Both the position numbers and the translations under genes were made by a program. Positions 1 to 64,000 of a stretch of DNA of 64,000 nt are shown one piece after another (position 1 is the stretch's first letter; each line of letters starts with the position of its first letter). Under the pieces are notes generated by a model, which had not been told where the DNA came from, made no database searches, and saw only the letters and a program-made list of their open reading frames with translations. This DNA is from Ustilaginoidea virens (Eukaryota; Ascomycota; Sordariomycetes; Hypocreales; Clavicipitaceae), in assembly GCF_000687475.1 (NCBI RefSeq), contig NC_057317.1:5208501-5272500 (forward strand). Reading direction: 5' to 3'.

Positions 1-3000
1 GTTTGTGGCCTTTTTTATCGCTAGGAGGATTATTATATTTTAAATCAGTAAAAGGCGCCTAAGGATTGGAAGCCCAATACCACTATACTTAATAAAATCT
101 AATCTAAGTTTTCATCTGATCAGCGCTTTAAGGATATAGTTATTAAAGCATTACAAGCGAAAGGAATCATAATTAATCCTATTGTATTATAACCACCCTC
201 TCTTTCTATATTACTAGGAAATGCGTTTGCTAGTAAGGATAGTAATACGTTATACAACCTTATGCAACCCGAACCGACTATATCGTTAATAACTATTACC
301 AGCCTATAGGCAAGCCTACAGGCATCTCTATCTATTACCAGCCTATAGGCATTCCTATCTATTACTAGCCTATAGGCATCTCTCTCGACTACACCCTATC
401 CACTTAAAGATTCCTGGATACTGGATAGTAGTTCCAATACCCACATCACCAATAATAAAGACCGGTTATTAGATTATATTCTAAATATCGAACCGGAAAT
501 AGTATTTACTAGTGAATCTAATCCTTCTATATTAGGATATAAAAGAGTGCGATTAAATACTAATAAAGGCATCTTCGAGCTATTACATATAGCATATATA
601 CCGACGTTTTATACTAATATGGTAAGCCTAGAGCGATTTATGCGTGCGAATTACTACTAGAACTTATAGACTGGCTAAATTACACATAATAAGGACCATT
701 TATTTTATACTAACCAGATATTTGGCCAGCAGGTTATAGAGTATAGCGAAGTCGCTATTGCTACTGCCACTACTACTACCACCACTGGGGATATTACGGT
801 ATTTTACCTTTCTAACGATACTACGGTATCTTGCCCTTCTATATCTACTACCTCTGTAGATACTACGTCTCCTTCATTTATTATTAGTAGGGAAGACCCT
901 ACTATACCGGATAAAAATATATCTCCGTCAATCAACAATTCTGCAGCTACACAATCCACACTATTTCATCCTACTCAACCTACTATAGTACCTGCTATAG
1001 CAGTAGTTATCTCGAAGGATACCTATAATGCATCTGCCTCGGAAGCTACGGCTATAATATGGCATAAGCGATTAGGCCACCCTAATAAGGAAGCCTTAGA
1101 AAGGATAGTCTAGTCGATTACTAGCGCTAAAATTAAGGGATTACTTACTATTGATTGTAAGCAGTACTCACTATCTAAGGCCACTAGGATTATCAGCCGG
1201 CAGCCCCATTTACCTAGCCTAAGACCTTTCTGGCGGGTATATATTGATATATTTATACTGGACTAAGCTTATAATGGTGCTGTTGCAGTATTATTATTAT
1301 GGGATAACGATACTAAATTTATCTTTTGTTATCCTTTATATTCTAGGACTTAATCGGAAATCCTAGGAAAGCTAGCAGACCTTGATAACTATTTATAGCG
1401 CTAGTGGAACTTTGCTATCTCTATTGTTTATCGCGATAACGACCCTGCTTTCTAGCAATAATACTATAATTGGAAGATATCCTTAGGTATAGAGGATGAA
1501 GTCATAGCGCCTTATACCTTAGCATAAAATGGCCCAGCTGAACGCTTAGGGGGTATTATAGGGACTAAAGCTAGGACCTTACGATTAGCTGCTAACCTAC
1601 CTAAAGATCTATGGCCGGAGCTATAGAAAGCCGCAACCTTCTTATATAATCGCATACTATAATAAGGCCTTCAGTAGATTATACTATATTAACAACTTCA
1701 TTCCTGGCTAGCTAATAACGCTAGGGATACCTAATATACTAACCCTAGGCCTTCTATATTATTCCTCAAGGCTTACGGTTGTAAGGCCTATCCATTAATA
1801 ATAATAGCATTAAAAGGCACTGATCAATAAGAATTAAAGCTAGCACTATACGCTAAGATAGGATATTTAGTAGGTTACGATTCTACTAATATCTACCATA
1901 TATAGATTCCCGACCCTTATAAAGTACGATGAATTCGCAATATTACCTTTAATGAAAATAGTTACTATAGTAGTAAATCCGCCGCTATACCATAACGACT
2001 TGAAATATAATTACTACAATATATCGATAATGCATCTAAGTATAAAGATATAGACGAGCTCTATATATCTTACCCTTCTACTACTGTTATACCTATTCCT
2101 ACTACCCAGCCTTCTATGCCTAGCCCAACCTTACCTTCGACTTCTATACCCACTAGTAAACAAGCTATTCCTAGTAAACAATAATATCTTACAGTCTAGC
2201 TACCTACCTCAGCTTCTATATATCTTTCTGAAGCAAGTGCTAAGACTAGTTCTATACTATAAAGGTCAGTTAGGCTGGCTAGTAAGAATGCTTCTAGTAC
2301 GGCTTTTATTAGCAGTTTTTTTCTAGGCACTAAGGAACGCCTATACCAATCATCCCTACCGCCTGAACTAAGGTTTTAGAAAGACCTAAAAGGTCACCGT
2401 TTTGAACCAGAATTTAAAAAGGCCGTAAAGAGCGAATTCTATAATAATTAGAATAAAGGAACCTTTAAGCCTACCCAACTATTAGACCTTCCTAATAATT
2501 ATAAGCCTATACCACTTACATAGGTGTTTAAATATAAGTATAATAAATACGGCTTTCTTACCAAATTTAAAGCCCGAATTTGTATACGTGGTGATCTTTA
2601 ACCTTATAGTGATAAAGAAACTTATACCGCTATACTAGCTGCTAAGTCCTTCCGAATCTTAATAGCTATTATAACGAAGTTCGACCTTAATACTATACAA
2701 ATAGATGCTATATCGGCATTTACTAACAGCCTATAGGACGAAGTCGTCTATATAGAATATCCAGATGGATTTAAAAGACCTAGATGGGCACTATTACTAT
2801 AGCGCGCCTTATATGGTCTTCGTAGGTCTCCTTACCTATAGCAATAAGAGCTTTTATTAACCCTTAAATCCTTTGACCTTACTCTCATTACAGAAGACCC
2901 TTATATTATGATTACTACTACTATAGTAGTCTTTTATTTTGTGGATGATATAGTAGTACTATTCTAACTAAAGAATCGTCCCAAAGCAGAATCTATCATT

Positions 3001-4020
3001 AATAAATTAAAAGCAGCCTATAAAATAAAGGACCTTAGTACTTTAAAATGGTTCCTAGGTATCCGAATTATACGGCATCAACCTACTAAAACCTAGCTAT
3101 TATAAGACTCTTATATAGAAAAGCTTATATACGACTTCTTAAAAAGAAGAAATATTATATATAAAGACTATCTAATCCTAGAACAGCCTCTTAATAAATA
3201 TACTAGCATTACTACGGCATACGAGATATACCAGTACTAAAAGCTTATGGGCTCTATAAATTACCCAACTACTATGACCCGACCTGATATTGCTGTTGCA
3301 GTCTCCCGCCTTTTAAAATATCTATACAACCCTTCCCCTTACTATTACCTACTAGCAATAGGGGTCACAATATACCTCTATATCACACGTTACTTAGCTA
3401 TTCAATATACTACCATATAATAACAACCAAATAATAATATCTAGCAGTAACTATCTACTAGAGAGCTATTAATATCTTCTAATGCTGCTTTTGCCGATAA
3501 TAAAGAGACCCGGAAATCTACCTAGGGATCTTTCTTCAGCCTATTTGGCGGCCCTATTAATTAGGAAGCCACTAAATAACATACTATTACTATATCTTCT
3601 ACCGAAGTAGAGCTACTAGCTCTATCGTTAACTACTAAGACCACTATATCTATAACCCGTCTTATAGAACAACTAGGACTTAAGCTTGATCATAAGGTTA
3701 CTATTGAGTGCGATAACCTATAAGCTATACGCCTAGTAATAACAATAATGCCCCGTATTAATACTGCATTAAAGCATATCGATATCCACAATAGCTAGTT
3801 GCGATAGGCTTATCAGTAGGGTTTATTCGACCTTACTTATATTCCTACTAATAATATAGTAGCGGATGGGCTTATAAAAGCTCTTATAGGTTAACGATTT
3901 ACTACCTTCCGTAACTAACTAGGCCTAGTAGATATTGAAGACCTAGTACGAAAAACAGAAGATAACGAGAGTAATACCGACTAGCTAGATAGAGCTAGAT
4001 CCTAGCCTATCTAGGGGGGT
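1..4020 (+). pseudogene. copia gag-pol polyprotein, RIP-degraded
   Basis: Seen in the frame containing position 1060: pre-integrase WHKRLGH; integrase core from about 1225 to 1700 with an AERLGGIIGTKARTL segment; RT with KFKARICIRGDL near 2570, a YIEYPDGFK segment near 2750, and the catalytic FVDDIVVL near 2935-2960; RNase H with a SSTEVELLALS segment near 3600 and a VADGLIKAL segment near 3860. Stop codons are only TAG and TAA and fall where copia proteins carry Gln or Trp, as expected if CAG/CAA/TGG lost C or G to CpA-to-TpA change. The protease Asp-Ser-Gly has become Asp-Ser-Ser. It cannot encode protein now. The match is to the copia family as a whole; no specific named element is claimed. 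Confidence 0.88.
295..387 (+). repeat. 27-bp tandem repeat inside copia gag
   Basis: About three imperfect copies of a unit reading ATTACCAGCCTATAGGCATT plus seven bases (27 bp, nine codons, so frame-preserving). The first copy has an extra internal segment. It sits just upstream of the protease motif, in the gag-protease linker. Confidence 0.7.
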
Positions 4021-4021
4021 A

Positions 4022-4586
4022 TATCAGAATGAAATTATTTATTGTTATTTTAGTTTATTATTTTTGGATATCTATCGCCGACAATCTCTATATATCGCCG
4101 CATTATTAGATTGAGAAAGGTATTAAGTATTCAGTACTTATATGTATATGGCGGCTGCTAGTAAAGTTGAGTACCCAGTACTTACATACATTCTCTCACG
4201 CGCAAACATATGATGCATCACAAATTGATCACACCACTTTATTATTGCAAATCTCGATGCACTACAAATGCACATTTCGCCACATATCTATGATATCACA
4301 GTATAGTCATGACATTCACGTCAGATTGATTTCACTAGGGATGTTCTATGTTGGAATATTATGTATTTAAATCCCTAGATATTCCTACCTAAATAGTGGG
4401 AGGAATGTATGGATGTATGCATATAAGCAAGAGTGCATAATTAATTCAGATTATCCTTACGCCTTAGTCTCGTATCTCATCTGTGCCGTTACTTTTACCT
4501 TACTGCGATTTTACCATTCCACTGCCTTTATCCTTCGCATACTGCATTATCTTAGCAGGCGCAAAAACCACCGTTTTTGTTTGACA
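4022..4586 (+). repeat. 3' LTR of Copia-1a (565 bp)
   Basis: Begins directly after a polypurine tract (CTAGGGGGGT) with TATCAGAATGAAA, the mutated form of TGTCAGAATGAAA seen in the two other copies, and ends TTTGACA. The LTRs at 53,683-54,241 (559 bp) and 60,607-61,159 (553 bp) align along the whole length in inverted orientation. The downstream flank is GATAA; no partner duplication can be checked because the 5' end is outside the window. Confidence 0.85.
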
Positions 4587-5833
4587 GATAATAGGTATCT
4601 AAAAGACGGTCAAAATCAGGATTATTAAAAGATATAGGATTAAGCTGTATAGTTAATTATAGAGTGCTCAATTAAAATAATTATTATTATGTCTCGATAT
4701 ATCGTGATACGTACGTAGTGTAGTATCGCGATAACCTTATTTGTATCCCCCCCCCCTCCCCCCCTTTCCCTCCCTCTATTCCAATTAGTATTAATATATT
4801 ATTTCAACCCAAGCTATAAGTAAAGAGGTCGTGTTTTAATGCAGTTAGTAGTAAGGCCGGCATTACCAATTCGCTGATAAACGCTATATAAGACCGGCCT
4901 TTATGTAGTAAACCTCTTTATAAGTGCATAGGGATTAAGGCTGCTTCCTTACCTAGTTCAAAAAGAAGAAACCCCCCCCTGCTATAGTTAGAAGTTAAAG
5001 ATAATAGATTAGATTAGTAATAGTAGGGTATTATATATAATTAGATTAGCTTAGATAGTAATTGAATATGCCTTCTACCGTAATACTAATATATAATAGA
5101 ATACGACCGATAACAACCGATAACAACCGATAATAACCAATAATAACCGACGATAACCAACGATGATTGATAATAACCGACGATACGACTAATGATAATA
5201 AATGCTAATTAATGCCTAACGCCCTATACCGACTATTACTAACCGACCGACCGACCGACCGACCGAACTAATCGACCGAAATAATTAAGACTATTCTACT
5301 AATCTAATTGATATTCTATGTGTACTAGGGGTTTCGGTTATATAGTAATCTAAGTTGCATAATATATTGCTTTCGGGTCGTCAGACTAGTGCCTAAGGCG
5401 GTTATAGCAATACAGCATCGAGTCCTGGCTAGCCGCCTAATTAATATATCACACAACCTAGATTAGTAGCCACTTTTTTTTATAATATATAGTAACCCTT
5501 CAATCATACGGTCGGTATTTAATAATGACTAAATAGATAGTCTGTAGAGAATAGATTTTCTATTGCGAATATAAGTGCAAAATATCTCCAATATATCGCA
5601 TATAAAATAAGGAATCTATCATTATTGCGCGTTAATAGCTCGCGCACCTTAAAAGGTTGTGCATTCGAATCCTATATATGCCCTATGTTTTTTTTTAAAG
5701 TGGGGCTAGGCCGACCAATCATTTCTTGCATAGGGCTACCACAGCTTTGCGTCTCCTATGTTGCCGATAAAACCAGTACGTCGGACCTAGTAGCCCTATT
5801 ACTATTATTACAACTAGTATTACCCGAAAGATT
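4587..5833. other. AT-rich spacer with simple repeats
   Basis: No gene seen. It holds a C-rich run (about 4,746-4,775), a degenerate CCGATAACAA/CCGATAATAA array (about 5,101-5,190) and an ACCG tetranucleotide run (about 5,241-5,267). A tRNA-like fragment with a TTCGAATCC B-box core occurs near 5,640-5,680, without a complete cloverleaf. Confidence 0.6.
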
Positions 5834-5838
5834 ATATT

Positions 5839-6558
5839 TATTGCAATTCTCAAGGTCACTATAAAAGCAGAGCCTTACTAGCTAGCTAGATGGCACAAGA
5901 CTGTCTGCGACCTGTGAACTAATCTTAGTATAAATACTAGATTTTTCACCAAGTCCTAAGACTATACAAGTGCTATAAAGCAGGGCAAGTGTAAAGGCAA
6001 GGCAAATATAAGATAACCAGAAACGCAGGGAAGGTGGGAGTTAAGAGGCATATAGTGCATTAACAGACTCGATTGTGCTGCCCTTCAACTATCTAGAAAG
6101 AAGGGGGAAAGCTATCCTATATATACACGAAGGAGGGGTGGGCCCAGGCATTCAGGGTAGCCAGTAAGATAGCTCCCCGTAATGCTCACTATGCCACGTA
6201 TATGATACGTCAGCAGCCCCACTATATCCGGCCTTTCTAACCACCCTAACCACCGCACTAGTAATTAGCCACCACGCTAGTGACTACCCACCACACTAGT
6301 AGACTAGCCACCACACTAGTAGGCCGCCACCACACTAGTAGGCCCACCACGCTAATTTAACAATGCCACACCTTTTTAACAAGGCCTACCTTACTTGATA
6401 TACAGTAAATAATCCACTGAAAATCCTTAAGGTAAAAGGCAAAGGCCTAAGGTAAGAAAGACTACCGTAAGTCTAAGAGGCGGTATAAGGGCCAAAAAGT
6501 CAGTAAGCCAGTAGGGTATTAGGCCAGCAGCCTAGTAGGCTACTATAGGATTTTAACA
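5839..6558 (-). repeat. 3' LTR of Copia-2 (720 bp, family 1)
   Basis: On the sense (minus) strand it runs from TGTTAAAATCC to GAGAATTGCAATA. Its U3 contains a minisatellite of short CCACCACACTAGTAGGC-like units (about 6,236-6,355). It lies directly beside the polypurine tract. It differs from the 5' LTR at G/A near 6,074 and T/C near 6,484. Confidence 0.93.
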
Positions 6559-6570
6559 CCCCCTCTGATT
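6559..6570 (-). other. polypurine tract of Copia-2
   Basis: Sense strand reads AATCAGAGGGGG immediately before the 3' LTR start TGTT. This is the expected plus-strand priming site and it fixes the element's orientation. Confidence 0.8.
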
Positions 6571-6685
6571 AGCTACTGTAATAGCAAGCTAATCGTCGTA
6601 TAAAGGATAGTGAAAGAAAATGCAATAAAAGTGCTAAGGAAAAACATAGGAAAAACCTTAGTAAGTTAATATAAGTTAGTATAAG

Positions 6686-9600
6686 TTAGCAGGCCCTAAG
6701 ACCTAGTAACTCGCGGAACCTAGTAAATTTAGGGCCCGGCAGTGGCTTCGTAAGACCATCAGTAGGCATACTATTAGTAGGTAAGTAGGTAATTTTAACT
6801 AAGCCCAGCTGGGCTTGCTCCCTAATATACCGGAATTTTAATAGCGTATGCTTAGTGCGAGCGTGCTGATTAAGGTCATTAGAATTCGAAATGGAGCCCT
6901 AATTATCGCAGTATAACGGTATAGGGCGTAGAATATCGATTTCCAGCTCCTTAAAAAGGTTAGAAAGCCACTGGACCTCTCGGATAGTCTCAAGTAATGC
7001 ATCAGATTCAGCTTCTAAAGTAGATAGCACTACTAAAGAGGCTCGCTTAGAACGCCAGCTAATAGGACCACTATTAATAGTAGTAAGGAAGCCTCCAGTA
7101 GATTTAGAGGTTTCTTTACAGCCAGCAAAATCGCTATCAGAATAAGCGGTTATAATAGGCTGTTAATTGCTTTTAGTAAAGCAAATAGCTAGGTTCTCAG
7201 TGCCTTTAAGGTAGCTAAAGCTGCCTTTCGCAGCATTTAAATGCACATTAGTTGCCTTAGACATGAACCGAGAGAGGTATTAGGTAGGAAATGCTAGGTC
7301 GGGCCTAGTCATCATCATAAGCCACATTATAGTGCCAGTAAGGCTCTAATAAAGGCTCTAATCAGTAGGGCTGAGGTCTTTTCCACTAGATTCATTTAGA
7401 ATCCCTGGTTGAAGTGGAATTAGCTAAGGTTTAGTATCCTGTAAGCCGAATTTAGCTAAAACCTCTACTATAAATTGGGCTTGGTATAGCCACAATAGAC
7501 CTTCCTTCCTATTTCGTATAATCTATACGCCTAGGAAGAAGGAAGCCAGACCGCGGTCTTCTATAGCATAGACCTTATGGAATTTCCTTTTTAGCTGGTT
7601 AATATAAGTTATATTTGGACCAACTAATAGGCAGTCGTCAACATAAGTGACGATAAAGGTGCTAGTTTGCTTATTATAAAAGACGGCAGCATCAGATGCT
7701 AAAGGTAAGAAGCCTTCACTAGAAATCAGGTCTTTTAGCCGGTGTTGCCATTCGCGGGGTGCTTATTTTAGCCCGTATAGGGCCTTCTTTAGTAAAATAG
7801 CTTGCTTAATAGAAGGATTAAAGCCGGCTTCTTTAAGTAAAGTTAGTAGCCGTTGCCGTTGAATATCAGACCAAAGCTTGCTATCGCTATTAGTTAGTAG
7901 TAGGCTCTCTATAAATTCAAGAAATCCGTCAGGAATATCCATATAAATGGTCTCAGAAAGTTCGCTATTTAGGAAGGCGCCTATAAAGTCGATCTGCTCT
8001 ATTTCCCAGTTATTACTAGCAGCCAAAGCCAGTATAACCCTCCAGGTAGGTGGGATAAAGGTAGAAGCATAGGTATACTAAAAGTCCTTTCCTTCGACTT
8101 ACATAAAACCCTTAACAACCAATCTAGCCTTATATTTTATAGGCTGATTATTGGCATCCTTTTTAACCCGAAAAACAGGCCTATTGCATATAATTTTCCT
8201 ATCAATGGGAACGCTAGACTTAGGAATAAATTGGAAGACTTTAGTATCCAATAGCTGCTCAAATTCCTTAAATAATACCTTTATCCAAAGGTCTTTTTCA
8301 GGGCTTCATAGCACATCCTTCCAGCTATTAGGCGTACCATCAGGGGCCTTTTTAGCTAGCTTACGCTTAGCTGCATAGCAGGAATCCCATATCAGGTGGT
8401 ATAAATCCTGATTAGGGAATAAGTCGGTAGGGCTAGTAGGGTCGGTAGGGCCAGCAGGGCCAGCAAGGTCGGCAGGAGTAAGGCTAGTAAGGATATCTAT
8501 AAGGTCATCCTTTGCAGTAGCCAGGGACTGTAATATAGGACGGTTATCCAAGGTAGCATTAGTATTAATAACGCTAGTATTAGTAGGGTCCGGCATGCTT
8601 TCTAGGTCATCCGGTATAACATTAGTATTAGTAATATTAGTAAGGTTAGTAGGGTCCGGCATGCTTTCAAGGTCATCCAGTAAAATAGCAGGTTCTCTGC
8701 TAGATACCCCCTCTAAACCTGTATTTTGCCCTCTGTGAAAGTCTCCTTCTAGGCCAGTAGAAATAGGGCCTATACCTTCATTTTAATAAATAAAGGTGAT
8801 AAAAGTTATTTTAGTAACAACCTTCTTCTTTAGAAGGTAGACTAGGTAAATATTATTACCTAGAGTGGCAAGGAGCCTACCAGGCTCGGTACGGGGCGCT
8901 AATTTGCGGCTTTTTACACGCTTTTCGTATGGTATAAGCACTTCAATAGCTGCTCCAATGGCCCTAAGGTTAATAAGATCAGGGTAGTGCTCCGGCGTAA
9001 TATGGTCATAATCCTTTAATAGCTCCTAATAGGGGCTAGAAGGTCTATTAGTAACAGCTGTTATATTTACTAGCATAACAACGCCAGTAATTACAGCGGA
9101 CCAGAGGTTAGATGGTAGCCTTGACCAGGCCATAGTAGCACATAGCCTATCAGCTATAACCCTAATGGAGCGCTCAGCTAGGCCGTTTTATTCGTGAATA
9201 TAAGGGCAAAAGGTATTAAAAGCTATACCCTATTCAACAAGCCAATCACTAAGCATTTTGTTGATTTCATTTCCACCATCATAGTGGAATTCAACAGGCG
9301 TTTTACCATATCTGACCTGTAGGCTCTGTATAAAGCTCTGTAATGCTTTAAAAACAATAGTGCCTTCCCTATTAGGCAGCAAGTAAAGCCAGCGGAATCG
9401 GGATTTTCTATCTACTAATATAAGGGCAACAGGTCGTTTGTTATATGGCATAGGTGATATAGCAAAAGTATCACCTTCTATAATATCCAGGCATTTAGCT
9501 GGATTAGGTATCGCATCCTTAGAAGGTCTTCTAACCTTCTTAGCCTAGATACAGGCTAGGCAGCGAAAATCAGCATCTTTAACCTTATTAAGGTTAGGAA

Positions 9601-11635
9601 GACCAGGGGTATTAGCACAGGTCTTTTTAAGTAGCTGAATACCTATATGCCCTAGCCGTACATGCCAAATGCCGGCTAATTGTAATAGCTTCTAATATTC
9701 TGTATCAGCAGCTATAGGGGCAGAAGTAGGGCTAGTAGCCACTACGGGATTTTCGCTAGTCGTAATAGCGGGATTTTCGCTAGTCGTAATAGCAGGCTCT
9801 TCGCTAGTCGTAATAGCGGGAGAGTTAGTAGTAGGGCTAGTAGCCTCTACTGGTTCCTTACTAGTTGCAGTAGTAGGAACAGGGGTAATAGTGGTATCCT
9901 CAGGATCACTATAATCAGCAGGGTTAGTAGGGCTGGGGACCTCTACTGTTATACTATTAGTAACAGTATAATGGCTGCAAGGTTGATACAGTAGTGGTGT
10001 GTCTATTCCTTTCTGTGGAAGGAAAAAGCCGTATTTTTCAAAGTTAAAAATGCCGATGCATTTACGGCTTGCTGACCAAAGCTGATTTTTAATTAATACC
10101 CCTTTAGCGGCATAGTGCTTTACACCGCTAATAATATTAATATCCAAGGTAGGAATATATAGGGCATTCTTGAGCTCTATAATACCCCATTTGGTGGGAT
10201 TAACGCCCTATAGCACAGTAAATCGTGCCGTGCCCCAACCAGTAGGGTAAATAGGGCCACCACCAGTAGTAATTACCGGCTTATCATCCTTCTCAAAATG
10301 GTGAAAAGTGGTGAAATGCTTCTTATCATTAACAATATGACAAGTGGAGCCTGTATCATAAAGGAGGGCATCCTTAGGGGTCCTGCCGCCTGATTTAGCA
10401 CTATAGCTTATATCAGTGGATATAGTGGAAGAAGAATAAGATATATTAGTATCCTGGGTATTATAGTTGCCTATAATAAAGGCCTTAACGTCTTGCTGAT
10501 TGCTGCTAGAGTCCTGTTTCTTCTTCTGTTGCTGCTTCTTTTTCCTATTATTAGTAGAATTATTCTTGCTATTATTAGTAGAAGCGGTATTAGTAGACCC
10601 TTTATTCTTAGAGTCTTTGGAAGCCTTAAGCTGCTTAGGGTTATTATTAGCAGCTACTTTATTAGACCCTTTAGAACGCTATTCTTCTAGTAGGTCAACC
10701 ATAAAATACTGGAGGTTAAATTTGCTGCTATTAATAACACCCTGGGCGCTATAAGCCCTAATCATAGAGCGTTGGCGTTCCATCCAGCGGGTAAATACCC
10801 CCTCTACAGCCCAAAGATACTGGTTAACTTAGTCGAAAGAGTCGATCTTGGAACCTAGGATTCTAAGGCGAGAAATATAGCTATTAAATTCGCTATTAAA
10901 AGCCTCCAAGGTGCCCTTATAACCGGTAAATGTAAGGGTGTGAAAGGTAGGGTATAAGTATGCCCGCTGTACTTCTGGTGAGTAGCAATACTAGGCCACC
11001 AGTAAAAGGTAGGCTTCCTCTGGGTCGTTACACCAGTCTATAGCCTCTACAGCTTCTTCACCACAGCTATTCTTTAGCATTAGTAGTAAAAGTGCCTGCT
11101 CAGACTCATCAAAGTGCCTTACTATAGAAGGGTCGTTGACAAAATTAGCTATTTTAAAGGCCCTAAGTTGTATAGTAAGGGCCTGCTTCCACTGGTCGAA
11201 ATTATAGGGGCTTTTTAGCTTCTGTGACTCCTTAAAGCGGTTGGCAGTCTTAGCTAATTCTTTAATAGCCCCATCACTAATTTGGTTGGTGATAGTTGTT
11301 GTTGGTGCTGTTGTGGTGTAAATAGGCTCTTTACCCTTATATTTTATAGGGGTGGAAGGTTGGTCGATTTCCATAACGTCAGCTTCACTATTATCATCCT
11401 TTGTGGTAGTCTTAGTGGAAGGTCCAGCTTCAGTAGCTTTAGTAGACTTCTTATTAATAGCCTGGGTAGCCTGGGTAGCCTGGGAATCGTTATTTTGCCT
11501 ACTAACTAGGCCCTGTATAAGGTCAGTTAGTATATTCATCTGGGATTTCATATCGTCCATATCTAGCTGTAGCTGTGCATTAGTATCAACTTCAGTATCG
11601 GATTCAGGGACCTTATAGGATCCTGACTCTGCCAT
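6686..11635 (-). pseudogene. copia gag-pol polyprotein with about 21 nonsense codons, no frameshift
   Basis: One unbroken minus frame of 1,650 codons from ATG at 11,635 to TAA at 6,686. Order: gag (to about 10,450), protease (DTGSTCHI, near 10,350), pre-integrase (IWHVRLGH, near 9,640), integrase core with VDRKSRF near 9,420, HYDGGNE near 9,280 and the final catalytic Glu in LAERS near 9,170, RT with YVDDCLLVG near 7,630, and RNase H with YSDSDFAGC near 7,140. All internal stops are TAG or TAA. Several replace family-invariant Gln: in the integrase E-QNGLAER motif, in RT YGLK-QAPR and in RNase H DN-QGS. This shows CAG/CAA-to-TAG/TAA mutation rather than random decay. No frameshift was found. 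A longer reading from TTG at 11,644 is possible, but the ATG is preferred. Confidence 0.93.
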
Positions 11636-12347
11636 AGTGGGCAAAAAGGGTTTAAAAATCCGTTGAAAAATAGTGCCAATAGTTGTAAAAACAGAGGAAT
11701 AACTAGCTAAATAGCTAGCAAAATAATTGAATAACTAGTCGGATTGCCAGTATATATAGTGGCTAGTAGCCTACTATAAAAATAGCCGCAGATTATAGCG
11801 GCCGGTCTCAGTATAAAAGCACAGATGCCGTAGGCGTTATGCAAGTCCGTATTATAGCGTTAGTGTTCAAGGTGCTTATATTGTGCCGTAATATAAAGGT
11901 GCCGTAAGTGCTGTAGAAGCCGTAGGTGCCGTAATATAAAAAGGTGCCGTAAGTACCATACCAAAGGTGCTATAAGTGGGAGAGTATAACAGGTGCCGTA
12001 TAGTGCAGTACAAGTCGTGCACTAGGGGAAAAGGTGTTATACAGTAGTATAGTGTGATAGATATCACACTATAAAGTCCGTAGGTGCCGTAGGTTACTCC
12101 AAAAATAACGTAAGGTTACGCTAAAAGTGCCGTGAGGTTACGCCATAAGTTGCCGTTAGGTACGCCGTTGATTGCCGCAGGGTAATACCGTAGGTAATAG
12201 AGGGTAAGCCAAAGGTAATAATAGGTAAGCCAAAGTTAATAAAGGTAAGCCGAAGATACCAAAGGATAGCTATATTAGTAGTACTAATAAGCAAAAGAGA
12301 CCAAGGGGTGAACACAAAAAGGTAGGGTAAAAACAAAGAAGTAAAAA
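11636..12347 (-). repeat. Copia-2 leader with irregular GGTGCCGTA repeats
   Basis: The roughly 710-bp untranslated leader between the primer site and gag contains many irregularly spaced copies of GGTGCCGTAAGT/AGGTGCCGTA (plus-strand reading) from about 11,870 to 12,190, then GGTAAGCCAAAG-like units to about 12,260. It could be a packaging or regulatory region; that role is inference. Confidence 0.6.
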
Positions 12348-12362
12348 CCCGGGCTCATAACC
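12348..12362 (-). other. primer-binding site of Copia-2 (half-tRNA-iMet type)
   Basis: Directly abutting the 5' LTR, the sense strand reads GGTTATGAGCCCGGG. Its complement contains CGGGCTCATAACC, the anticodon stem-loop of initiator tRNA-Met (anticodon CAT), not the tRNA 3' end. Hemiviruses such as Drosophila copia prime from a 5'-half tRNA-iMet cleaved in the anticodon loop. This site fits that scheme. Confidence 0.7.
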
Positions 12363-13082
12363 TATTGCAATTCTCAAGGTCACTATAAAAGCAGAGCCTT
12401 ACTAGCTAGCTAGATGGCACAAGACTGTCTGCGACCTGTGAACTAATCTTAGTATAAATACTAGATTTTTCACCAAGTCCTAAGACTATACAAGTGCTAT
12501 AAAGCAGGGCAAGTGTAAAGGCAAGGCAAATATAAGATAACCAGAAACGCAGGGAAGGTGGGAGTTAAGAGGCATATAGTGCATTAACAGACTCGATTAT
12601 GCTGCCCTTCAACTATCTAGAAAGAAGGGGGAAAGCTATCCTATATATACACGAAGGAGGGGTGGGCCCAGGCATTCAGGGTAGCCAGTAAGATAGCTCC
12701 CCGTAATGCTCACTATGCCACGTATATGATACGTCAGCAGCCCCACTATATCCGGCCTTTCTAACCACCCTAACCACCGCACTAGTAATTAGCCACCACG
12801 CTAGTGACTACCCACCACACTAGTAGACTAGCCACCACACTAGTAGGCCGCCACCACACTAGTAGGCCCACCACGCTAATTTAACAATGCCACACCTTTT
12901 TAACAAGGCCTACCTTACTTGATATACAGTAAATAATCCACTGAAAATCCTTAAGGTAAAAGGCAAAGGCCTAAGGTAAGAAAGACTACCGTAAGTCTAA
13001 GAGGCGGCATAAGGGCCAAAAAGTCAGTAAGCCAGTAGGGTATTAGGCCAGCAGCCTAGTAGGCTACTATAGGATTTTAACA
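12363..13082 (-). repeat. 5' LTR of Copia-2 (720 bp, family 1)
   Basis: Near-identical to 5,839-6,558 with the same length and U3 minisatellite. It is followed by the target duplication ATATT at 13,083-13,087. Confidence 0.93.
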
Positions 13083-13178
13083 ATATTGATTTGCCCCCTT
13101 ATTCGATACCTAAGCCGACGCGCCGAATTTATTGGCATCGTAGGAGGCGCAAAGCTGCGGTAGCCCTAAGGTGCCAAG

Positions 13179-13893
13179 GCGGAGTAGCTAGGCGGGTAAA
13201 TATTAGTCCGTCTTAGCTACTGCTTTATTTACTGTCTTTTTCACTACTCTTTACTGCTTTTTTTACTACTTTATTTTACCTTTACCGCCTTTTTACTGCC
13301 TTTTTACTGCCTTATTTTACCATCTTTTACTGCCGTATTTTACCGCCTTTGCCCTGCCTTTTTTACTATTTTATTTTACTATCATTTTTATTACCCTTTT
13401 TACCGCCTTTTTACTACCTTAATTCACCGCCTTTTACTGCCTTATTTTACCGCCTATTTATTGCCTTATTTTACTATCTTTTACTGCCGTATTTTACCGC
13501 CTTTGTCCTGCTTTTTTTACTATTATTATTTTTACTACCCTTTTTACCGCCTTTTTACTGCCTCACTTCACCGCCTTTTACTGCCTTTTTTTACCGTCTT
13601 TTTACCGCCTTTTTTACTGCCGTATTTTGCCGCCTTTATTCTGCCTTTTTTTACTACTATTGTTTTTACTACCCTTTTTACCGCCTTTTTACTGCCTCAC
13701 TTCACCGCCTTTACTGCCTTTTTTTTACCGCCTTTATACTACCTTCTTTTTACTTAAATATTTTAACATAGTGCATTTTTTATTATTCCCCTCCGGGGGC
13801 CCTCCGGGGGCCCTGCCGGGGGCCGCCTGCGGCGAGCTTCCGCCTGCAGCGGGCTTTTTCGCCTGCAGCGGGCTGCTTAGAAAGCATTGCATG
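13179..13893 (+). repeat. left inverted repeat of gene island: TTTTTACYGCC minisatellite plus GC-rich cap
   Basis: From GCGGAGTAGC at 13,179 through GCGGGTAAATATTAGTCC, then about 550 bp of degenerate units such as TTTTTACTGCC and TTTTTACCGCC, then a GC-rich cap (about 13,785-13,880) of GGGGGCCCTCC and CGCCTGCAGCGGGC units. The same elements occur in reverse orientation at 26,418-26,999. Long open frames here are translations of low-complexity DNA, not genes. Confidence 0.8.
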
Positions 13894-14345
13894 AAGCCGA
13901 CGATATGTGTGTTTTGTGTAGTCTATTAGAGCTAGCTTCTTTTCCGCCACCTCGTCATAATTAAGTATAGACCCGACCTCTTGCAATACTAAATGCTGTA
14001 GCAACAGCCTCATTTACGCCTCTTAAGAGTACGTACCGGATCCACAAAGATACATACCGGCTCTGGTTTTTCAGCCAATAGGGGCGTTTTAGTGCCCTCT
14101 AGACCAATCAGATCGCTGGCTTGAATGACATGTGGCTAGTGATTGTGGTGGCTTAGCACCCCTGGCCTCTCATTAAAGAAGCAAAGCTGGAAGGCACGCT
14201 TTACGCACTTACGTAGCGCACGCTGCACCTTCGGCACAGCTTTGCTTAATAATTAGGCTACTGCAATAGAGCTAATTACCCCTGATACTACCACTATGGC
14301 ATTATATAACCGCCTAGCCTTCCTAATCTATGCCTACGAGAAAGA
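13894..14345. other. region downstream of the DUF3435 pseudogene
   Basis: Moderately GC-rich, no confident gene. The minus frame of the DUF3435 relic can be followed here only with further stops and no recognisable recombinase C-terminus, so the end of that gene is either lost or buried in this stretch. The left repeat's cap begins directly below it. Confidence 0.5.
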
Positions 14346-15797
14346 CTATATAATTGACGATGACTTACTATCGACGCATTCTGCATACCCTCGTTGTTGA
14401 CAGTACTGTGCCAACTTCTCGAGCAGCCCCATGGCGATCCTGAGCCGTTCCGAATGACTGCCGAATGTCAGGGCATCGTCCGATTTCTCCCACAAGTCGC
14501 TGCTGTCGCTGAAGTTGAGCACCTCCCTATGCACTTCCTTCTCCTAAACCTCCTCGCTAAATAAAGCATTGCGCTGAGTGGCAGGCCGGATTTCCATCTC
14601 CAATTTCTTTTCTACGCTCTTTCTCAATTCTGTCTTGCGGAACACCGGTTTATGCAGCCACTCCTTCTTCCACCGAATCTTTAGGGCGCGTTTGTTGAGC
14701 TTGGTGGTAAAGAATGTCTCGGCCCTGGTCTGGTACCCCTCGTTCGCAATGACGCCGTTGGCCAGCGCCTTGGCCAGGATATGGGTTATAGGACAGAGGG
14801 CATGGATTGCCTCCTCGATGAAGATATACTAGGTCGGCACGATCTTGTTGTTCTCGCCCTTGTGGTATCGGAGAAGAACCTGCATGGCCAGGCGGTCCTG
14901 GCCGCCGGTTCCCTCTGGATCGCGGAGGACCTAGAGGTCGATGTCCTCCCAGCAGAGGACCTTGAGCCTCGGGTCGTTATTGCGGTTGTCCATACGGTCA
15001 CACACCTAGCACCTCTTCACGCGTGGCTTGATGTACTTGTCTGTGCTGCATTCTACGTCTGCGTAGGCATCCGATTCCTCGTCATACTCCTTCACTTTTG
15101 CCGGTAGGTCTGTCGGCTTCGCGTAGATCAGCTCGTGTTTTCGACAGCCGGTCCACATGTAGAACATCCGAAGGCACGCATTGTCGATCCGGTCGAGCCC
15201 GATGTGGAACGCCGAGGTGTCGCGCACCCAGAGGAAGTAGAGGTGATACATGAAGAAGTCGGGGCCCATGATAGGCTTGATCTTCGGTTCGCGCCTCAGC
15301 GCCCACTTGCGCGTAATCTCAGAACGGATGACGTTCCGAAGGTGATCCATGAGCGACCTCTCCGGCGGGTGAGCGTTGTACTTCCTGTACAAGCCGCCCA
15401 GCTTCCTCGTGTGCACGCGGATGGCATTCTCGCTCCTAATCGGTTTTCCCTGCAATTCTGCCTGTCGCATGAGGTAGCGCATGAACGATTCGCCGAGCCC
15501 CTTGTTCTCGTAGCTGAGGATTTTGATGAGGCCCTTCCAGTCTCGGCGCCCCATCTTCGCCGCGAAAGTAATCCATCGGCGCTTGAGATGAACGAGGTAG
15601 GCCTTGTGGCGGTCCGAAAGCTTCGGTGGCACTGGGCGGCGCCGGTTGCCCTGTTGCCAGACATCATGGAGTTCCTGGGCCTCTAAGGGCTCGGGTTCGG
15701 GAGTCTCTTCGTCGCGAAGTTTCCTGTCGATATCGCTCAATTCTGGACGGGTCCAGCGGGTCCATTTCAGCCACAAGAGCGCGCTCGTGTCGGCGAA
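14346..15797 (-). pseudogene. DUF3435 tyrosine recombinase (Starship captain-like), broken
   Basis: One minus frame of about 480 codons interrupted only by TAG at 15,006, 14,931, 14,829 and 14,544, each fitting a mutated CAG or TGG, with no frameshift. DUF3435 hallmarks in order: LWVRDTSAFHIGLDRI; MWTGCRKHEL with the presumed box I Arg (near 15,141); LCWEDIDL and VLRDPEG; RYHKGENNK with a candidate catalytic Lys (near 14,855); HALCPITHILAKALANG; IRWKKEWLHKPVFR; and YCQQRGYAECVD, aligning with the family's YCLRRGSAN box II (near 14,400). The C-terminal Tyr region is not recognisable. No ATG start is visible: an in-frame TGA stands at 15,798-15,800. Family members are crypton-like recombinases that mobilise Starship elements in Pezizomycotina. 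Composition is normal, so mutation was light. It is transcribed toward the left repeat, away from the host genes. Confidence 0.82.
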
Positions 15798-16364
15798 TCA
15801 AGCCGCGAACCCAGCCACAACACGCCACGAGATCTCCCTCAAAAGGGCGAAATACATATATTAAGGCGGAGTACCAGGCAGGGTTGCACGATATACCCGA
15901 TCAACGCAAGCACAACAGCTCCAATACGAATGCTTTGCGGAAGTCCCAGAGGAAATCAAATACAATATGGGGGCAAACTGACTTGACTGTTCTTCTTGGA
16001 ATTTTCTAAACAGGAGCGCGATAGGACAGCATCTCGATTTAAATCTCCTGGGTAGCCGGACTCCCGGATCCTGGGCTTGGAGGTACTTCTGAAGGGTGGT
16101 CGAGGGTGCCAAAAACAGCGGGTCGGGGTTAGCCAAAATCGGCACCCAGGACTGCAAAACATGACCTACTTATGTAAGGATATTTGTGCTGTCATAATAG
16201 TATTTCGCAAATCGTGACTCTCATACCGGCTCTCACGGAGCACAAGTTCCATGTAACTTGGCAAGCATCGTGTATGAGGAGTCGACCCTTTAATCATTAC
16301 CAACAGGCGCAAAGATCTAGGACTCACATGCGCGAGCGCCGTCTTTATTTGCTGCCCCTTCCCG
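15798..16364. other. intergenic between recombinase relic and membrane-protein gene
   Basis: No gene seen. It contains the likely lost 5' end of the DUF3435 gene and the promoter of the gene starting at 16,365. If the recombinase headed a Starship reading leftward, the 5' element edge would be expected here; I see no decisive terminal motif. Confidence 0.45.
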
Positions 16365-17375
16365 ATGGACGACGTTGCTAACGACGTGCGACCATGCGAT
16401 CAACCCAGACCAGCCTCAGGGCATCCTCTGCACCCGGCAAATGCGAGGCTTCTCTCTCGAATCCCTTTCATAAAATCACCAGCCGACGCTCAAACGCAGC
16501 AAAATGTCAACCAAACACGTAAATCGACGCCAACGGCCGATTCTTCGCCACCTATGTCTGCAGCAACACAGCAACACAAAACCCGGCGTCGAAGAGGGTC
16601 TCTTAGGAAGGCTGCACTTCTTGGACGCGGCGCGCAGCGAGAGCGGAGAGATAGTAAACCATTGATGATTGATACTCTACACGCCAACGCATTCGAAGAA
16701 GGAACGACTACGTCGTCTTCCTCAATGACCGCGGAACACAACGCTTTGGGTCTTAAAGTATCCGATTTCGCACCTCGCGCGCTTCCAAAAAATCAAAGCA
16801 CACCCTCCAGTTCAAATCAATCAGTTCGGCTTTTAGAGAAAATTGTTCCGCCTCCTTCCCAAATCGAGCCAGAAACCATACGCCAAGATTCTTACAACTC
16901 AACTACCGACGAGGAGGACGTTTTGCAGATGCACACTAACGAAAGATTGGCTGCGCCCAATATTTCTGCATCCCCTGGATCTGATTCTTACTTTGCAAGT
17001 TGCGCCGCAGGTTCTCGTCCTCGGTCCTTCCAACAGGCAAAGTCTCCTCTGTCGTATAGCTCAAGCACAAACCTTCCGGCCTCGAACACTGCTTGGGATT
17101 ACTCAGAGACTGAGTGGTGGGGCTGGGTTGTTCTGACGGTTACATGGTTTGTCTTCGTTGTAGGAATGGGGTCCTGCCTTAACGTCTGGAGCTGGGCATG
17201 GGATGTGGGCACGACACCATATGCACCCCCGGAGCTTGAAGATGACCCGACTCTGCCTATAGTTGGGTATTACCCAGCCCTCATGATTCTGACGGGGGTT
17301 ATGGCTTGGGTCTGGGTCGTTGTTGCCTGGGTAGGGATGAAATATTTTCGACATGCCAAAATAAGCGGCGACTGA
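16365..17375 (+). CDS. conserved fungal two-pass membrane protein, function unknown
   Basis: Open frame of 336 codons. The N-terminal 250 residues are polar, Ser/Thr-rich and probably disordered, with a basic RRRRGSLRKAALLGRG motif near residues 74-89. The C-terminal 86 residues carry two Trp-rich membrane helices (about 253-271 and 303-325) joined by a loop with WSWAWDVG and YAPPELEDDPTLPIVGYYP, and end in a short basic tail (KYFRHAK). The strong composition bias of the helices and the clean stop support a real gene. An internal ATG at 16,554, just before the basic motif, is a plausible alternative start. I do not recognise the family. The two-helix layout with a Tyr-Pro motif before the second helix loosely recalls PIG-P subunits of GPI synthesis, but that is only a guess. 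Confidence 0.75.
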   Translation: MDDVANDVRPCDQPRPASGHPLHPANARLLSRIPFIKSPADAQTQQNVNQTRKSTPTADSSPPMSAATQQHKTRRRRGSLRKAALLGRGAQRERRDSKPLMIDTLHANAFEEGTTTSSSSMTAEHNALGLKVSDFAPRALPKNQSTPSSSNQSVRLLEKIVPPPSQIEPETIRQDSYNSTTDEEDVLQMHTNERLAAPNISASPGSDSYFASCAAGSRPRSFQQAKSPLSYSSSTNLPASNTAWDYSETEWWGWVVLTVTWFVFVVGMGSCLNVWSWAWDVGTTPYAPPELEDDPTLPIVGYYPALMILTGVMAWVWVVVAWVGMKYFRHAKISGD

Positions 17376-18344
17376 TTTCCGCTTCGGTCAGTCTTTGCAC
17401 CTCGAAGCCCGTTTCCCATCATAATCCACAACTGTCGAAAGGTTATTCATCTGTCCCGCCTCTCATGTCTGCGACGGAATTTCACATGGGCTCATTGACG
17501 ATCTCCCCTGATATGTACTTGCGAAATTCGACTCGCACAACGGGCGTGCCGATATTCGCTAAACTCAATTGTCTAACTCTGTATAGAGGCTGCCGCATCC
17601 TCCCCAGTCCTTATCAGCCGGGCTGTTGGTATGCGAAGACACTCGAAAGCACCTGCAGATTATGAACTTTTATGAGAAGTGTCAATCTTTTGGTGCTTTA
17701 GTATGTCTCTAGCCAGTTATGTAAGTCGGTACTCTCCTCATAAAAACATCATAAAATACCATATAATTCAGTAGCAAAGACAAGTCACTTTGGAAATCAA
17801 AGTGTACATAATAGGCGGATTACCAATTTCTCAACGCAGTCATCATGAATAGAAACGTCAAGCTGTTCATAGCTACTCAACATGAGCTTATAATTATTAT
17901 GTTATATGAATATAAACTGGTAACGTCTTTAGCCCTGTGCCTCACAGCCAAGTCTTTTTCATGCTAAAGGAGTAATGAGAAAAGAAAGCCAGGAGTATGG
18001 CCGGCCCTTGGTCTATTATTAGTAAAACATGAATATCTACCTACCTGGTAGTTTGGATTCGATATATGAAGTAAGGTGTAAATCAAGAGTGAAATTAAAA
18101 ATTTGGGCAACGTGTGACTTGGTTATGTATGCACCCATTTATTTATATGATTGCATAAAGGGTTAAGGTAACTGGATAGGTCAATCATGTCTGGTAATAT
18201 CTAGTAGCTGGCTGCCTATAATTCGAGTGCTATTACAGAGCGCGACCTGGTTGGGCTAGCATGCCTAACAGAACTTGAGAGCGTAGGTAGAGCGTACTAG
18301 GTAGGTACCCTACAGGTAGTACGGATTAGGTACCAGGTTGGGTA

Positions 18345-18380
18345 CCTACCTACCTCCTAGGATCCTAGGAGGTAGGTAGG
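18345..18380. repeat. perfect 36-bp palindrome
   Basis: CCTACCTACCTCCTAGGA followed immediately by its reverse complement, centred on GGATCC with no spacer. It can form a cruciform. The surrounding 60 bp are also rich in GGTACC/TAGGTA units. Function unknown. Confidence 0.9.
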
Positions 18381-18406
18381 CTCCAATGCCGATGAACATG
18401 CATATT

Positions 18407-18459
18407 TAAAAAAAAATAAATAAAAATAAATAAAAATAAATAAAAATAAATAAAAAAAA
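18407..18459. repeat. (TAAAAATAAA)n microsatellite
   Basis: A-rich tract with four to five copies of the decamer TAAAAATAAA, 27 bp after the palindrome. Confidence 0.85.
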
Positions 18460-18800
18460 CCAAGAACGGATTGAATAGGAGCCTAGCATAGTTGTAGCTA
18501 ATGGAGCGCTCAGACAGTGTTCAAATACTGCCGAGTCCAAGTGCCCGCAGATTGGAACGACGACGAAGACGGACGAGACGGTAAGGCGCCGTGATGGAAC
18601 GACGCCAACAAAGCTGCGTCGGGTTAAGGCTTGCCTGCGCGTGCGTCGACCAGCCCAGCCGCTGTAAACGTAGGCTGCCAGCCTCTTGTGGTGACTGCAT
18701 GTGGTCCCCGTTAAGCCCTAGGCCGTTGTTATGTAGGTAGGTATGTACCAGCAGACCAGACCACATAGACATCGGTTGATGGGACCCGCCTGGCTGAAGG

Positions 18801-19561
18801 CCTAATGCCAACCTCCACCACCTGGCACCCAACTCACTTAGCCCTCGAGTTTCTCCTTCCCTGCCTTTGCCTGCTTACCTCTTCTACTCCTGTCCGCCGC
18901 AAACATAGGCACGGCGCATCCTCTCCCGTTGGCAGCCCACGAACCGCATATTTCTCTTGCTGCACATCCCATCTTCGGCATCCATTCCAAGGCGACTCTT
19001 TTCGCCATCCGCCCTCTACCTGTAAAATCTTGGTCTTTGATCTGTCGCTAGCTGGGCTTCGTTCATCCATTTATCCGTGGCCCTGCATCCTCCCTCTTCG
19101 CTCTCCTCAGCCCTTCTTGGGCTAGGCCCAACCCAGCCTTGCCTGAAACGCCATCCCTACGGAACCATCACTGAACGACGCTGGCGGAAGCGAACATACC
19201 TGACCTCTCCTCATCATCTGCTCATTAGCTTCAACCATCAAGATCTTCCCTGGCTCGACATCGGCTATTGTACGGTCAAGTTGCGACTCTCCCGTCCGAG
19301 AAGGTCGGTAGCAACCGCCACCTGCGCACATCGATCAGCCACATCGTTAGATTCCATCATCGGCAACACGAAACACCAGAACCTCGACTATCAAGAATTC
19401 AGCCTCCGCCTTCTTTCTAGCACGCAGCCTGGCGTTGATAACCATTTTGCTCAGCCCCTCCGGCCGAGGGGCTTGACGTCGTTCTCCATTACCTACTGTC
19501 ACAACCGCCAATTTACAATCTACTCTCGATTTGTTCCCTCGGACGAGCTTATCCAATCAAC
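18801..19561 (+). promoter_or_regulatory. CT-rich promoter and leader of mub1
   Basis: Pyrimidine-rich plus strand (CCTCTT, CTTCC, CCTCTC runs) with several short ATG-initiated frames that show no protein character. Such CT-rich leaders are typical upstream of housekeeping genes in filamentous fungi. The transcription start cannot be placed. Confidence 0.5.
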
Positions 19562-21490
19562 ATGAGAGAAGTCAACTTCAGCATTCCGAACGTCAATAAG
19601 GCGTCGGTTGGCATTACTACCGCACTTTATGACCGACGAGCCCTCGATTGTACATCTACACTACCACTCATCAACTCTCTTAATCATCTTGCCTACTTGA
19701 CAACCTCATCCGCTCGTATCCGCGATATATTGACTGTGGATGGAGGGATCGAGCGCCTTGTGTGCATTTTGAAACAAGGCCGAAGTAAAGATATGATGGG
19801 AATGTGGAAGTGGAACCTTGCCTTCCAATGTGTAGTCAACATTGGCGTCCGTGGCACGGAAAATGTGCGAACACGTGTAGTCGAGGCTGACATGGTTCCC
19901 GTTATTGCCACAATACTTGACAATTATATCAAAATAATTGAAAAGTGTCGTGAAAAGGCTGAAGAAGCCAGCCAAAAGGAGGGTCACGAACACAATCACC
20001 GCCGTCACCGTGGCCACGATCACCGCAGCTCCTCCAAGACCTCAGCATCTTTCCCTAGTCGGTCTACTCGCCTGGAACCAGATCAACGGTCCTTTCGCCG
20101 TCACGGGCCTCCTCCATCCATAGATGTTTCGGCTACCTATGCTGGCCCATCTACTACGGCTCTATCGAGCGTCGAACCTACGAACCTCTCCTCTCGGGCT
20201 ACCACAACCACGCCAGATCGACCTCGAGCAACAACAGGAAGCCACCGTCGATACAGTTTCCGTGGCACAGACAGCCGCAGTGTTGGTGCTCTATCAGGTG
20301 GCTCCTCGATGCAACCTCTCGCTACAGCAATGTTGGCAGTGGATAGTATTGACACTTTCGTACGACCCGCTCGTGACTCGGACCGTTTAGCATCCTTGTC
20401 TCTTTTCAATCAAATCGATAATGCGTCTCAGCCAACTTCACCAACTTCACCACTTCCCCCTCCCCAACTCCAATCATCCTCCGTGGGACATTCGCCCGCT
20501 GCCAATGATGCCGTAGTCACAGCGGTGGCGGCGGCCGCGGCGGCCGCGGCTGCTGCGCTTGATGCTACTGAACGAAGCCGTCGCCGGCCGTCTATCCGGC
20601 ACCAAAACTCAACTGTTGAGACAGACGACATGAATGCTGACAGTATGCCGTCGGACGAGTCTCCCGATGCCGATATGACTGGGAATACTGAGATTCAATC
20701 TACAGTAGGCATTCAAGATATTTCCATGGAGGACGGAGACAGCATGCTCCCCGGATCATCTCTTGAGCTCACAACGCCAACCGTATCACACACGCACCAA
20801 GATACTGATGCTTTCAATATCACACACCGCACGGGTATGGACGGAAGTCTTGGAAACACGGCTAATCCAGCCGCTGCGCCTCCCACGGGACTGTCCCCAA
20901 ATCGACCTGCCATAGTTACACCACCTCAACCGCAGGTGCCAAGCACAACTGTGCCACGATACCTCCTGGACCGTCATTTCTCCCCAACCCCGCAAATGCT
21001 CGCCGTGATGCCACGAGAGGAAGATGTGTTGATGTCTTTGCAGCTGTTGGCCTATGTCTCCAAATACTGTGGCTTACGATCTTATTTCCAAAGGAGCCAC
21101 TTAGTACCGAAGTTGTCACTTGGTACAAACCTAGCTCTTCTGGACGGGGACGACGAAGCCATGGACGCAGACGACGTGGACGAGTCTGACGAAGAGTACC
21201 TCCTCCCGAATGACTTCAACCTTTTTCCCCTCGTGGAAAAGTTTACGGTTCGATATCACAGCACTGATATGCAGTATTGGGCTGGGGTTGTGATGCGCAA
21301 TCTCTGCCGTAAAGATGATACCCGTGGCGGCATTAGACAGTGTGCTTATTATCAATGTGGAAAGTGGGAAGAGTACACAAGACAGTTCGCGAAGTGTCGG
21401 CGATGTCGGCGTACCAAATACTGCAGTAAGGAATGCCAGAAGAGCGCATGGGCTTTCCATCGCCATTGGTGCGTAGCCGCGTCGCAGTAA
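19562..21490 (+). CDS. mub1: MUB1/SamB-type MYND zinc finger protein
   Basis: Single-exon gene of 642 codons starting MREVNFSIPNVNKASVG. The N-terminal 125 residues form the conserved alpha-helical (ARM-like) region of the MUB1/SamB family (for example SARIRDILTVDGGIERLV). The middle is low-complexity with His/Arg-rich, Ser/Thr-rich and poly-Ala (near residue 325) tracts and an acidic stretch near 535. The C-terminus is a complete MYND finger with ligands C594, C599, C612, C615, C621, C625, H633 and C637. Yeast Mub1 works with the E3 ligase Ubr2 and E2 Rad6 to ubiquitinate Rpn4, controlling proteasome gene expression; Aspergillus SamB affects septum positioning and conidiophore form. Length fits the family. 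No internal stops or repeat-induced mutation are seen, in contrast to the neighbouring transposons. Confidence 0.93.
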   Translation: MREVNFSIPNVNKASVGITTALYDRRALDCTSTLPLINSLNHLAYLTTSSARIRDILTVDGGIERLVCILKQGRSKDMMGMWKWNLAFQCVVNIGVRGTENVRTRVVEADMVPVIATILDNYIKIIEKCREKAEEASQKEGHEHNHRRHRGHDHRSSSKTSASFPSRSTRLEPDQRSFRRHGPPPSIDVSATYAGPSTTALSSVEPTNLSSRATTTTPDRPRATTGSHRRYSFRGTDSRSVGALSGGSSMQPLATAMLAVDSIDTFVRPARDSDRLASLSLFNQIDNASQPTSPTSPLPPPQLQSSSVGHSPAANDAVVTAVAAAAAAAAAALDATERSRRRPSIRHQNSTVETDDMNADSMPSDESPDADMTGNTEIQSTVGIQDISMEDGDSMLPGSSLELTTPTVSHTHQDTDAFNITHRTGMDGSLGNTANPAAAPPTGLSPNRPAIVTPPQPQVPSTTVPRYLLDRHFSPTPQMLAVMPREEDVLMSLQLLAYVSKYCGLRSYFQRSHLVPKLSLGTNLALLDGDDEAMDADDVDESDEEYLLPNDFNLFPLVEKFTVRYHSTDMQYWAGVVMRNLCRKDDTRGGIRQCAYYQCGKWEEYTRQFAKCRRCRRTKYCSKECQKSAWAFHRHWCVAASQ

Positions 21491-22690
21491 ACAAGAGGCC
21501 AATTCAAGGCAATTCACATCAGATCGCCGCACCGGGTTTCTTCCTCTTTTCAACGTGTTTTTTCCCTCTTTCTCTCCACCAATGGTCTGCAGAAAGGTTG
21601 CAACTGCATAGTACAGCAAAGCGATTGAGCAGCGAAAGGCATTTATCTCGATACCAGGGGGTTTCAACGGCGTCCAGGCGAACAGTTGACATTCGCGCAT
21701 TACTCCATCCTTGGACTTACCATCTTTCCACCTTTTCTTCCATTTTCTTTACTCGTCATTACCTTTCTTGTCTTTCCTATTACTCTTTCCTTACTTGCTC
21801 TTTTGTTTCGAGCTCGCAGGCTGTAGGTAGCTCATCATGGGGGCCGACAATCGAGCAGTGCTATGCCATAGCCTGCGATGCATCGCTCTCCTGATGTACG
21901 AGGACCTTTGTCAGTCCCGACGAGACAAACAATGACACAAATTACATAAGCGTAAACATCACGACACGATAAACCATTCATGTGGTTTGTTTTGTGGTTT
22001 TCATGTCAGTCTCTTCAGGTAGTCTTAATCTCAGCCATTTTCTACCTCTCTCAATGACTCAGGGACTTCTGTGCCGGTAGTAATAGGTAAGCAGATTTTC
22101 TACACTCTTTGGACAGGGGAAGCTGCATCAAGATTGGCGGGAGCAGACATGATATACGGGGGGCACGAGGAGGAATCACCAGGGATTATGTGGCGGCGTG
22201 GGCCTAAGTGTGATTAGTTTTATACCATAGCTGGAGCGAGACAGGGCTATTCAGAATCTCTTATATCTTTCTTTGATTCATAGATGAATGCGCAACGACA
22301 TTATGATATTTTCGAGGTCTATTCGGCGTAACTTTGGGACTGTGGTGACAAACCAGATGTGAAGGTGATGAAGTGAACAAACGCTACGGGAACTATTTAA
22401 TATGCGTTGTGCAAACAGATGAGCACGACAATGTTATCGGAGTAGTCTACCTTCTACATTTGGCATTTGGTTGATGTATTTTCCAATCATCTTCAGGTTT
22501 GGGCTGAGGGCATCGCTTCTGCAATAGAAGACCTCTTCTTGGGCGTCCCGGACTGCTTGCCACAGAAATCACTCGTCCAACTACCTAGTAAGTAAGTAGT
22601 AGGTAGTTGGGCAATCTGGCAAAGGTACACATGAATGAACAGAAAAACTTTGTTGATAACAAGCCGGTTTACAGATGGAATATGCCATGG
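21491..22690. other. convergent intergenic region between mub1 and ebp2
   Basis: The two genes end toward each other. About 1.2 kb holds both 3' UTRs with pyrimidine-rich DNA at 21,700-21,830. I see no third gene. A small inverted repeat (CCAACTACCTAGTAAGTAAGTAGTAGGTAGTTGG) lies near 22,577-22,610. Confidence 0.55.
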
Positions 22691-24098
22691 CTACCTCGAT
22701 GCCTTGGTCTTACGTCTACTTTTACCTGGCCGTGTCGTTTTAGGTTTTCCCTTTGCACCGCCAGCCTTCATCTTCTTTGTGTTGAATGCTGACAGGTCCC
22801 CCGAGCTAGCGGCATCTCCAGATTTAGCATATCGCTTTTTGCCGCCAAAACCGTACTTTTCGTTCTTCTTTTGGCGTTTTGTGTTGGGGCCATTAGATTG
22901 ACCGCCGCGCCCAGAAGGTCCAGCACGTTGGGAGTGCTTGGCAAGCTCATTGTCGACGCTGACGTCGAAAAGGTCTGCCTCATTGGTAGTCATGTCACCA
23001 CCCGACTCTTGTCGTTCTGCAAGGGAAGAAGACGTCTTAGCTTATGGCCTTCTGGGCGTGATGCCATGTTGATGGGGATTGGTAACGACGGCTGTACAGC
23101 AGGTGAGACTTACTTCGCTTGAGTGTCTTGATCTTTTCCAGTGTTTCGCGCTTAGCCTTCTGACGCTCCTGAAGCTTGGCAACCTGGACCTGCTTGCCGA
23201 ATTTTTTCAAGTCGCGCAGCTTGCGCGCGTCTGTGGCGGCCTTCTTGGCTGAAGCTTCTTCAATCAACTTGGCTTTGACCTTTTCCATGTGGGCATCCTC
23301 CTTGACCATCTCAGCGAAGTAGTCCTTTGGCCGAGAAAAAGGAACGCCTTCCGCCAGAAGTCTTGTGCGTCCCTCCTTGGCAGCCTCGAGGCACTGTGAA
23401 TAGAAAGCGAGCTCCCGCTGCAAGTCATCAGAGACATCAGGTATAGAATCGGCGGTCTTGACCGATGAAGCAACGGACTGGTGAGTCGCAAACTTTGCGG
23501 TCTTATCGATGGGGATGGATATGCGATCGAGAGCGGACTGAAGAGCAGAGGTATTGTTGATGGTGAGGCGGGTATGAGGTATTAAATCCTCCTTTTCTTC
23601 GTCATCGAGATCTTCGAGATCGGAGAGAGGAACATCCTCCTCATCATCTTCCTCTTCTTCATCCACGTCCTCGACAGCATCCTCATCCTCATCGACAACT
23701 TCTTTCCTACTTGGATTTTTGTTGTTATCCCTCGCGGGCTTTTTGGACGAGCGTCTTTCAATCTTGACTTCCATCTCGATTTCCGAATCGGAGCTGTCGG
23801 TCTCATCTACAGCACCAAGATTCACCTGCGATTGGGTTAGCTGCCGCCTTTCCCGACACAGTTGCACTTCAAGAGACGCTGGTGGCAGTACATGATTGTA
23901 ATCGATGTGTTGGCTATCCTCCTCGCCTTGTTCCGTCTTTTCGTCCGGGGCATCTTCAGTCAAGGGCGCCCGTCCATTCTGGGGTGTTGAACTTTTTCGC
24001 TTTAATGTTTCCCTGTGTTTTTTCTGTTGCTTTAATATCTTGAAATCGACGCCCCTTTCTGCGGCTATCGCCATGCGAAGCTTGCTTTTAGTGACCAT
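22691..24098 (-). CDS. ebp2: rRNA-processing protein Ebp2, two exons
   Basis: Exon 1 is 24,098-23,114 and exon 2 is 23,016-22,691, split by a 97-bp intron (GTAAGT...TTGCAG) inside a Lys codon. The result is 436 residues. The N-terminus is basic, followed by a long acidic region (about 134-172). The family core includes the signature GVPFSRPKDYFAEMVKEDAH (251-270) and a Lys-rich coiled-coil stretch (about 275-325). The tail is basic and Gly/Lys-rich (RQKKNEKYGFGGKKRYAKSG) and ends KSRRKTKASR. Ebp2 is a nucleolar protein needed for 60S subunit assembly and 27S pre-rRNA processing, partnering Rrs1 and other pre-60S factors. The extension of the first frame past the donor site is intron read-through, because the conserved C-terminal tail lies only in exon 2. 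Confidence 0.93.
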
Positions 24099-25479
24099 TT
24101 CCTCCCCTGTCTAAATAGCAAGTCGGTGGCAGTTTAAAGAAGAAACGAAAGGTGGGTGCATACGTCGCAGCAACCAAGCAAGTCGGTTTACCACATAAAA
24201 TATTTCGACTCCCAAAAACCTTCTAGAAATTCTGCCGCATTGTCTTACACCGCCCTCCTCCCGACCCATGTATCTAATCTACTGCATTTTCCCCTGTGGG
24301 GATGTATAGAATGCTAGACAGGCAGGAGATTTTGCGGAGAGTTTTGAACAGGGCATATACGGGCTATAACGGTGAAGAAAATGTCATCACCATTCTACAT
24401 GTACACCAAGTAAAGTAGTACTACACGGATATGTTACCACTTGCGTGGTGCCGCCGGTGTCCTGACGAGCATCACGTCTTGGCTACCATGAGGTACCTGG
24501 CCTTGTACTCCGGAGCGGGTCTGGTGCCGGAAGGGACGAGTATGTAGTTCAGTCAGTTCCGACTGCCGCTGAAGCTGCAGACAAACCTCTCCCGTATCCT
24601 CCCGGCGCATCTTGCTGTGCTTGGCACTTTCAATTTTGTGTTTTGAAAAAAAAAAAAAAAAATTAAATTAAATTAAATGAAATAAATAAAAAATCCCCAC
24701 TCATCTGCTGCGGTCTTGTTTCGAAGTCGTGGCTGGCCGAGTACAACGCAGCACAACACGGGTATGGTATGCCCAAATGCCAGGGACAAAGAACAATATG
24801 CCACATACACCACAGCCACATCGGAACCGATTGCCTCGTGTGCGTAAGAATATCTGGATGCTTGGCCGTGCAGCTTCCATCCAGTTTCCAACCGGTTATC
24901 ATGTACCTGACGCCAGCCGCTAGGGAGTAACATTGTGGTGTGGGATGCGGCAGAACAATACCAAGTAGACAATGGAGTTTTGCGCCAACGAGGAGCTATG
25001 GGCTTGGCTGGAAATTGTAGTGGACATTTCGAACAATATGGTTCGGAAGCGCAGTTCAATGCAAATTGGTAAGATGATGGTCCCTCCCTTTCAAGCTCTG
25101 GCCGTCCGAACTGCTCGTCTGCCCACAAGCCATCAACTCCCCACACTGGACATTCGTGTCTAATTTCTAACCCGAGCTTGACAATATCTACTGGTAGTTC
25201 TTGCAGAACAATGACTTGTAACAATACGATGAAATTATCTTGGCCAAGCAGACTAGCTTTTCATCAGACAGAATGATATTTGCCAACACGACTCGGTGAG
25301 TAGAGGGTATCGGACATGTGAAGCAAATCTTGAGACTCCGAAATGTATAAGTTGGTGAGACTCTCCCTTCATCGGCTTCTGCATCTCCAACACAGTCTAC
25401 TCTTTATTGTTAGCTTTCTTTTTCCGAGAGTCATTAATACATCGCAGTTTTCGTGCCAAATTTCTCCGAATACCTCAAA
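24099..25479. other. intergenic region right of ebp2
   Basis: Normal composition, no recognised gene. A poly-A run leading into AATTAAATT repeats lies at about 24,644-24,690. A minus open frame at 24,673-25,224 lacks an ATG and any known domain, and I do not call it. The plus-strand CT-rich stretch at 25,355-25,440 looks like a promoter or leader for the short frame at 25,480. Confidence 0.5.
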
Positions 25480-25581
25480 ATGCCTTCCATCGAGAACAAG
25501 ACCAACGTCACCAAGCCTATCACCAAGGATGATGAGGCTAATGCTAGATGGGGAGGCTATCTGGGCTGCACAGTCATGTAA
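25480..25581 (+). CDS. possible short gene or first exon, 33 residues
   Basis: ATG in a good context (CTCAAAATGCC) after a CT-rich, promoter-like stretch opens a 33-codon frame beginning MPSIENKTNVTKPITKDDEA and ending GGYLGCTVM before TAA. Codon choice is GC-ending like the host genes. The stop lies at GTAAAG, which could instead be a splice donor, so this may be exon 1 of a longer or decayed gene. Downstream DNA to 26,190 gives no convincing continuation. I do not recognise it. Confidence 0.35.
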   Translation: MPSIENKTNVTKPITKDDEANARWGGYLGCTVM

Positions 25582-26194
25582 AGACCATCACTACATACCC
25601 TTCGACACGCAACCCGGAATTGATATCCAAGGGACGGCTTGAACTTCTAGCCAATACTACTTTCGAGACAAGCAGCGACAAGCAAACTACCAGGAAGCGG
25701 GAAAGAAGGAATAGGAGGATTGTGGAATATTTCCAAGTGGTGTACGCGCTATAATGGCGGCTCAATTCTTCTACCTCTAATTCTCGACGGCGATGAGGCA
25801 TCGCTGGTCGGATGTATGTATAACGAACCCCAAGGACGTTTAGTAAGGGATGAATAAGATTCTATTGGGGAAATCGCCCTCTCGGCTGGACAACATGCAA
25901 TATTCCAACGTGTATGTGTTTTAAGGGAGATCTTATTTAGAGCCTTGGGTAGTGTCGCAGATATTCCACTTGTTAATAATGAATACTCGAGTCTATACTA
26001 GCGAATATGTCCTAACGCAAAGCGAGAAATGTGCAGTTATCAGGGAAAGCGGAGCTTTGCCTGGAGATTTGCGAAGAAATCGGAAGGCAAGCCAGGAAGT
26101 ACTTTCCCGCTTTCCCTCTTTAAAATACAGTGAGGCCGTCCTATAGAGACATTTTTTCAGATCAACCGGGGATTAGACGAAAAAAGCGGGTAGA
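25582..26194. other. intergenic, no recognised gene
   Basis: Transition from host-like to repeat DNA. Short frames only, none with known domains. Confidence 0.45.
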
Positions 26195-26424
26195 GTACTG
26201 TAATGTTCTACTTCTGCTAGCCTTAGTGCTAAAGAACATATGTCTACAAAGAAAAGGCGGTGAGATTCTGCTGTGTAAAAGGCGGTGAAGAGACAGATTC
26301 TGCCATTAAAGTATTGCAATGTTTTATTCTACTAAAAAATAGTGTTGAATACTATAAGACTACAAAAGAGGCGGTGAGATTCTGCTATGTAAAAGGCGGT
26401 GAAGAGATAGATTCTGCCATGCTT
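26195..26424. repeat. tandem duplication of a 116-bp unit
   Basis: Two imperfect direct copies (about 26,195-26,310 and 26,311-26,424). The best-conserved part reads GGCGGTGAGATTCTGCT, then GTAAAAGGCGGTGAAGAGA and AGATTCTGCCAT. The unit carries the AAAGGCGGTGA core also seen in the adjoining minisatellite, so it may be an ordered edge of that repeat. Confidence 0.75.
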
Positions 26425-26999
26425 CCTAAGCAAAGGCTTGCTTGCTGCAGGCGAAAAAGCCCGCCGCAGGCGGCCCCCGGCAGGGCCCCCGGAGGGCCCC
26501 CGGAGGGGAATAATAAAAAATGCATCATATTTAAATATTTAAGTAAAAAGAAGGTAGTATAAAGGCGGTAAAAAGGGTAGTAAAAACGACAGTAAAATAA
26601 GATAGTAAAAAAGGTAGGGTAAAGGCGGTAAAATACGGCAGTAAAAAGGCAGTAAAAAGACAATACAATAAAGCAGTAAAAATATAGTAAAATAAGACTG
26701 TAAAAATGGCAGGAAAAAAGCAGTAAAAAAAGGCAGTAAAAGGCAGTGAAGTGAGGAAGTAAAAAGGCGGTAAAAAGGGTAGTAAAAACGACAGTAAAAT
26801 AAGATAGTAAAAAAGGCAAGGTAAAGACGGTAAAATACGGCAGTAAAAATGGTAAAATAAGGCAGTAAAAAAACAGTAAAAGACGGTAAAATGAGGCAGT
26901 AAAAAATGCAGTAAAAAAAACAGTAAAAAGAGTAGTAAAAAAAACAGCAAATAAGCAGTAGCTAAGCCGGACTAATATTTACCCGCCTGGCTACTCCGC
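26418..26999 (-). repeat. right inverted repeat of gene island
   Basis: Reverse-orientation counterpart of 13,179-13,893: GC-rich cap (GCAGGCGAAAAAGCCCGC, GGCCCCCGGCAGGGCCCC, GGAGGGGAATAATAAAAAATGCA) followed by GGCAGTAAAAA/GGCGGTAAAAA units and ending ACTAATATTTACCCGCCTGGCTACTCCGC. The ends match the left copy base for base over short blocks, while the minisatellite body differs in length and order. Confidence 0.8.
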
Positions 27000-27109
27000 T
27001 TTTCCTCTGCTTTTAATACTAAAGAATTCAGCGGCACTCTAATAATTAATCAAATGATCCTAGGATATATCTTAGATATAAAGCCGACAAAGACAATATC
27101 AGAGGTCGC

Positions 27110-27365
27110 TATAAAGGACTAGCCCTAGGGCGACTGCGAATAGGCGTCAATCGAATATATTAATAAAACTAAGAAGGAAGGAAGGGGAGCCCGATCCGAG
27201 TCCCTTCCGTGGTCCATATATATTTATATATACTTATAGGACGGGGCCCTAGTAGTACCCTATTAGTCCTGCGCATCTGCCCTATCTAAACTATTCTAGC
27301 TAGATATAGGTACAACCCGAGCCCTAGCCAATCTTATAATATAGGCATAGCCCAAGTCTATAATA
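27110..27365 (-). repeat. 3' LTR of gypsy A
   Basis: Plus strand begins TATAAAGGACTAGCCCTAGG (mutated from TGTGAAGGACTGGCCC of the clean copy at 39,319-39,562) and ends CTATAATA next to TACCCCCC. Same family as the LTRs at 31,621, 38,163 and 39,319. Confidence 0.75.
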
Positions 27366-28073
27366 TACCCCCCTTCTCTAAGAAAAATTTTATCCATTCT
27401 TATATTAGGGTTGCTATAAAGTTTAACTGAGTCCGTTATATATCTAAGTATTCCCCTATTTACCGTATTAGGATTACTATAGAGTTCGGCCGGGTCAATT
27501 ATATATCTATATATCCCTCTATTTTGCCTTAAATGCCTTTTGCGCTGTGGTATCCTTAAAGTTCTTAAAGACCTCCTAAATCAGCAAATTATATCCCTTC
27601 TATTTTACTAGTATATTACGTTTTCTGCTATAGCTCTAAGCGTTTTTCGCGGCTAATATCTCCTCGACCTTAAATTCCTTATGCAGGGTATTAAAGTCCT
27701 CTAGTAGGATTAATAGGGGGCTAGACCTAGTATCCATAAGCATTGAGCTCGGTAGTAAGCCAGAAGCAGCTTATTCTATAAAATTAATATAAAAGACAGG
27801 GTGAATACTATTAAGGATATTGAGCTAGATATTAAGCGGGGATAAAACAGCTATAATAGTATATTTTGTAGATACCTAATCGAGCTTTTTATAAAGCCGG
27901 TTAATCTTAATATTCTATAGGCTTAACTAAATTCGATCTTTAATTTAATAATGCTCTACTAGACATTAGGAATAGTTTATTATATCCTACTGCCTTTATT
28001 AAGTAAAAACGATAGTAGCCTAAACAAATTCTCCCTCCTCTTATACTATAGCAAGGAATTATACTATCCGCTC

Positions 28074-28849
28074 TGTTAAAATCCTATAGTAGCCTACTAG
28101 GCTGCTGGCCTAATGCTCTACTGGCCTACTAACCTTCTGACCATTATACCGCCTCTTAGACTTATGGTAGTCTTACCTTAGGCCTTTGCCTTTTACCTTA
28201 AGGATTTTCAGTGGATTATTCACTGTATATCAAGTAAGGTAGGCCTTGTTAAAAAAGGTGTGGCATTGCTAAATTAGCGTGGTGGCCTACTAGCGTGGTG
28301 GCGGCCTACTAGTGTGGTGGCTAGTCCACTAATGTAGTGGTTAGTCACTAGCGTGGTGGCTAGTCCACTAGTGTGGTGGCTAGTATACTAGCGTGGTGGT
28401 TAGTCTACTAGTGTAATGGCTAGTTACTAGTGCGGTGGTTAGGGTGGTTAGAAAGGCCGGATGTAGTGGGTTTGCTGACGTATTATATACGTGGCAAGTG
28501 AGCATTACGGGGAGCTTTCTTACTGGCTACCTTGGATGCCTAGGCCCACCTCTCCTTCGTGTATATATAGGATAGCTTTCCCCCTTCTTTTTAGATAGTA
28601 GAAGGGCAGCACAATCGAGTCTGTTAATGCACTATATGCCTCTTAACTTCTTACCTTCCCTGCGTTTTTCTGGTTATCTTATATTTGCCTTGCCTTTACA
28701 CTTGCCCTGCTTTATAGCACTTGTATAGTTTTAGGACTTGGTGAAAAATCTAGTATTATACTAAGATTAGTTCACAGGTCGCAGACAGTCTTGTGCCATC
28801 TAGCTAGCTAGTAAGGCTCTGCTTTATAGTGACCTTGAGAATTGCAATA
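28074..28849 (+). repeat. solo LTR, Copia-2 family 1 (776 bp)
   Basis: Runs TGTTAAAATCC to GAGAATTGCAATA inside gypsy A. Flanks CGCTC (28,069-28,073) and CGCCC (28,850-28,854) are a 5-bp duplication with one transition. The U3 minisatellite (GTGGTGGCTAGTCCACTA-type units, 28,270-28,445) has more units than in Copia-2, explaining the greater length. Confidence 0.9.
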
Positions 28850-30310
28850 CGCCCCTTAAGGGTTATAGAGCTTAGTAAAATATTAAAGAGAGGGGCTATA
28901 ATAAAAGAATTAAAGCTATTTAGAAGACAGTTTAGGCTATATCTAGTAATAAAAGAGGTGCGGTTATTTAAAGTATATTAGCAAATTGCGAGATAGTAAA
29001 GCCAATTGTATTAATCGAATGCTACCTTTATATATAAACTAATTTATCTATTTTATACTACTATTGGTCTATAGGTAGTATATAATTGAGAGGAGTTATT
29101 TAGTCCTAATAGCCTTATATATAATACAGTCTAAAGTTAGCCTACTTAGTTTAAGCCTTTATTGCAGATAATCTAGGCGGGAAACCTATAGTACTATTAC
29201 TAATAATCTAAGAAATATTCCGTATAATCCTCTGCTTATATTAAATATATTACCTTTAGCTGAATATACTTTAATAGGCGATTGGTAATAACCATTAGTA
29301 ATATAGGTTAAAGGCATTATAGGCAAAAAAGTTAGTTATAAAGTCTATAAAAATTTAAGACTAAAAATAATCTAGGATCGGTAGGGGCTAGAATAAGCCT
29401 TAGTATAACTAACGATTCTTATATGCCTTATAGTATTAGTAATTTCGAACGAATTAAGCTACTTTAGATAAAATATTATTGAAGTAGTAGTCCTATTATA
29501 ATAATTAGAAGGTTATATTCTTCTTTAAGTGCCCTACAATAGGGGAGTTATAGTATTGTTAAATTACTATAGTTATTAGTGGCTTAAAAGAGGGGAGCTA
29601 AATCTAGCCTTAGTAGAATAGCGCTCTATAGGCATTTAGGATATAATTTGCAATCTACTCCTTAGTCTTCGCCTCTACTAGGGATTATTATTCTTTATTT
29701 GCTATAGCCATCTACTAGGCCTAATATAATTCATTTTTAGCTATAGTCTAGTCTTAAAGTGCCTATAGATTTATATCGGTAAAGATTTAGGAGCTATTAG
29801 GTAAAAAGACTCTAATTAAAGAAGCTACTATTAGTATATTCTCTATTATACTTAGGTTTATAATCGGCTAATCCCCTATTAGGTCTGGCTAGTCTTCTAT
29901 TAGGTCTACCTCTATAATAGAGATAGATAGTAATTAAAGAATTTAGCTAAACCTTAGTGCCACGTTATTTACTTTTTACTTCTATTGCAAGAGGATATTA
30001 AGATGCTAGGCCTATAAGTCGGGTTGGTACTAAAAGTAGAAGTTAAAAAGGGCTAAAGTCTTAGCCTATTACACCTAGTATTCTAATATCTCCTTTAGTC
30101 GAGCAAAGTACTTAAGGTTTTTATAATCTATAAAAATCGTAAATAAGGCGGTAATAAAGCGGAATTTAGCTAACTATGCCTTAAAGCATAAGATAATAGT
30201 AAGTAGCTCTTTATTATAGATAGTATAATTTTATTTAGCTTTTATAAGCCGTACTAAATAGTATATAATTAGGTAAAGTATTTTATCCTCCCTGATTTAA
30301 AAGAAATAGC

Positions 30311-30851
30311 TATAACGAAGTGGCTTAAAGGGCCCTAAGCGGGTGTCTGCGCATATCGTCTGGGTTTTAGCCCAAATGTTGATATAAACTCGGGGTACCC
30401 AGTTATTCGTAGGGTCGCGCGCGTAGTATCATGTACCGTGAGGTCACCGGTTAAAGGTATGATTACTTCTTTGATTATGACTAACTATCTAAGAGGAAAG
30501 AAAGGAAGCAAAAGAGTAATTACACGATGTGGCCTTTTTGTGCGTGCCGTAGTCACGTACATCGGCGCGGTCGGGCCGGGCTGCCCGCGTGCCCTGCCGG
30601 GCACAGGGGTAAAGGGGCAAAAGGGGCCATATTGTGTGCGCGGCACATCCGTCGCAATGTGCCCAATTGGGCACCTTGCGACAGCAATTCCAATACCAAC
30701 CTTCTATCTGACCATTAGGCCAGACAACAGAGTACATATTATACTTAGTTACCATACTTAGTACAATTGACACCTATATCCCCTTTCGCCGCGCGCACTT
30801 ACTGAAGCTAATAACCTTAGTATGAGACGGGCGTAGCCCGACTCCTTAATA
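30311..30851. repeat. solo LTR-like insert, family 3 (541 bp), hardly mutated
   Basis: Starts TATAACGAAGTGG and ends CCTTAATA, bounded by the perfect duplication ATAGC (30,306-30,310 and 30,852-30,856) within gypsy A. It is much richer in GC and CpA than its host element, with CGGGCCGGGCTGCC and GGGGTAAAGGGGCAAAAGGGG segments. Overlapping open frames here are chance. Part of it recurs at 52,963-53,156. Sense orientation is unknown. Confidence 0.78.
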
Positions 30852-31620
30852 ATAGCTACTAATAATTATACTAGAGTTATCTGCTTTAAGGATTATTTCC
30901 TTCTTAAGGTCTTATTAAGCAAAGACTAGGTATAAAATAAAGTACTATTTAAGCGCCTAAAAGGCCTTTTCTTCCTTTTTAAGCTATTAAAAAGAGATAT
31001 CTTTCTATATTAATTAGACTAGAGGCTTAGCTAAATAGGAGAAATTTAAATTAAAATTGCAGTAGAAGTTTATAAACCTTAAAAAGCTCTAAATACCCTA
31101 TAACTTTATAAAGGCTTCCCACTCCTAAATTGCTTTAATTTTTTTAGAGTCTAGGCGGATCTCTTTACTAGCTATTATAATATAGCTTAGATAGCATACC
31201 TTTTTTATAGCGAACTCGTATTTATCTACATCTAAATTTAGGCCGGTATCTTATAGCCGCTTAAGGACCTTCTTTATACGGTCTAAATACTCCTTCTATA
31301 AGCCCCCTATATAGACCAAAATATTATCTAGATAGGCTATAGCGAAATCCCCTAATATATCCTCTAAGGCCCTATTAATATAATATTAAAATATTATAGG
31401 GGCTTTAGTCAGACTAAAAGGGGTTATTAGTTACTTAAAGAGGCTAAAGTATATTTAGAATACAGTAAGGTACTTATCGCCCTTAGTAATATAGATTTTA
31501 TGGAATACTACTTAAATATCTATCTTTATAAACTACTTCGCCTATAATAGGGAATATAGTATCTCCTTAATTAAGGGGAGGGGTTACTAATCCTATATTA
31601 TAACCTTATTTAAAGCCCGG

Positions 31621-31874
31621 TATGAAGGACTGGCCCTAGAGCGACTGCGAATAGGCATCAATCGGATATATTTAATAAACTAAAGAGCAAGAGAAGGGGC
31701 CCGAATAGGAGTCTCTCTAAAGTCTATATATATCTATATGTAGTGCAAGCTAAAGCCCTAGCATTGCCCTATCGGCCCGCGCGTCTGCCTTATATAATCC
31801 GTCCCGAGCTAGGCACGGGCGCAGCCTAAGCCTCAGCCACTCTTATAATATAGGCATAGCCTGAGTCTGTGATA
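31621..31874 (-). repeat. 3' LTR of gypsy B
   Basis: Plus strand TATGAAGGACTGGCCC to GTCTGTGATA, 254 bp, abutting TACCCCCC. Less mutated than the LTR of gypsy A. Left flank CCCGG; no matching right flank found. Confidence 0.78.
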
Positions 31875-32647
31875 TACCCCCCTCTTTTAGGAAAAATTTT
31901 ATCCATTTCTATATCGGGGTTGCTATAGGATTCGGCTGGGTCTATTATATATCTAAATATCCCCTTATTTATTCTTAAATGCCTCCTATACTATAATATC
32001 CTTAAAGTTCTTAAAGGGCTCTTAAATTAGTAAATCGTATCCCTTCTATTTTACTAGCACGTTATATTTTCCACTATAACCCTAAGCGTTTTTCGCAGCT
32101 AATATCTCCTCAACCTTAAATTCCTTATGCAGGGTATTAGAGTCCTCTAGTAGGACTAGTAGGGGATAAGGCCTAATATCTATAAGTATTTAGCTCGACA
32201 GTAGATCGGAAGCAGTATATTTTATAAGATCAATATAAAAAACCGGGTAAATACTATTAAAGATATCGAGTTAGACGTTAAGCGGAGATAGAATAGCTAT
32301 AATAGTATACTTTATAAATACCTAATCGAGCTTCTTATAAGGCCGGTTAGTTTTAATATTCTATAGGCTTAGCTAAACTTAGTCCTTAATTTAGTAATAC
32401 TCCACTAGGCGTTAGAAACGGTTTATTATATCCTACTACCTCTATTAAGTAAAAGCGATAACAGCTTAGGCGAGCTCGCCCTCCTCCTATATTATAGCTA
32501 AAAAACGTATTGCCTGCCCCTTAGGGGTTATAGAACTTAGCAAGATATCGGGGGGAAGGGTTATAATAGGAGAATTAAAGCTATTTAGGAGATAGTTCGG
32601 GCTATATTTAGTAATTAAGGAAGTGCGGTTATTTAGAGTATATTAGT

Positions 32648-33337
32648 TATTGCAATTTTAAAGGTCACTATAAAGCAAAGCCTTACTAGCTAGCTAGATG
32701 GCACAAGACTGTCTGCGACCTATGACTTAATCTTAGTATAAATACTAGATTCGTCATTAAGTCCTAAGACTATACAAGTGCTATAAAGCGAGGCAAGTGT
32801 AAAGGCAAGGCAAATATAGAATAACCAGAATAACGCAGGGAAGGTGCGAGTTAAGAGGTATATAGTGTATTAATAGGTTCAATTGTGCTGCCCTTCCACT
32901 ATCTAGAAAGAAGGGGAAAAGCTATTCTATATATACACAAAGAAGGGGTGGGCCCAGGCATCCAGGGTAGCCAGTAAGAAGGCTCCCCGTAATGCTCGTC
33001 AGTAATTCCGCTATATCCGACTAACCCCGCTATGTCCGGCCACCCCAACCACCACGCTAGTGACTAACCACTACGCTAGTAGGCAACCACCACGCTAGTA
33101 GGCCGCCACCACGCTAGTAGGCCACCACGCTAATTTAGCAATGCCACACCTTTTTTAACAAGGCCTACCTTACTTGATATACAGTAAATAATCCATTGAA
33201 AATCCTTAAGGTAAAAGGCAAAGGCCTAAGGTTAGTAAGACTACCGTAAGTCTAAGAGGTGGTATGAGGGCCAGAAAGTCAGTAGGCTAGTAGGGCATTA
33301 GCCCAGCAGCCTAGTAGGCTACTATAGGATTTTAACA
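32648..33337 (-). repeat. solo LTR, Copia-2 family 1 (690 bp)
   Basis: Plus strand TATTGCAATTTTAAAGG to GGATTTTAACA. Flanks TTAGT (32,643-32,647) and TTGGT (33,338-33,342) are a duplication with one G/A change. It has the fewest U3 minisatellite units of the family-1 copies. Nested in gypsy B. Confidence 0.88.
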
Positions 33338-34107
33338 TTGGTCAATCGCGAGATATTAGGGCTAATTATATTAATCGAATACTATTTTTATATATAAAAT
33401 AACCTAGACCTCTTAGTTTATACGGTCTATATTACTATTAGTCTATAGGTGGTATATAGTTGAGAGGAGTTATTTAGTCCTAATGGCGTTATATATTATA
33501 GTCTAAAATTAGCCTACCTAGTCTAAGCCTCTATTACTACTAATCTAGGCGGGGAACCTATAGTGCTGCTACTAATAGTCTAGGAACTATTTAGTATAAT
33601 CCTCCGCTCGCATTCAGTATATCGCTTTAAGCTAAATGTATTTTAATAAATAATCGGTAATAACTATTAGGTAGTATGAGTCGGAGGTATTATAGGCTAG
33701 GAGGTTGGTTATAAAATTAATAGAAATTTAAGATTAAAAACGATTTAAGATTAGTAAAGGCTAGAGTAAGCCTTAACGTAATTAGCAGCTCTTATGCGCC
33801 CTATAGTATTAGTAATTCTAAATAAATTGAACTAATTTAGACGATATATTATCGAAGTAATAGTCCTACTATAATAGCTAGAAAGTTATATCCTTTCTTA
33901 GGTGCCCTATAGTAGGGGAGTTATAGTATTATTGAATTATCATAGTTATTAGCGGTTCGAAAAAGGGGAGCTAAATCTAGCCCTAGTAGAGTAGCGCCCT
34001 ATAGGCGTTTAAGGTATAATTTGCAATCTATTCTTTAGTTTTTACCTCTTTTAGGAATTATCGCTCTCTATTTACTATAGCCTTTTATCGGGTATAGTAT
34101 AGTTTAT

Positions 34108-34993
34108 TGTTAAAATCCTATGGTAGTCTACTAGACTACTGGCCCTTCCACCGTCTCTTGGACTCACGACTGTTCCACCGGACTTACGGTGGTCTTACTA
34201 ACCTTGGGCCTTTACCGTTTACCTTCCGGATTTTCAGTGGATTAGTACTGTATACCAAATAAAGTAGGCCTTTATTAGGCCTTATTTTAAATTTGGTAAG
34301 GCTTGATATAACGTATTGGGCCTTATTTTTAAAATATATGGTAAGGCGGGATATGACGTACTGGGCCTGATTTAAAAGATATTTGGTAAGGCCGGATATT
34401 ATATAGCACACCGAGCCTTATTTAAAAAATATTTAATACGGCCGGATATTATGTGGCACACCGGGCCTTATTTAAAAAATATTTCATACGGCCGGATATT
34501 ATGTGGCACACCGGGCCTTATTTAAAAAATATTTAATACGGCCGGATATTACGTAGGCACACCGGGTCTTATTTAAAAATAATTAATACGGCCGGATATT
34601 ACGTAGGCACACCGGGCCTTATTTAAAAGATATTTAATACGGCTGGATATCACATGGCACACCGGGCATTATTTAAAATATTTGATAAGGCTTGATATGA
34701 CGTATCAAACCTTATTTTTAAATATATGGTAAGGCTGGATATATTGTGGTATAATGGGTATTATAAGGAGCTCTTTTACTGGCTATCTTGGATGCCTAGG
34801 CCTACCTTCTCTCTTAGATATATTTAGGATAGCTTTTCCCCTTCTTTCTAAATAATAGAAGGGTAGCACAATTGAACTTGTTAATGCACTATATGCCTCT
34901 TGACTCTTTTCACCTTTTCTACGCTTCTGGTTATTTATATTTGTCCTGCCTTTATACCGGCTTCACTTTATATTTACCCTCAGAATTGTAACA
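34108..34993 (+). repeat. solo LTR, family 2 (886 bp) with 50-bp tandem repeats
   Basis: TGTTAAAATCC to AGAATTGTAACA with perfect duplication TTTAT (34,103-34,107 and 34,994-34,998), nested in gypsy B. The ends resemble family 1, but U3 carries about seven 50-bp units (GGCCGGATATTATGTGGCAC core, starting for example at 34,441, 34,491, 34,541 and 34,591). Confidence 0.9.
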
Positions 34994-37252
34994 TTTATTC
35001 TTAGCTATAGCTTAATTTTAAAGTGCCTGTAGATAAGTATCGGTAAAGATCTAGGAGCTACCTAGTAAAGAGACTAGCCGAAGGGGCCGCTTTTAGTATA
35101 TCCTCTATTTTGCCTAAATTAGCATCCTTTATTAGGTCTAATTAAGCTTCTATTAGGTCTGCCTCTATAGTAGAGATAGATAGCGGCTAAAGGATTTAGC
35201 TAAATCTTAGAGCTATATTATCTGCCTCCTATTCCTATTGCAAAAGAGTATTAAGACGTTAAGCTTAAAAACTAGGCCGGTATTAAAGATAAAAGTTAAC
35301 AAGGGCTAAAGTCTCGGCCTATTATGCCTAATATTCTAATATCTCTTTTAGTTAAGTAAAATACTTAAGGTTTTTATAGTCTATAAGGATCGTAAATAGA
35401 GCAGTAATAAAGCAGAATTTAGCTAACTAAGCTTTAAGGCATAAAATAATAGCAAATAGCTCCTTATTGTAGATAGTATAATTTTATTTAGCCTTTATAA
35501 GCTATATTAAGTAGTATATAATTAGGTAAAGTATCCTATCCTCCCTAATCTAAAAGAGGCAGCTATTAATAGCTATATTAAAGCTATCTACCTTAAGGAT
35601 TATTTTCTTCTTAGGGTCTTATTAGGCGAAAATTAGGTATAAGATAAAATATTATTTAAGTGCCTAAAAGGCCTTTTCTTCCTTTTTAAGCTATTAAAAG
35701 GGGATACCCTTCTTTATTAGTCGAACTAAAGGCTTAATTAGGTAGGAGAAATTTGGGATAAAATTACAGTAGAAGTTTATAAACCCTAAAAAGCTTTAAA
35801 TGCCTTATAACTTTATAGGGGCTTCCTACTTTTAAATTGCCTTGATCTTCTTAGGGTCTAGGCGGATCTTTTTTCCTACTATTATAATATAGCCGAGGTA
35901 GTATACCTCCTTCACTATGAAATCGCATTTATTTAGATCTAGATTTAGGCCGGTATCTTATAGGCGCTTAAAGATAATCCTAATGCGGTCTATATATTCC
36001 TTTTATAAGCCTCTAGTATAGACTAAAATATTATCTAAATAAATAGTAGTAAAGTCTCCTAATAAGTCCCCTAAGACTTTATTAATATATTACTAGAATA
36101 TCGTAAGGGCCCCGGTTAAGCTAAAGGGGGTTACTAACCACTTAAAAAGACTAAAGTAGGTATAGAATGCAATTAGGTATTTATTGCCTTCGGTAATATA
36201 GATCTTATAGAATGCTATATAGATATCTACCTTAGTAAACTACCTTGCTTAGAATAGAGATTATAGTATTTCCTTAATTAGGGGGAGGGGGTATTAGTCT
36301 TAGGCTATAACCTTATTAAAGGCTTAATAGTCGATATAGAAATACTACTCTCTATTCCCCTTCCTAGCTAGTAAAACTAATACTATAGCCGATAAGGAAT
36401 TTATATAGATCTATCCTTTATCTATAAAGTTGGTTATTTATCTTCGGACTTTAAGTAATTAGTCCCGCGGTATATTATATAGTAGTCCCTATAGAAGGTC
36501 AGGTAGCCCCCTATCTAGGGTCGGTTTAAGCTTAATATAGTAGTTAAGTATACCTTAGTGCGGTAGGAGGCCAGAGGCCTTTACTTTATTTAAAAGGTTA
36601 GTAAAATCTTAAAGCTTAGGTAGTAAGGTCTATAGCTAGGCTAAAAGGGAAACTAAATTCTAATAAAACGGGAGTATAATACAAAGAATATATATAAGCT
36701 CTTATAGGCTTATAGAGAAGAAAGAAGTCGAATTATTTTAGGTATATACCGCTTATCGTAATATATTATAAAAGACTAATCTAAAAATATTAATTATAGT
36801 AGGCCTAAAGGATCGAATAGTCGATTCCTTAATAAATAGGCTACTAATAGCTCTAATTTTTAGTTAGCGCTATTTCGCTTATAGTTTAATATTATAATAC
36901 TCTATCTAAGGCAACCTTAAGATAATATCGTAGGTAAGGCCTGAGACGATATACAGTATTATAGCTAATAGCTATCTATCAATATTAATATTAATATAGA
37001 TAGTATAAGTAATTAAAAGGGTAATACTTTAGCGCTCCCCTAATCGGCTTTTTATATCTACTATAGTCTTAAGTATTCTTTAAAATAATAAATAGATAGG
37101 TTAGAGTCCTAACCTTTAGATAATTCTTTCGCTTATTGCACTATAGCAATTATAACTGAAATTAATTAAAGTATCAATAAAGGTAGAATTATTATATAAT
37201 ATTAGAACTAAGAAGGGGTATCTATCTATATATTCCTTAATATTATTAATCT

Positions 37253-37944
37253 TGTTAAAATCCTATGGTAGTCTACTAGACTGCTGGCCCTTCCACCGTC
37301 TCTTGGACTTACGACTGTCTCACTGGACTTACGGTAGTCTTACCAACTTTAAGCCTTTACCACTTACCTTCCGGATTTTCAGTGGATTAGTACTGTATAC
37401 CAAATAAGTTAAGCGTTGTTTAGGCCTTATTTAAAAATATTTGGTAAGGCTTGATATGACGTATCGGGCCTTATTTTTTTTTATGTAGTAAGGCTGAGTA
37501 TAACGTACCGGGCCTTATGTAAAAATATTTAGTAAGGCCGGATATTATGTGGCACACCGGGCCTCATTTAAAAGATATTTAATACGGCTGGATATTACGT
37601 GGCACACCGGGCATTATTTGAAAAATATTTAATACGGCTGGATATTACGTGGCACACCGGGCCTTATTTTTAAAATATATGGTAAGGCTGGATATAACAT
37701 GGTATAACAGGCATTATAAGGGGCTCTCTTACTAGCTACCTTGGATGCCTAGGCCTATCCTCCTTTAGATATATTTAGGATGGCTTTTCCCCTTCTTTCT
37801 AGATAGTAGAAGGGCAGCACAATCGAGTCTGTTAATGCACTATATGCCTCTTAACTCTTTTCACCTTTCCTGCGTTTTTGGTTATTTATATTTGTCTTGC
37901 CTTTATACCGGCTTCACTTTATATTTACTCTCAGAATTGTAATA
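37253..37944 (+). repeat. LTR, family 2 (692 bp), no target duplication
   Basis: TGTTAAAATCC to AGAATTGTAATA with fewer 50-bp units (about 37,390-37,700). Flanks AATCT and ATAAG do not match, and gypsy B homology stops at its left edge. It therefore probably marks a recombination or deletion junction. Confidence 0.8.
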
Positions 37945-38162
37945 ATAAGAAAAAGAAAAAGAATATAAAAGGTAGGGTAGGTAAGAGAGACTTTATACCG
38001 CTATATAACCGCGTAGGATTATTCGACTATCTACTAGCTATTCTAATAGCTGCTTACGCTCTAATCTATATCAAACAACATCAATAATAATAAGTCGCGC
38101 GATATACTGTAATACTACTGCCCACTTAATACTAATATTACTACTACCACTTCTATATATAC

Positions 38163-38406
38163 TGTAAAGAACTAGCCCTAGGGCGGCTGCGAGTAGGCGT
38201 CAATAATATATATTAAATAGACTAAAAAGAAAGGAAAAGAATCTAAGTAGAAACCTTCTATCTAGTCTATTTATATCCCGATTATAATATATATTAGAGT
38301 CTTAGTATAGTCCCGTGACTCCGTCTATTGCCCTTCTTAGGCTAGATGTAGGCATAGCCTAAGTCCTAGCTATATTATAGCGCGGGCGTAGCCCGAGCCC
38401 GTAATA
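38163..38406 (-). repeat. gypsy-type LTR (244 bp), probable 3' LTR of another element
   Basis: Plus strand TGTAAAGAACTAGCCC to CCCGTAATA, the mutated equivalent of the clean 244-bp LTR at 39,319. It is followed by TATCCCCCTC, which resembles a polypurine complement and suggests that an internal region extends right. Confidence 0.75.
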
Positions 38407-40300
38407 TATCCCCCTCTTCTTCCTTAGTGTCAGAGAAATAAGCCATCCGAAGTCATCCCCTTTATATATCGCCCCCTAATTAAAACCTCTTATAGCCTTT
38501 AAAAATAACCTTAATTAGATATATAGGATAATAATCGGGTGTGTAAATATACTAATATGTGACCCATATAAATATAGTGGGGGCTAGAGTCGGTATGCTT
38601 TAGGTAGATATAATGGAATCTTATTAAAGCCGGTCGTAGTGCTATTAGCTAGAAGGAACTATATCGCAGCTATTATTATTATTAAATTACGCTAGAGGCT
38701 ATTTAGAGCTAAATAACCTATTTAGTACTTCTATAGAGATGATTCGGAAAGGCAAAACCCGGTAGCCGGAAGGAAAACCCTTCCTATATTCTTGATTTCT
38801 GCTTTATATCGCCCCGCAGCGGGGGCGGCGAGTATCTAGTGCGTAAAAGAGTAGGGTGCGTAACCGCTTAAGACTATATCTAGCGGTATTGCTTAGGAAG
38901 AGTACAAGTATAAGTTCCGGGAGTATTGGGCCCGGGTCGGAGTACTATTAGGTATAAAGTGAGGGGAAGGTGAGGTTAGGGGGGTAGGATCAGCAGTATT
39001 CTCGCCGGGTGTATACCTATAGGGGCCTGGATATATCTCGGGCGCATTAGTCTGTGGTGTATAGGCAAAAGTGAGCCGGATTTAAAGATAAAAGCAGCTG
39101 GCCTTATGCACTACGTTAGTATATAGGTCAGTAATACCCCCCGATTTAGTGCTTTTTCTTCTTTTTCTTCTTTTCTTTTATAGCGCTAATTATAAGGTAT
39201 ATAATGACCCCTCTATTGCGGTATAAGGCCGATACTAACCCTATTAGTAGAACGGCAGCAGTAGCAATAATAGTAATAGCAATAGCTATAATAACAATAA
39301 TAATAATAAGAATAGCAGTGTCACGGGCTCGGGCTACGCCCGCGCCACAATGTGGCTAGGACTCGGGCTGCGCCCGCGTCTAGCCTAAGAAGGGCAACAG
39401 ACGGAGTCACGGGACTATACTAGGACTCCGATACGTGTCATAATCGGGATATAAATAGACTAGATAGAAGGTTCCTACTTGGATCCTTTTCCTTCCTCTT
39501 TAGTCTATTTAATACATATTATTAACGCCTATTCGCAGCCGCCCTAGGGCCAGTCCTTCACAAGCAGCAGTAAAAGCAAAATTGCCTAAACGGTCGGCGA
39601 TATTGGATAAGGGGGTGAGTATGGGTCTTATATGCTGCGGAACTGCTACTAACCCTTATATAGTAGCCTAGAGAACTATATATATAGCTATACGGGCTAT
39701 ATCTAATATATTTAGAGGACCCTAAGTATTAATGCCGCAGTTAATAAGGTATAGATTAGGTCGTACCCGCTCTCTAGCGAGGCTAATATAAGTAGGGACC
39801 GGTACGGCATACTACCTATACGCCCTAGCGGGTAAGATATATATACTATTAGAACGGACCTTTAAGAATCGGGTCTTTATATAGGAACTCCTTAATATGC
39901 AGGAGATAATAACCAGGGGGATTAAGGTACATTATTAATTTGTATATAGTGTAGGTTACCGGCTGATTATCTTTGCCTTTAGGTAGATAACTATAAGGCC
40001 CTTTAGCAAAGGGCTAAATAGGCGTCTGCCTTATAGGGGCGCGGTCGGGCGGCAGTAGTAGCAGTAATAGCGATAGGGGGCCTAGGCGCTCTTAAGGCGA
40101 CCTAAGAGATATTTAACCTAGAGGAGTACTAAGTAGAGGCTTTAGAGTAGTAGGCTTAAGTATAAGAAGATATCGCTATATTACTAAAGGTATTTTTAGC
40201 CTAGGAGGGGGGGGGGAGGCTTTAGAGGGGGGGTAAAATAGGGACGATAGGGATAAAGGGGGGGGGAGAATAGTAGGGGGAGTAAAAGGGGGGAAAGGAA
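38407..40300. other. unclassified degraded element interior
   Basis: Minus frames with only TAG/TAA stops run through much of this stretch, interrupted by a solo LTR (39,319-39,562). One minus frame, joined across that insertion, ends in a long hydrophobic run (AILIIIIVIIAIAITIIAT) and a Lys-rich tail with a stop near 39,137. The DNA there is an ATT/GCT-type microsatellite (about 39,230-39,310), so the membrane-like segment may be an artefact. Position upstream of the LTR at 38,163 suggests the 3' part of a retroelement. No domain is recognised. Confidence 0.45.
39319..39562 (+). repeat. solo gypsy LTR (244 bp), nearly unmutated
   Basis: TGTCACGGGCTCGGG to GGCCAGTCCTTCACA with perfect duplication AGCAG (39,314-39,318 and 39,563-39,567). 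It is GC-rich and CpA-rich, unlike its surroundings and its relatives at 27,110, 31,621 and 38,163. It therefore inserted late or escaped mutation. Confidence 0.9.
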
Positions 40301-43300
40301 AGAAGATGCCTTTAATACTAAGATAATAATTATTGATTAGTTTTAGCCTATAGGGCCTAAAAGATTTACTTATTCTTAGGGCTCTTTATTTGTACTTTAG
40401 GATTACTATAAATATTATATAGGGGCTATATAGGGGTATTTAGTGGCTCTTTTAGCTATATTATATTAAAGGGATTAAGCGAGCCAGAATTAATTAAGTT
40501 AGTTAATACTAAGCATTTAGCGGGCGAGTATTTATATAAGGTATAGTTTATTAAATATAATAGATATACTGTATCGGTTGCGAAATAGACTAAAGCTAAG
40601 ACTAAATCTAAGGAGTATATACTTTTATCTATAGTACTTTAGGTAGGAGAGGATAATATAATAGAGGTCTTTTAGGCCTTCCTTATAGCAGTAGAGAGGT
40701 AATAGCATTAAGGGTACTTATTAGAGGTAGAGAAAGGAGTTAAGGCCGATTTTTTCTATATAGAGTTAGGTAAGTATTACCGATTTATACTTTTATAGGC
40801 CTTTATATAGTCAAATTATTTTCGCTATAGATTAGAAATCTAATGCCCTTTTAGCTGCTAAGGTCCTCTATTAGGGGCGTTTTGCCTTTACTACTATTCG
40901 ATTGCTTTACTATTAATTATATTAGTTTTTTGCTAATCGTTTTTCGGCTAAAAGCTAGCTAAGGTTAGGATCGGGGAATAATATATAGGCTAAAGGTATT
41001 TAGTAGCCTTTCTTTTATTAGTATTAAAGTATTACTGCTACCGCTATTAATATATAGTTAATCCTATTAGTTATACCTATTTTAGCTATTCTTTCTAGGA
41101 ACTATTAGCGGATATAGTTAAAATAGAGGTTAATTAAAGGTATAGCTATTTTAATCTCGAGGGTATCTAGTGGTATAGCTTTAAAAACCTTAGTAATTAT
41201 ATAAAGGTAGGCTAACTATTTTATAGTTAGGGATTTCGCGATACCTTTTACTACCCCTTTAGGGGCGGTAGGGGTATACTATACTTTTGCGCTAAAAGCT
41301 ATAAAGGTCTAGATAACCTGCGTATAGACTAGGCATACTTCCTAGTATTAATAGTCCTAAGTTAAAGCCGTAATTACTATAAGTGCGAATTACTATTACT
41401 TAAGTTTTTTTGCGATCTTAATATAGTATTCCTTCTATTTTAGCTTATAGTAGATTTCGATTCTTAGGAATCTAATATACTACTTCGGCTAAATTATTAT
41501 AGTCCTAAGCTATACCTTAGTCTTATCTACTTTATATATATAGGTAAAGTAGATAAGCTTACTTTTACTAGAATTCAAGTTAAATCTAGCTTACTTAGAC
41601 CAGCTATTATATATAAGCTATACTTTCTTAAGTAGCGCCTTTATCTCCCCTATATCTCTTCTATAGGCTGTAATGTTTATATCGTTAGTAAAGCTAAGTA
41701 TAATAGTTAAAGCTACTTTTTACAGCCTCTTATAGAGCGGTATAATATAGATAAGGAAGAGGATAGGGGAGAAAGGGGACCTTTATAGTACTCTAGTGGT
41801 AATTAGCAGTTTATCTATAAGCTATCCCTTAAAGTAGATTTATGCCATTTATAAGTTAGTAAAGCCGCGTATCTATACTGCGAGCTATAGCGGGAGCCCT
41901 TTATTAAAAAATAGGTAGATAAGGCAGGTATAGTTAACTATATTAAATGCTACTAATATATCTAGTTAGAGGAGTAAGGCGATCCCGCTATAGTACTAAA
42001 TTATATATATAATCTTAATTAGCGTATTTAGTGCTATATCGGTTGACCGGTTTGCCTTATTACCTATTTAAAAATCTAGGAGGAGGTTACCCTCCTTAAG
42101 GGCAATAGTAAGCCGCCTTACGATTATAGCTTCTATAACCTTCCTTATTAGGTTAAATAATAATATTAATCTTTATCCTTCTACTTTTAAGTATTCCTTA
42201 GGCTTTTCTTAGGCTTTTATAATATTATTACTTTAGCCTCTTAGAATTAAGCTAGGTAATACCTAATACGGTATATTTTATTAAAAAGGTATATAAAGGT
42301 TTAAATGAGTAGAAAACTATATACTTTAAGGAATCCTATTAAGAGCCTATCGGGGCCTAATGCTTTCTAGCCTACTATATTATATAATATGGTATATACC
42401 TTTTTGTAAGTAAAGGAGTCTATAGGGGGGAATATAGCAATAGTAAATTAGGGGAATATTAGGTTAGGGATATCCTTATAAGTAGCTTAAAAGGTAGGGA
42501 AGAACTATTAAGCAAGTACTTATATTTTCTCTTTATATATTATTACTTTTAGGCTTAGACTGCTTTATTCTAGTAGGGGGATCTCTTTTAATTTAAGCGG
42601 GAGGCTACTATATAGGCGGGCTTATTTCTCTAGGGACTATAGGTTGGCATTCTAAGCGGTTGCTTTATTAAGGGCTTTTTACTATAATTAGTATTATTCC
42701 TTTTAAATAATATAGGATTAAGTCGCTTTCGCTTCTGAGGTAGTATTAAAGTTCTCTAGGATATAATATACTACCTATTTTCGGTAGGCCTTTTTTGCTA
42801 CTATTTAGGCTATTTTTATATAGGAGTTCCACTAGGGCTCTATATTAAGAGCTTTAGGTGCCCTCTTTAGTGCCGCGATATCGGTAATACTCTAGAGTTA
42901 ATTAGTATGTTATTTAGCGTATATATCTATCTTAGTAGGGGAATAGAGCGGGGCTTTAGTATAGTAGGTAGTAAGCTGGTTTTTTACTTTAGCTTAGGTA
43001 AGGTATTAATTAAAGGACTTTTAGCTATTCTTTAAAGGGGGGGGCTTTTACGTAATAATTGCGGGTCTTAATATATATAAGCTAGGGGATATAATCGGAC
43101 CTAATAAGATTAACGTTTTTGAGATATTTAATTTTAATATCTAATATAACCTATATATAGTTAATAGTACTATTTCTATTTTTAGGAGCCCTCTTTATTA
43201 CTTTACTATAGGGGGTAGCTAGCCTAAGCTGCTATTATATTATAAGTTTAAAGAGAGTATTAATATTAAGCGAGGTCTAATCTAGGCTATCTTAGAAAAG

Positions 43301-45300
43301 GTAGTATATATTAAAGTCCCTAATAAAGGCACTACAGGGGCAGGATAAGAGTTTAGCAAATGCAGTAAAAAGGATTATTTAATTTAGCTTATAGCCTAAA
43401 GAGTAAATAGAGTAGATATTAATATATAATAGGGAAATCTTATATTAATTAATTCTTTTATCGCTAGACTATATGCCGGGCCTATACTGCTTATAGATAT
43501 ATATTGCTATTCTCCTGCTATAGACTACTAGTATATATCTTTTAAGACTAGGATTTAGTAGGGCCTATTTAGGCGCGGTAGGTTTTTAGATCGCTATAAC
43601 GTTAGGCTTATATTAGTAATAGAGTATTAATCTTATAAAGGTAGTTTTCTTCTATATATTCTAATAGAGGATTATTATTATATAGATAGTCGCAAAAGGG
43701 TTAGTAGCAGTAGTATATTAGAGGTGGCTATAGGTTAGGCGTCTAGGGTAGGCATAGTTATACTAAGGTTTTATATAGGGGCGGCTTAGAAGAAAGTAGT
43801 AATACTATTATCGGCCCTAATGCGAGAAGTCTTATTAATACTTCCGATTAGGCGGCTTTATTTCTAAGGGGAGGGCTCGCATAAGGGAGATCCGCTTACT
43901 ATATAGCGGCAGCCCTAATCCGCGATTAGGATAGTATTAGCGTCTAATGCTATATATAAGGTAAAAAGCTTTAGTCTATCGCTATAGGAATTTCTAGCTT
44001 TTTCCTATTATTTATTTACTACCTTATAGAGGCGGGACCACACTAGGTAGGATTTATAATAGTTAAGGCAGGATTCGTATTAATTTTATATAATAGTTAG
44101 GCAGCTTTAATTGCTATCCGGGTAGCATTTAGAGCCGCACCGGCTATAGTGGGCTGCCGCTATATAGTATATAGCAATATAGCCGAATTTAAAGTAATTA
44201 TAGTACTAGTAAGGGTATATAATATCGTTATAAAGTTTAGCTTCGAATATCTCTATTTAGTATATAATACTAGCTTTATAGAGCTTATTTATAAGGTTAA
44301 TAGAGTCTACCCTTATAATTAGGGGCGCCTATATTATAATCCCCTTAAGGTGGCGTGGAGAGACCCTAGTAAAGCCCTCTCTATTAGCTTTAATAAGATT
44401 CAATTAAATATCCTCTATTACGGCATTTATAGTATAATAGGTTAGAAAGCTTTTAATAATAATACTAAATAAGTATCGGTTAGGTTCTGCCTTTTAGCTA
44501 AAGGCAGGGCATACCTAGGTTATACCTATAATATACTTTGCTTTTTCTTCTTTAAAGGTAATAATTATATTGCCGCTATAGAGCCTATAGGCCGCGATTA
44601 CTACTCCTTTAGTAGTAGCCCTATTAACTGTATTAATGATTTCGATTAGGATGTAATTCTAGAGGATTTTACTAATAATATTACCTTTAATAAAGACTTC
44701 GCAGTAGATATAAGGGGGCACTATAAAAGGAGTTAAGCTATATTAGGGTAGTATAGCGGCTGCAAGTCCTTATACCGTAATAGATGCCTATATAGCAGGG
44801 GCTATAGTAGTTTTTAGGAGATTCTATATAGCCTTATTAATTATAGTCTCAATCGTCTATATAAAGGTTCTAATAGGGGTATAGATATTGCCTAGGTCGG
44901 CCTCTTACTAGGCCGTTTCTACTATAAAGTTTATAGCCTCTCGCACTCTTCCTAGCAGTACTAAGGGAATATAGTCCTATAGCTCTTTTATAAAATCTAT
45001 AATAATATTGGCTACTAGTTGCTTTTACTTTTAGGCAGGTTCAGTCTCAGTCTAATTATACTATATACTATTCGCGATCGTGGTATTAGGGTTATGGCGG
45101 CTGTATACTATGCCGCCCCTATTCCCTCTATCGATATCTATTACTTTATCTACGCCTGCTATATCTACTCCTTAGACGCAATACGCTATAGGTAAGGGGG
45201 GTAAACAGACGAGAGAAAGCGATTAGAAATATCAGACTTAATTTTAGAGGCGGTTCCATGCCGCTACCTAGGTGCGGGCGAAAAAAAAAATATCGCTGTC
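40300..45300 (-). mobile_element. Tad-like non-LTR retrotransposon (LINE), degraded
   Basis: Minus strand. ORF1/gag-like segment with a YRLYSGNIIITFKEEKAKY motif (near 44,560) typical of Tad-type gags. The APE endonuclease is inferred for about 42,900-43,800. RT shows ALNTLIKIIY, LDILVAFNIVNY (near 41,950), RSPFSPILFLIYI (near 41,770) and FTNDINI (near 41,680, mutated from FVDDINI). Downstream there is KLIYFT and a LINE C-terminal region resembling VYTQVIQTFIAF (near 41,330). All stops are TAG/TAA. Ends are approximate: the 5' end is placed near 45,300 and the 3' end near the G-rich tract at 40,205-40,300. It cannot be active. Confidence 0.72.
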
Positions 45301-45399
45301 TGTATTATAGCTATCGCGGAGTAGAAAAATTTTATCGCTAGTTATCGGTTAGGAATCTATTTATACTAAGGCTTCTTTTTTTATCTACTTCTTTTTTAT

Positions 45400-47190
45400 A
45401 CTTCTTTCTCCCTTTTTTTATCCCTATGCCTACCGTTACTAAGGCCATTATTCCTAATAGTAAGTCTATAGTATTACTACTATCGTAAGAATCGTCCCTA
45501 CTAATAGAGTTATACTATCGAAAGTTTTTAAATCGTTTATATCGCATCTATATAGTGAATCGTCTAGTACTAATAGGTATTTAGGTCCCCCCCTGTTTGC
45601 TATTATATTAGATTTGTTGCTATATTATCTATAAGATTAGTAGATAGGAATATACCTATCGCTTAGGACCCTCTTATAACCCTATTAGGTCTATCCTAAA
45701 TATCTACTAAAGGCCTTAGAAGTACTAGGTATAGAAGAGGTCCCTAGCTAGAAATGCTATTATAGCTACTATAATCTATACCCTCTTTAGGACGGTTATA
45801 TATTCCCCCCCCTAGTTTTAAGCTTATTATTATTTCTAATAATAACGAAAGTTTAGTAAAGCCCCTATCGCCTAGTATAGGGGCCCTATCATCCCTTTTA
45901 TATTCTTTTGCCCTTTCTTATATAGGAGTCTTATTATCAATAGGGGTAATACTAATAAAAGCTTCTTTTTCGGTAGTTATTACCCTTAAGATCCTGTTAG
46001 GAGTATTATTAGCTCCCTCCTTATCTATAATTATACCCTAGATACTTTTGCGCATAAAGAAAATACCGCTCTTGCCTATTATTAGATTATTATATTAGCG
46101 GTTATAAAAAAAGTATACTATAGGAGAGTTCTTTATCTAAGGGGACTTTAAGGGATTAAATGCTAACAATATTAAAAAGGTAGAGTATACTTATATCGCC
46201 TATATATAGTATACTATAGATACCAGAGAATATATCGTCTATATATAGTTTAGTCGCTTTTAGGCTTATATTTAATGCTATTAGAAATATAAGATATATA
46301 TCTAGTGCGAGTATATAATATCGATAAATCCCTAACTATAGTAGGTAATAAAGCATATCATCTGTATAGTATAAAAGAAATAAAGTATTAAGGAGGCCGC
46401 CTATCTGAAGGTAGGAGATATCTTAGATCGAAAGGCTTATTTTCGCCTTAAGTTTAATACGCTATATTATTAATGGGATAAACTATAGGCTATAGCATAA
46501 GAGTATACTATAATGGCCCTTTCTATATATGCCTTAGCTACTAATATCGGCAGGTCGATTCTTATTATACCTATAATAACTATTATTCCTTCTGCCTTAA
46601 CTACTAGGTCCCGATAGGCTAGCGGCAACTTTATAGCGCTTATTATATAACTGCTTGCAGAGTAACGATAAGATATATAGATTATTCTAGAGGCAATAAC
46701 TAGTTTTATATATTAGGTTACCCCTATTATACCTATATTTTATACTCTGCCTACTTCCCTTTAGTTAGCGTCCTCCCTATATGCCGGTATAGCCTCGTGT
46801 TAAGCCCTTATACTAATAATCGTACTGTAAGCCGAGGCTAGTTCTATTATTATTGGCCTAGTATTATAAGTATATCCCCTTAGACCTATTATGCCTTATT
46901 ATAGGTACCCGAGCCATACTATGCCTAATTAGTATCTACTAATTATACCGCTAATACTACTACTATTTTTCCTGCTTTATTATGCTATAGTCCCCCCCTT
47001 TCCTCTATATGCCCCCCTATTAAATCCTATAGGGGGATAGGGGAATATTAATAAAGGTGAGGGTAATAAGGGTAGTAAGAATTAAAAAATATAGGAATAG
47101 GGCTAGATTTATTAAAAGTTGCTAAGAAATAAAAAATAAACGCTAAAACTTATTAGATTACTTTACTAAAAAAAAAGAAAAGGATTAGTT
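45400..47190 (+). other. unclassified degraded sequence, possible plus-strand coding relic
   Basis: A plus frame from ATG at 45,427 (MPTVTKAIIPNSKSIVLLLS...) can be followed beyond 46,900 with only TAG/TAA interruptions and amino-acid patterns such as KEAAYLKVGDILDRKAYFRL. Because CpA-directed mutation removes TGA from every frame, this is weak evidence. It may be a gag-like ORF of another element. No domain recognised. Confidence 0.35.
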
Positions 47191-50100
47191 TTTTTTTTTA
47201 TATATTATTAGTCGATATTAAGGTTATAGGTTTAAAATCTAATCCCGAGGCTATATAGGTCTATTATACGTCTAAATATCCCCCTATTTAGCCTTAAATG
47301 CCTTTTATACTACTATTTCTAAGAAGTTCTCTAGGGGTTCTTATATAGGTAAATTATATCCTTTCTATTTAATAAATATATTGCGGTTCTGCCTCTAACC
47401 TTAAGTATTCTTTATAGCTAAAATCTCTTTTACTTTATATTCTTTATATAGCTAATTAGAGTCCTAAGGTAGTATAAATAGGGGATTAGGTCGTATATTA
47501 GTTACCTCCTAATTTAATAGTAGGTTAAAAACTATTTATTTAATTAGATTAATATAGAAAATTAGGTAAATACCCTATAAGATATCGAGTCGAATATTAA
47601 GTAGAGATAGTATAGCTATAACTATATACTTTACTAAGACTTAATTAAGCTTCTTATAAGGCCGGTTTATCTTAATATTATATAAGGTAAGCTATATCTA
47701 ATCCCCAACTTAAAAACGTTCTACTAGATAATACAAACAGTTAATTGCATTTTACTAGTACTATTATATAAAGGCGATAGCAGCCTAGGCTACTTCCTAT
47801 CCCTTATAAAAGGTAATTAAAAATAGGGCGGCCTACCCTTTTAGGGTTATTAAATTTAGTATCATATCTAGAGGCGATATAACTATTAGAATATTAAATC
47901 TATTAAGGAGCCGATTAAGACTAAAACTAGTTACTAATAATATCTAGTTATTTAATGCTAATTGGTATACTGTAAGGTATTTTAGCTAGTTATATTAGTT
48001 AAAAGAGACTATAATACGTAAGATAGCCTAGACCTTTTAGTTTATCCGTTCTATACTGCTATCGGTCTAGGGGTAATATATAGTTAAAAGGAGTTATTTA
48101 GTCCTAATTAAATTGTAAAGTATAATCTAAAATTATCCTACCTAGTTAGACCCTTAGTTACTAATAATTTCTTTAGGGAACCTATAGAAATGCTATTAGC
48201 ACTATTAGAACTATTCTATATAGTCTTCTGCTTTTATAGAGTATATTGCCTTAAGCTAGATATACTTCGATAGGCAATTAGTAATAACTATAAGGAATTA
48301 TAGGTTAGATGTATTATATATAGAAAGATCTATTATAAAATCGATAGAAATCTGCGATTAAAATCGGTCTAAGATAGGCAATAGCTATAGTAAGCCTTAG
48401 CGTAATTATCGGCTCTTATATACCCTATAGCATTAGCAATTCTAAATATATCTTACTACTACTAAAGATATACTATTAAAGTAATAATCGCGATATAATA
48501 ACTAAAATATAGTATTCTTTCCTAGATAGCCTATAGTAGGTAATTTATAGTAGCGCTATATAACTATAGTAGTTAGGGGTTTAAAAGAAGGGAGCTATAT
48601 CTACCCTTAGTAGAAAAACGCGCTATATATATTTAGGGTATAATCTATAATCTATTTTTTTATTAAAGCTTTAGTTAGGAAGCGTCTTTTGCCTATCCCT
48701 ATTACTACCTAGCGTGCTTAATATATTTTATCTTTAGCAATAGCTTAATCCTAGAGTGCTTAAAGGTAGGTGTTAAAATCCTATAGTAGCCTACTAGGCT
48801 GCTGGCCTTCTTACCGCCTTTTTGACTTACGGTAGTCTTACCAACCCAGGCCCTTGCCTTTTACCTTAAGGATTTTCAGTGGATTATTTACTGTATATCA
48901 AGTAAGGTAGGCCTTAAGGTAGGCCTTGTTAAAAAGGTGTGGCATTGCTAAATTAGCGTGGTGGGCCTACTAGTGTGGTGGCTAGTCTACTAGTGTAGTG
49001 GGTAGTCACTAGCGTGGTGGGCCTACTAGTGTGGTGGCTAGTCTACTAGTGTGGTGGGTAGTCACTAGCGTGGTGGCTAGTTACTAGTGCGGTGACTAGT
49101 TACTAGTACGGTAGTTAGGGTGGTTGAAAAGGCCCGATATAGTGGGGCTGCTGACGTATTGTATACGTGGCAAGTGAGTATTACGGGGAGCTTTCTTACT
49201 GGCTACCTTAGATGCCTGAGCCCACCCCTCTTCGTGTATATATAGGATAGCTTTCCCCCTTCTTTCTAGATAGTAGAAGGGTAGCACAATCAAACCTGTT
49301 AATGCACTATATGCCTCTTAACTTCTTACCTTCTCTGCGTTTTCTAGTTATCTTATATTTGCCTTGCCTTTATACTTGCCCTGCTTTATAGCACTTGTAT
49401 AGTCTTAGGACTTAGTGAAAAATCTAGTATTATATTAAGATTAGTTCACAGGTCGCAGACAGTCTCGTGCCATCTAGCTAGCTAGTAAGGCTTTGCTTTA
49501 TAGTGACCTTGAGAATTGCAATAGTAGGAGTTAGCAAAAATATATAAGCTATTAGGTAAGCTTAATCCTAAAGGTATAGCTATAGGAACTAGTTTAATAA
49601 TTAAGTCTAAAGAGAGTACTAAAATCGATAGTAATTTTAAGATCTAATTAATCTTTAGTATTATACTACTAGCTTTTTATTCCTATCAAGATAAAGTATT
49701 AGGGCGTTAAGCTTATAACCCTAGCCTATACTAAAGATAGAAATTAAAGAGTACTAATATTTCGGCCTATTTAGCCTATTATTCTAATATCTTATAGGGT
49801 CGAATAAAATACTTTAGATTCTTATAGTTTATAAGAATAGTAAATAGGGAGGCTACCGATTAAAGTTTAGTTAACTATACCTTAAGATAAGAGATAATAG
49901 TAAGAAGCTCCTTATTATAAATTATATAATTCCATTCGGTATCTATAAGGCGTATAAAATAGTATATAATAGGGTAAAAGACTTTATCCTCCCTAATTTA
50001 AGAAAAGTAGCTACTAAAAATAGTACTAAAGCTATTTACTTTAAAAATTATCTTTTTATTAAGGTCTTATTAAATAAGAACTAGATATAAAATAAAGTAA

Positions 50101-52480
50101 TATTTAAGTATTTAGAATGCCTCTTCTTTTTTATCTAATTATTAGAAAGAAACCCCTTTTTTATTAACTTAATTAAAGGTTTAGCGAATCGGGAGAAATT
50201 AAAGATAAAATTATAGTAAAAACTTATAAAGCTAAGGAAGCTTTAGACCCCCTTTAGTTTTATAAGGGCTTTTTAGTTTTAAATAGCCTTAATCTTTTTA
50301 GGGTCTAAGCGGATCTCTTTTCCTACTATTATAATATAACCTAAATACTAGACCTCTATTATAGTAAAATTATACTTCTCTAAGTTTAGATTAAAATTAG
50401 TATTTTAAAATTATTAGAATATATCCTTAATGCATTCTATATAGTCCTCTTTCGATCCCAAGATATAAATAAAGATATTATTAAGGTATATAATCGTAAA
50501 ATCCCTAAGTGTATTTCCTAAAGCCTTATTAATATATCGTTAGAATATTATAGGGGCTTTAGTAAGGCTAAAAGATATAATAAGCTACTTAAAGAGGCTA
50601 AACTATATGTAGAATATAGTAAGGTATTTATCGCCTTCTATAATATAGATTTTATGGAATGCTATATATATATCGACTTTAGTAAACTATTTTGCTTAGG
50701 ATAAAAATTATAGGGTCTCTTTAATTAGCGGGAGGGGGTATTAGTTTTAGGCTATAACCTTATTTAGGGCTTAATAATCTATATAAAAATGCTACTTTTT
50801 ATTCCCTTTTTTAGCTAAAAAGACTAAAGCTACTACTAATAAGGAGCTCGCCTAAATTTATCTTTTATTTATAAGGTCGATTACTTATCTCTAAACCTTA
50901 AATAGTTAGTCCTATAGTATATTATATAATAGGCCCTAAGGTAGGTTTAGTATACTTTTATTTAGGGCCTTTTTAAGCTAAATATAATAGTCTAATATAC
51001 TTTAGTATAGAGGAAGGCTAAAGGCTTTTTCCTTATTAAATAAGTCGCTAAATTCCTATAACTCTAGGGGTAGTACCTATAGCTTCTATAGAGATAGTAT
51101 AGGGTCTTAATATAATAGAAGTATAATATAGAGGATATATATTATCTTTTATAGGCTTATAGCAATAAAAAAGGTCGATTAGTCTTTAGAATACTTTATT
51201 TACTAGAGTATATTATAAAAGATTAAACTAAGAATATTAACTATAATAGGGCTAAAGTATCGTATTACTAATTCTAAGATAATAAAATTACTTACTACTT
51301 TAATCTATATCTAATATCGTTTCGCTTATAATATAATATTATAGTATTCTATCTAAAGGAGACTTAAGATAATATAAGGCCTAAGATTATATAAAATATA
51401 ACCGTAGAAGGCTAATTATTAATATTAATATTCATGCGAACAATATATATAATAAAGAAAGTCGCTTTTTTATATTCCCTTAAATAGCTTTAAATCTCTA
51501 TTATTATTCCGATTTTCCTATATTATAATAGGCAGATAGGTTAGAGACCTAACTATTATACTATTTTTTCGCTTATAGTGCTATAGCAATTATAACCTAA
51601 ATCAATTAAGGTATTAATAAAAGTATAAGATTTATATAATATCGATACTAAAATGGGGTGCTTATCTATATATTCTATAATCTTTTTTATCTTTTTTATA
51701 TAGGGTCTTTTTTATAATTAATTAGGGTTTTAGGTATATACTTTAAGCCCTTTTGTAAGATTAAGCTTAAAGGCTAATCTTTTCCTTAAAAATTATCGCT
51801 ATTATTATCCTTAATGGCCTAAGAGTCTATTATAGCTACCTTAACTATTCCCGGTCTATAGGCCTTTTGCAAATAGTATTTCTATATATAATAGGTAGAA
51901 GCACTATAATATAGGTAAAGGTCTTTCTCTTATTGCTTATTAAAGACCTTCTATAAGACTTATTTAGCTATATATTGCTTACTCTTTAAAGTAAGCTAGT
52001 TAATACCTATTATCTATATATTATCTTCTGCGTTTTAGTTATTATTTTATTAATTGTAAGGAGGACTAAAGTAGCACTTAATTATTAGGCTAATCTTAAG
52101 GTAAATAGCGATTTAACGATAGCAGTCGATTGCTATATAATAGTTATTACGGGAGACTTTAAGTCTAATAATCTTATTGGCTATTTTAGTATTTAATATG
52201 GAATAAAGGTATTTAAATTTTATTTCTTTAGGCTAATTAATTCCTCCTATAAGCGCTAGTTTTTCTTTAAATTAAATAAAGAAAGCGGCAAAAAGTTCTT
52301 TAGGGCCTTAGTATAAAAAATACTTAAGTTTAGTAATTATATAGTCCTATTAATATAAATCCTTAAAGAGATATTAAAGGTATTTAAAGAACTTTACTAT
52401 ATTATAATTATAGGTCTTACTATTCTTAAAAAAGTCTATAATTTATAATTAGACTATAGAAGATAGGTTTTAAAAGATAA
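47190..52480 (-). mobile_element. Ty3/gypsy element C, most degraded copy
   Basis: Homologous to the interiors of elements A and B in the same orientation. RT lies near 50,400-50,800, with the catalytic box reduced to YLNNIFIY at about 50,465-50,495. RNase H lies near 49,800-49,950 and protease/gag-side sequence continues to about 52,480. No clear LTR at either end. One solo family-1 LTR (48,771) is nested in it. Higher AT content than A or B implies older or repeated mutation. Confidence 0.72.
48771..49523 (+). repeat. solo LTR, Copia-2 family 1 (753 bp)
   Basis: TGTTAAAATCC to GAGAATTGCAATA with perfect duplication GTAGG (48,766-48,770 and 49,524-49,528). The U3 minisatellite is at 48,958-49,120. 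This copy, with the primer site in Copia-2, fixes the family's true LTR end as AATA. Confidence 0.93.
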
Positions 52481-52962
52481 ATATCTACTATATCTTTTCG
52501 TCCCTAATAAAGTCTTTATTAATCTTAAGCTTATATTATATAAAGGTTTGTTAGATAGTAAATATTATCTTTTTGCAATTAAAAGGGTCCCCTATTGGGA
52601 TCGGCTTATATTTAGGTTGGGTATAAGCTGCATCGAGAGTAGTAAGAGGGATAGGTCTACCCTATTATATTACTAGGACCAGTTAGTATTCCGGTTAGGG
52701 TTTGCTTGCCTATTCTGCAAGATAAGCTTATAAAGAATTTATTTGCGATTGAATCTATTGCTTTTCCTCGGAGAGTTGCTGTATTTAGGTGTGTATATTA
52801 TATCGGGGGCACTACTGCCCTATGCTGTCTGCCCCCGTCTTATTGGGCGTGCTTATTTCGATGTTATATAACGCTTGTATTATTAGTTCCATAATACGGA
52901 GTTATAATAGCAAGGCTGAGAGAGTCTATTTAAATATGGCCGGCTGCGGAGAGGGAAGCTAA
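52481..52962. other. unassigned sequence with a GC-richer patch
   Basis: AT-rich until about 52,590, then less mutated DNA (52,590-52,960). An open frame at 52,706-52,894 has no recognisable domain. It may belong to a variant of LTR family 3 that follows. Confidence 0.35.
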
Positions 52963-53156
52963 GGCCCTAAGCGGGTGTCTGCGTATATCGCCAGGTAAAA
53001 ACCTAATCTTCTGTCTAACTGTTAGGCCAGACAAAAGAGTACGTATTATACCAAGTTACCATACTTAGTACAATTGACACCTATATCCCTTTGGCACTGC
53101 GCGCGCACTTAAGCTTGCCTCTTAGTATAATACGGGCGTAGCCCGAATCCTTGATA
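52963..53156. repeat. fragment of LTR family 3
   Basis: Shares GGCCCTAAGCGGGTGTCTGCG, CTAACTGTTAGGCCAGACA, TACTTAGTACAATTGACACC and ACGGGCGTAGCCCGA with 30,311-30,851 in the same order, but lacks its roughly 330-bp middle. Ends CCTTGATA. Confidence 0.7.
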
Positions 53157-53682
53157 TATACGCCTTTAATAATACTACCTACGCCGGATGTAATGCGTAT
53201 CTATCTTAGAGCTAGACTAATGATTATAAAGACTCTGATATAAGCTATAATGCCTATTAAGGCGCTCCTATTATTTATACTTTCCTAGCCCTGCCGCCAG
53301 ACCTAGTCTTGCATAATAGGATACCTCCTTACAACGCATAGTAAATCCCCTTTAGGATCAAAAGGATACTATTTATTGCACCAAAAAAATGACGCCACAC
53401 AATGTGTGACTTTATTGGGTATTGTATACTGCAATACATCCCCCAGTTTTGCTAGCTAGGTCATTAGGTAAGAAGCTGATATACTTCACTACATTAAGGG
53501 AATATTTTTGAAGTGCATTACCCCATTATAGCACTTTTTGGAGCTTAGCTACTGGGTTTGGGTGTGGTTGGTTACTATTAATCTGACTAGGATTCGAACC
53601 TACAGCCTTAACCCACGTGCAATTTGCACAGATATTAGGAAGTTATAGGTTTTGGTAAGACTTTCCCTCCCAGGCTTATAAC
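53157..53682. other. spacer left of a lone copia LTR
   Basis: Less AT-biased than its surroundings, no gene seen. Contains the inverted repeat GTATTGTATACTGCAATAC near 53,419 and, on the minus strand, a tRNA-like TAGGTTCGAATCCTAG segment near 53,590-53,610 that cannot be completed to a cloverleaf. Confidence 0.45.
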
Positions 53683-54241
53683 TGTCACTCGGTTTTCGCC
53701 TGCTAAGATAATGCAGTATGCGAAAGATAAAAGCAGTAGAATGGTATAATTGCTGCAAAGTAACGGCACAGATAAGATATAAGACTAAGGCGTAGGGACA
53801 ATCTGATGTGCATTAATTCTGCATACTTGCTTGCATGCATTCATACTTTCCTCTCACTATTTGGGTAGGAATATCTAGGGATTTAAATATATAATAGTCT
53901 AACATAGAACATCCCTAGTAAAATCAATCTGACGTGAATATCGTGACCATACTGTGATATCATAGATATGTGGCAAAATGTGCATTTATAGTATATCGAG
54001 ATTTGCGATAATAAAGTTGTGTAATCAATTTGTGATGCATTATATATTTGCGCATGAGGAAATGTGTGTAAGTACCAGGTACTCAATTTTACTAGCAGAC
54101 GCCATATAAATATAAGTACTGAATACTTAATACCTTTTTCAATCTGATGATTTGGCGATGCGTAGAAATTGTCGGCGATAGATATCCAAAAATAATAAAA
54201 TAAATGAATAAAATAAATAATTAATGTTTTTCATTCTGACA
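53683..54241 (-). repeat. lone LTR of the Copia-1 family (559 bp)
   Basis: Plus strand TGTCACTCGGTTTTCGCC to TTTCATTCTGACA; full-length match to 4,022-4,586 in reverse. Flanks ATAAC and CTATT do not match, so it is probably a recombinant or rearranged solo LTR. No internal region on either side. Confidence 0.85.
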
Positions 54242-54255
54242 CTATTAATAAAGAA

Positions 54256-54723
54256 TAGTATATAGGTTTTTCTCCCGGCACTCGGATTTCCTATATAGAT
54301 TAGGTATAAAAGCACTAGTACTAGGCTACACAGGGACCCAACTCTCCCCAGATAGCTTCGCTAGAGTAATTAATATATATAAGCTACTTAGCTTTATACA
54401 GCTTTTAATATAGTTTTATAATAATATATAAGTCATAGTAAATATTTAATAATAAAAATAATTGCTTAAAAACTAAAAGTATATCTCCTCCTAATATAAT
54501 AAACTTTATAATACGTGAGTTTTTTCTTTTTAAATTATTTTTTAAGATTATAAATAGGTTACTTAGATTTAAAATAGTTTTTAAAATAATATAAGGATAA
54601 TATATATATTACTCTAGCTAAGCTATCTAGGGGGGGATTGAGTCCCCATCTAGCCTAGGGCTAGTGCCTCTATGCCTAATCTATATAAGAAACCTGAGTG
54701 CCGGGAGGAAAACCTATATACTG
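54256..54723. mobile_element. short TIR element (MITE-like, 468 bp)
   Basis: Inverted termini of about 60 bp: TAGTATATAGGTTTTTCTCC at the left and the reverse complement CAGTATATAGGTTTTCCTCC at the right. They continue into CGGCACTC and TATATAGATTAGG. The core (54,340-54,650) is AT-rich with no coding capacity. A clear target duplication is not visible. Superfamily unknown. Confidence 0.75.
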
Positions 54724-55403
54724 TCCATTATCGGTGGTATCCCTTCGTAATAATATAAGAATAATAATTAACAAAAACTTTATTTTATAATAAAATAAGA
54801 AAATAAGTTTAAAATTTTTAGTACTACTTACCTAATTATCTCTATTTTTTAAATTTAAGGCGTAGAATAATAATATTAGAAAATTTTAATAAAAACTATA
54901 GAAATCCGCTTATATTATTATTTTTTAAAAAAAATCATATTTATTATATTATATTAAAAACTAGATGTAACATATGCTATAATAAGTTATTAATAATTAT
55001 AAGTATTATTATAGTAATAATCTTATTGAAATTTATTTGTGATAAATAGAGACTTATGATTTCATGATGTCAAATTTTATCTGACAGTTAAAGCCCGAAT
55101 TTACACTTTTCCACCCTTACTTTCCCGTCCCGCTGGGAAAAAACCATGTCTGCCGATCTTCACACGCCCATATAGTCTTAAATAAACAGATCCGGAGCTC
55201 TTTTAAAACCTGCATTGTGCCTCAATCGCCTGGCTCTGCCAGCATCATGATGCAGCTGGACTTAGACAGCCAAAGATAGCGTGCTGGCTTACTGAACGTT
55301 ATCTTCATGCAATTGGCTCGCCCAGACGCTGCATCTTGGGGTTCGACACTATGATTCAAGACAAAGAAGACATTAAAAAAAATGTAGCACAACTATCGGA
55401 GTC
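54724..55403. other. AT-rich spacer into NAP1 3' flank
   Basis: Very AT-rich to about 55,060, then a sharp change to normal composition marking the edge of the NAP1 island. No gene seen before the NAP1 stop. Confidence 0.6.
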
Positions 55404-56862
55404 TCAGCTCTGCTTGCATTCAGCGGCTTCCTGTTTAGGTTTGCCAGATTCATCCTATACCTTTGGTCAGTGTATTGCAGCCTTGCCTGCCCGATTGCAG
55501 AAATGTAACTGACCTCCTCATCGGACTCATCTTCCTCATCATGATCCTCACTAATATCATCCTCGTCCTCATCCTCGTCATCGTCAAAGTCTTCACCCTC
55601 TAAATCATCCTCGTCGAATTCGTCTTCAAAGGCAAGGGCTTCACCAGTGAACCAGTCAATAGCGCGAGGTATGAGCTTTTCCTTGATATCTTCTCCGAGC
55701 TGATAGTCGAGCTCAAGACGATCTTCAATATCGCCTAGGCCCTCATCATCTCCAACCGCATCATCTGGAGCTTGAGGTGGTGAAAAGAAGTTGAAAAAGG
55801 ATTCGGTAGGAACAGTTTTTTTGACAATGCGAGTCTGATTGGTGTCTATACGTCTATTAGCGCTTGATCTGTAAGTGGTAAGAGGTTGAACGTTGCGTAC
55901 TCTTATTTCTCTGCTTCTTGGCTTCAACCCGCACGGTCAGATCCCTGCCTGGGTACCATTCAATTTTATCACCCTCTGCGTGATCGTAGATAAAATCGCC
56001 ACCATAGCCACTCTCGTTCTGGTAAAAATAAGTCTTGGTAACAATTTTGTTTGTGAAAAATTCGTTCTCGGCAAATTCGAAAATAAGCCGGAAGCCAGGT
56101 TTGTCGAGATACTCCATGCGAACATCAGTCAAGTGCTTTAGAGCAGCTTCATCGCGGTCGGTGATCATTTCGGCTAAAGTTGTCTGGTTTTTCATGGCGG
56201 AGAGCCAGAATTCAGGAATCCCAGCAACGTCCTCAGCGACTTGAACTTGCTTCTGCTCGGTGACGTCAGAGACGTCTTCAGAATGGAGCTTCACATGTTC
56301 GTTATCGCCAGCTTTAACTTCTTCCTCAGTAGGCTCTACTTTGCCGTTTACGATAGCAGAACGCTTTTCGTAGAGAGGGGTGAACTTGGCGAAATACTTC
56401 TTCTCAAGTTCAAGGACTTCTTTCTGGAATTCGTCTTCGAGTTTTGAGTGCTCCTGCTGCACGGCTCGAAGCCCAGCAACACGACGTCGAACAACAGGGG
56501 GGAGGGATTCGATATAGCCTGAAGAGCGACCGATAAGGGAGCCTAGGCGACCTTGAATCATTTGCACAAGCTTGGGATTTTGAGCAAATATAGCCGCGGC
56601 AGCGACGCGATCCATGTCCTCTGTGCTAGGATTAGACACTTATTTATCCCTTACAGTTGAATCTGGTCTGGATTTTACCTTCTTTAATACTAGCTACACT
56701 AGGTTGTTGGGCATGAGAAGAGATTGGCGCATTGGTGGCGGGCGTATTCTGCGGCGTGCTTGAGGTGGGGTAATTAGCCCTGCGAGGTTCGCGTAAATGG
56801 TAAGTAGTAGTCACTTACGGCGCCGTCAAATCAGGTCGCTTGCTTCGAATGGGTTCAGCCAT
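55404..56862 (-). CDS. nap1: nucleosome assembly protein 1, five exons
   Basis: Exons 56,862-56,819, 56,779-56,679, 56,620-55,901, 55,845-55,514 and 55,454-55,404. The introns are 39, 58, 55 and 59 bp, all GT-AG. Predicted 415 residues, beginning [15 protein letters not shown]. Family features: the helical dimer region (near residues 70-120, [17 protein letters not shown]), [12 protein letters not shown], the core [20 protein letters not shown] and [27 protein letters not shown], then a long acidic tail ([10 protein letters not shown]) and a C-terminal CKQS. Nap1 is an H2A-H2B chaperone shuttling between cytoplasm and nucleus; the terminal CKQS resembles the prenylation box known in NAP1 proteins. 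The open frames overlapping each intron end outside conserved sequence, supporting these splices. The first intron is unusually short. Confidence 0.9.
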
Positions 56863-57480
56863 TTTGCTTGCTTTTTAGATGCGCGACGAGTGCGAATAGC
56901 AAGCAGGGGGTTTGGTTGATGGAAAAGGTAAGTTTGTAAAACCAGTTGAGAAGGGATGGGGAAGATAGGTTGAGAAGAGAACCTGCTGTATGGCTGTTGG
57001 CCAAATTTCGGTGGGGCCAATTAAGGAAAAAATTGGGCGGTTGGTGTTAAAAGGTGCGGGTATCACAAGGTAGTATTTTCGCGCTATAAATATTATACAA
57101 AGGGTAGCGCAATCCTAGATTACACCTATAGGACTAAGCAAGGCCTATAAAGGGCGGCTCTTACTATTTTTTTTATATAAAGTAGCTTTTAATAGCTTTT
57201 TTATAATTCTTTAATAATATAATAATACTTCCCCAATTTATAATATAATAGTAATTATATAATTAACTTAATATTTTTTTTAAAATAAATTTATTTAGCA
57301 AAGAAATATTCCATTATAATAGTATAGAAATTGATACATTAGTAATTAAAAAGCTTTAATAATTTATAATATTATAATATTATAAATACATATATATTAT
57401 TATTTTTATATAATACTTTAGATTTATAATATAGTTATAAGAAGGAAACTTTCGCGATTTTGCCCGCACCTTAGTACCGG
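56863..57480. other. NAP1 upstream region and AT-rich spacer
   Basis: Normal composition to about 57,060 (promoter), then strongly AT-rich. No gene. A GC-richer patch near 57,440-57,490 starts the LINE relic. Confidence 0.55.
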
Positions 57481-60400
57481 CGCGAATACACCCTTAAAAT
57501 AGTTAAAAAGTTGCTAGATTTATTCCTTACCTCGTCTTATCCCATCCGCCGATAGCGCATCGGCACTAAGAGGAAGGCGTAGTTAAGGCGGCGGAAATTA
57601 TAGATATAGACAGAAGAAATAGCGGTAGACTCAAGTCGAGCCACTATAACTATTGTATCACTATTGCTAACGATAACTATAGACGAATTAGCGGCAATAC
57701 CAAATAAACTAATATAAAAACCTAAGAAGAAACCGAATTGCTTAATTAGTATTACTAAAAGATCGCAGACTATATTCTAATAGCTACGCTAGGAAATATA
57801 TAAAATACTATTATTGGTCTGGTTGATAGTATTAAATATATTAACTAAACTAACCCTATCTTAAACTTAAATTCGAACTTTATTATAACTAATAATCTGG
57901 AAAAAGTTATAGAAAACGCTATAAATAAAGCTTTTGCCTTAAAGACCCCCTCTAAAATAACTTAGGCTAGCATTACTACTAAAGGCATACTAACGACTAT
58001 ACTACCTAGACCGACTACCTTATTTATACCGCTAAGAATCTACCGCAAAATAATAATTAAAGGAGATAGTATTACTAAAAACTTACGATAGAGAACCCCT
58101 ATTAAGATTATAAAAGCGGTCAATACTACTACTAGAGGTATTAATACTATAGCAGCCTATCGACTCTATAGCAGCGATATAATTATTACCTTCATAGAAG
58201 CTATATCCCGTTTTATTATAGAAATTATATAGATCCCCCTCGCATTTGGCATAGGAGCCGTATTAAACGTCCGTACCTTTAGTATTATTATTAAAGGATT
58301 CCCTATCTGGTTCTCTAAAAATATCCCTATTAAAGATATTAAATTAAACCTAGCCTAAGCTAATAGCCCTAGCATTAATAGAGTCGCTATAAGGAAACCT
58401 TATAAAGAAGTAATAAAAGCCCCCCTAATTATTAAAATAACTAATATAGAAGTAGTAAACCGACTCTAAGACTAGAGTTATCTATTAAATAGAAATCTTT
58501 AAGGCTAAGCTATACGACGAAACTATCTATCTACGATAATACTACTAATATTTTAAATTCGGATATATTGCTAATTACTATATAGAGACCCCTCGATACG
58601 GATAGTATAGCATAAAGAGATACCCTAATAGAGATAAAGACTGCCTTAATATTATTAGTAATAAAAGAGAGCACTATTTTAACTACTAGAAACCCTATTT
58701 AATATAATCTCAATTTTGCCCTATAGCGAACTAGTAATAGGATATTATAAGATAGGCTTATAGTATTAGACTAATATAGTTCGTAAATATTAGTACCTTA
58801 TTAATACCTTCCTCCCCTATTTTAAAGGATAAGGGCTATAGATACCTTATTAGTAACTCCCTAAAAGAAGACTTCCTAAGGAAATAAGTCGGCAGATTAT
58901 ATAAAAAAAGCCTTATCGCCCCTAAAAGAAATAATAGTAGTAGTAATATTATTACATTCTTTTAAACTAACTTATCTAAGCTTATTGCTATTAATATACC
59001 AAAAGCCCTAATCTCCTAGCCCTAATACTAATAATAGAGATACTATACTAGAATATATAAATGTTACAATTCTGAGGGTAAATATAAAGTGAAGCCGGTA
59101 TAAGGCAAGACAGATATAAATAACCAGAAACGCAGGAAAGGTGAAAAGAGTTAAGAGACATATAGTACATTAACAGACTCGATTGTGCTACCCTTCTACT
59201 ATCTAGAAAGAAGGGGAAAAGCTATCATAAATATATCTAAGAGAGAGGGTAGGCCTAGGCATCTAAGGTAGCCAGTAAAAGAGCTCCTCATAATACCCAT
59301 TATACCACGATATATCCAGCCTTACCATATATTTAAAAAATAAGGTCTGATAAGTCATATTAAGTCTTACCAAATATTTTAAATAATGCCCGGTGTGCCA
59401 CGTAATATCCAGTCGTATTAAATATTTTAAATAATGCCCGGTGTGCCACGTAATATCCAGTCATATTAAATATTTTAAATAATGCCTGGTGCGCCACGTA
59501 ATATCCAGCCGTATTAAATATTTTAAATAATATCTAGTGTGCCACGTAATATCCAGCCGTATTAAATATCTTTTAAATAAGACCTGGTACGTCATATGCC
59601 GCCTTACCATATATTTTAAAAATAAGGCCTGATACGTCATATCAAGCCTTACCAAAAATAAGGCCCGATAAAGGCCTACCTTATTTGGTATACAGTACTT
59701 ATCCACTGAAAATCCGGAAGGTAAACGGTAAAAGCCTAAGGTTGGTAAGACCACCGTATGTCCGGTGGGACAGTCGTGAGTCTAAGAGACGGTGGAAGGG
59801 CCAGCAGTCTAGTAGACTACCATAGAATTTTAACAATAAAAGAAATTACTATTAGTATACCTCGCCTTTAATTATAAATTAAAACTAGATATTATCGCCT
59901 TTTAGGAATTTACAGCCCTAAATAGACTCCCTCTATACCCTAGCCTTAGTAGATATTAAATAGCTATATATAATAGATACATAGTAATTTATATCTATAA
60001 AAGATATACTCCTAGCTCTTAGGCAATAGACTTAGGTATAGATTAGTGCCGTATTATACTTTATAATACTAATATCTACTCTATTTACTCCCTAATCCCT
60101 TCCCTAAATTAATCTACCCCCTTTTAGGAATTCGCTTAAACTCCCCTTTATCCCTATAGCATCTTTACTAGTAATTTTAATATCTATTACCCTATATAGG
60201 ACTACTTTTATAGAACCTCTTTAGGCTATAATACCCTCTTTAAACTCGCGTTAAAATAGTAGCTAATCTTTATAATACTATAGGAAGAGATAACTAAATA
60301 AGCTTTAGGCAAATATAATAGTATTATTAACCACATATAGAGTATAGGCGACCTTAATACAGAATTTATAGGGGCGGTAAATATTACCGGATCCGATTAT

Positions 60401-60606
60401 ATTCTTTAGGTAATCTAAATAAAAATAAGACTAAATAAGTTTCATAAACTACTACTAATATACTAATAGAAGAAACTTAATAAAATTCTTACTTATACTA
60501 AAGCTAAAGTTAGGATAGCTATTCTATATGCCTTATACCTACCCTAATCCCCTGTAGAGATCGATACTTTCGCCTAATAGCTTACGACCTAACTATAAGC
60601 TATCGC
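57480..60606 (+). mobile_element. Tad-like LINE relic, 3' end lost
   Basis: Plus strand. A gag-like region (about 57,700-58,500) with AAYRLYSSDIIITF near 58,160 resembles the LINE at 40,300-45,300. A zinc-knuckle array (about 58,530-58,700) has many of its Cys turned to Tyr (TGY to TAY). After a solo LTR (59,062-59,835) the APE endonuclease follows: LDIIAFQEF near 59,890, then FTSNFNIYYPI near 60,170 (from the GDFN-HHP motif) and NHI-SIGDLNTE near 60,330. It is cut at 60,606 by the copia copy, so RT is absent. Only TAG/TAA stops. Confidence 0.75.
59062..59835 (-). repeat. solo LTR, family 2 (774 bp)
   Basis: Plus strand TGTTACAATTCTGAGGG to GAATTTTAACA with perfect duplication ATAAA (59,057-59,061 and 59,836-59,840). 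The 50-bp repeats lie at about 59,330-59,650. It splits the LINE between gag and endonuclease. Confidence 0.92.
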
Positions 60607-61159
60607 TGTCAAACGGTTTTCGCCTGCTAAGATAATGCAGTATACAAAGGATAAAGGCAGTAGAATGGTAAAATCGCAGTAAGGTAAAGGCACAGATAAG
60701 ATACGAGACTAAGGCGTAGAGACAATCTGATATGCATTAATTCTGCATACTTGCTTGCATGCATACATCTATACTTCCTTCCCACTATTTGGGTAGGAAT
60801 ATCTAGGGATTTAAATACATAATATTCCAATATAGAACATCCCTAGTGAAATCAATCTGATGTAAATATCGTGACCATACTGTGATATTATAGATATATG
60901 GCGAAATGTGCATTTATAGTACATCGAGATTTGCGACGATAAAGTGGTGTGATTAATTTGTAATGCATTATACATTTGCGTGTGAGGGAATATGTATAAG
61001 TACTAGGTACTCAACTTTACTAGCAGCCGTCTTATAAATATAAGTACTGAATACTTAATATATTTTTCAATCCTATGATGCGGCAATGCATAGAGATTGT
61101 CGGCAATAGATATCCAAAAATAATAAAATAAAATAACAATAAATAATTTCATTCTGACA
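60607..61159 (-). repeat. LTR of Copia-1b (553 bp)
   Basis: Plus strand TGTCAAACGGTTTTCGCC to TTTCATTCTGACA, adjoining ACCCCCCTAG. It aligns with 4,022-4,586 and 53,683-54,241. Confidence 0.88.
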
Positions 61160-63180
61160 TACCCCCCTAGATAGGCTATAATATAGCTCTATCTAGCTAA
61201 TTGGTATCACTCTCGTCATCTTCTGTTTTTCGTATTAGGTCCTTAATATCTATTAGGCCTAGTTAGTTACAGAAGGTAGTAAATCGTTAATCTATAAGAG
61301 CCTTTATAAGCCCATCCGCTACTATATTATTAGTAGGAATATAAGTAAAGTCGAATAAACCCTACTGATAAGCCTATCGCAACCAGCTGTTATAGATATC
61401 AATATGCTTTAATATAGTATTAATACGGGGCATTGTTATTGTTACTAGGCGTATAGCTTGTAAGTTATCGCACTCAATAGTGACCTTATGATCAAGCTTA
61501 AGTCCTAATTGTTTTATGAGACGGGTTACAGATATAGTAGTCTTAGCAGTTGACGATAGTGCTAGTAGCTCTGCTTTGGTGGAAGATGTGGTAACGGTAT
61601 ATTGTTTAGTGGCTTCCTAACTAATAGGTCCGCTAAATAGGCTAAAGAAAAAGCCCTAGATAGACTTCTGGGTCTCTTTATTATCGGTAAAAGCAGCATT
61701 AGAAGATATTAATAGCTCTTTAGTAGACGGTTGCTGCTGGATATTATCACTTGGTTGTTGTATGGCAGTATATTAAATAGCTAAGTAACGTGTGATATAG
61801 AGGTATATTGTGACTCCTATGGCTAGTAGGTAATAGTAAGAAGAAGGGTTGTGTAGATGTTCTAAAAGGCGGGAGACTGCTATAGTAGTATTAGGTCGGG
61901 TTATAGTGGTTAGGTAATTTATAGAGCCTATAAGCTTTTAGTACTGGTATATCTCGTGTGCCGTAGCGATACTAGTATATTTATTAAGAGGCTATTCTAG
62001 AATTGGATAGTCTTTATGTGTAATATTTCTTCCTTTTAAGAAGTCGTGCGTAAGCTTTTCCATATAAGAGTCTTATAATAGCCAGGTCTTAGTAGGCCAA
62101 TGCCGTATAATTTGGATACCTAGGAACTATTTTAGATTACTAAGGTCCTTCATTTTATAGGCTGCTTTTAATTTATTGACGAGGAATTCTACTTAGGGAC
62201 GATTCTTTGGTTGAAATAATACTACTATATCATCCACAAAATAAAAGACTACTATAGTGGTAGTAATTATAATGCAAGGGTCTTCTGTATTAAGAGTAAG
62301 GTCGAGGGATTTAAGGGTTAATAAAAGCTCTTATTGCCAAAGGTAAGGGGACCTGCGAAGACTATATAAGGCGCGCTGTAATAATAGTGCCTATCTAGGT
62401 CTTTTAAATCTATCTAGATATTCGATATAGACGACTTCGTCCTATAGGCTATTAGTAAATGCCGATATAGTATCTATCTGTATAATATTAAGGTCGAACT
62501 TCATTATAATAGCTACTAAGATTTGGAAGGATTTAACAGCTAGTGTAGCGGTATAGGTCTCTTTATCACTATAAGGTTGAAGATCACCACGTACACAAAT
62601 TCAGACTTTAAATTTAGTGAGAAAGCCGTATTTATTATACTTGTATTTAATCACCCACGTAAGTGGTATAGGTTTATAATTATTAGGAAGGTCTGATAGT
62701 TATATAGGCTTAAAGGTTCCTTTATTCTAATTATTGTAGAATTCGCTCTTTACGGCCTCTTTAAATTCTAATTCGAAATAGTAACCTTTTAGGTCTTTCT
62801 AAAACCTAGGTTTAGGCGGTAGAGATGATTAGTATAGGCGTTCCTTAGTGCCTAGAAAAAAACTGCTAATAAAAGCCGTACTAGAAGCATTCTTACTAGC
62901 TAGCCTAGCTGACCTTTGTAGTGTAAGACTAGTCTTAGCATTTGCTTTAAAAAGATGTATAGAAGCTGGGGTAGGTAGCTAGACTATAAGATATTGTTAT
63001 TTACTAGGAATAGCTTGTTCACTAGTGGGTATAGAAGTCGAAGGTAAGGTTAGGCTAGGCATAGAAGGCTGGGTAGTAGGAACAGGTATAATAGTAGTAG
63101 AAGGGTGAGATATATAGAGCTCGTCTATATCCTTATACTTAGATGCGTTATCGATATATTGTGGTAATATAAAAGGTCTT
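60607..63180 (-). mobile_element. Copia-1b, 5'-truncated copia copy
   Basis: Minus strand: LTR at 60,607-61,159, polypurine complement (TACCCCCCTAG), then RNase H and RT homologous to 2,040-4,020 of Copia-1a. It is less mutated than Copia-1a: for example the RT catalytic region near 62,220-62,240 reads VDDIVVLF in the minus frame. Homology fades near 63,180, where host DNA begins; gag, protease, integrase and the 5' LTR are missing. No matching flank duplication. Confidence 0.88.
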
Positions 63181-63727
63181 GAAGAAAGGATGCTGACCCC
63201 TTTATCTAGATCACACGCTAAGCTATTGTACGCGCCACAAACGCTGATACGTTCCTCAGGCAATGCCAACCCAACACCAAGTTCCTTTATAGCGGTTGGC
63301 CAATTTATTTTAGGCCTGGGTTGGAGTCTTGGAGAAGTGGAAACGCATGCGGTCAGTGGTTATGGTTTGATTCGCCGACTGCAACTTCACCCAGCCCCTT
63401 GTTCAACCTTTTCGTTGAAGACAGGTTTCGCTCTGTTGATCTTCTATTCATCCTCTGCTGTGAACATATAGTTTGTTCTCTTTCCTCGCTCATGTGGGCT
63501 TGTGACATTACGTCCTTTGTTTGCGGCTTTGACAGACCCAGTATTTCGAACCCACCCCTTTTTAAACGTGTTTGGGGGCCACATATCGTCACAGACGGGT
63601 TGCTCCGGAGCGACGTTTTCTTCAAAGCACTCCTCTCCCATGAACAACTTCGACGAAAGTGAAAGAATATTCTTTTCTCCCACAGCCCGCTGAGTCGCCT
63701 TCATCCTCTCTTCGTGGTTTCCCACCC
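63181..63727 (+). promoter_or_regulatory. upstream region of the class V myosin gene
   Basis: Host-composition DNA between the broken end of Copia-1b and the myosin start, about 550 bp. No other gene seen. Several short frames in all phases lack domains. It presumably holds the promoter and 5' UTR. Confidence 0.55.
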
Positions 63728-64000
63728 ATGGCATCGACGTACGATGTTGGCACCAGGGCATGGCAGCCTGACGCTGCTGAGGGCTGGGTAGCCTCAGAGA
63801 TGGTCAGCAAAGATGTGCAAGGAACTAGGGCAAAGCTGGTCTTCAAGCTTGAAAACGGCGAGGTAATACACTAGTCTTTTGGTACTGCAGTTTCTTGTCA
63901 GTGAAACAGTTCTAAAGTCAGCGTCGATTATAGACCAAAGCGATCGAAGTGTCAGTCGAAGCCTTGCAAAGCGGAAATGATCCGTCACTTCCGCCCCTGA
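63728..64000 (+). CDS. MYO2: class V myosin heavy chain, 5' end only
   Basis: Exon 1 is 63,728-63,862 (45 codons, MASTYDVGTRAWQPDAAEGW...KLENGE). A 71-bp intron follows (63,863-63,933, GTAATA...TATAG). Exon 2 resumes in phase 0 with TKAIEVSVEALQSGNDPSLP and runs off the window. The N-terminal SH3-like segment (VGTRAWQPD, GWV, LVFKLENGE) is diagnostic of fungal myosin V (Myo2/MyoE), which carries vesicles and organelles along actin to the growing tip. The motor domain, IQ motifs and globular tail lie outside the window. Reading through the intron hits a stop within four codons, which supports the splice. Confidence 0.88.

Follow-up and report, generated by a model that had tools for sequence, protein, structure and literature searches.

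A dead captain-type (DUF3435) tyrosine recombinase gene fragment in Ustilaginoidea virens with near relatives in distant fungal orders

As stated in parts of PMC12134995, DUF3435 genes that stand solo are commoner than those within a recognised element, and the captains of Starships do not group as a single clade within the family. Sections of PMC12506042 give R260, K308, Y424, R427 and Y458 as the putative active site of the Sanctuary captain, in which a Tyr replaces the His of Cre, and passages in PMC12289983 report Starship movement across orders, between Verticillium and Fusarium. For U. virens itself, the words 'Starship' and 'DUF3435' are absent from the main text of a 2026 comparative-genomics paper (PMC13233505); in passages of papers that name both 'Starship' and U. 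virens, the fungus figures only as an effector source, a pathogenicity-database entry or a citation, though a systematic Starship survey (doi 10.1093/nar/gkae327) may mention it.

Here we describe a recombinase locus in a 64-kb stretch of the genome of U. virens UV-8b, the rice false smut fungus of the Clavicipitaceae in the Hypocreales (the window, to which all positions refer). A dead captain-type recombinase gene is of an ordinary kind; this one is notable for near relatives in distant orders, and that cross-order similarity, which an earlier note on the same DNA had not mentioned, is its most informative feature. Our preferred explanation, which we regard as quite probable, sees the locus as the 5' fragment of a captain-type gene that entered horizontally, either from the Sordariales and Xylariales copies or from the same source as these, and was then silenced and cut. 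The gene features are as follows.

Positions 14365 to 15913, minus strand: 5' portion of a DUF3435 pseudogene (captain-type tyrosine recombinase), recognised by PF11917, 66 homologs and tblastn with P0035 and P0001; it holds about 150 bp of conserved upstream sequence and the coding part, and apparently runs four bases into a conserved intron
Positions 15763 to 15765, minus strand: start codon expected from relatives (MDPLDPSR...), in another frame than the rest of the gene
Positions 14544 to 15008, minus strand: stretch with four in-frame TAG codons (15008-15006, 14933-14931, 14831-14829 and 14546-14544)

That a captain-like DUF3435 recombinase lies here had been proposed in the earlier note, and our data bear this out. 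The profile search it had suggested returned a Pfam match of the minus-strand frame (15797-14346) to PF11917 (DUF3435) at 65.7 bits (E = 5.1e-18; curated cut-off, 25.8 bits), and of 5546 candidates in a homology search with the frame, 66 proteins scored E <= 0.001. A structure model predicts a Cre-like tyrosine-recombinase fold, as in Starship captains, for a full-length relative of the fragment, and its relatives show the Y-x-x-R and the same layout as the Sanctuary captain (sections of PMC12506042). Rather than covering DUF3435 over most of its length, however, the match spans profile positions 7-162 of 418, i.e. about 37%. The frame itself is a genuine DUF3435 relative, with limits other than those first assumed: bases 14346-14364 are part of a dispersed repeat (R, see below), so the final TAG of the reported frame belongs to the repeat, and at the other end similarity to P0035 continues upstream to at least 15913, where the P0035 record starts (tblastn), this untranslated sequence being 81-86% identical when translated. 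Hence the pseudogene extends over about 14365-15913 or more; at its 3' end, tblastn of P0001 reaches 14364. A sequence search of the PDB gave weak exportin matches only (E 0.037 or worse), which we did not use, and scans of the 64-kb window for Rfam families (gathering threshold) and tRNAs were empty.

Like DUF3435 proteins and Starship captains, the fragment combines the PF11917 domain and a cross-order distribution with the first catalytic residues: in an alignment with ten relatives the box I Arg (GCRKHEL) and the strand Lys (HKG) are present, and box I and the LCPITH segment are as the earlier note described them. The box II-like QQRG noticed before is also there, albeit as YCQQRG where the relatives have YxxRRG, so that the first R, which is the Arg of Y-x-x-R, has been replaced, and the fragment stops short of the nucleophile Tyr. 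Unlike Starship captains, it is a 5' half only, and its active site (R, K, Y/H-x-x-R, nucleophile Y) is incomplete, which fits a dead member of the family. The gene is a pseudogene, with four stops, a start out of frame and both the box II Arg and the catalytic Tyr lost, so 'dead' was the right word for it and present-day activity is not expected. 'Broken only by TAG' was right for the stops, all of which are TAG (at sites where most close relatives have Trp in three cases and Lys in one), but not for the damage as a whole, which includes the lost 3' half, the box II Arg and a change of frame that comparison with relatives places between 15724 and 15719. Several close relatives in other fungi (P0011, P0015, P0035, P0041) likewise look broken or shortened, with frame changes and missing parts, so much of the clade may be dead.

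Across the whole assembly (37158136 bases, 8 contigs) PF11917 has a single match, at the fragment, and P0010, P0005 and P0022, relatives in which the C-terminal half is present, likewise hit nowhere but at the fragment when used as genome queries. As far as a six-frame search reaches, which strongly mutated copies could escape, the recombinase gene appears to be single-copy, and captain-type genes seem rare in U. virens UV-8b.

The closest named relatives, from Sordariales and Xylariales, are 88-92% identical to the fragment over 46-62% of the frame. Two Rhypophila decipiens proteins (P0011, P0015) reach 92% (221 aa) and 91% (224 aa), Daldinia grandis P0005 87.5% (304 aa), and Diplogelasinospora grovesii P0009, which aligns in two stretches, 74% and 81%. 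The gene models from Rhypophila and Diplogelasinospora are shortened too; unlike the fragment, P0005 keeps the C-terminal half with the Tyr and a zinc-finger-like end. A careful tree of 22 rows places the fragment in one clade with P0001, P0005, P0009 and P0011 (support 100/97), and a quick tree of 48 rows is in line with this, P0015 falling into the clade there only. The hosts of the fragment and its close relatives represent three subclasses of Sordariomycetes (Hypocreomycetidae, Sordariomycetidae, Xylariomycetidae).

Under vertical inheritance, the Hypocreales would have had this DUF3435 gene since long ago; it would have decayed in U. virens, while its relatives either lost it or let it diverge. 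DUF3435 genes do occur in other Hypocreales (Fusarium, Metarhizium, Beauveria, Tolypocladium and Neonectria), but the nine named hypocrealean proteins are only 42-56% identical to the fragment, as opposed to the 88-92% of rows from two other subclasses. Grouping the fragment with three Metarhizium rows is rejected by the AU test at p-AU 5.9e-40, a value that overstates the case since these rows form no clade in the free tree; the fairer test, with two Metarhizium and three Fusarium rows, rejects the grouping as well (p 4e-7). Moreover, host genes diverge far more across an equal distance, as judged from two neighbours.

Positions 16365 to 17375, plus strand: host gene with a PIG-Y domain (domain match), divergent neighbour of the pseudogene and yardstick for vertical descent
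Positions 23037 to 24098, minus strand: host gene EBP2, second yardstick; it matches U. virens UV8b_03204 at 93% identity and 93% cover of a query in which introns are ignored

Among the best 120 of 2376 matches, seven Daldinia rows align with EBP2 along the entire query at 54-59% identity (one more Daldinia row has 69% over 56%), and EBP2 is 64-68% identical at 93-98% cover to Metarhizium, Epichloe and Claviceps, where two partial rows have 74-76%. Within the same best 120, partial rows that cover about half of the query, its more conserved half, rise to 79% (Geosmithia) and 87% (another row), making EBP2 an uneven yardstick. For the PIG-Y gene, identity to rows other than itself does not exceed 63%, and Annulohypoxylon has 55% (best 120 of 1757); Rhypophila is absent among the matches listed for either gene (best 120 of 2376 for EBP2, best 120 of 1757 for PIG-Y). 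Taken as protein comparisons, the gene tree therefore conflicts with the species tree and identity lies above that of host genes, and we consider vertical inheritance very unlikely. High cross-order identity, placement in the tree and the similarity of upstream sequence make horizontal spread the best reading, so that the fragment likely reached the U. virens lineage horizontally; with its closest relatives in only distantly related fungi, it is probably the fossil of a DNA element that crossed species. The fragment alone is a dead gene remnant.

Closest named relatives in other orders are also what an assembly error or contamination might produce. Against this, the locus sits inside a 6.8-Mb contig, where one flank runs on into repeats that this genome carries on at least seven contigs. 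The other flank runs on into a host gene for which the best named matches, among those listed, are Clavicipitaceae and other Hypocreales, and so we hold an artefact to be extremely unlikely. As the earlier note had recognised, host genes adjoin: the PIG-Y, MYND-finger and EBP2 genes make up a GC-richer island (14-26 kb) between AT-rich repeat blocks with RIP-like composition. On the left, the gene ends at a repeat block composed as follows.

Positions 14364/14365, no strand: joint at which the recombinase gene, within the conserved intron, meets the interior of dispersed repeat R; the search of the assembly did not recover the 3' half of the gene
Positions 14247 to 14364, plus strand: internal slice of R, 118 bp; all 22 copies examined run past 14364
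Positions 13109 to 14246, no strand: repeat A, about 1.1 kb, which contains a T-rich satellite and a GC-rich stretch; it interrupts R and has an apparent TA target duplication
Positions 13083 to 13108, plus strand: piece of R that separates the copia LTR element from repeat A
Positions 5839 to 13082, minus strand: copia-type LTR retrotransposon inserted in R, recognised by RVT_2, LTRs and target duplication

Comparison of models that read into it (P0001, P0003, P0004) with spliced ones (P0005, P0013) suggests that the relatives carry an intron directly after 'ECVDS'. In the fragment the GT at the start of this putative intron is present, and the gene sequence breaks off about four bases into it, at 14365. 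Since the copies of R continue past 14364, R is cut at the joint too, and the 3' half of the gene, including the catalytic Tyr region, was not found elsewhere in the assembly with P0010, P0005 and P0022 as queries. A joint internal to both gene and R, with the other half of the gene not found, is best read as a deletion, and 14364/14365 is most likely a deletion joint rather than a Starship edge. Simple insertion of R into the gene is disfavoured, as R itself breaks off at 14364 and the genome search did not recover the other half of the gene. A mobile intron (introner) came to mind because the 118-bp slice begins at the gene's intron, and was rejected because the copies continue on both sides, which makes it a slice of a longer repeat.

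Could the gene, then, still be in use, with its stops read through or spliced out, as a truncated or domesticated protein? The GT at the conserved intron start and a well-preserved 5' half (beyond 750 bp from the joint only 4 differences from P0001 in 146 sites) would be in keeping with this, but the start lies in another frame, four stops intervene, the box II Arg and the catalytic Tyr are missing, and a six-frame genome search with relatives that hold the C-terminal half found no second exon after the apparent intron. To our minds continued use is barely conceivable. Under the preferred explanation of horizontal entry followed by silencing and cutting, the whole gene would have encoded a Cre-like site-specific recombinase (R...K...YxxR...Y active site) that moved a DNA element, the 5' end of which would lie to the right of the gene, toward PIG-Y. 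A deletion with one end in the recombinase intron and the other inside R would have removed the active-site Tyr, the C-terminal region and whatever followed, and some of the stops may have arisen by light RIP-like mutation beside the repeats.

As for R, we examined 22 copies (20 fetched, plus L019 and L021) from at least 40 scored matches. In all 22 the pieces at 13083-13108 and 14247-14364 lie no more than about 10 bases apart, and 13 copies have, ahead of these two, a piece that in the window ends at 5836; R has therefore been split here by the copia-type element and repeat A. A Pfam scan with stops as X, over nine frames in total (six of L019, three of L033), found no family, so that R as a retroelement was dropped and it stays unclassified. 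The copia-type element has 720-bp LTRs (5839-6558 and 12363-13082) with 2 differences in 720 and a 5-bp target duplication, ATATT, at 5834-5838 and 13083-13087. In a six-frame scan one frame gave RVT_2 (E = 7.9e-42) and five no family; Pol_BBD was likewise over the cut-off, with rve and gag_pre-integrs below it. Copia insertions to the left of the gene had been envisaged as filling a dead Starship; an element of this type is indeed there, but inside R and not demonstrably inside a Starship.

This leads to a narrower version of the horizontal-arrival explanation, namely that the gene was the captain of a cargo-bearing Starship left of PIG-Y, with its 5' edge at about 15.9-16.36 kb and its body deleted and replaced by dispersed repeats. 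We see this as possible, though on the unlikely side. A captain-type DUF3435 gene with conserved upstream sequence is what it predicts, the pseudogene reads leftward, away from the host PIG-Y gene, in a direction that fits an element with its 5' end on that side, no gene sequence remains beyond the joint, and a cross-order distribution is as reported for Starships in parts of PMC12289983. On the other hand, neither at 15.8-16.4 kb nor elsewhere in this assembly did a boundary, a direct repeat, a cargo gene or an empty site come to light, what lies left of 14365 (5.8-14.4 kb) are dispersed repeats of this genome, and DUF3435 genes are, according to passages of PMC12134995, more usually solo. 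A search for DUF3723 gave no match, its controls being equally silent. With solo DUF3435 genes the fragment has in common that it is a single recombinase gene without demonstrable cargo; unlike them it is severed at a joint with a dispersed repeat, and for this reason the absence of cargo is no evidence of its having been solo. That the gene once belonged to a cargo-bearing element, since lost, is a tentative proposition, and it is doubtful that the fragment represents the surviving 5' edge of a Starship which crossed Hypocreomycetidae, Sordariomycetidae and Xylariomycetidae, landed by PIG-Y and had its body deleted. If so, it would be the sole recognisable captain-type trace in a chromosome-scale genome, and genes it delivered may persist elsewhere. 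A captain-type clade with close members in three subclasses of Sordariomycetes, a rice pathogen included, would be a further cross-order case, and it points to a clade of donors and recipients in whose genomes one can look for cargo in common.

RIP as the main cause of the gene's death was rejected, given that its dinucleotide index gives no sign of RIP (CRI values of -0.3 and -0.62 in its two 1-kb bins). Only 5 of the 30 differences between fragment and close relatives are RIP-type, three of the four stops among them. Differences nonetheless accumulate near the repeats (25/247, as compared to 5/199 farther away; p=0.001), but this excess weakens when each row is set against the majority of the others (fragment, 17/198 vs 5/185, p=0.015). 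By the same count P0009 shows it as well (12/107 vs 6/146, p=0.045), while P0001 (8/192 vs 2/128) and P0005 (10/193 vs 0/46) are not significant. Eight conserved Trp sites lie less than 750 bp from the joint, three of which are stops and one another residue; none of the six farther away is changed. The near-repeat excess of damage in the fragment is suggestive, and RIP leaking from the adjacent repeats into the gene, for which 'RIP leakage' is a term in print, is possible.

Several features of the surroundings deserve mention in their own right. The copia-type element (5839-13082) has RIP-like composition (TpA/ApT 1.98) yet near-identical LTRs; it may be a recent copy whose source had been mutated before, or else be natively TA-rich. 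Inverted copies of the repeat A satellite and GC-rich stretch (13179-13850 and 26444-26999) flank the host-gene island, and copies also occur in several other fetched loci. A nucleosome assembly protein (NAP, PF00956) gene on the minus strand at 55373-56639, seen as two overlapping frames (E 2.4e-70 and 2.2e-24), is free of RIP-like composition inside an AT-rich block that has it. Finally, a 2.57-kb inverted repeat, 89.6% identical, lies near both window ends (2006-4566 and 60617-63171).
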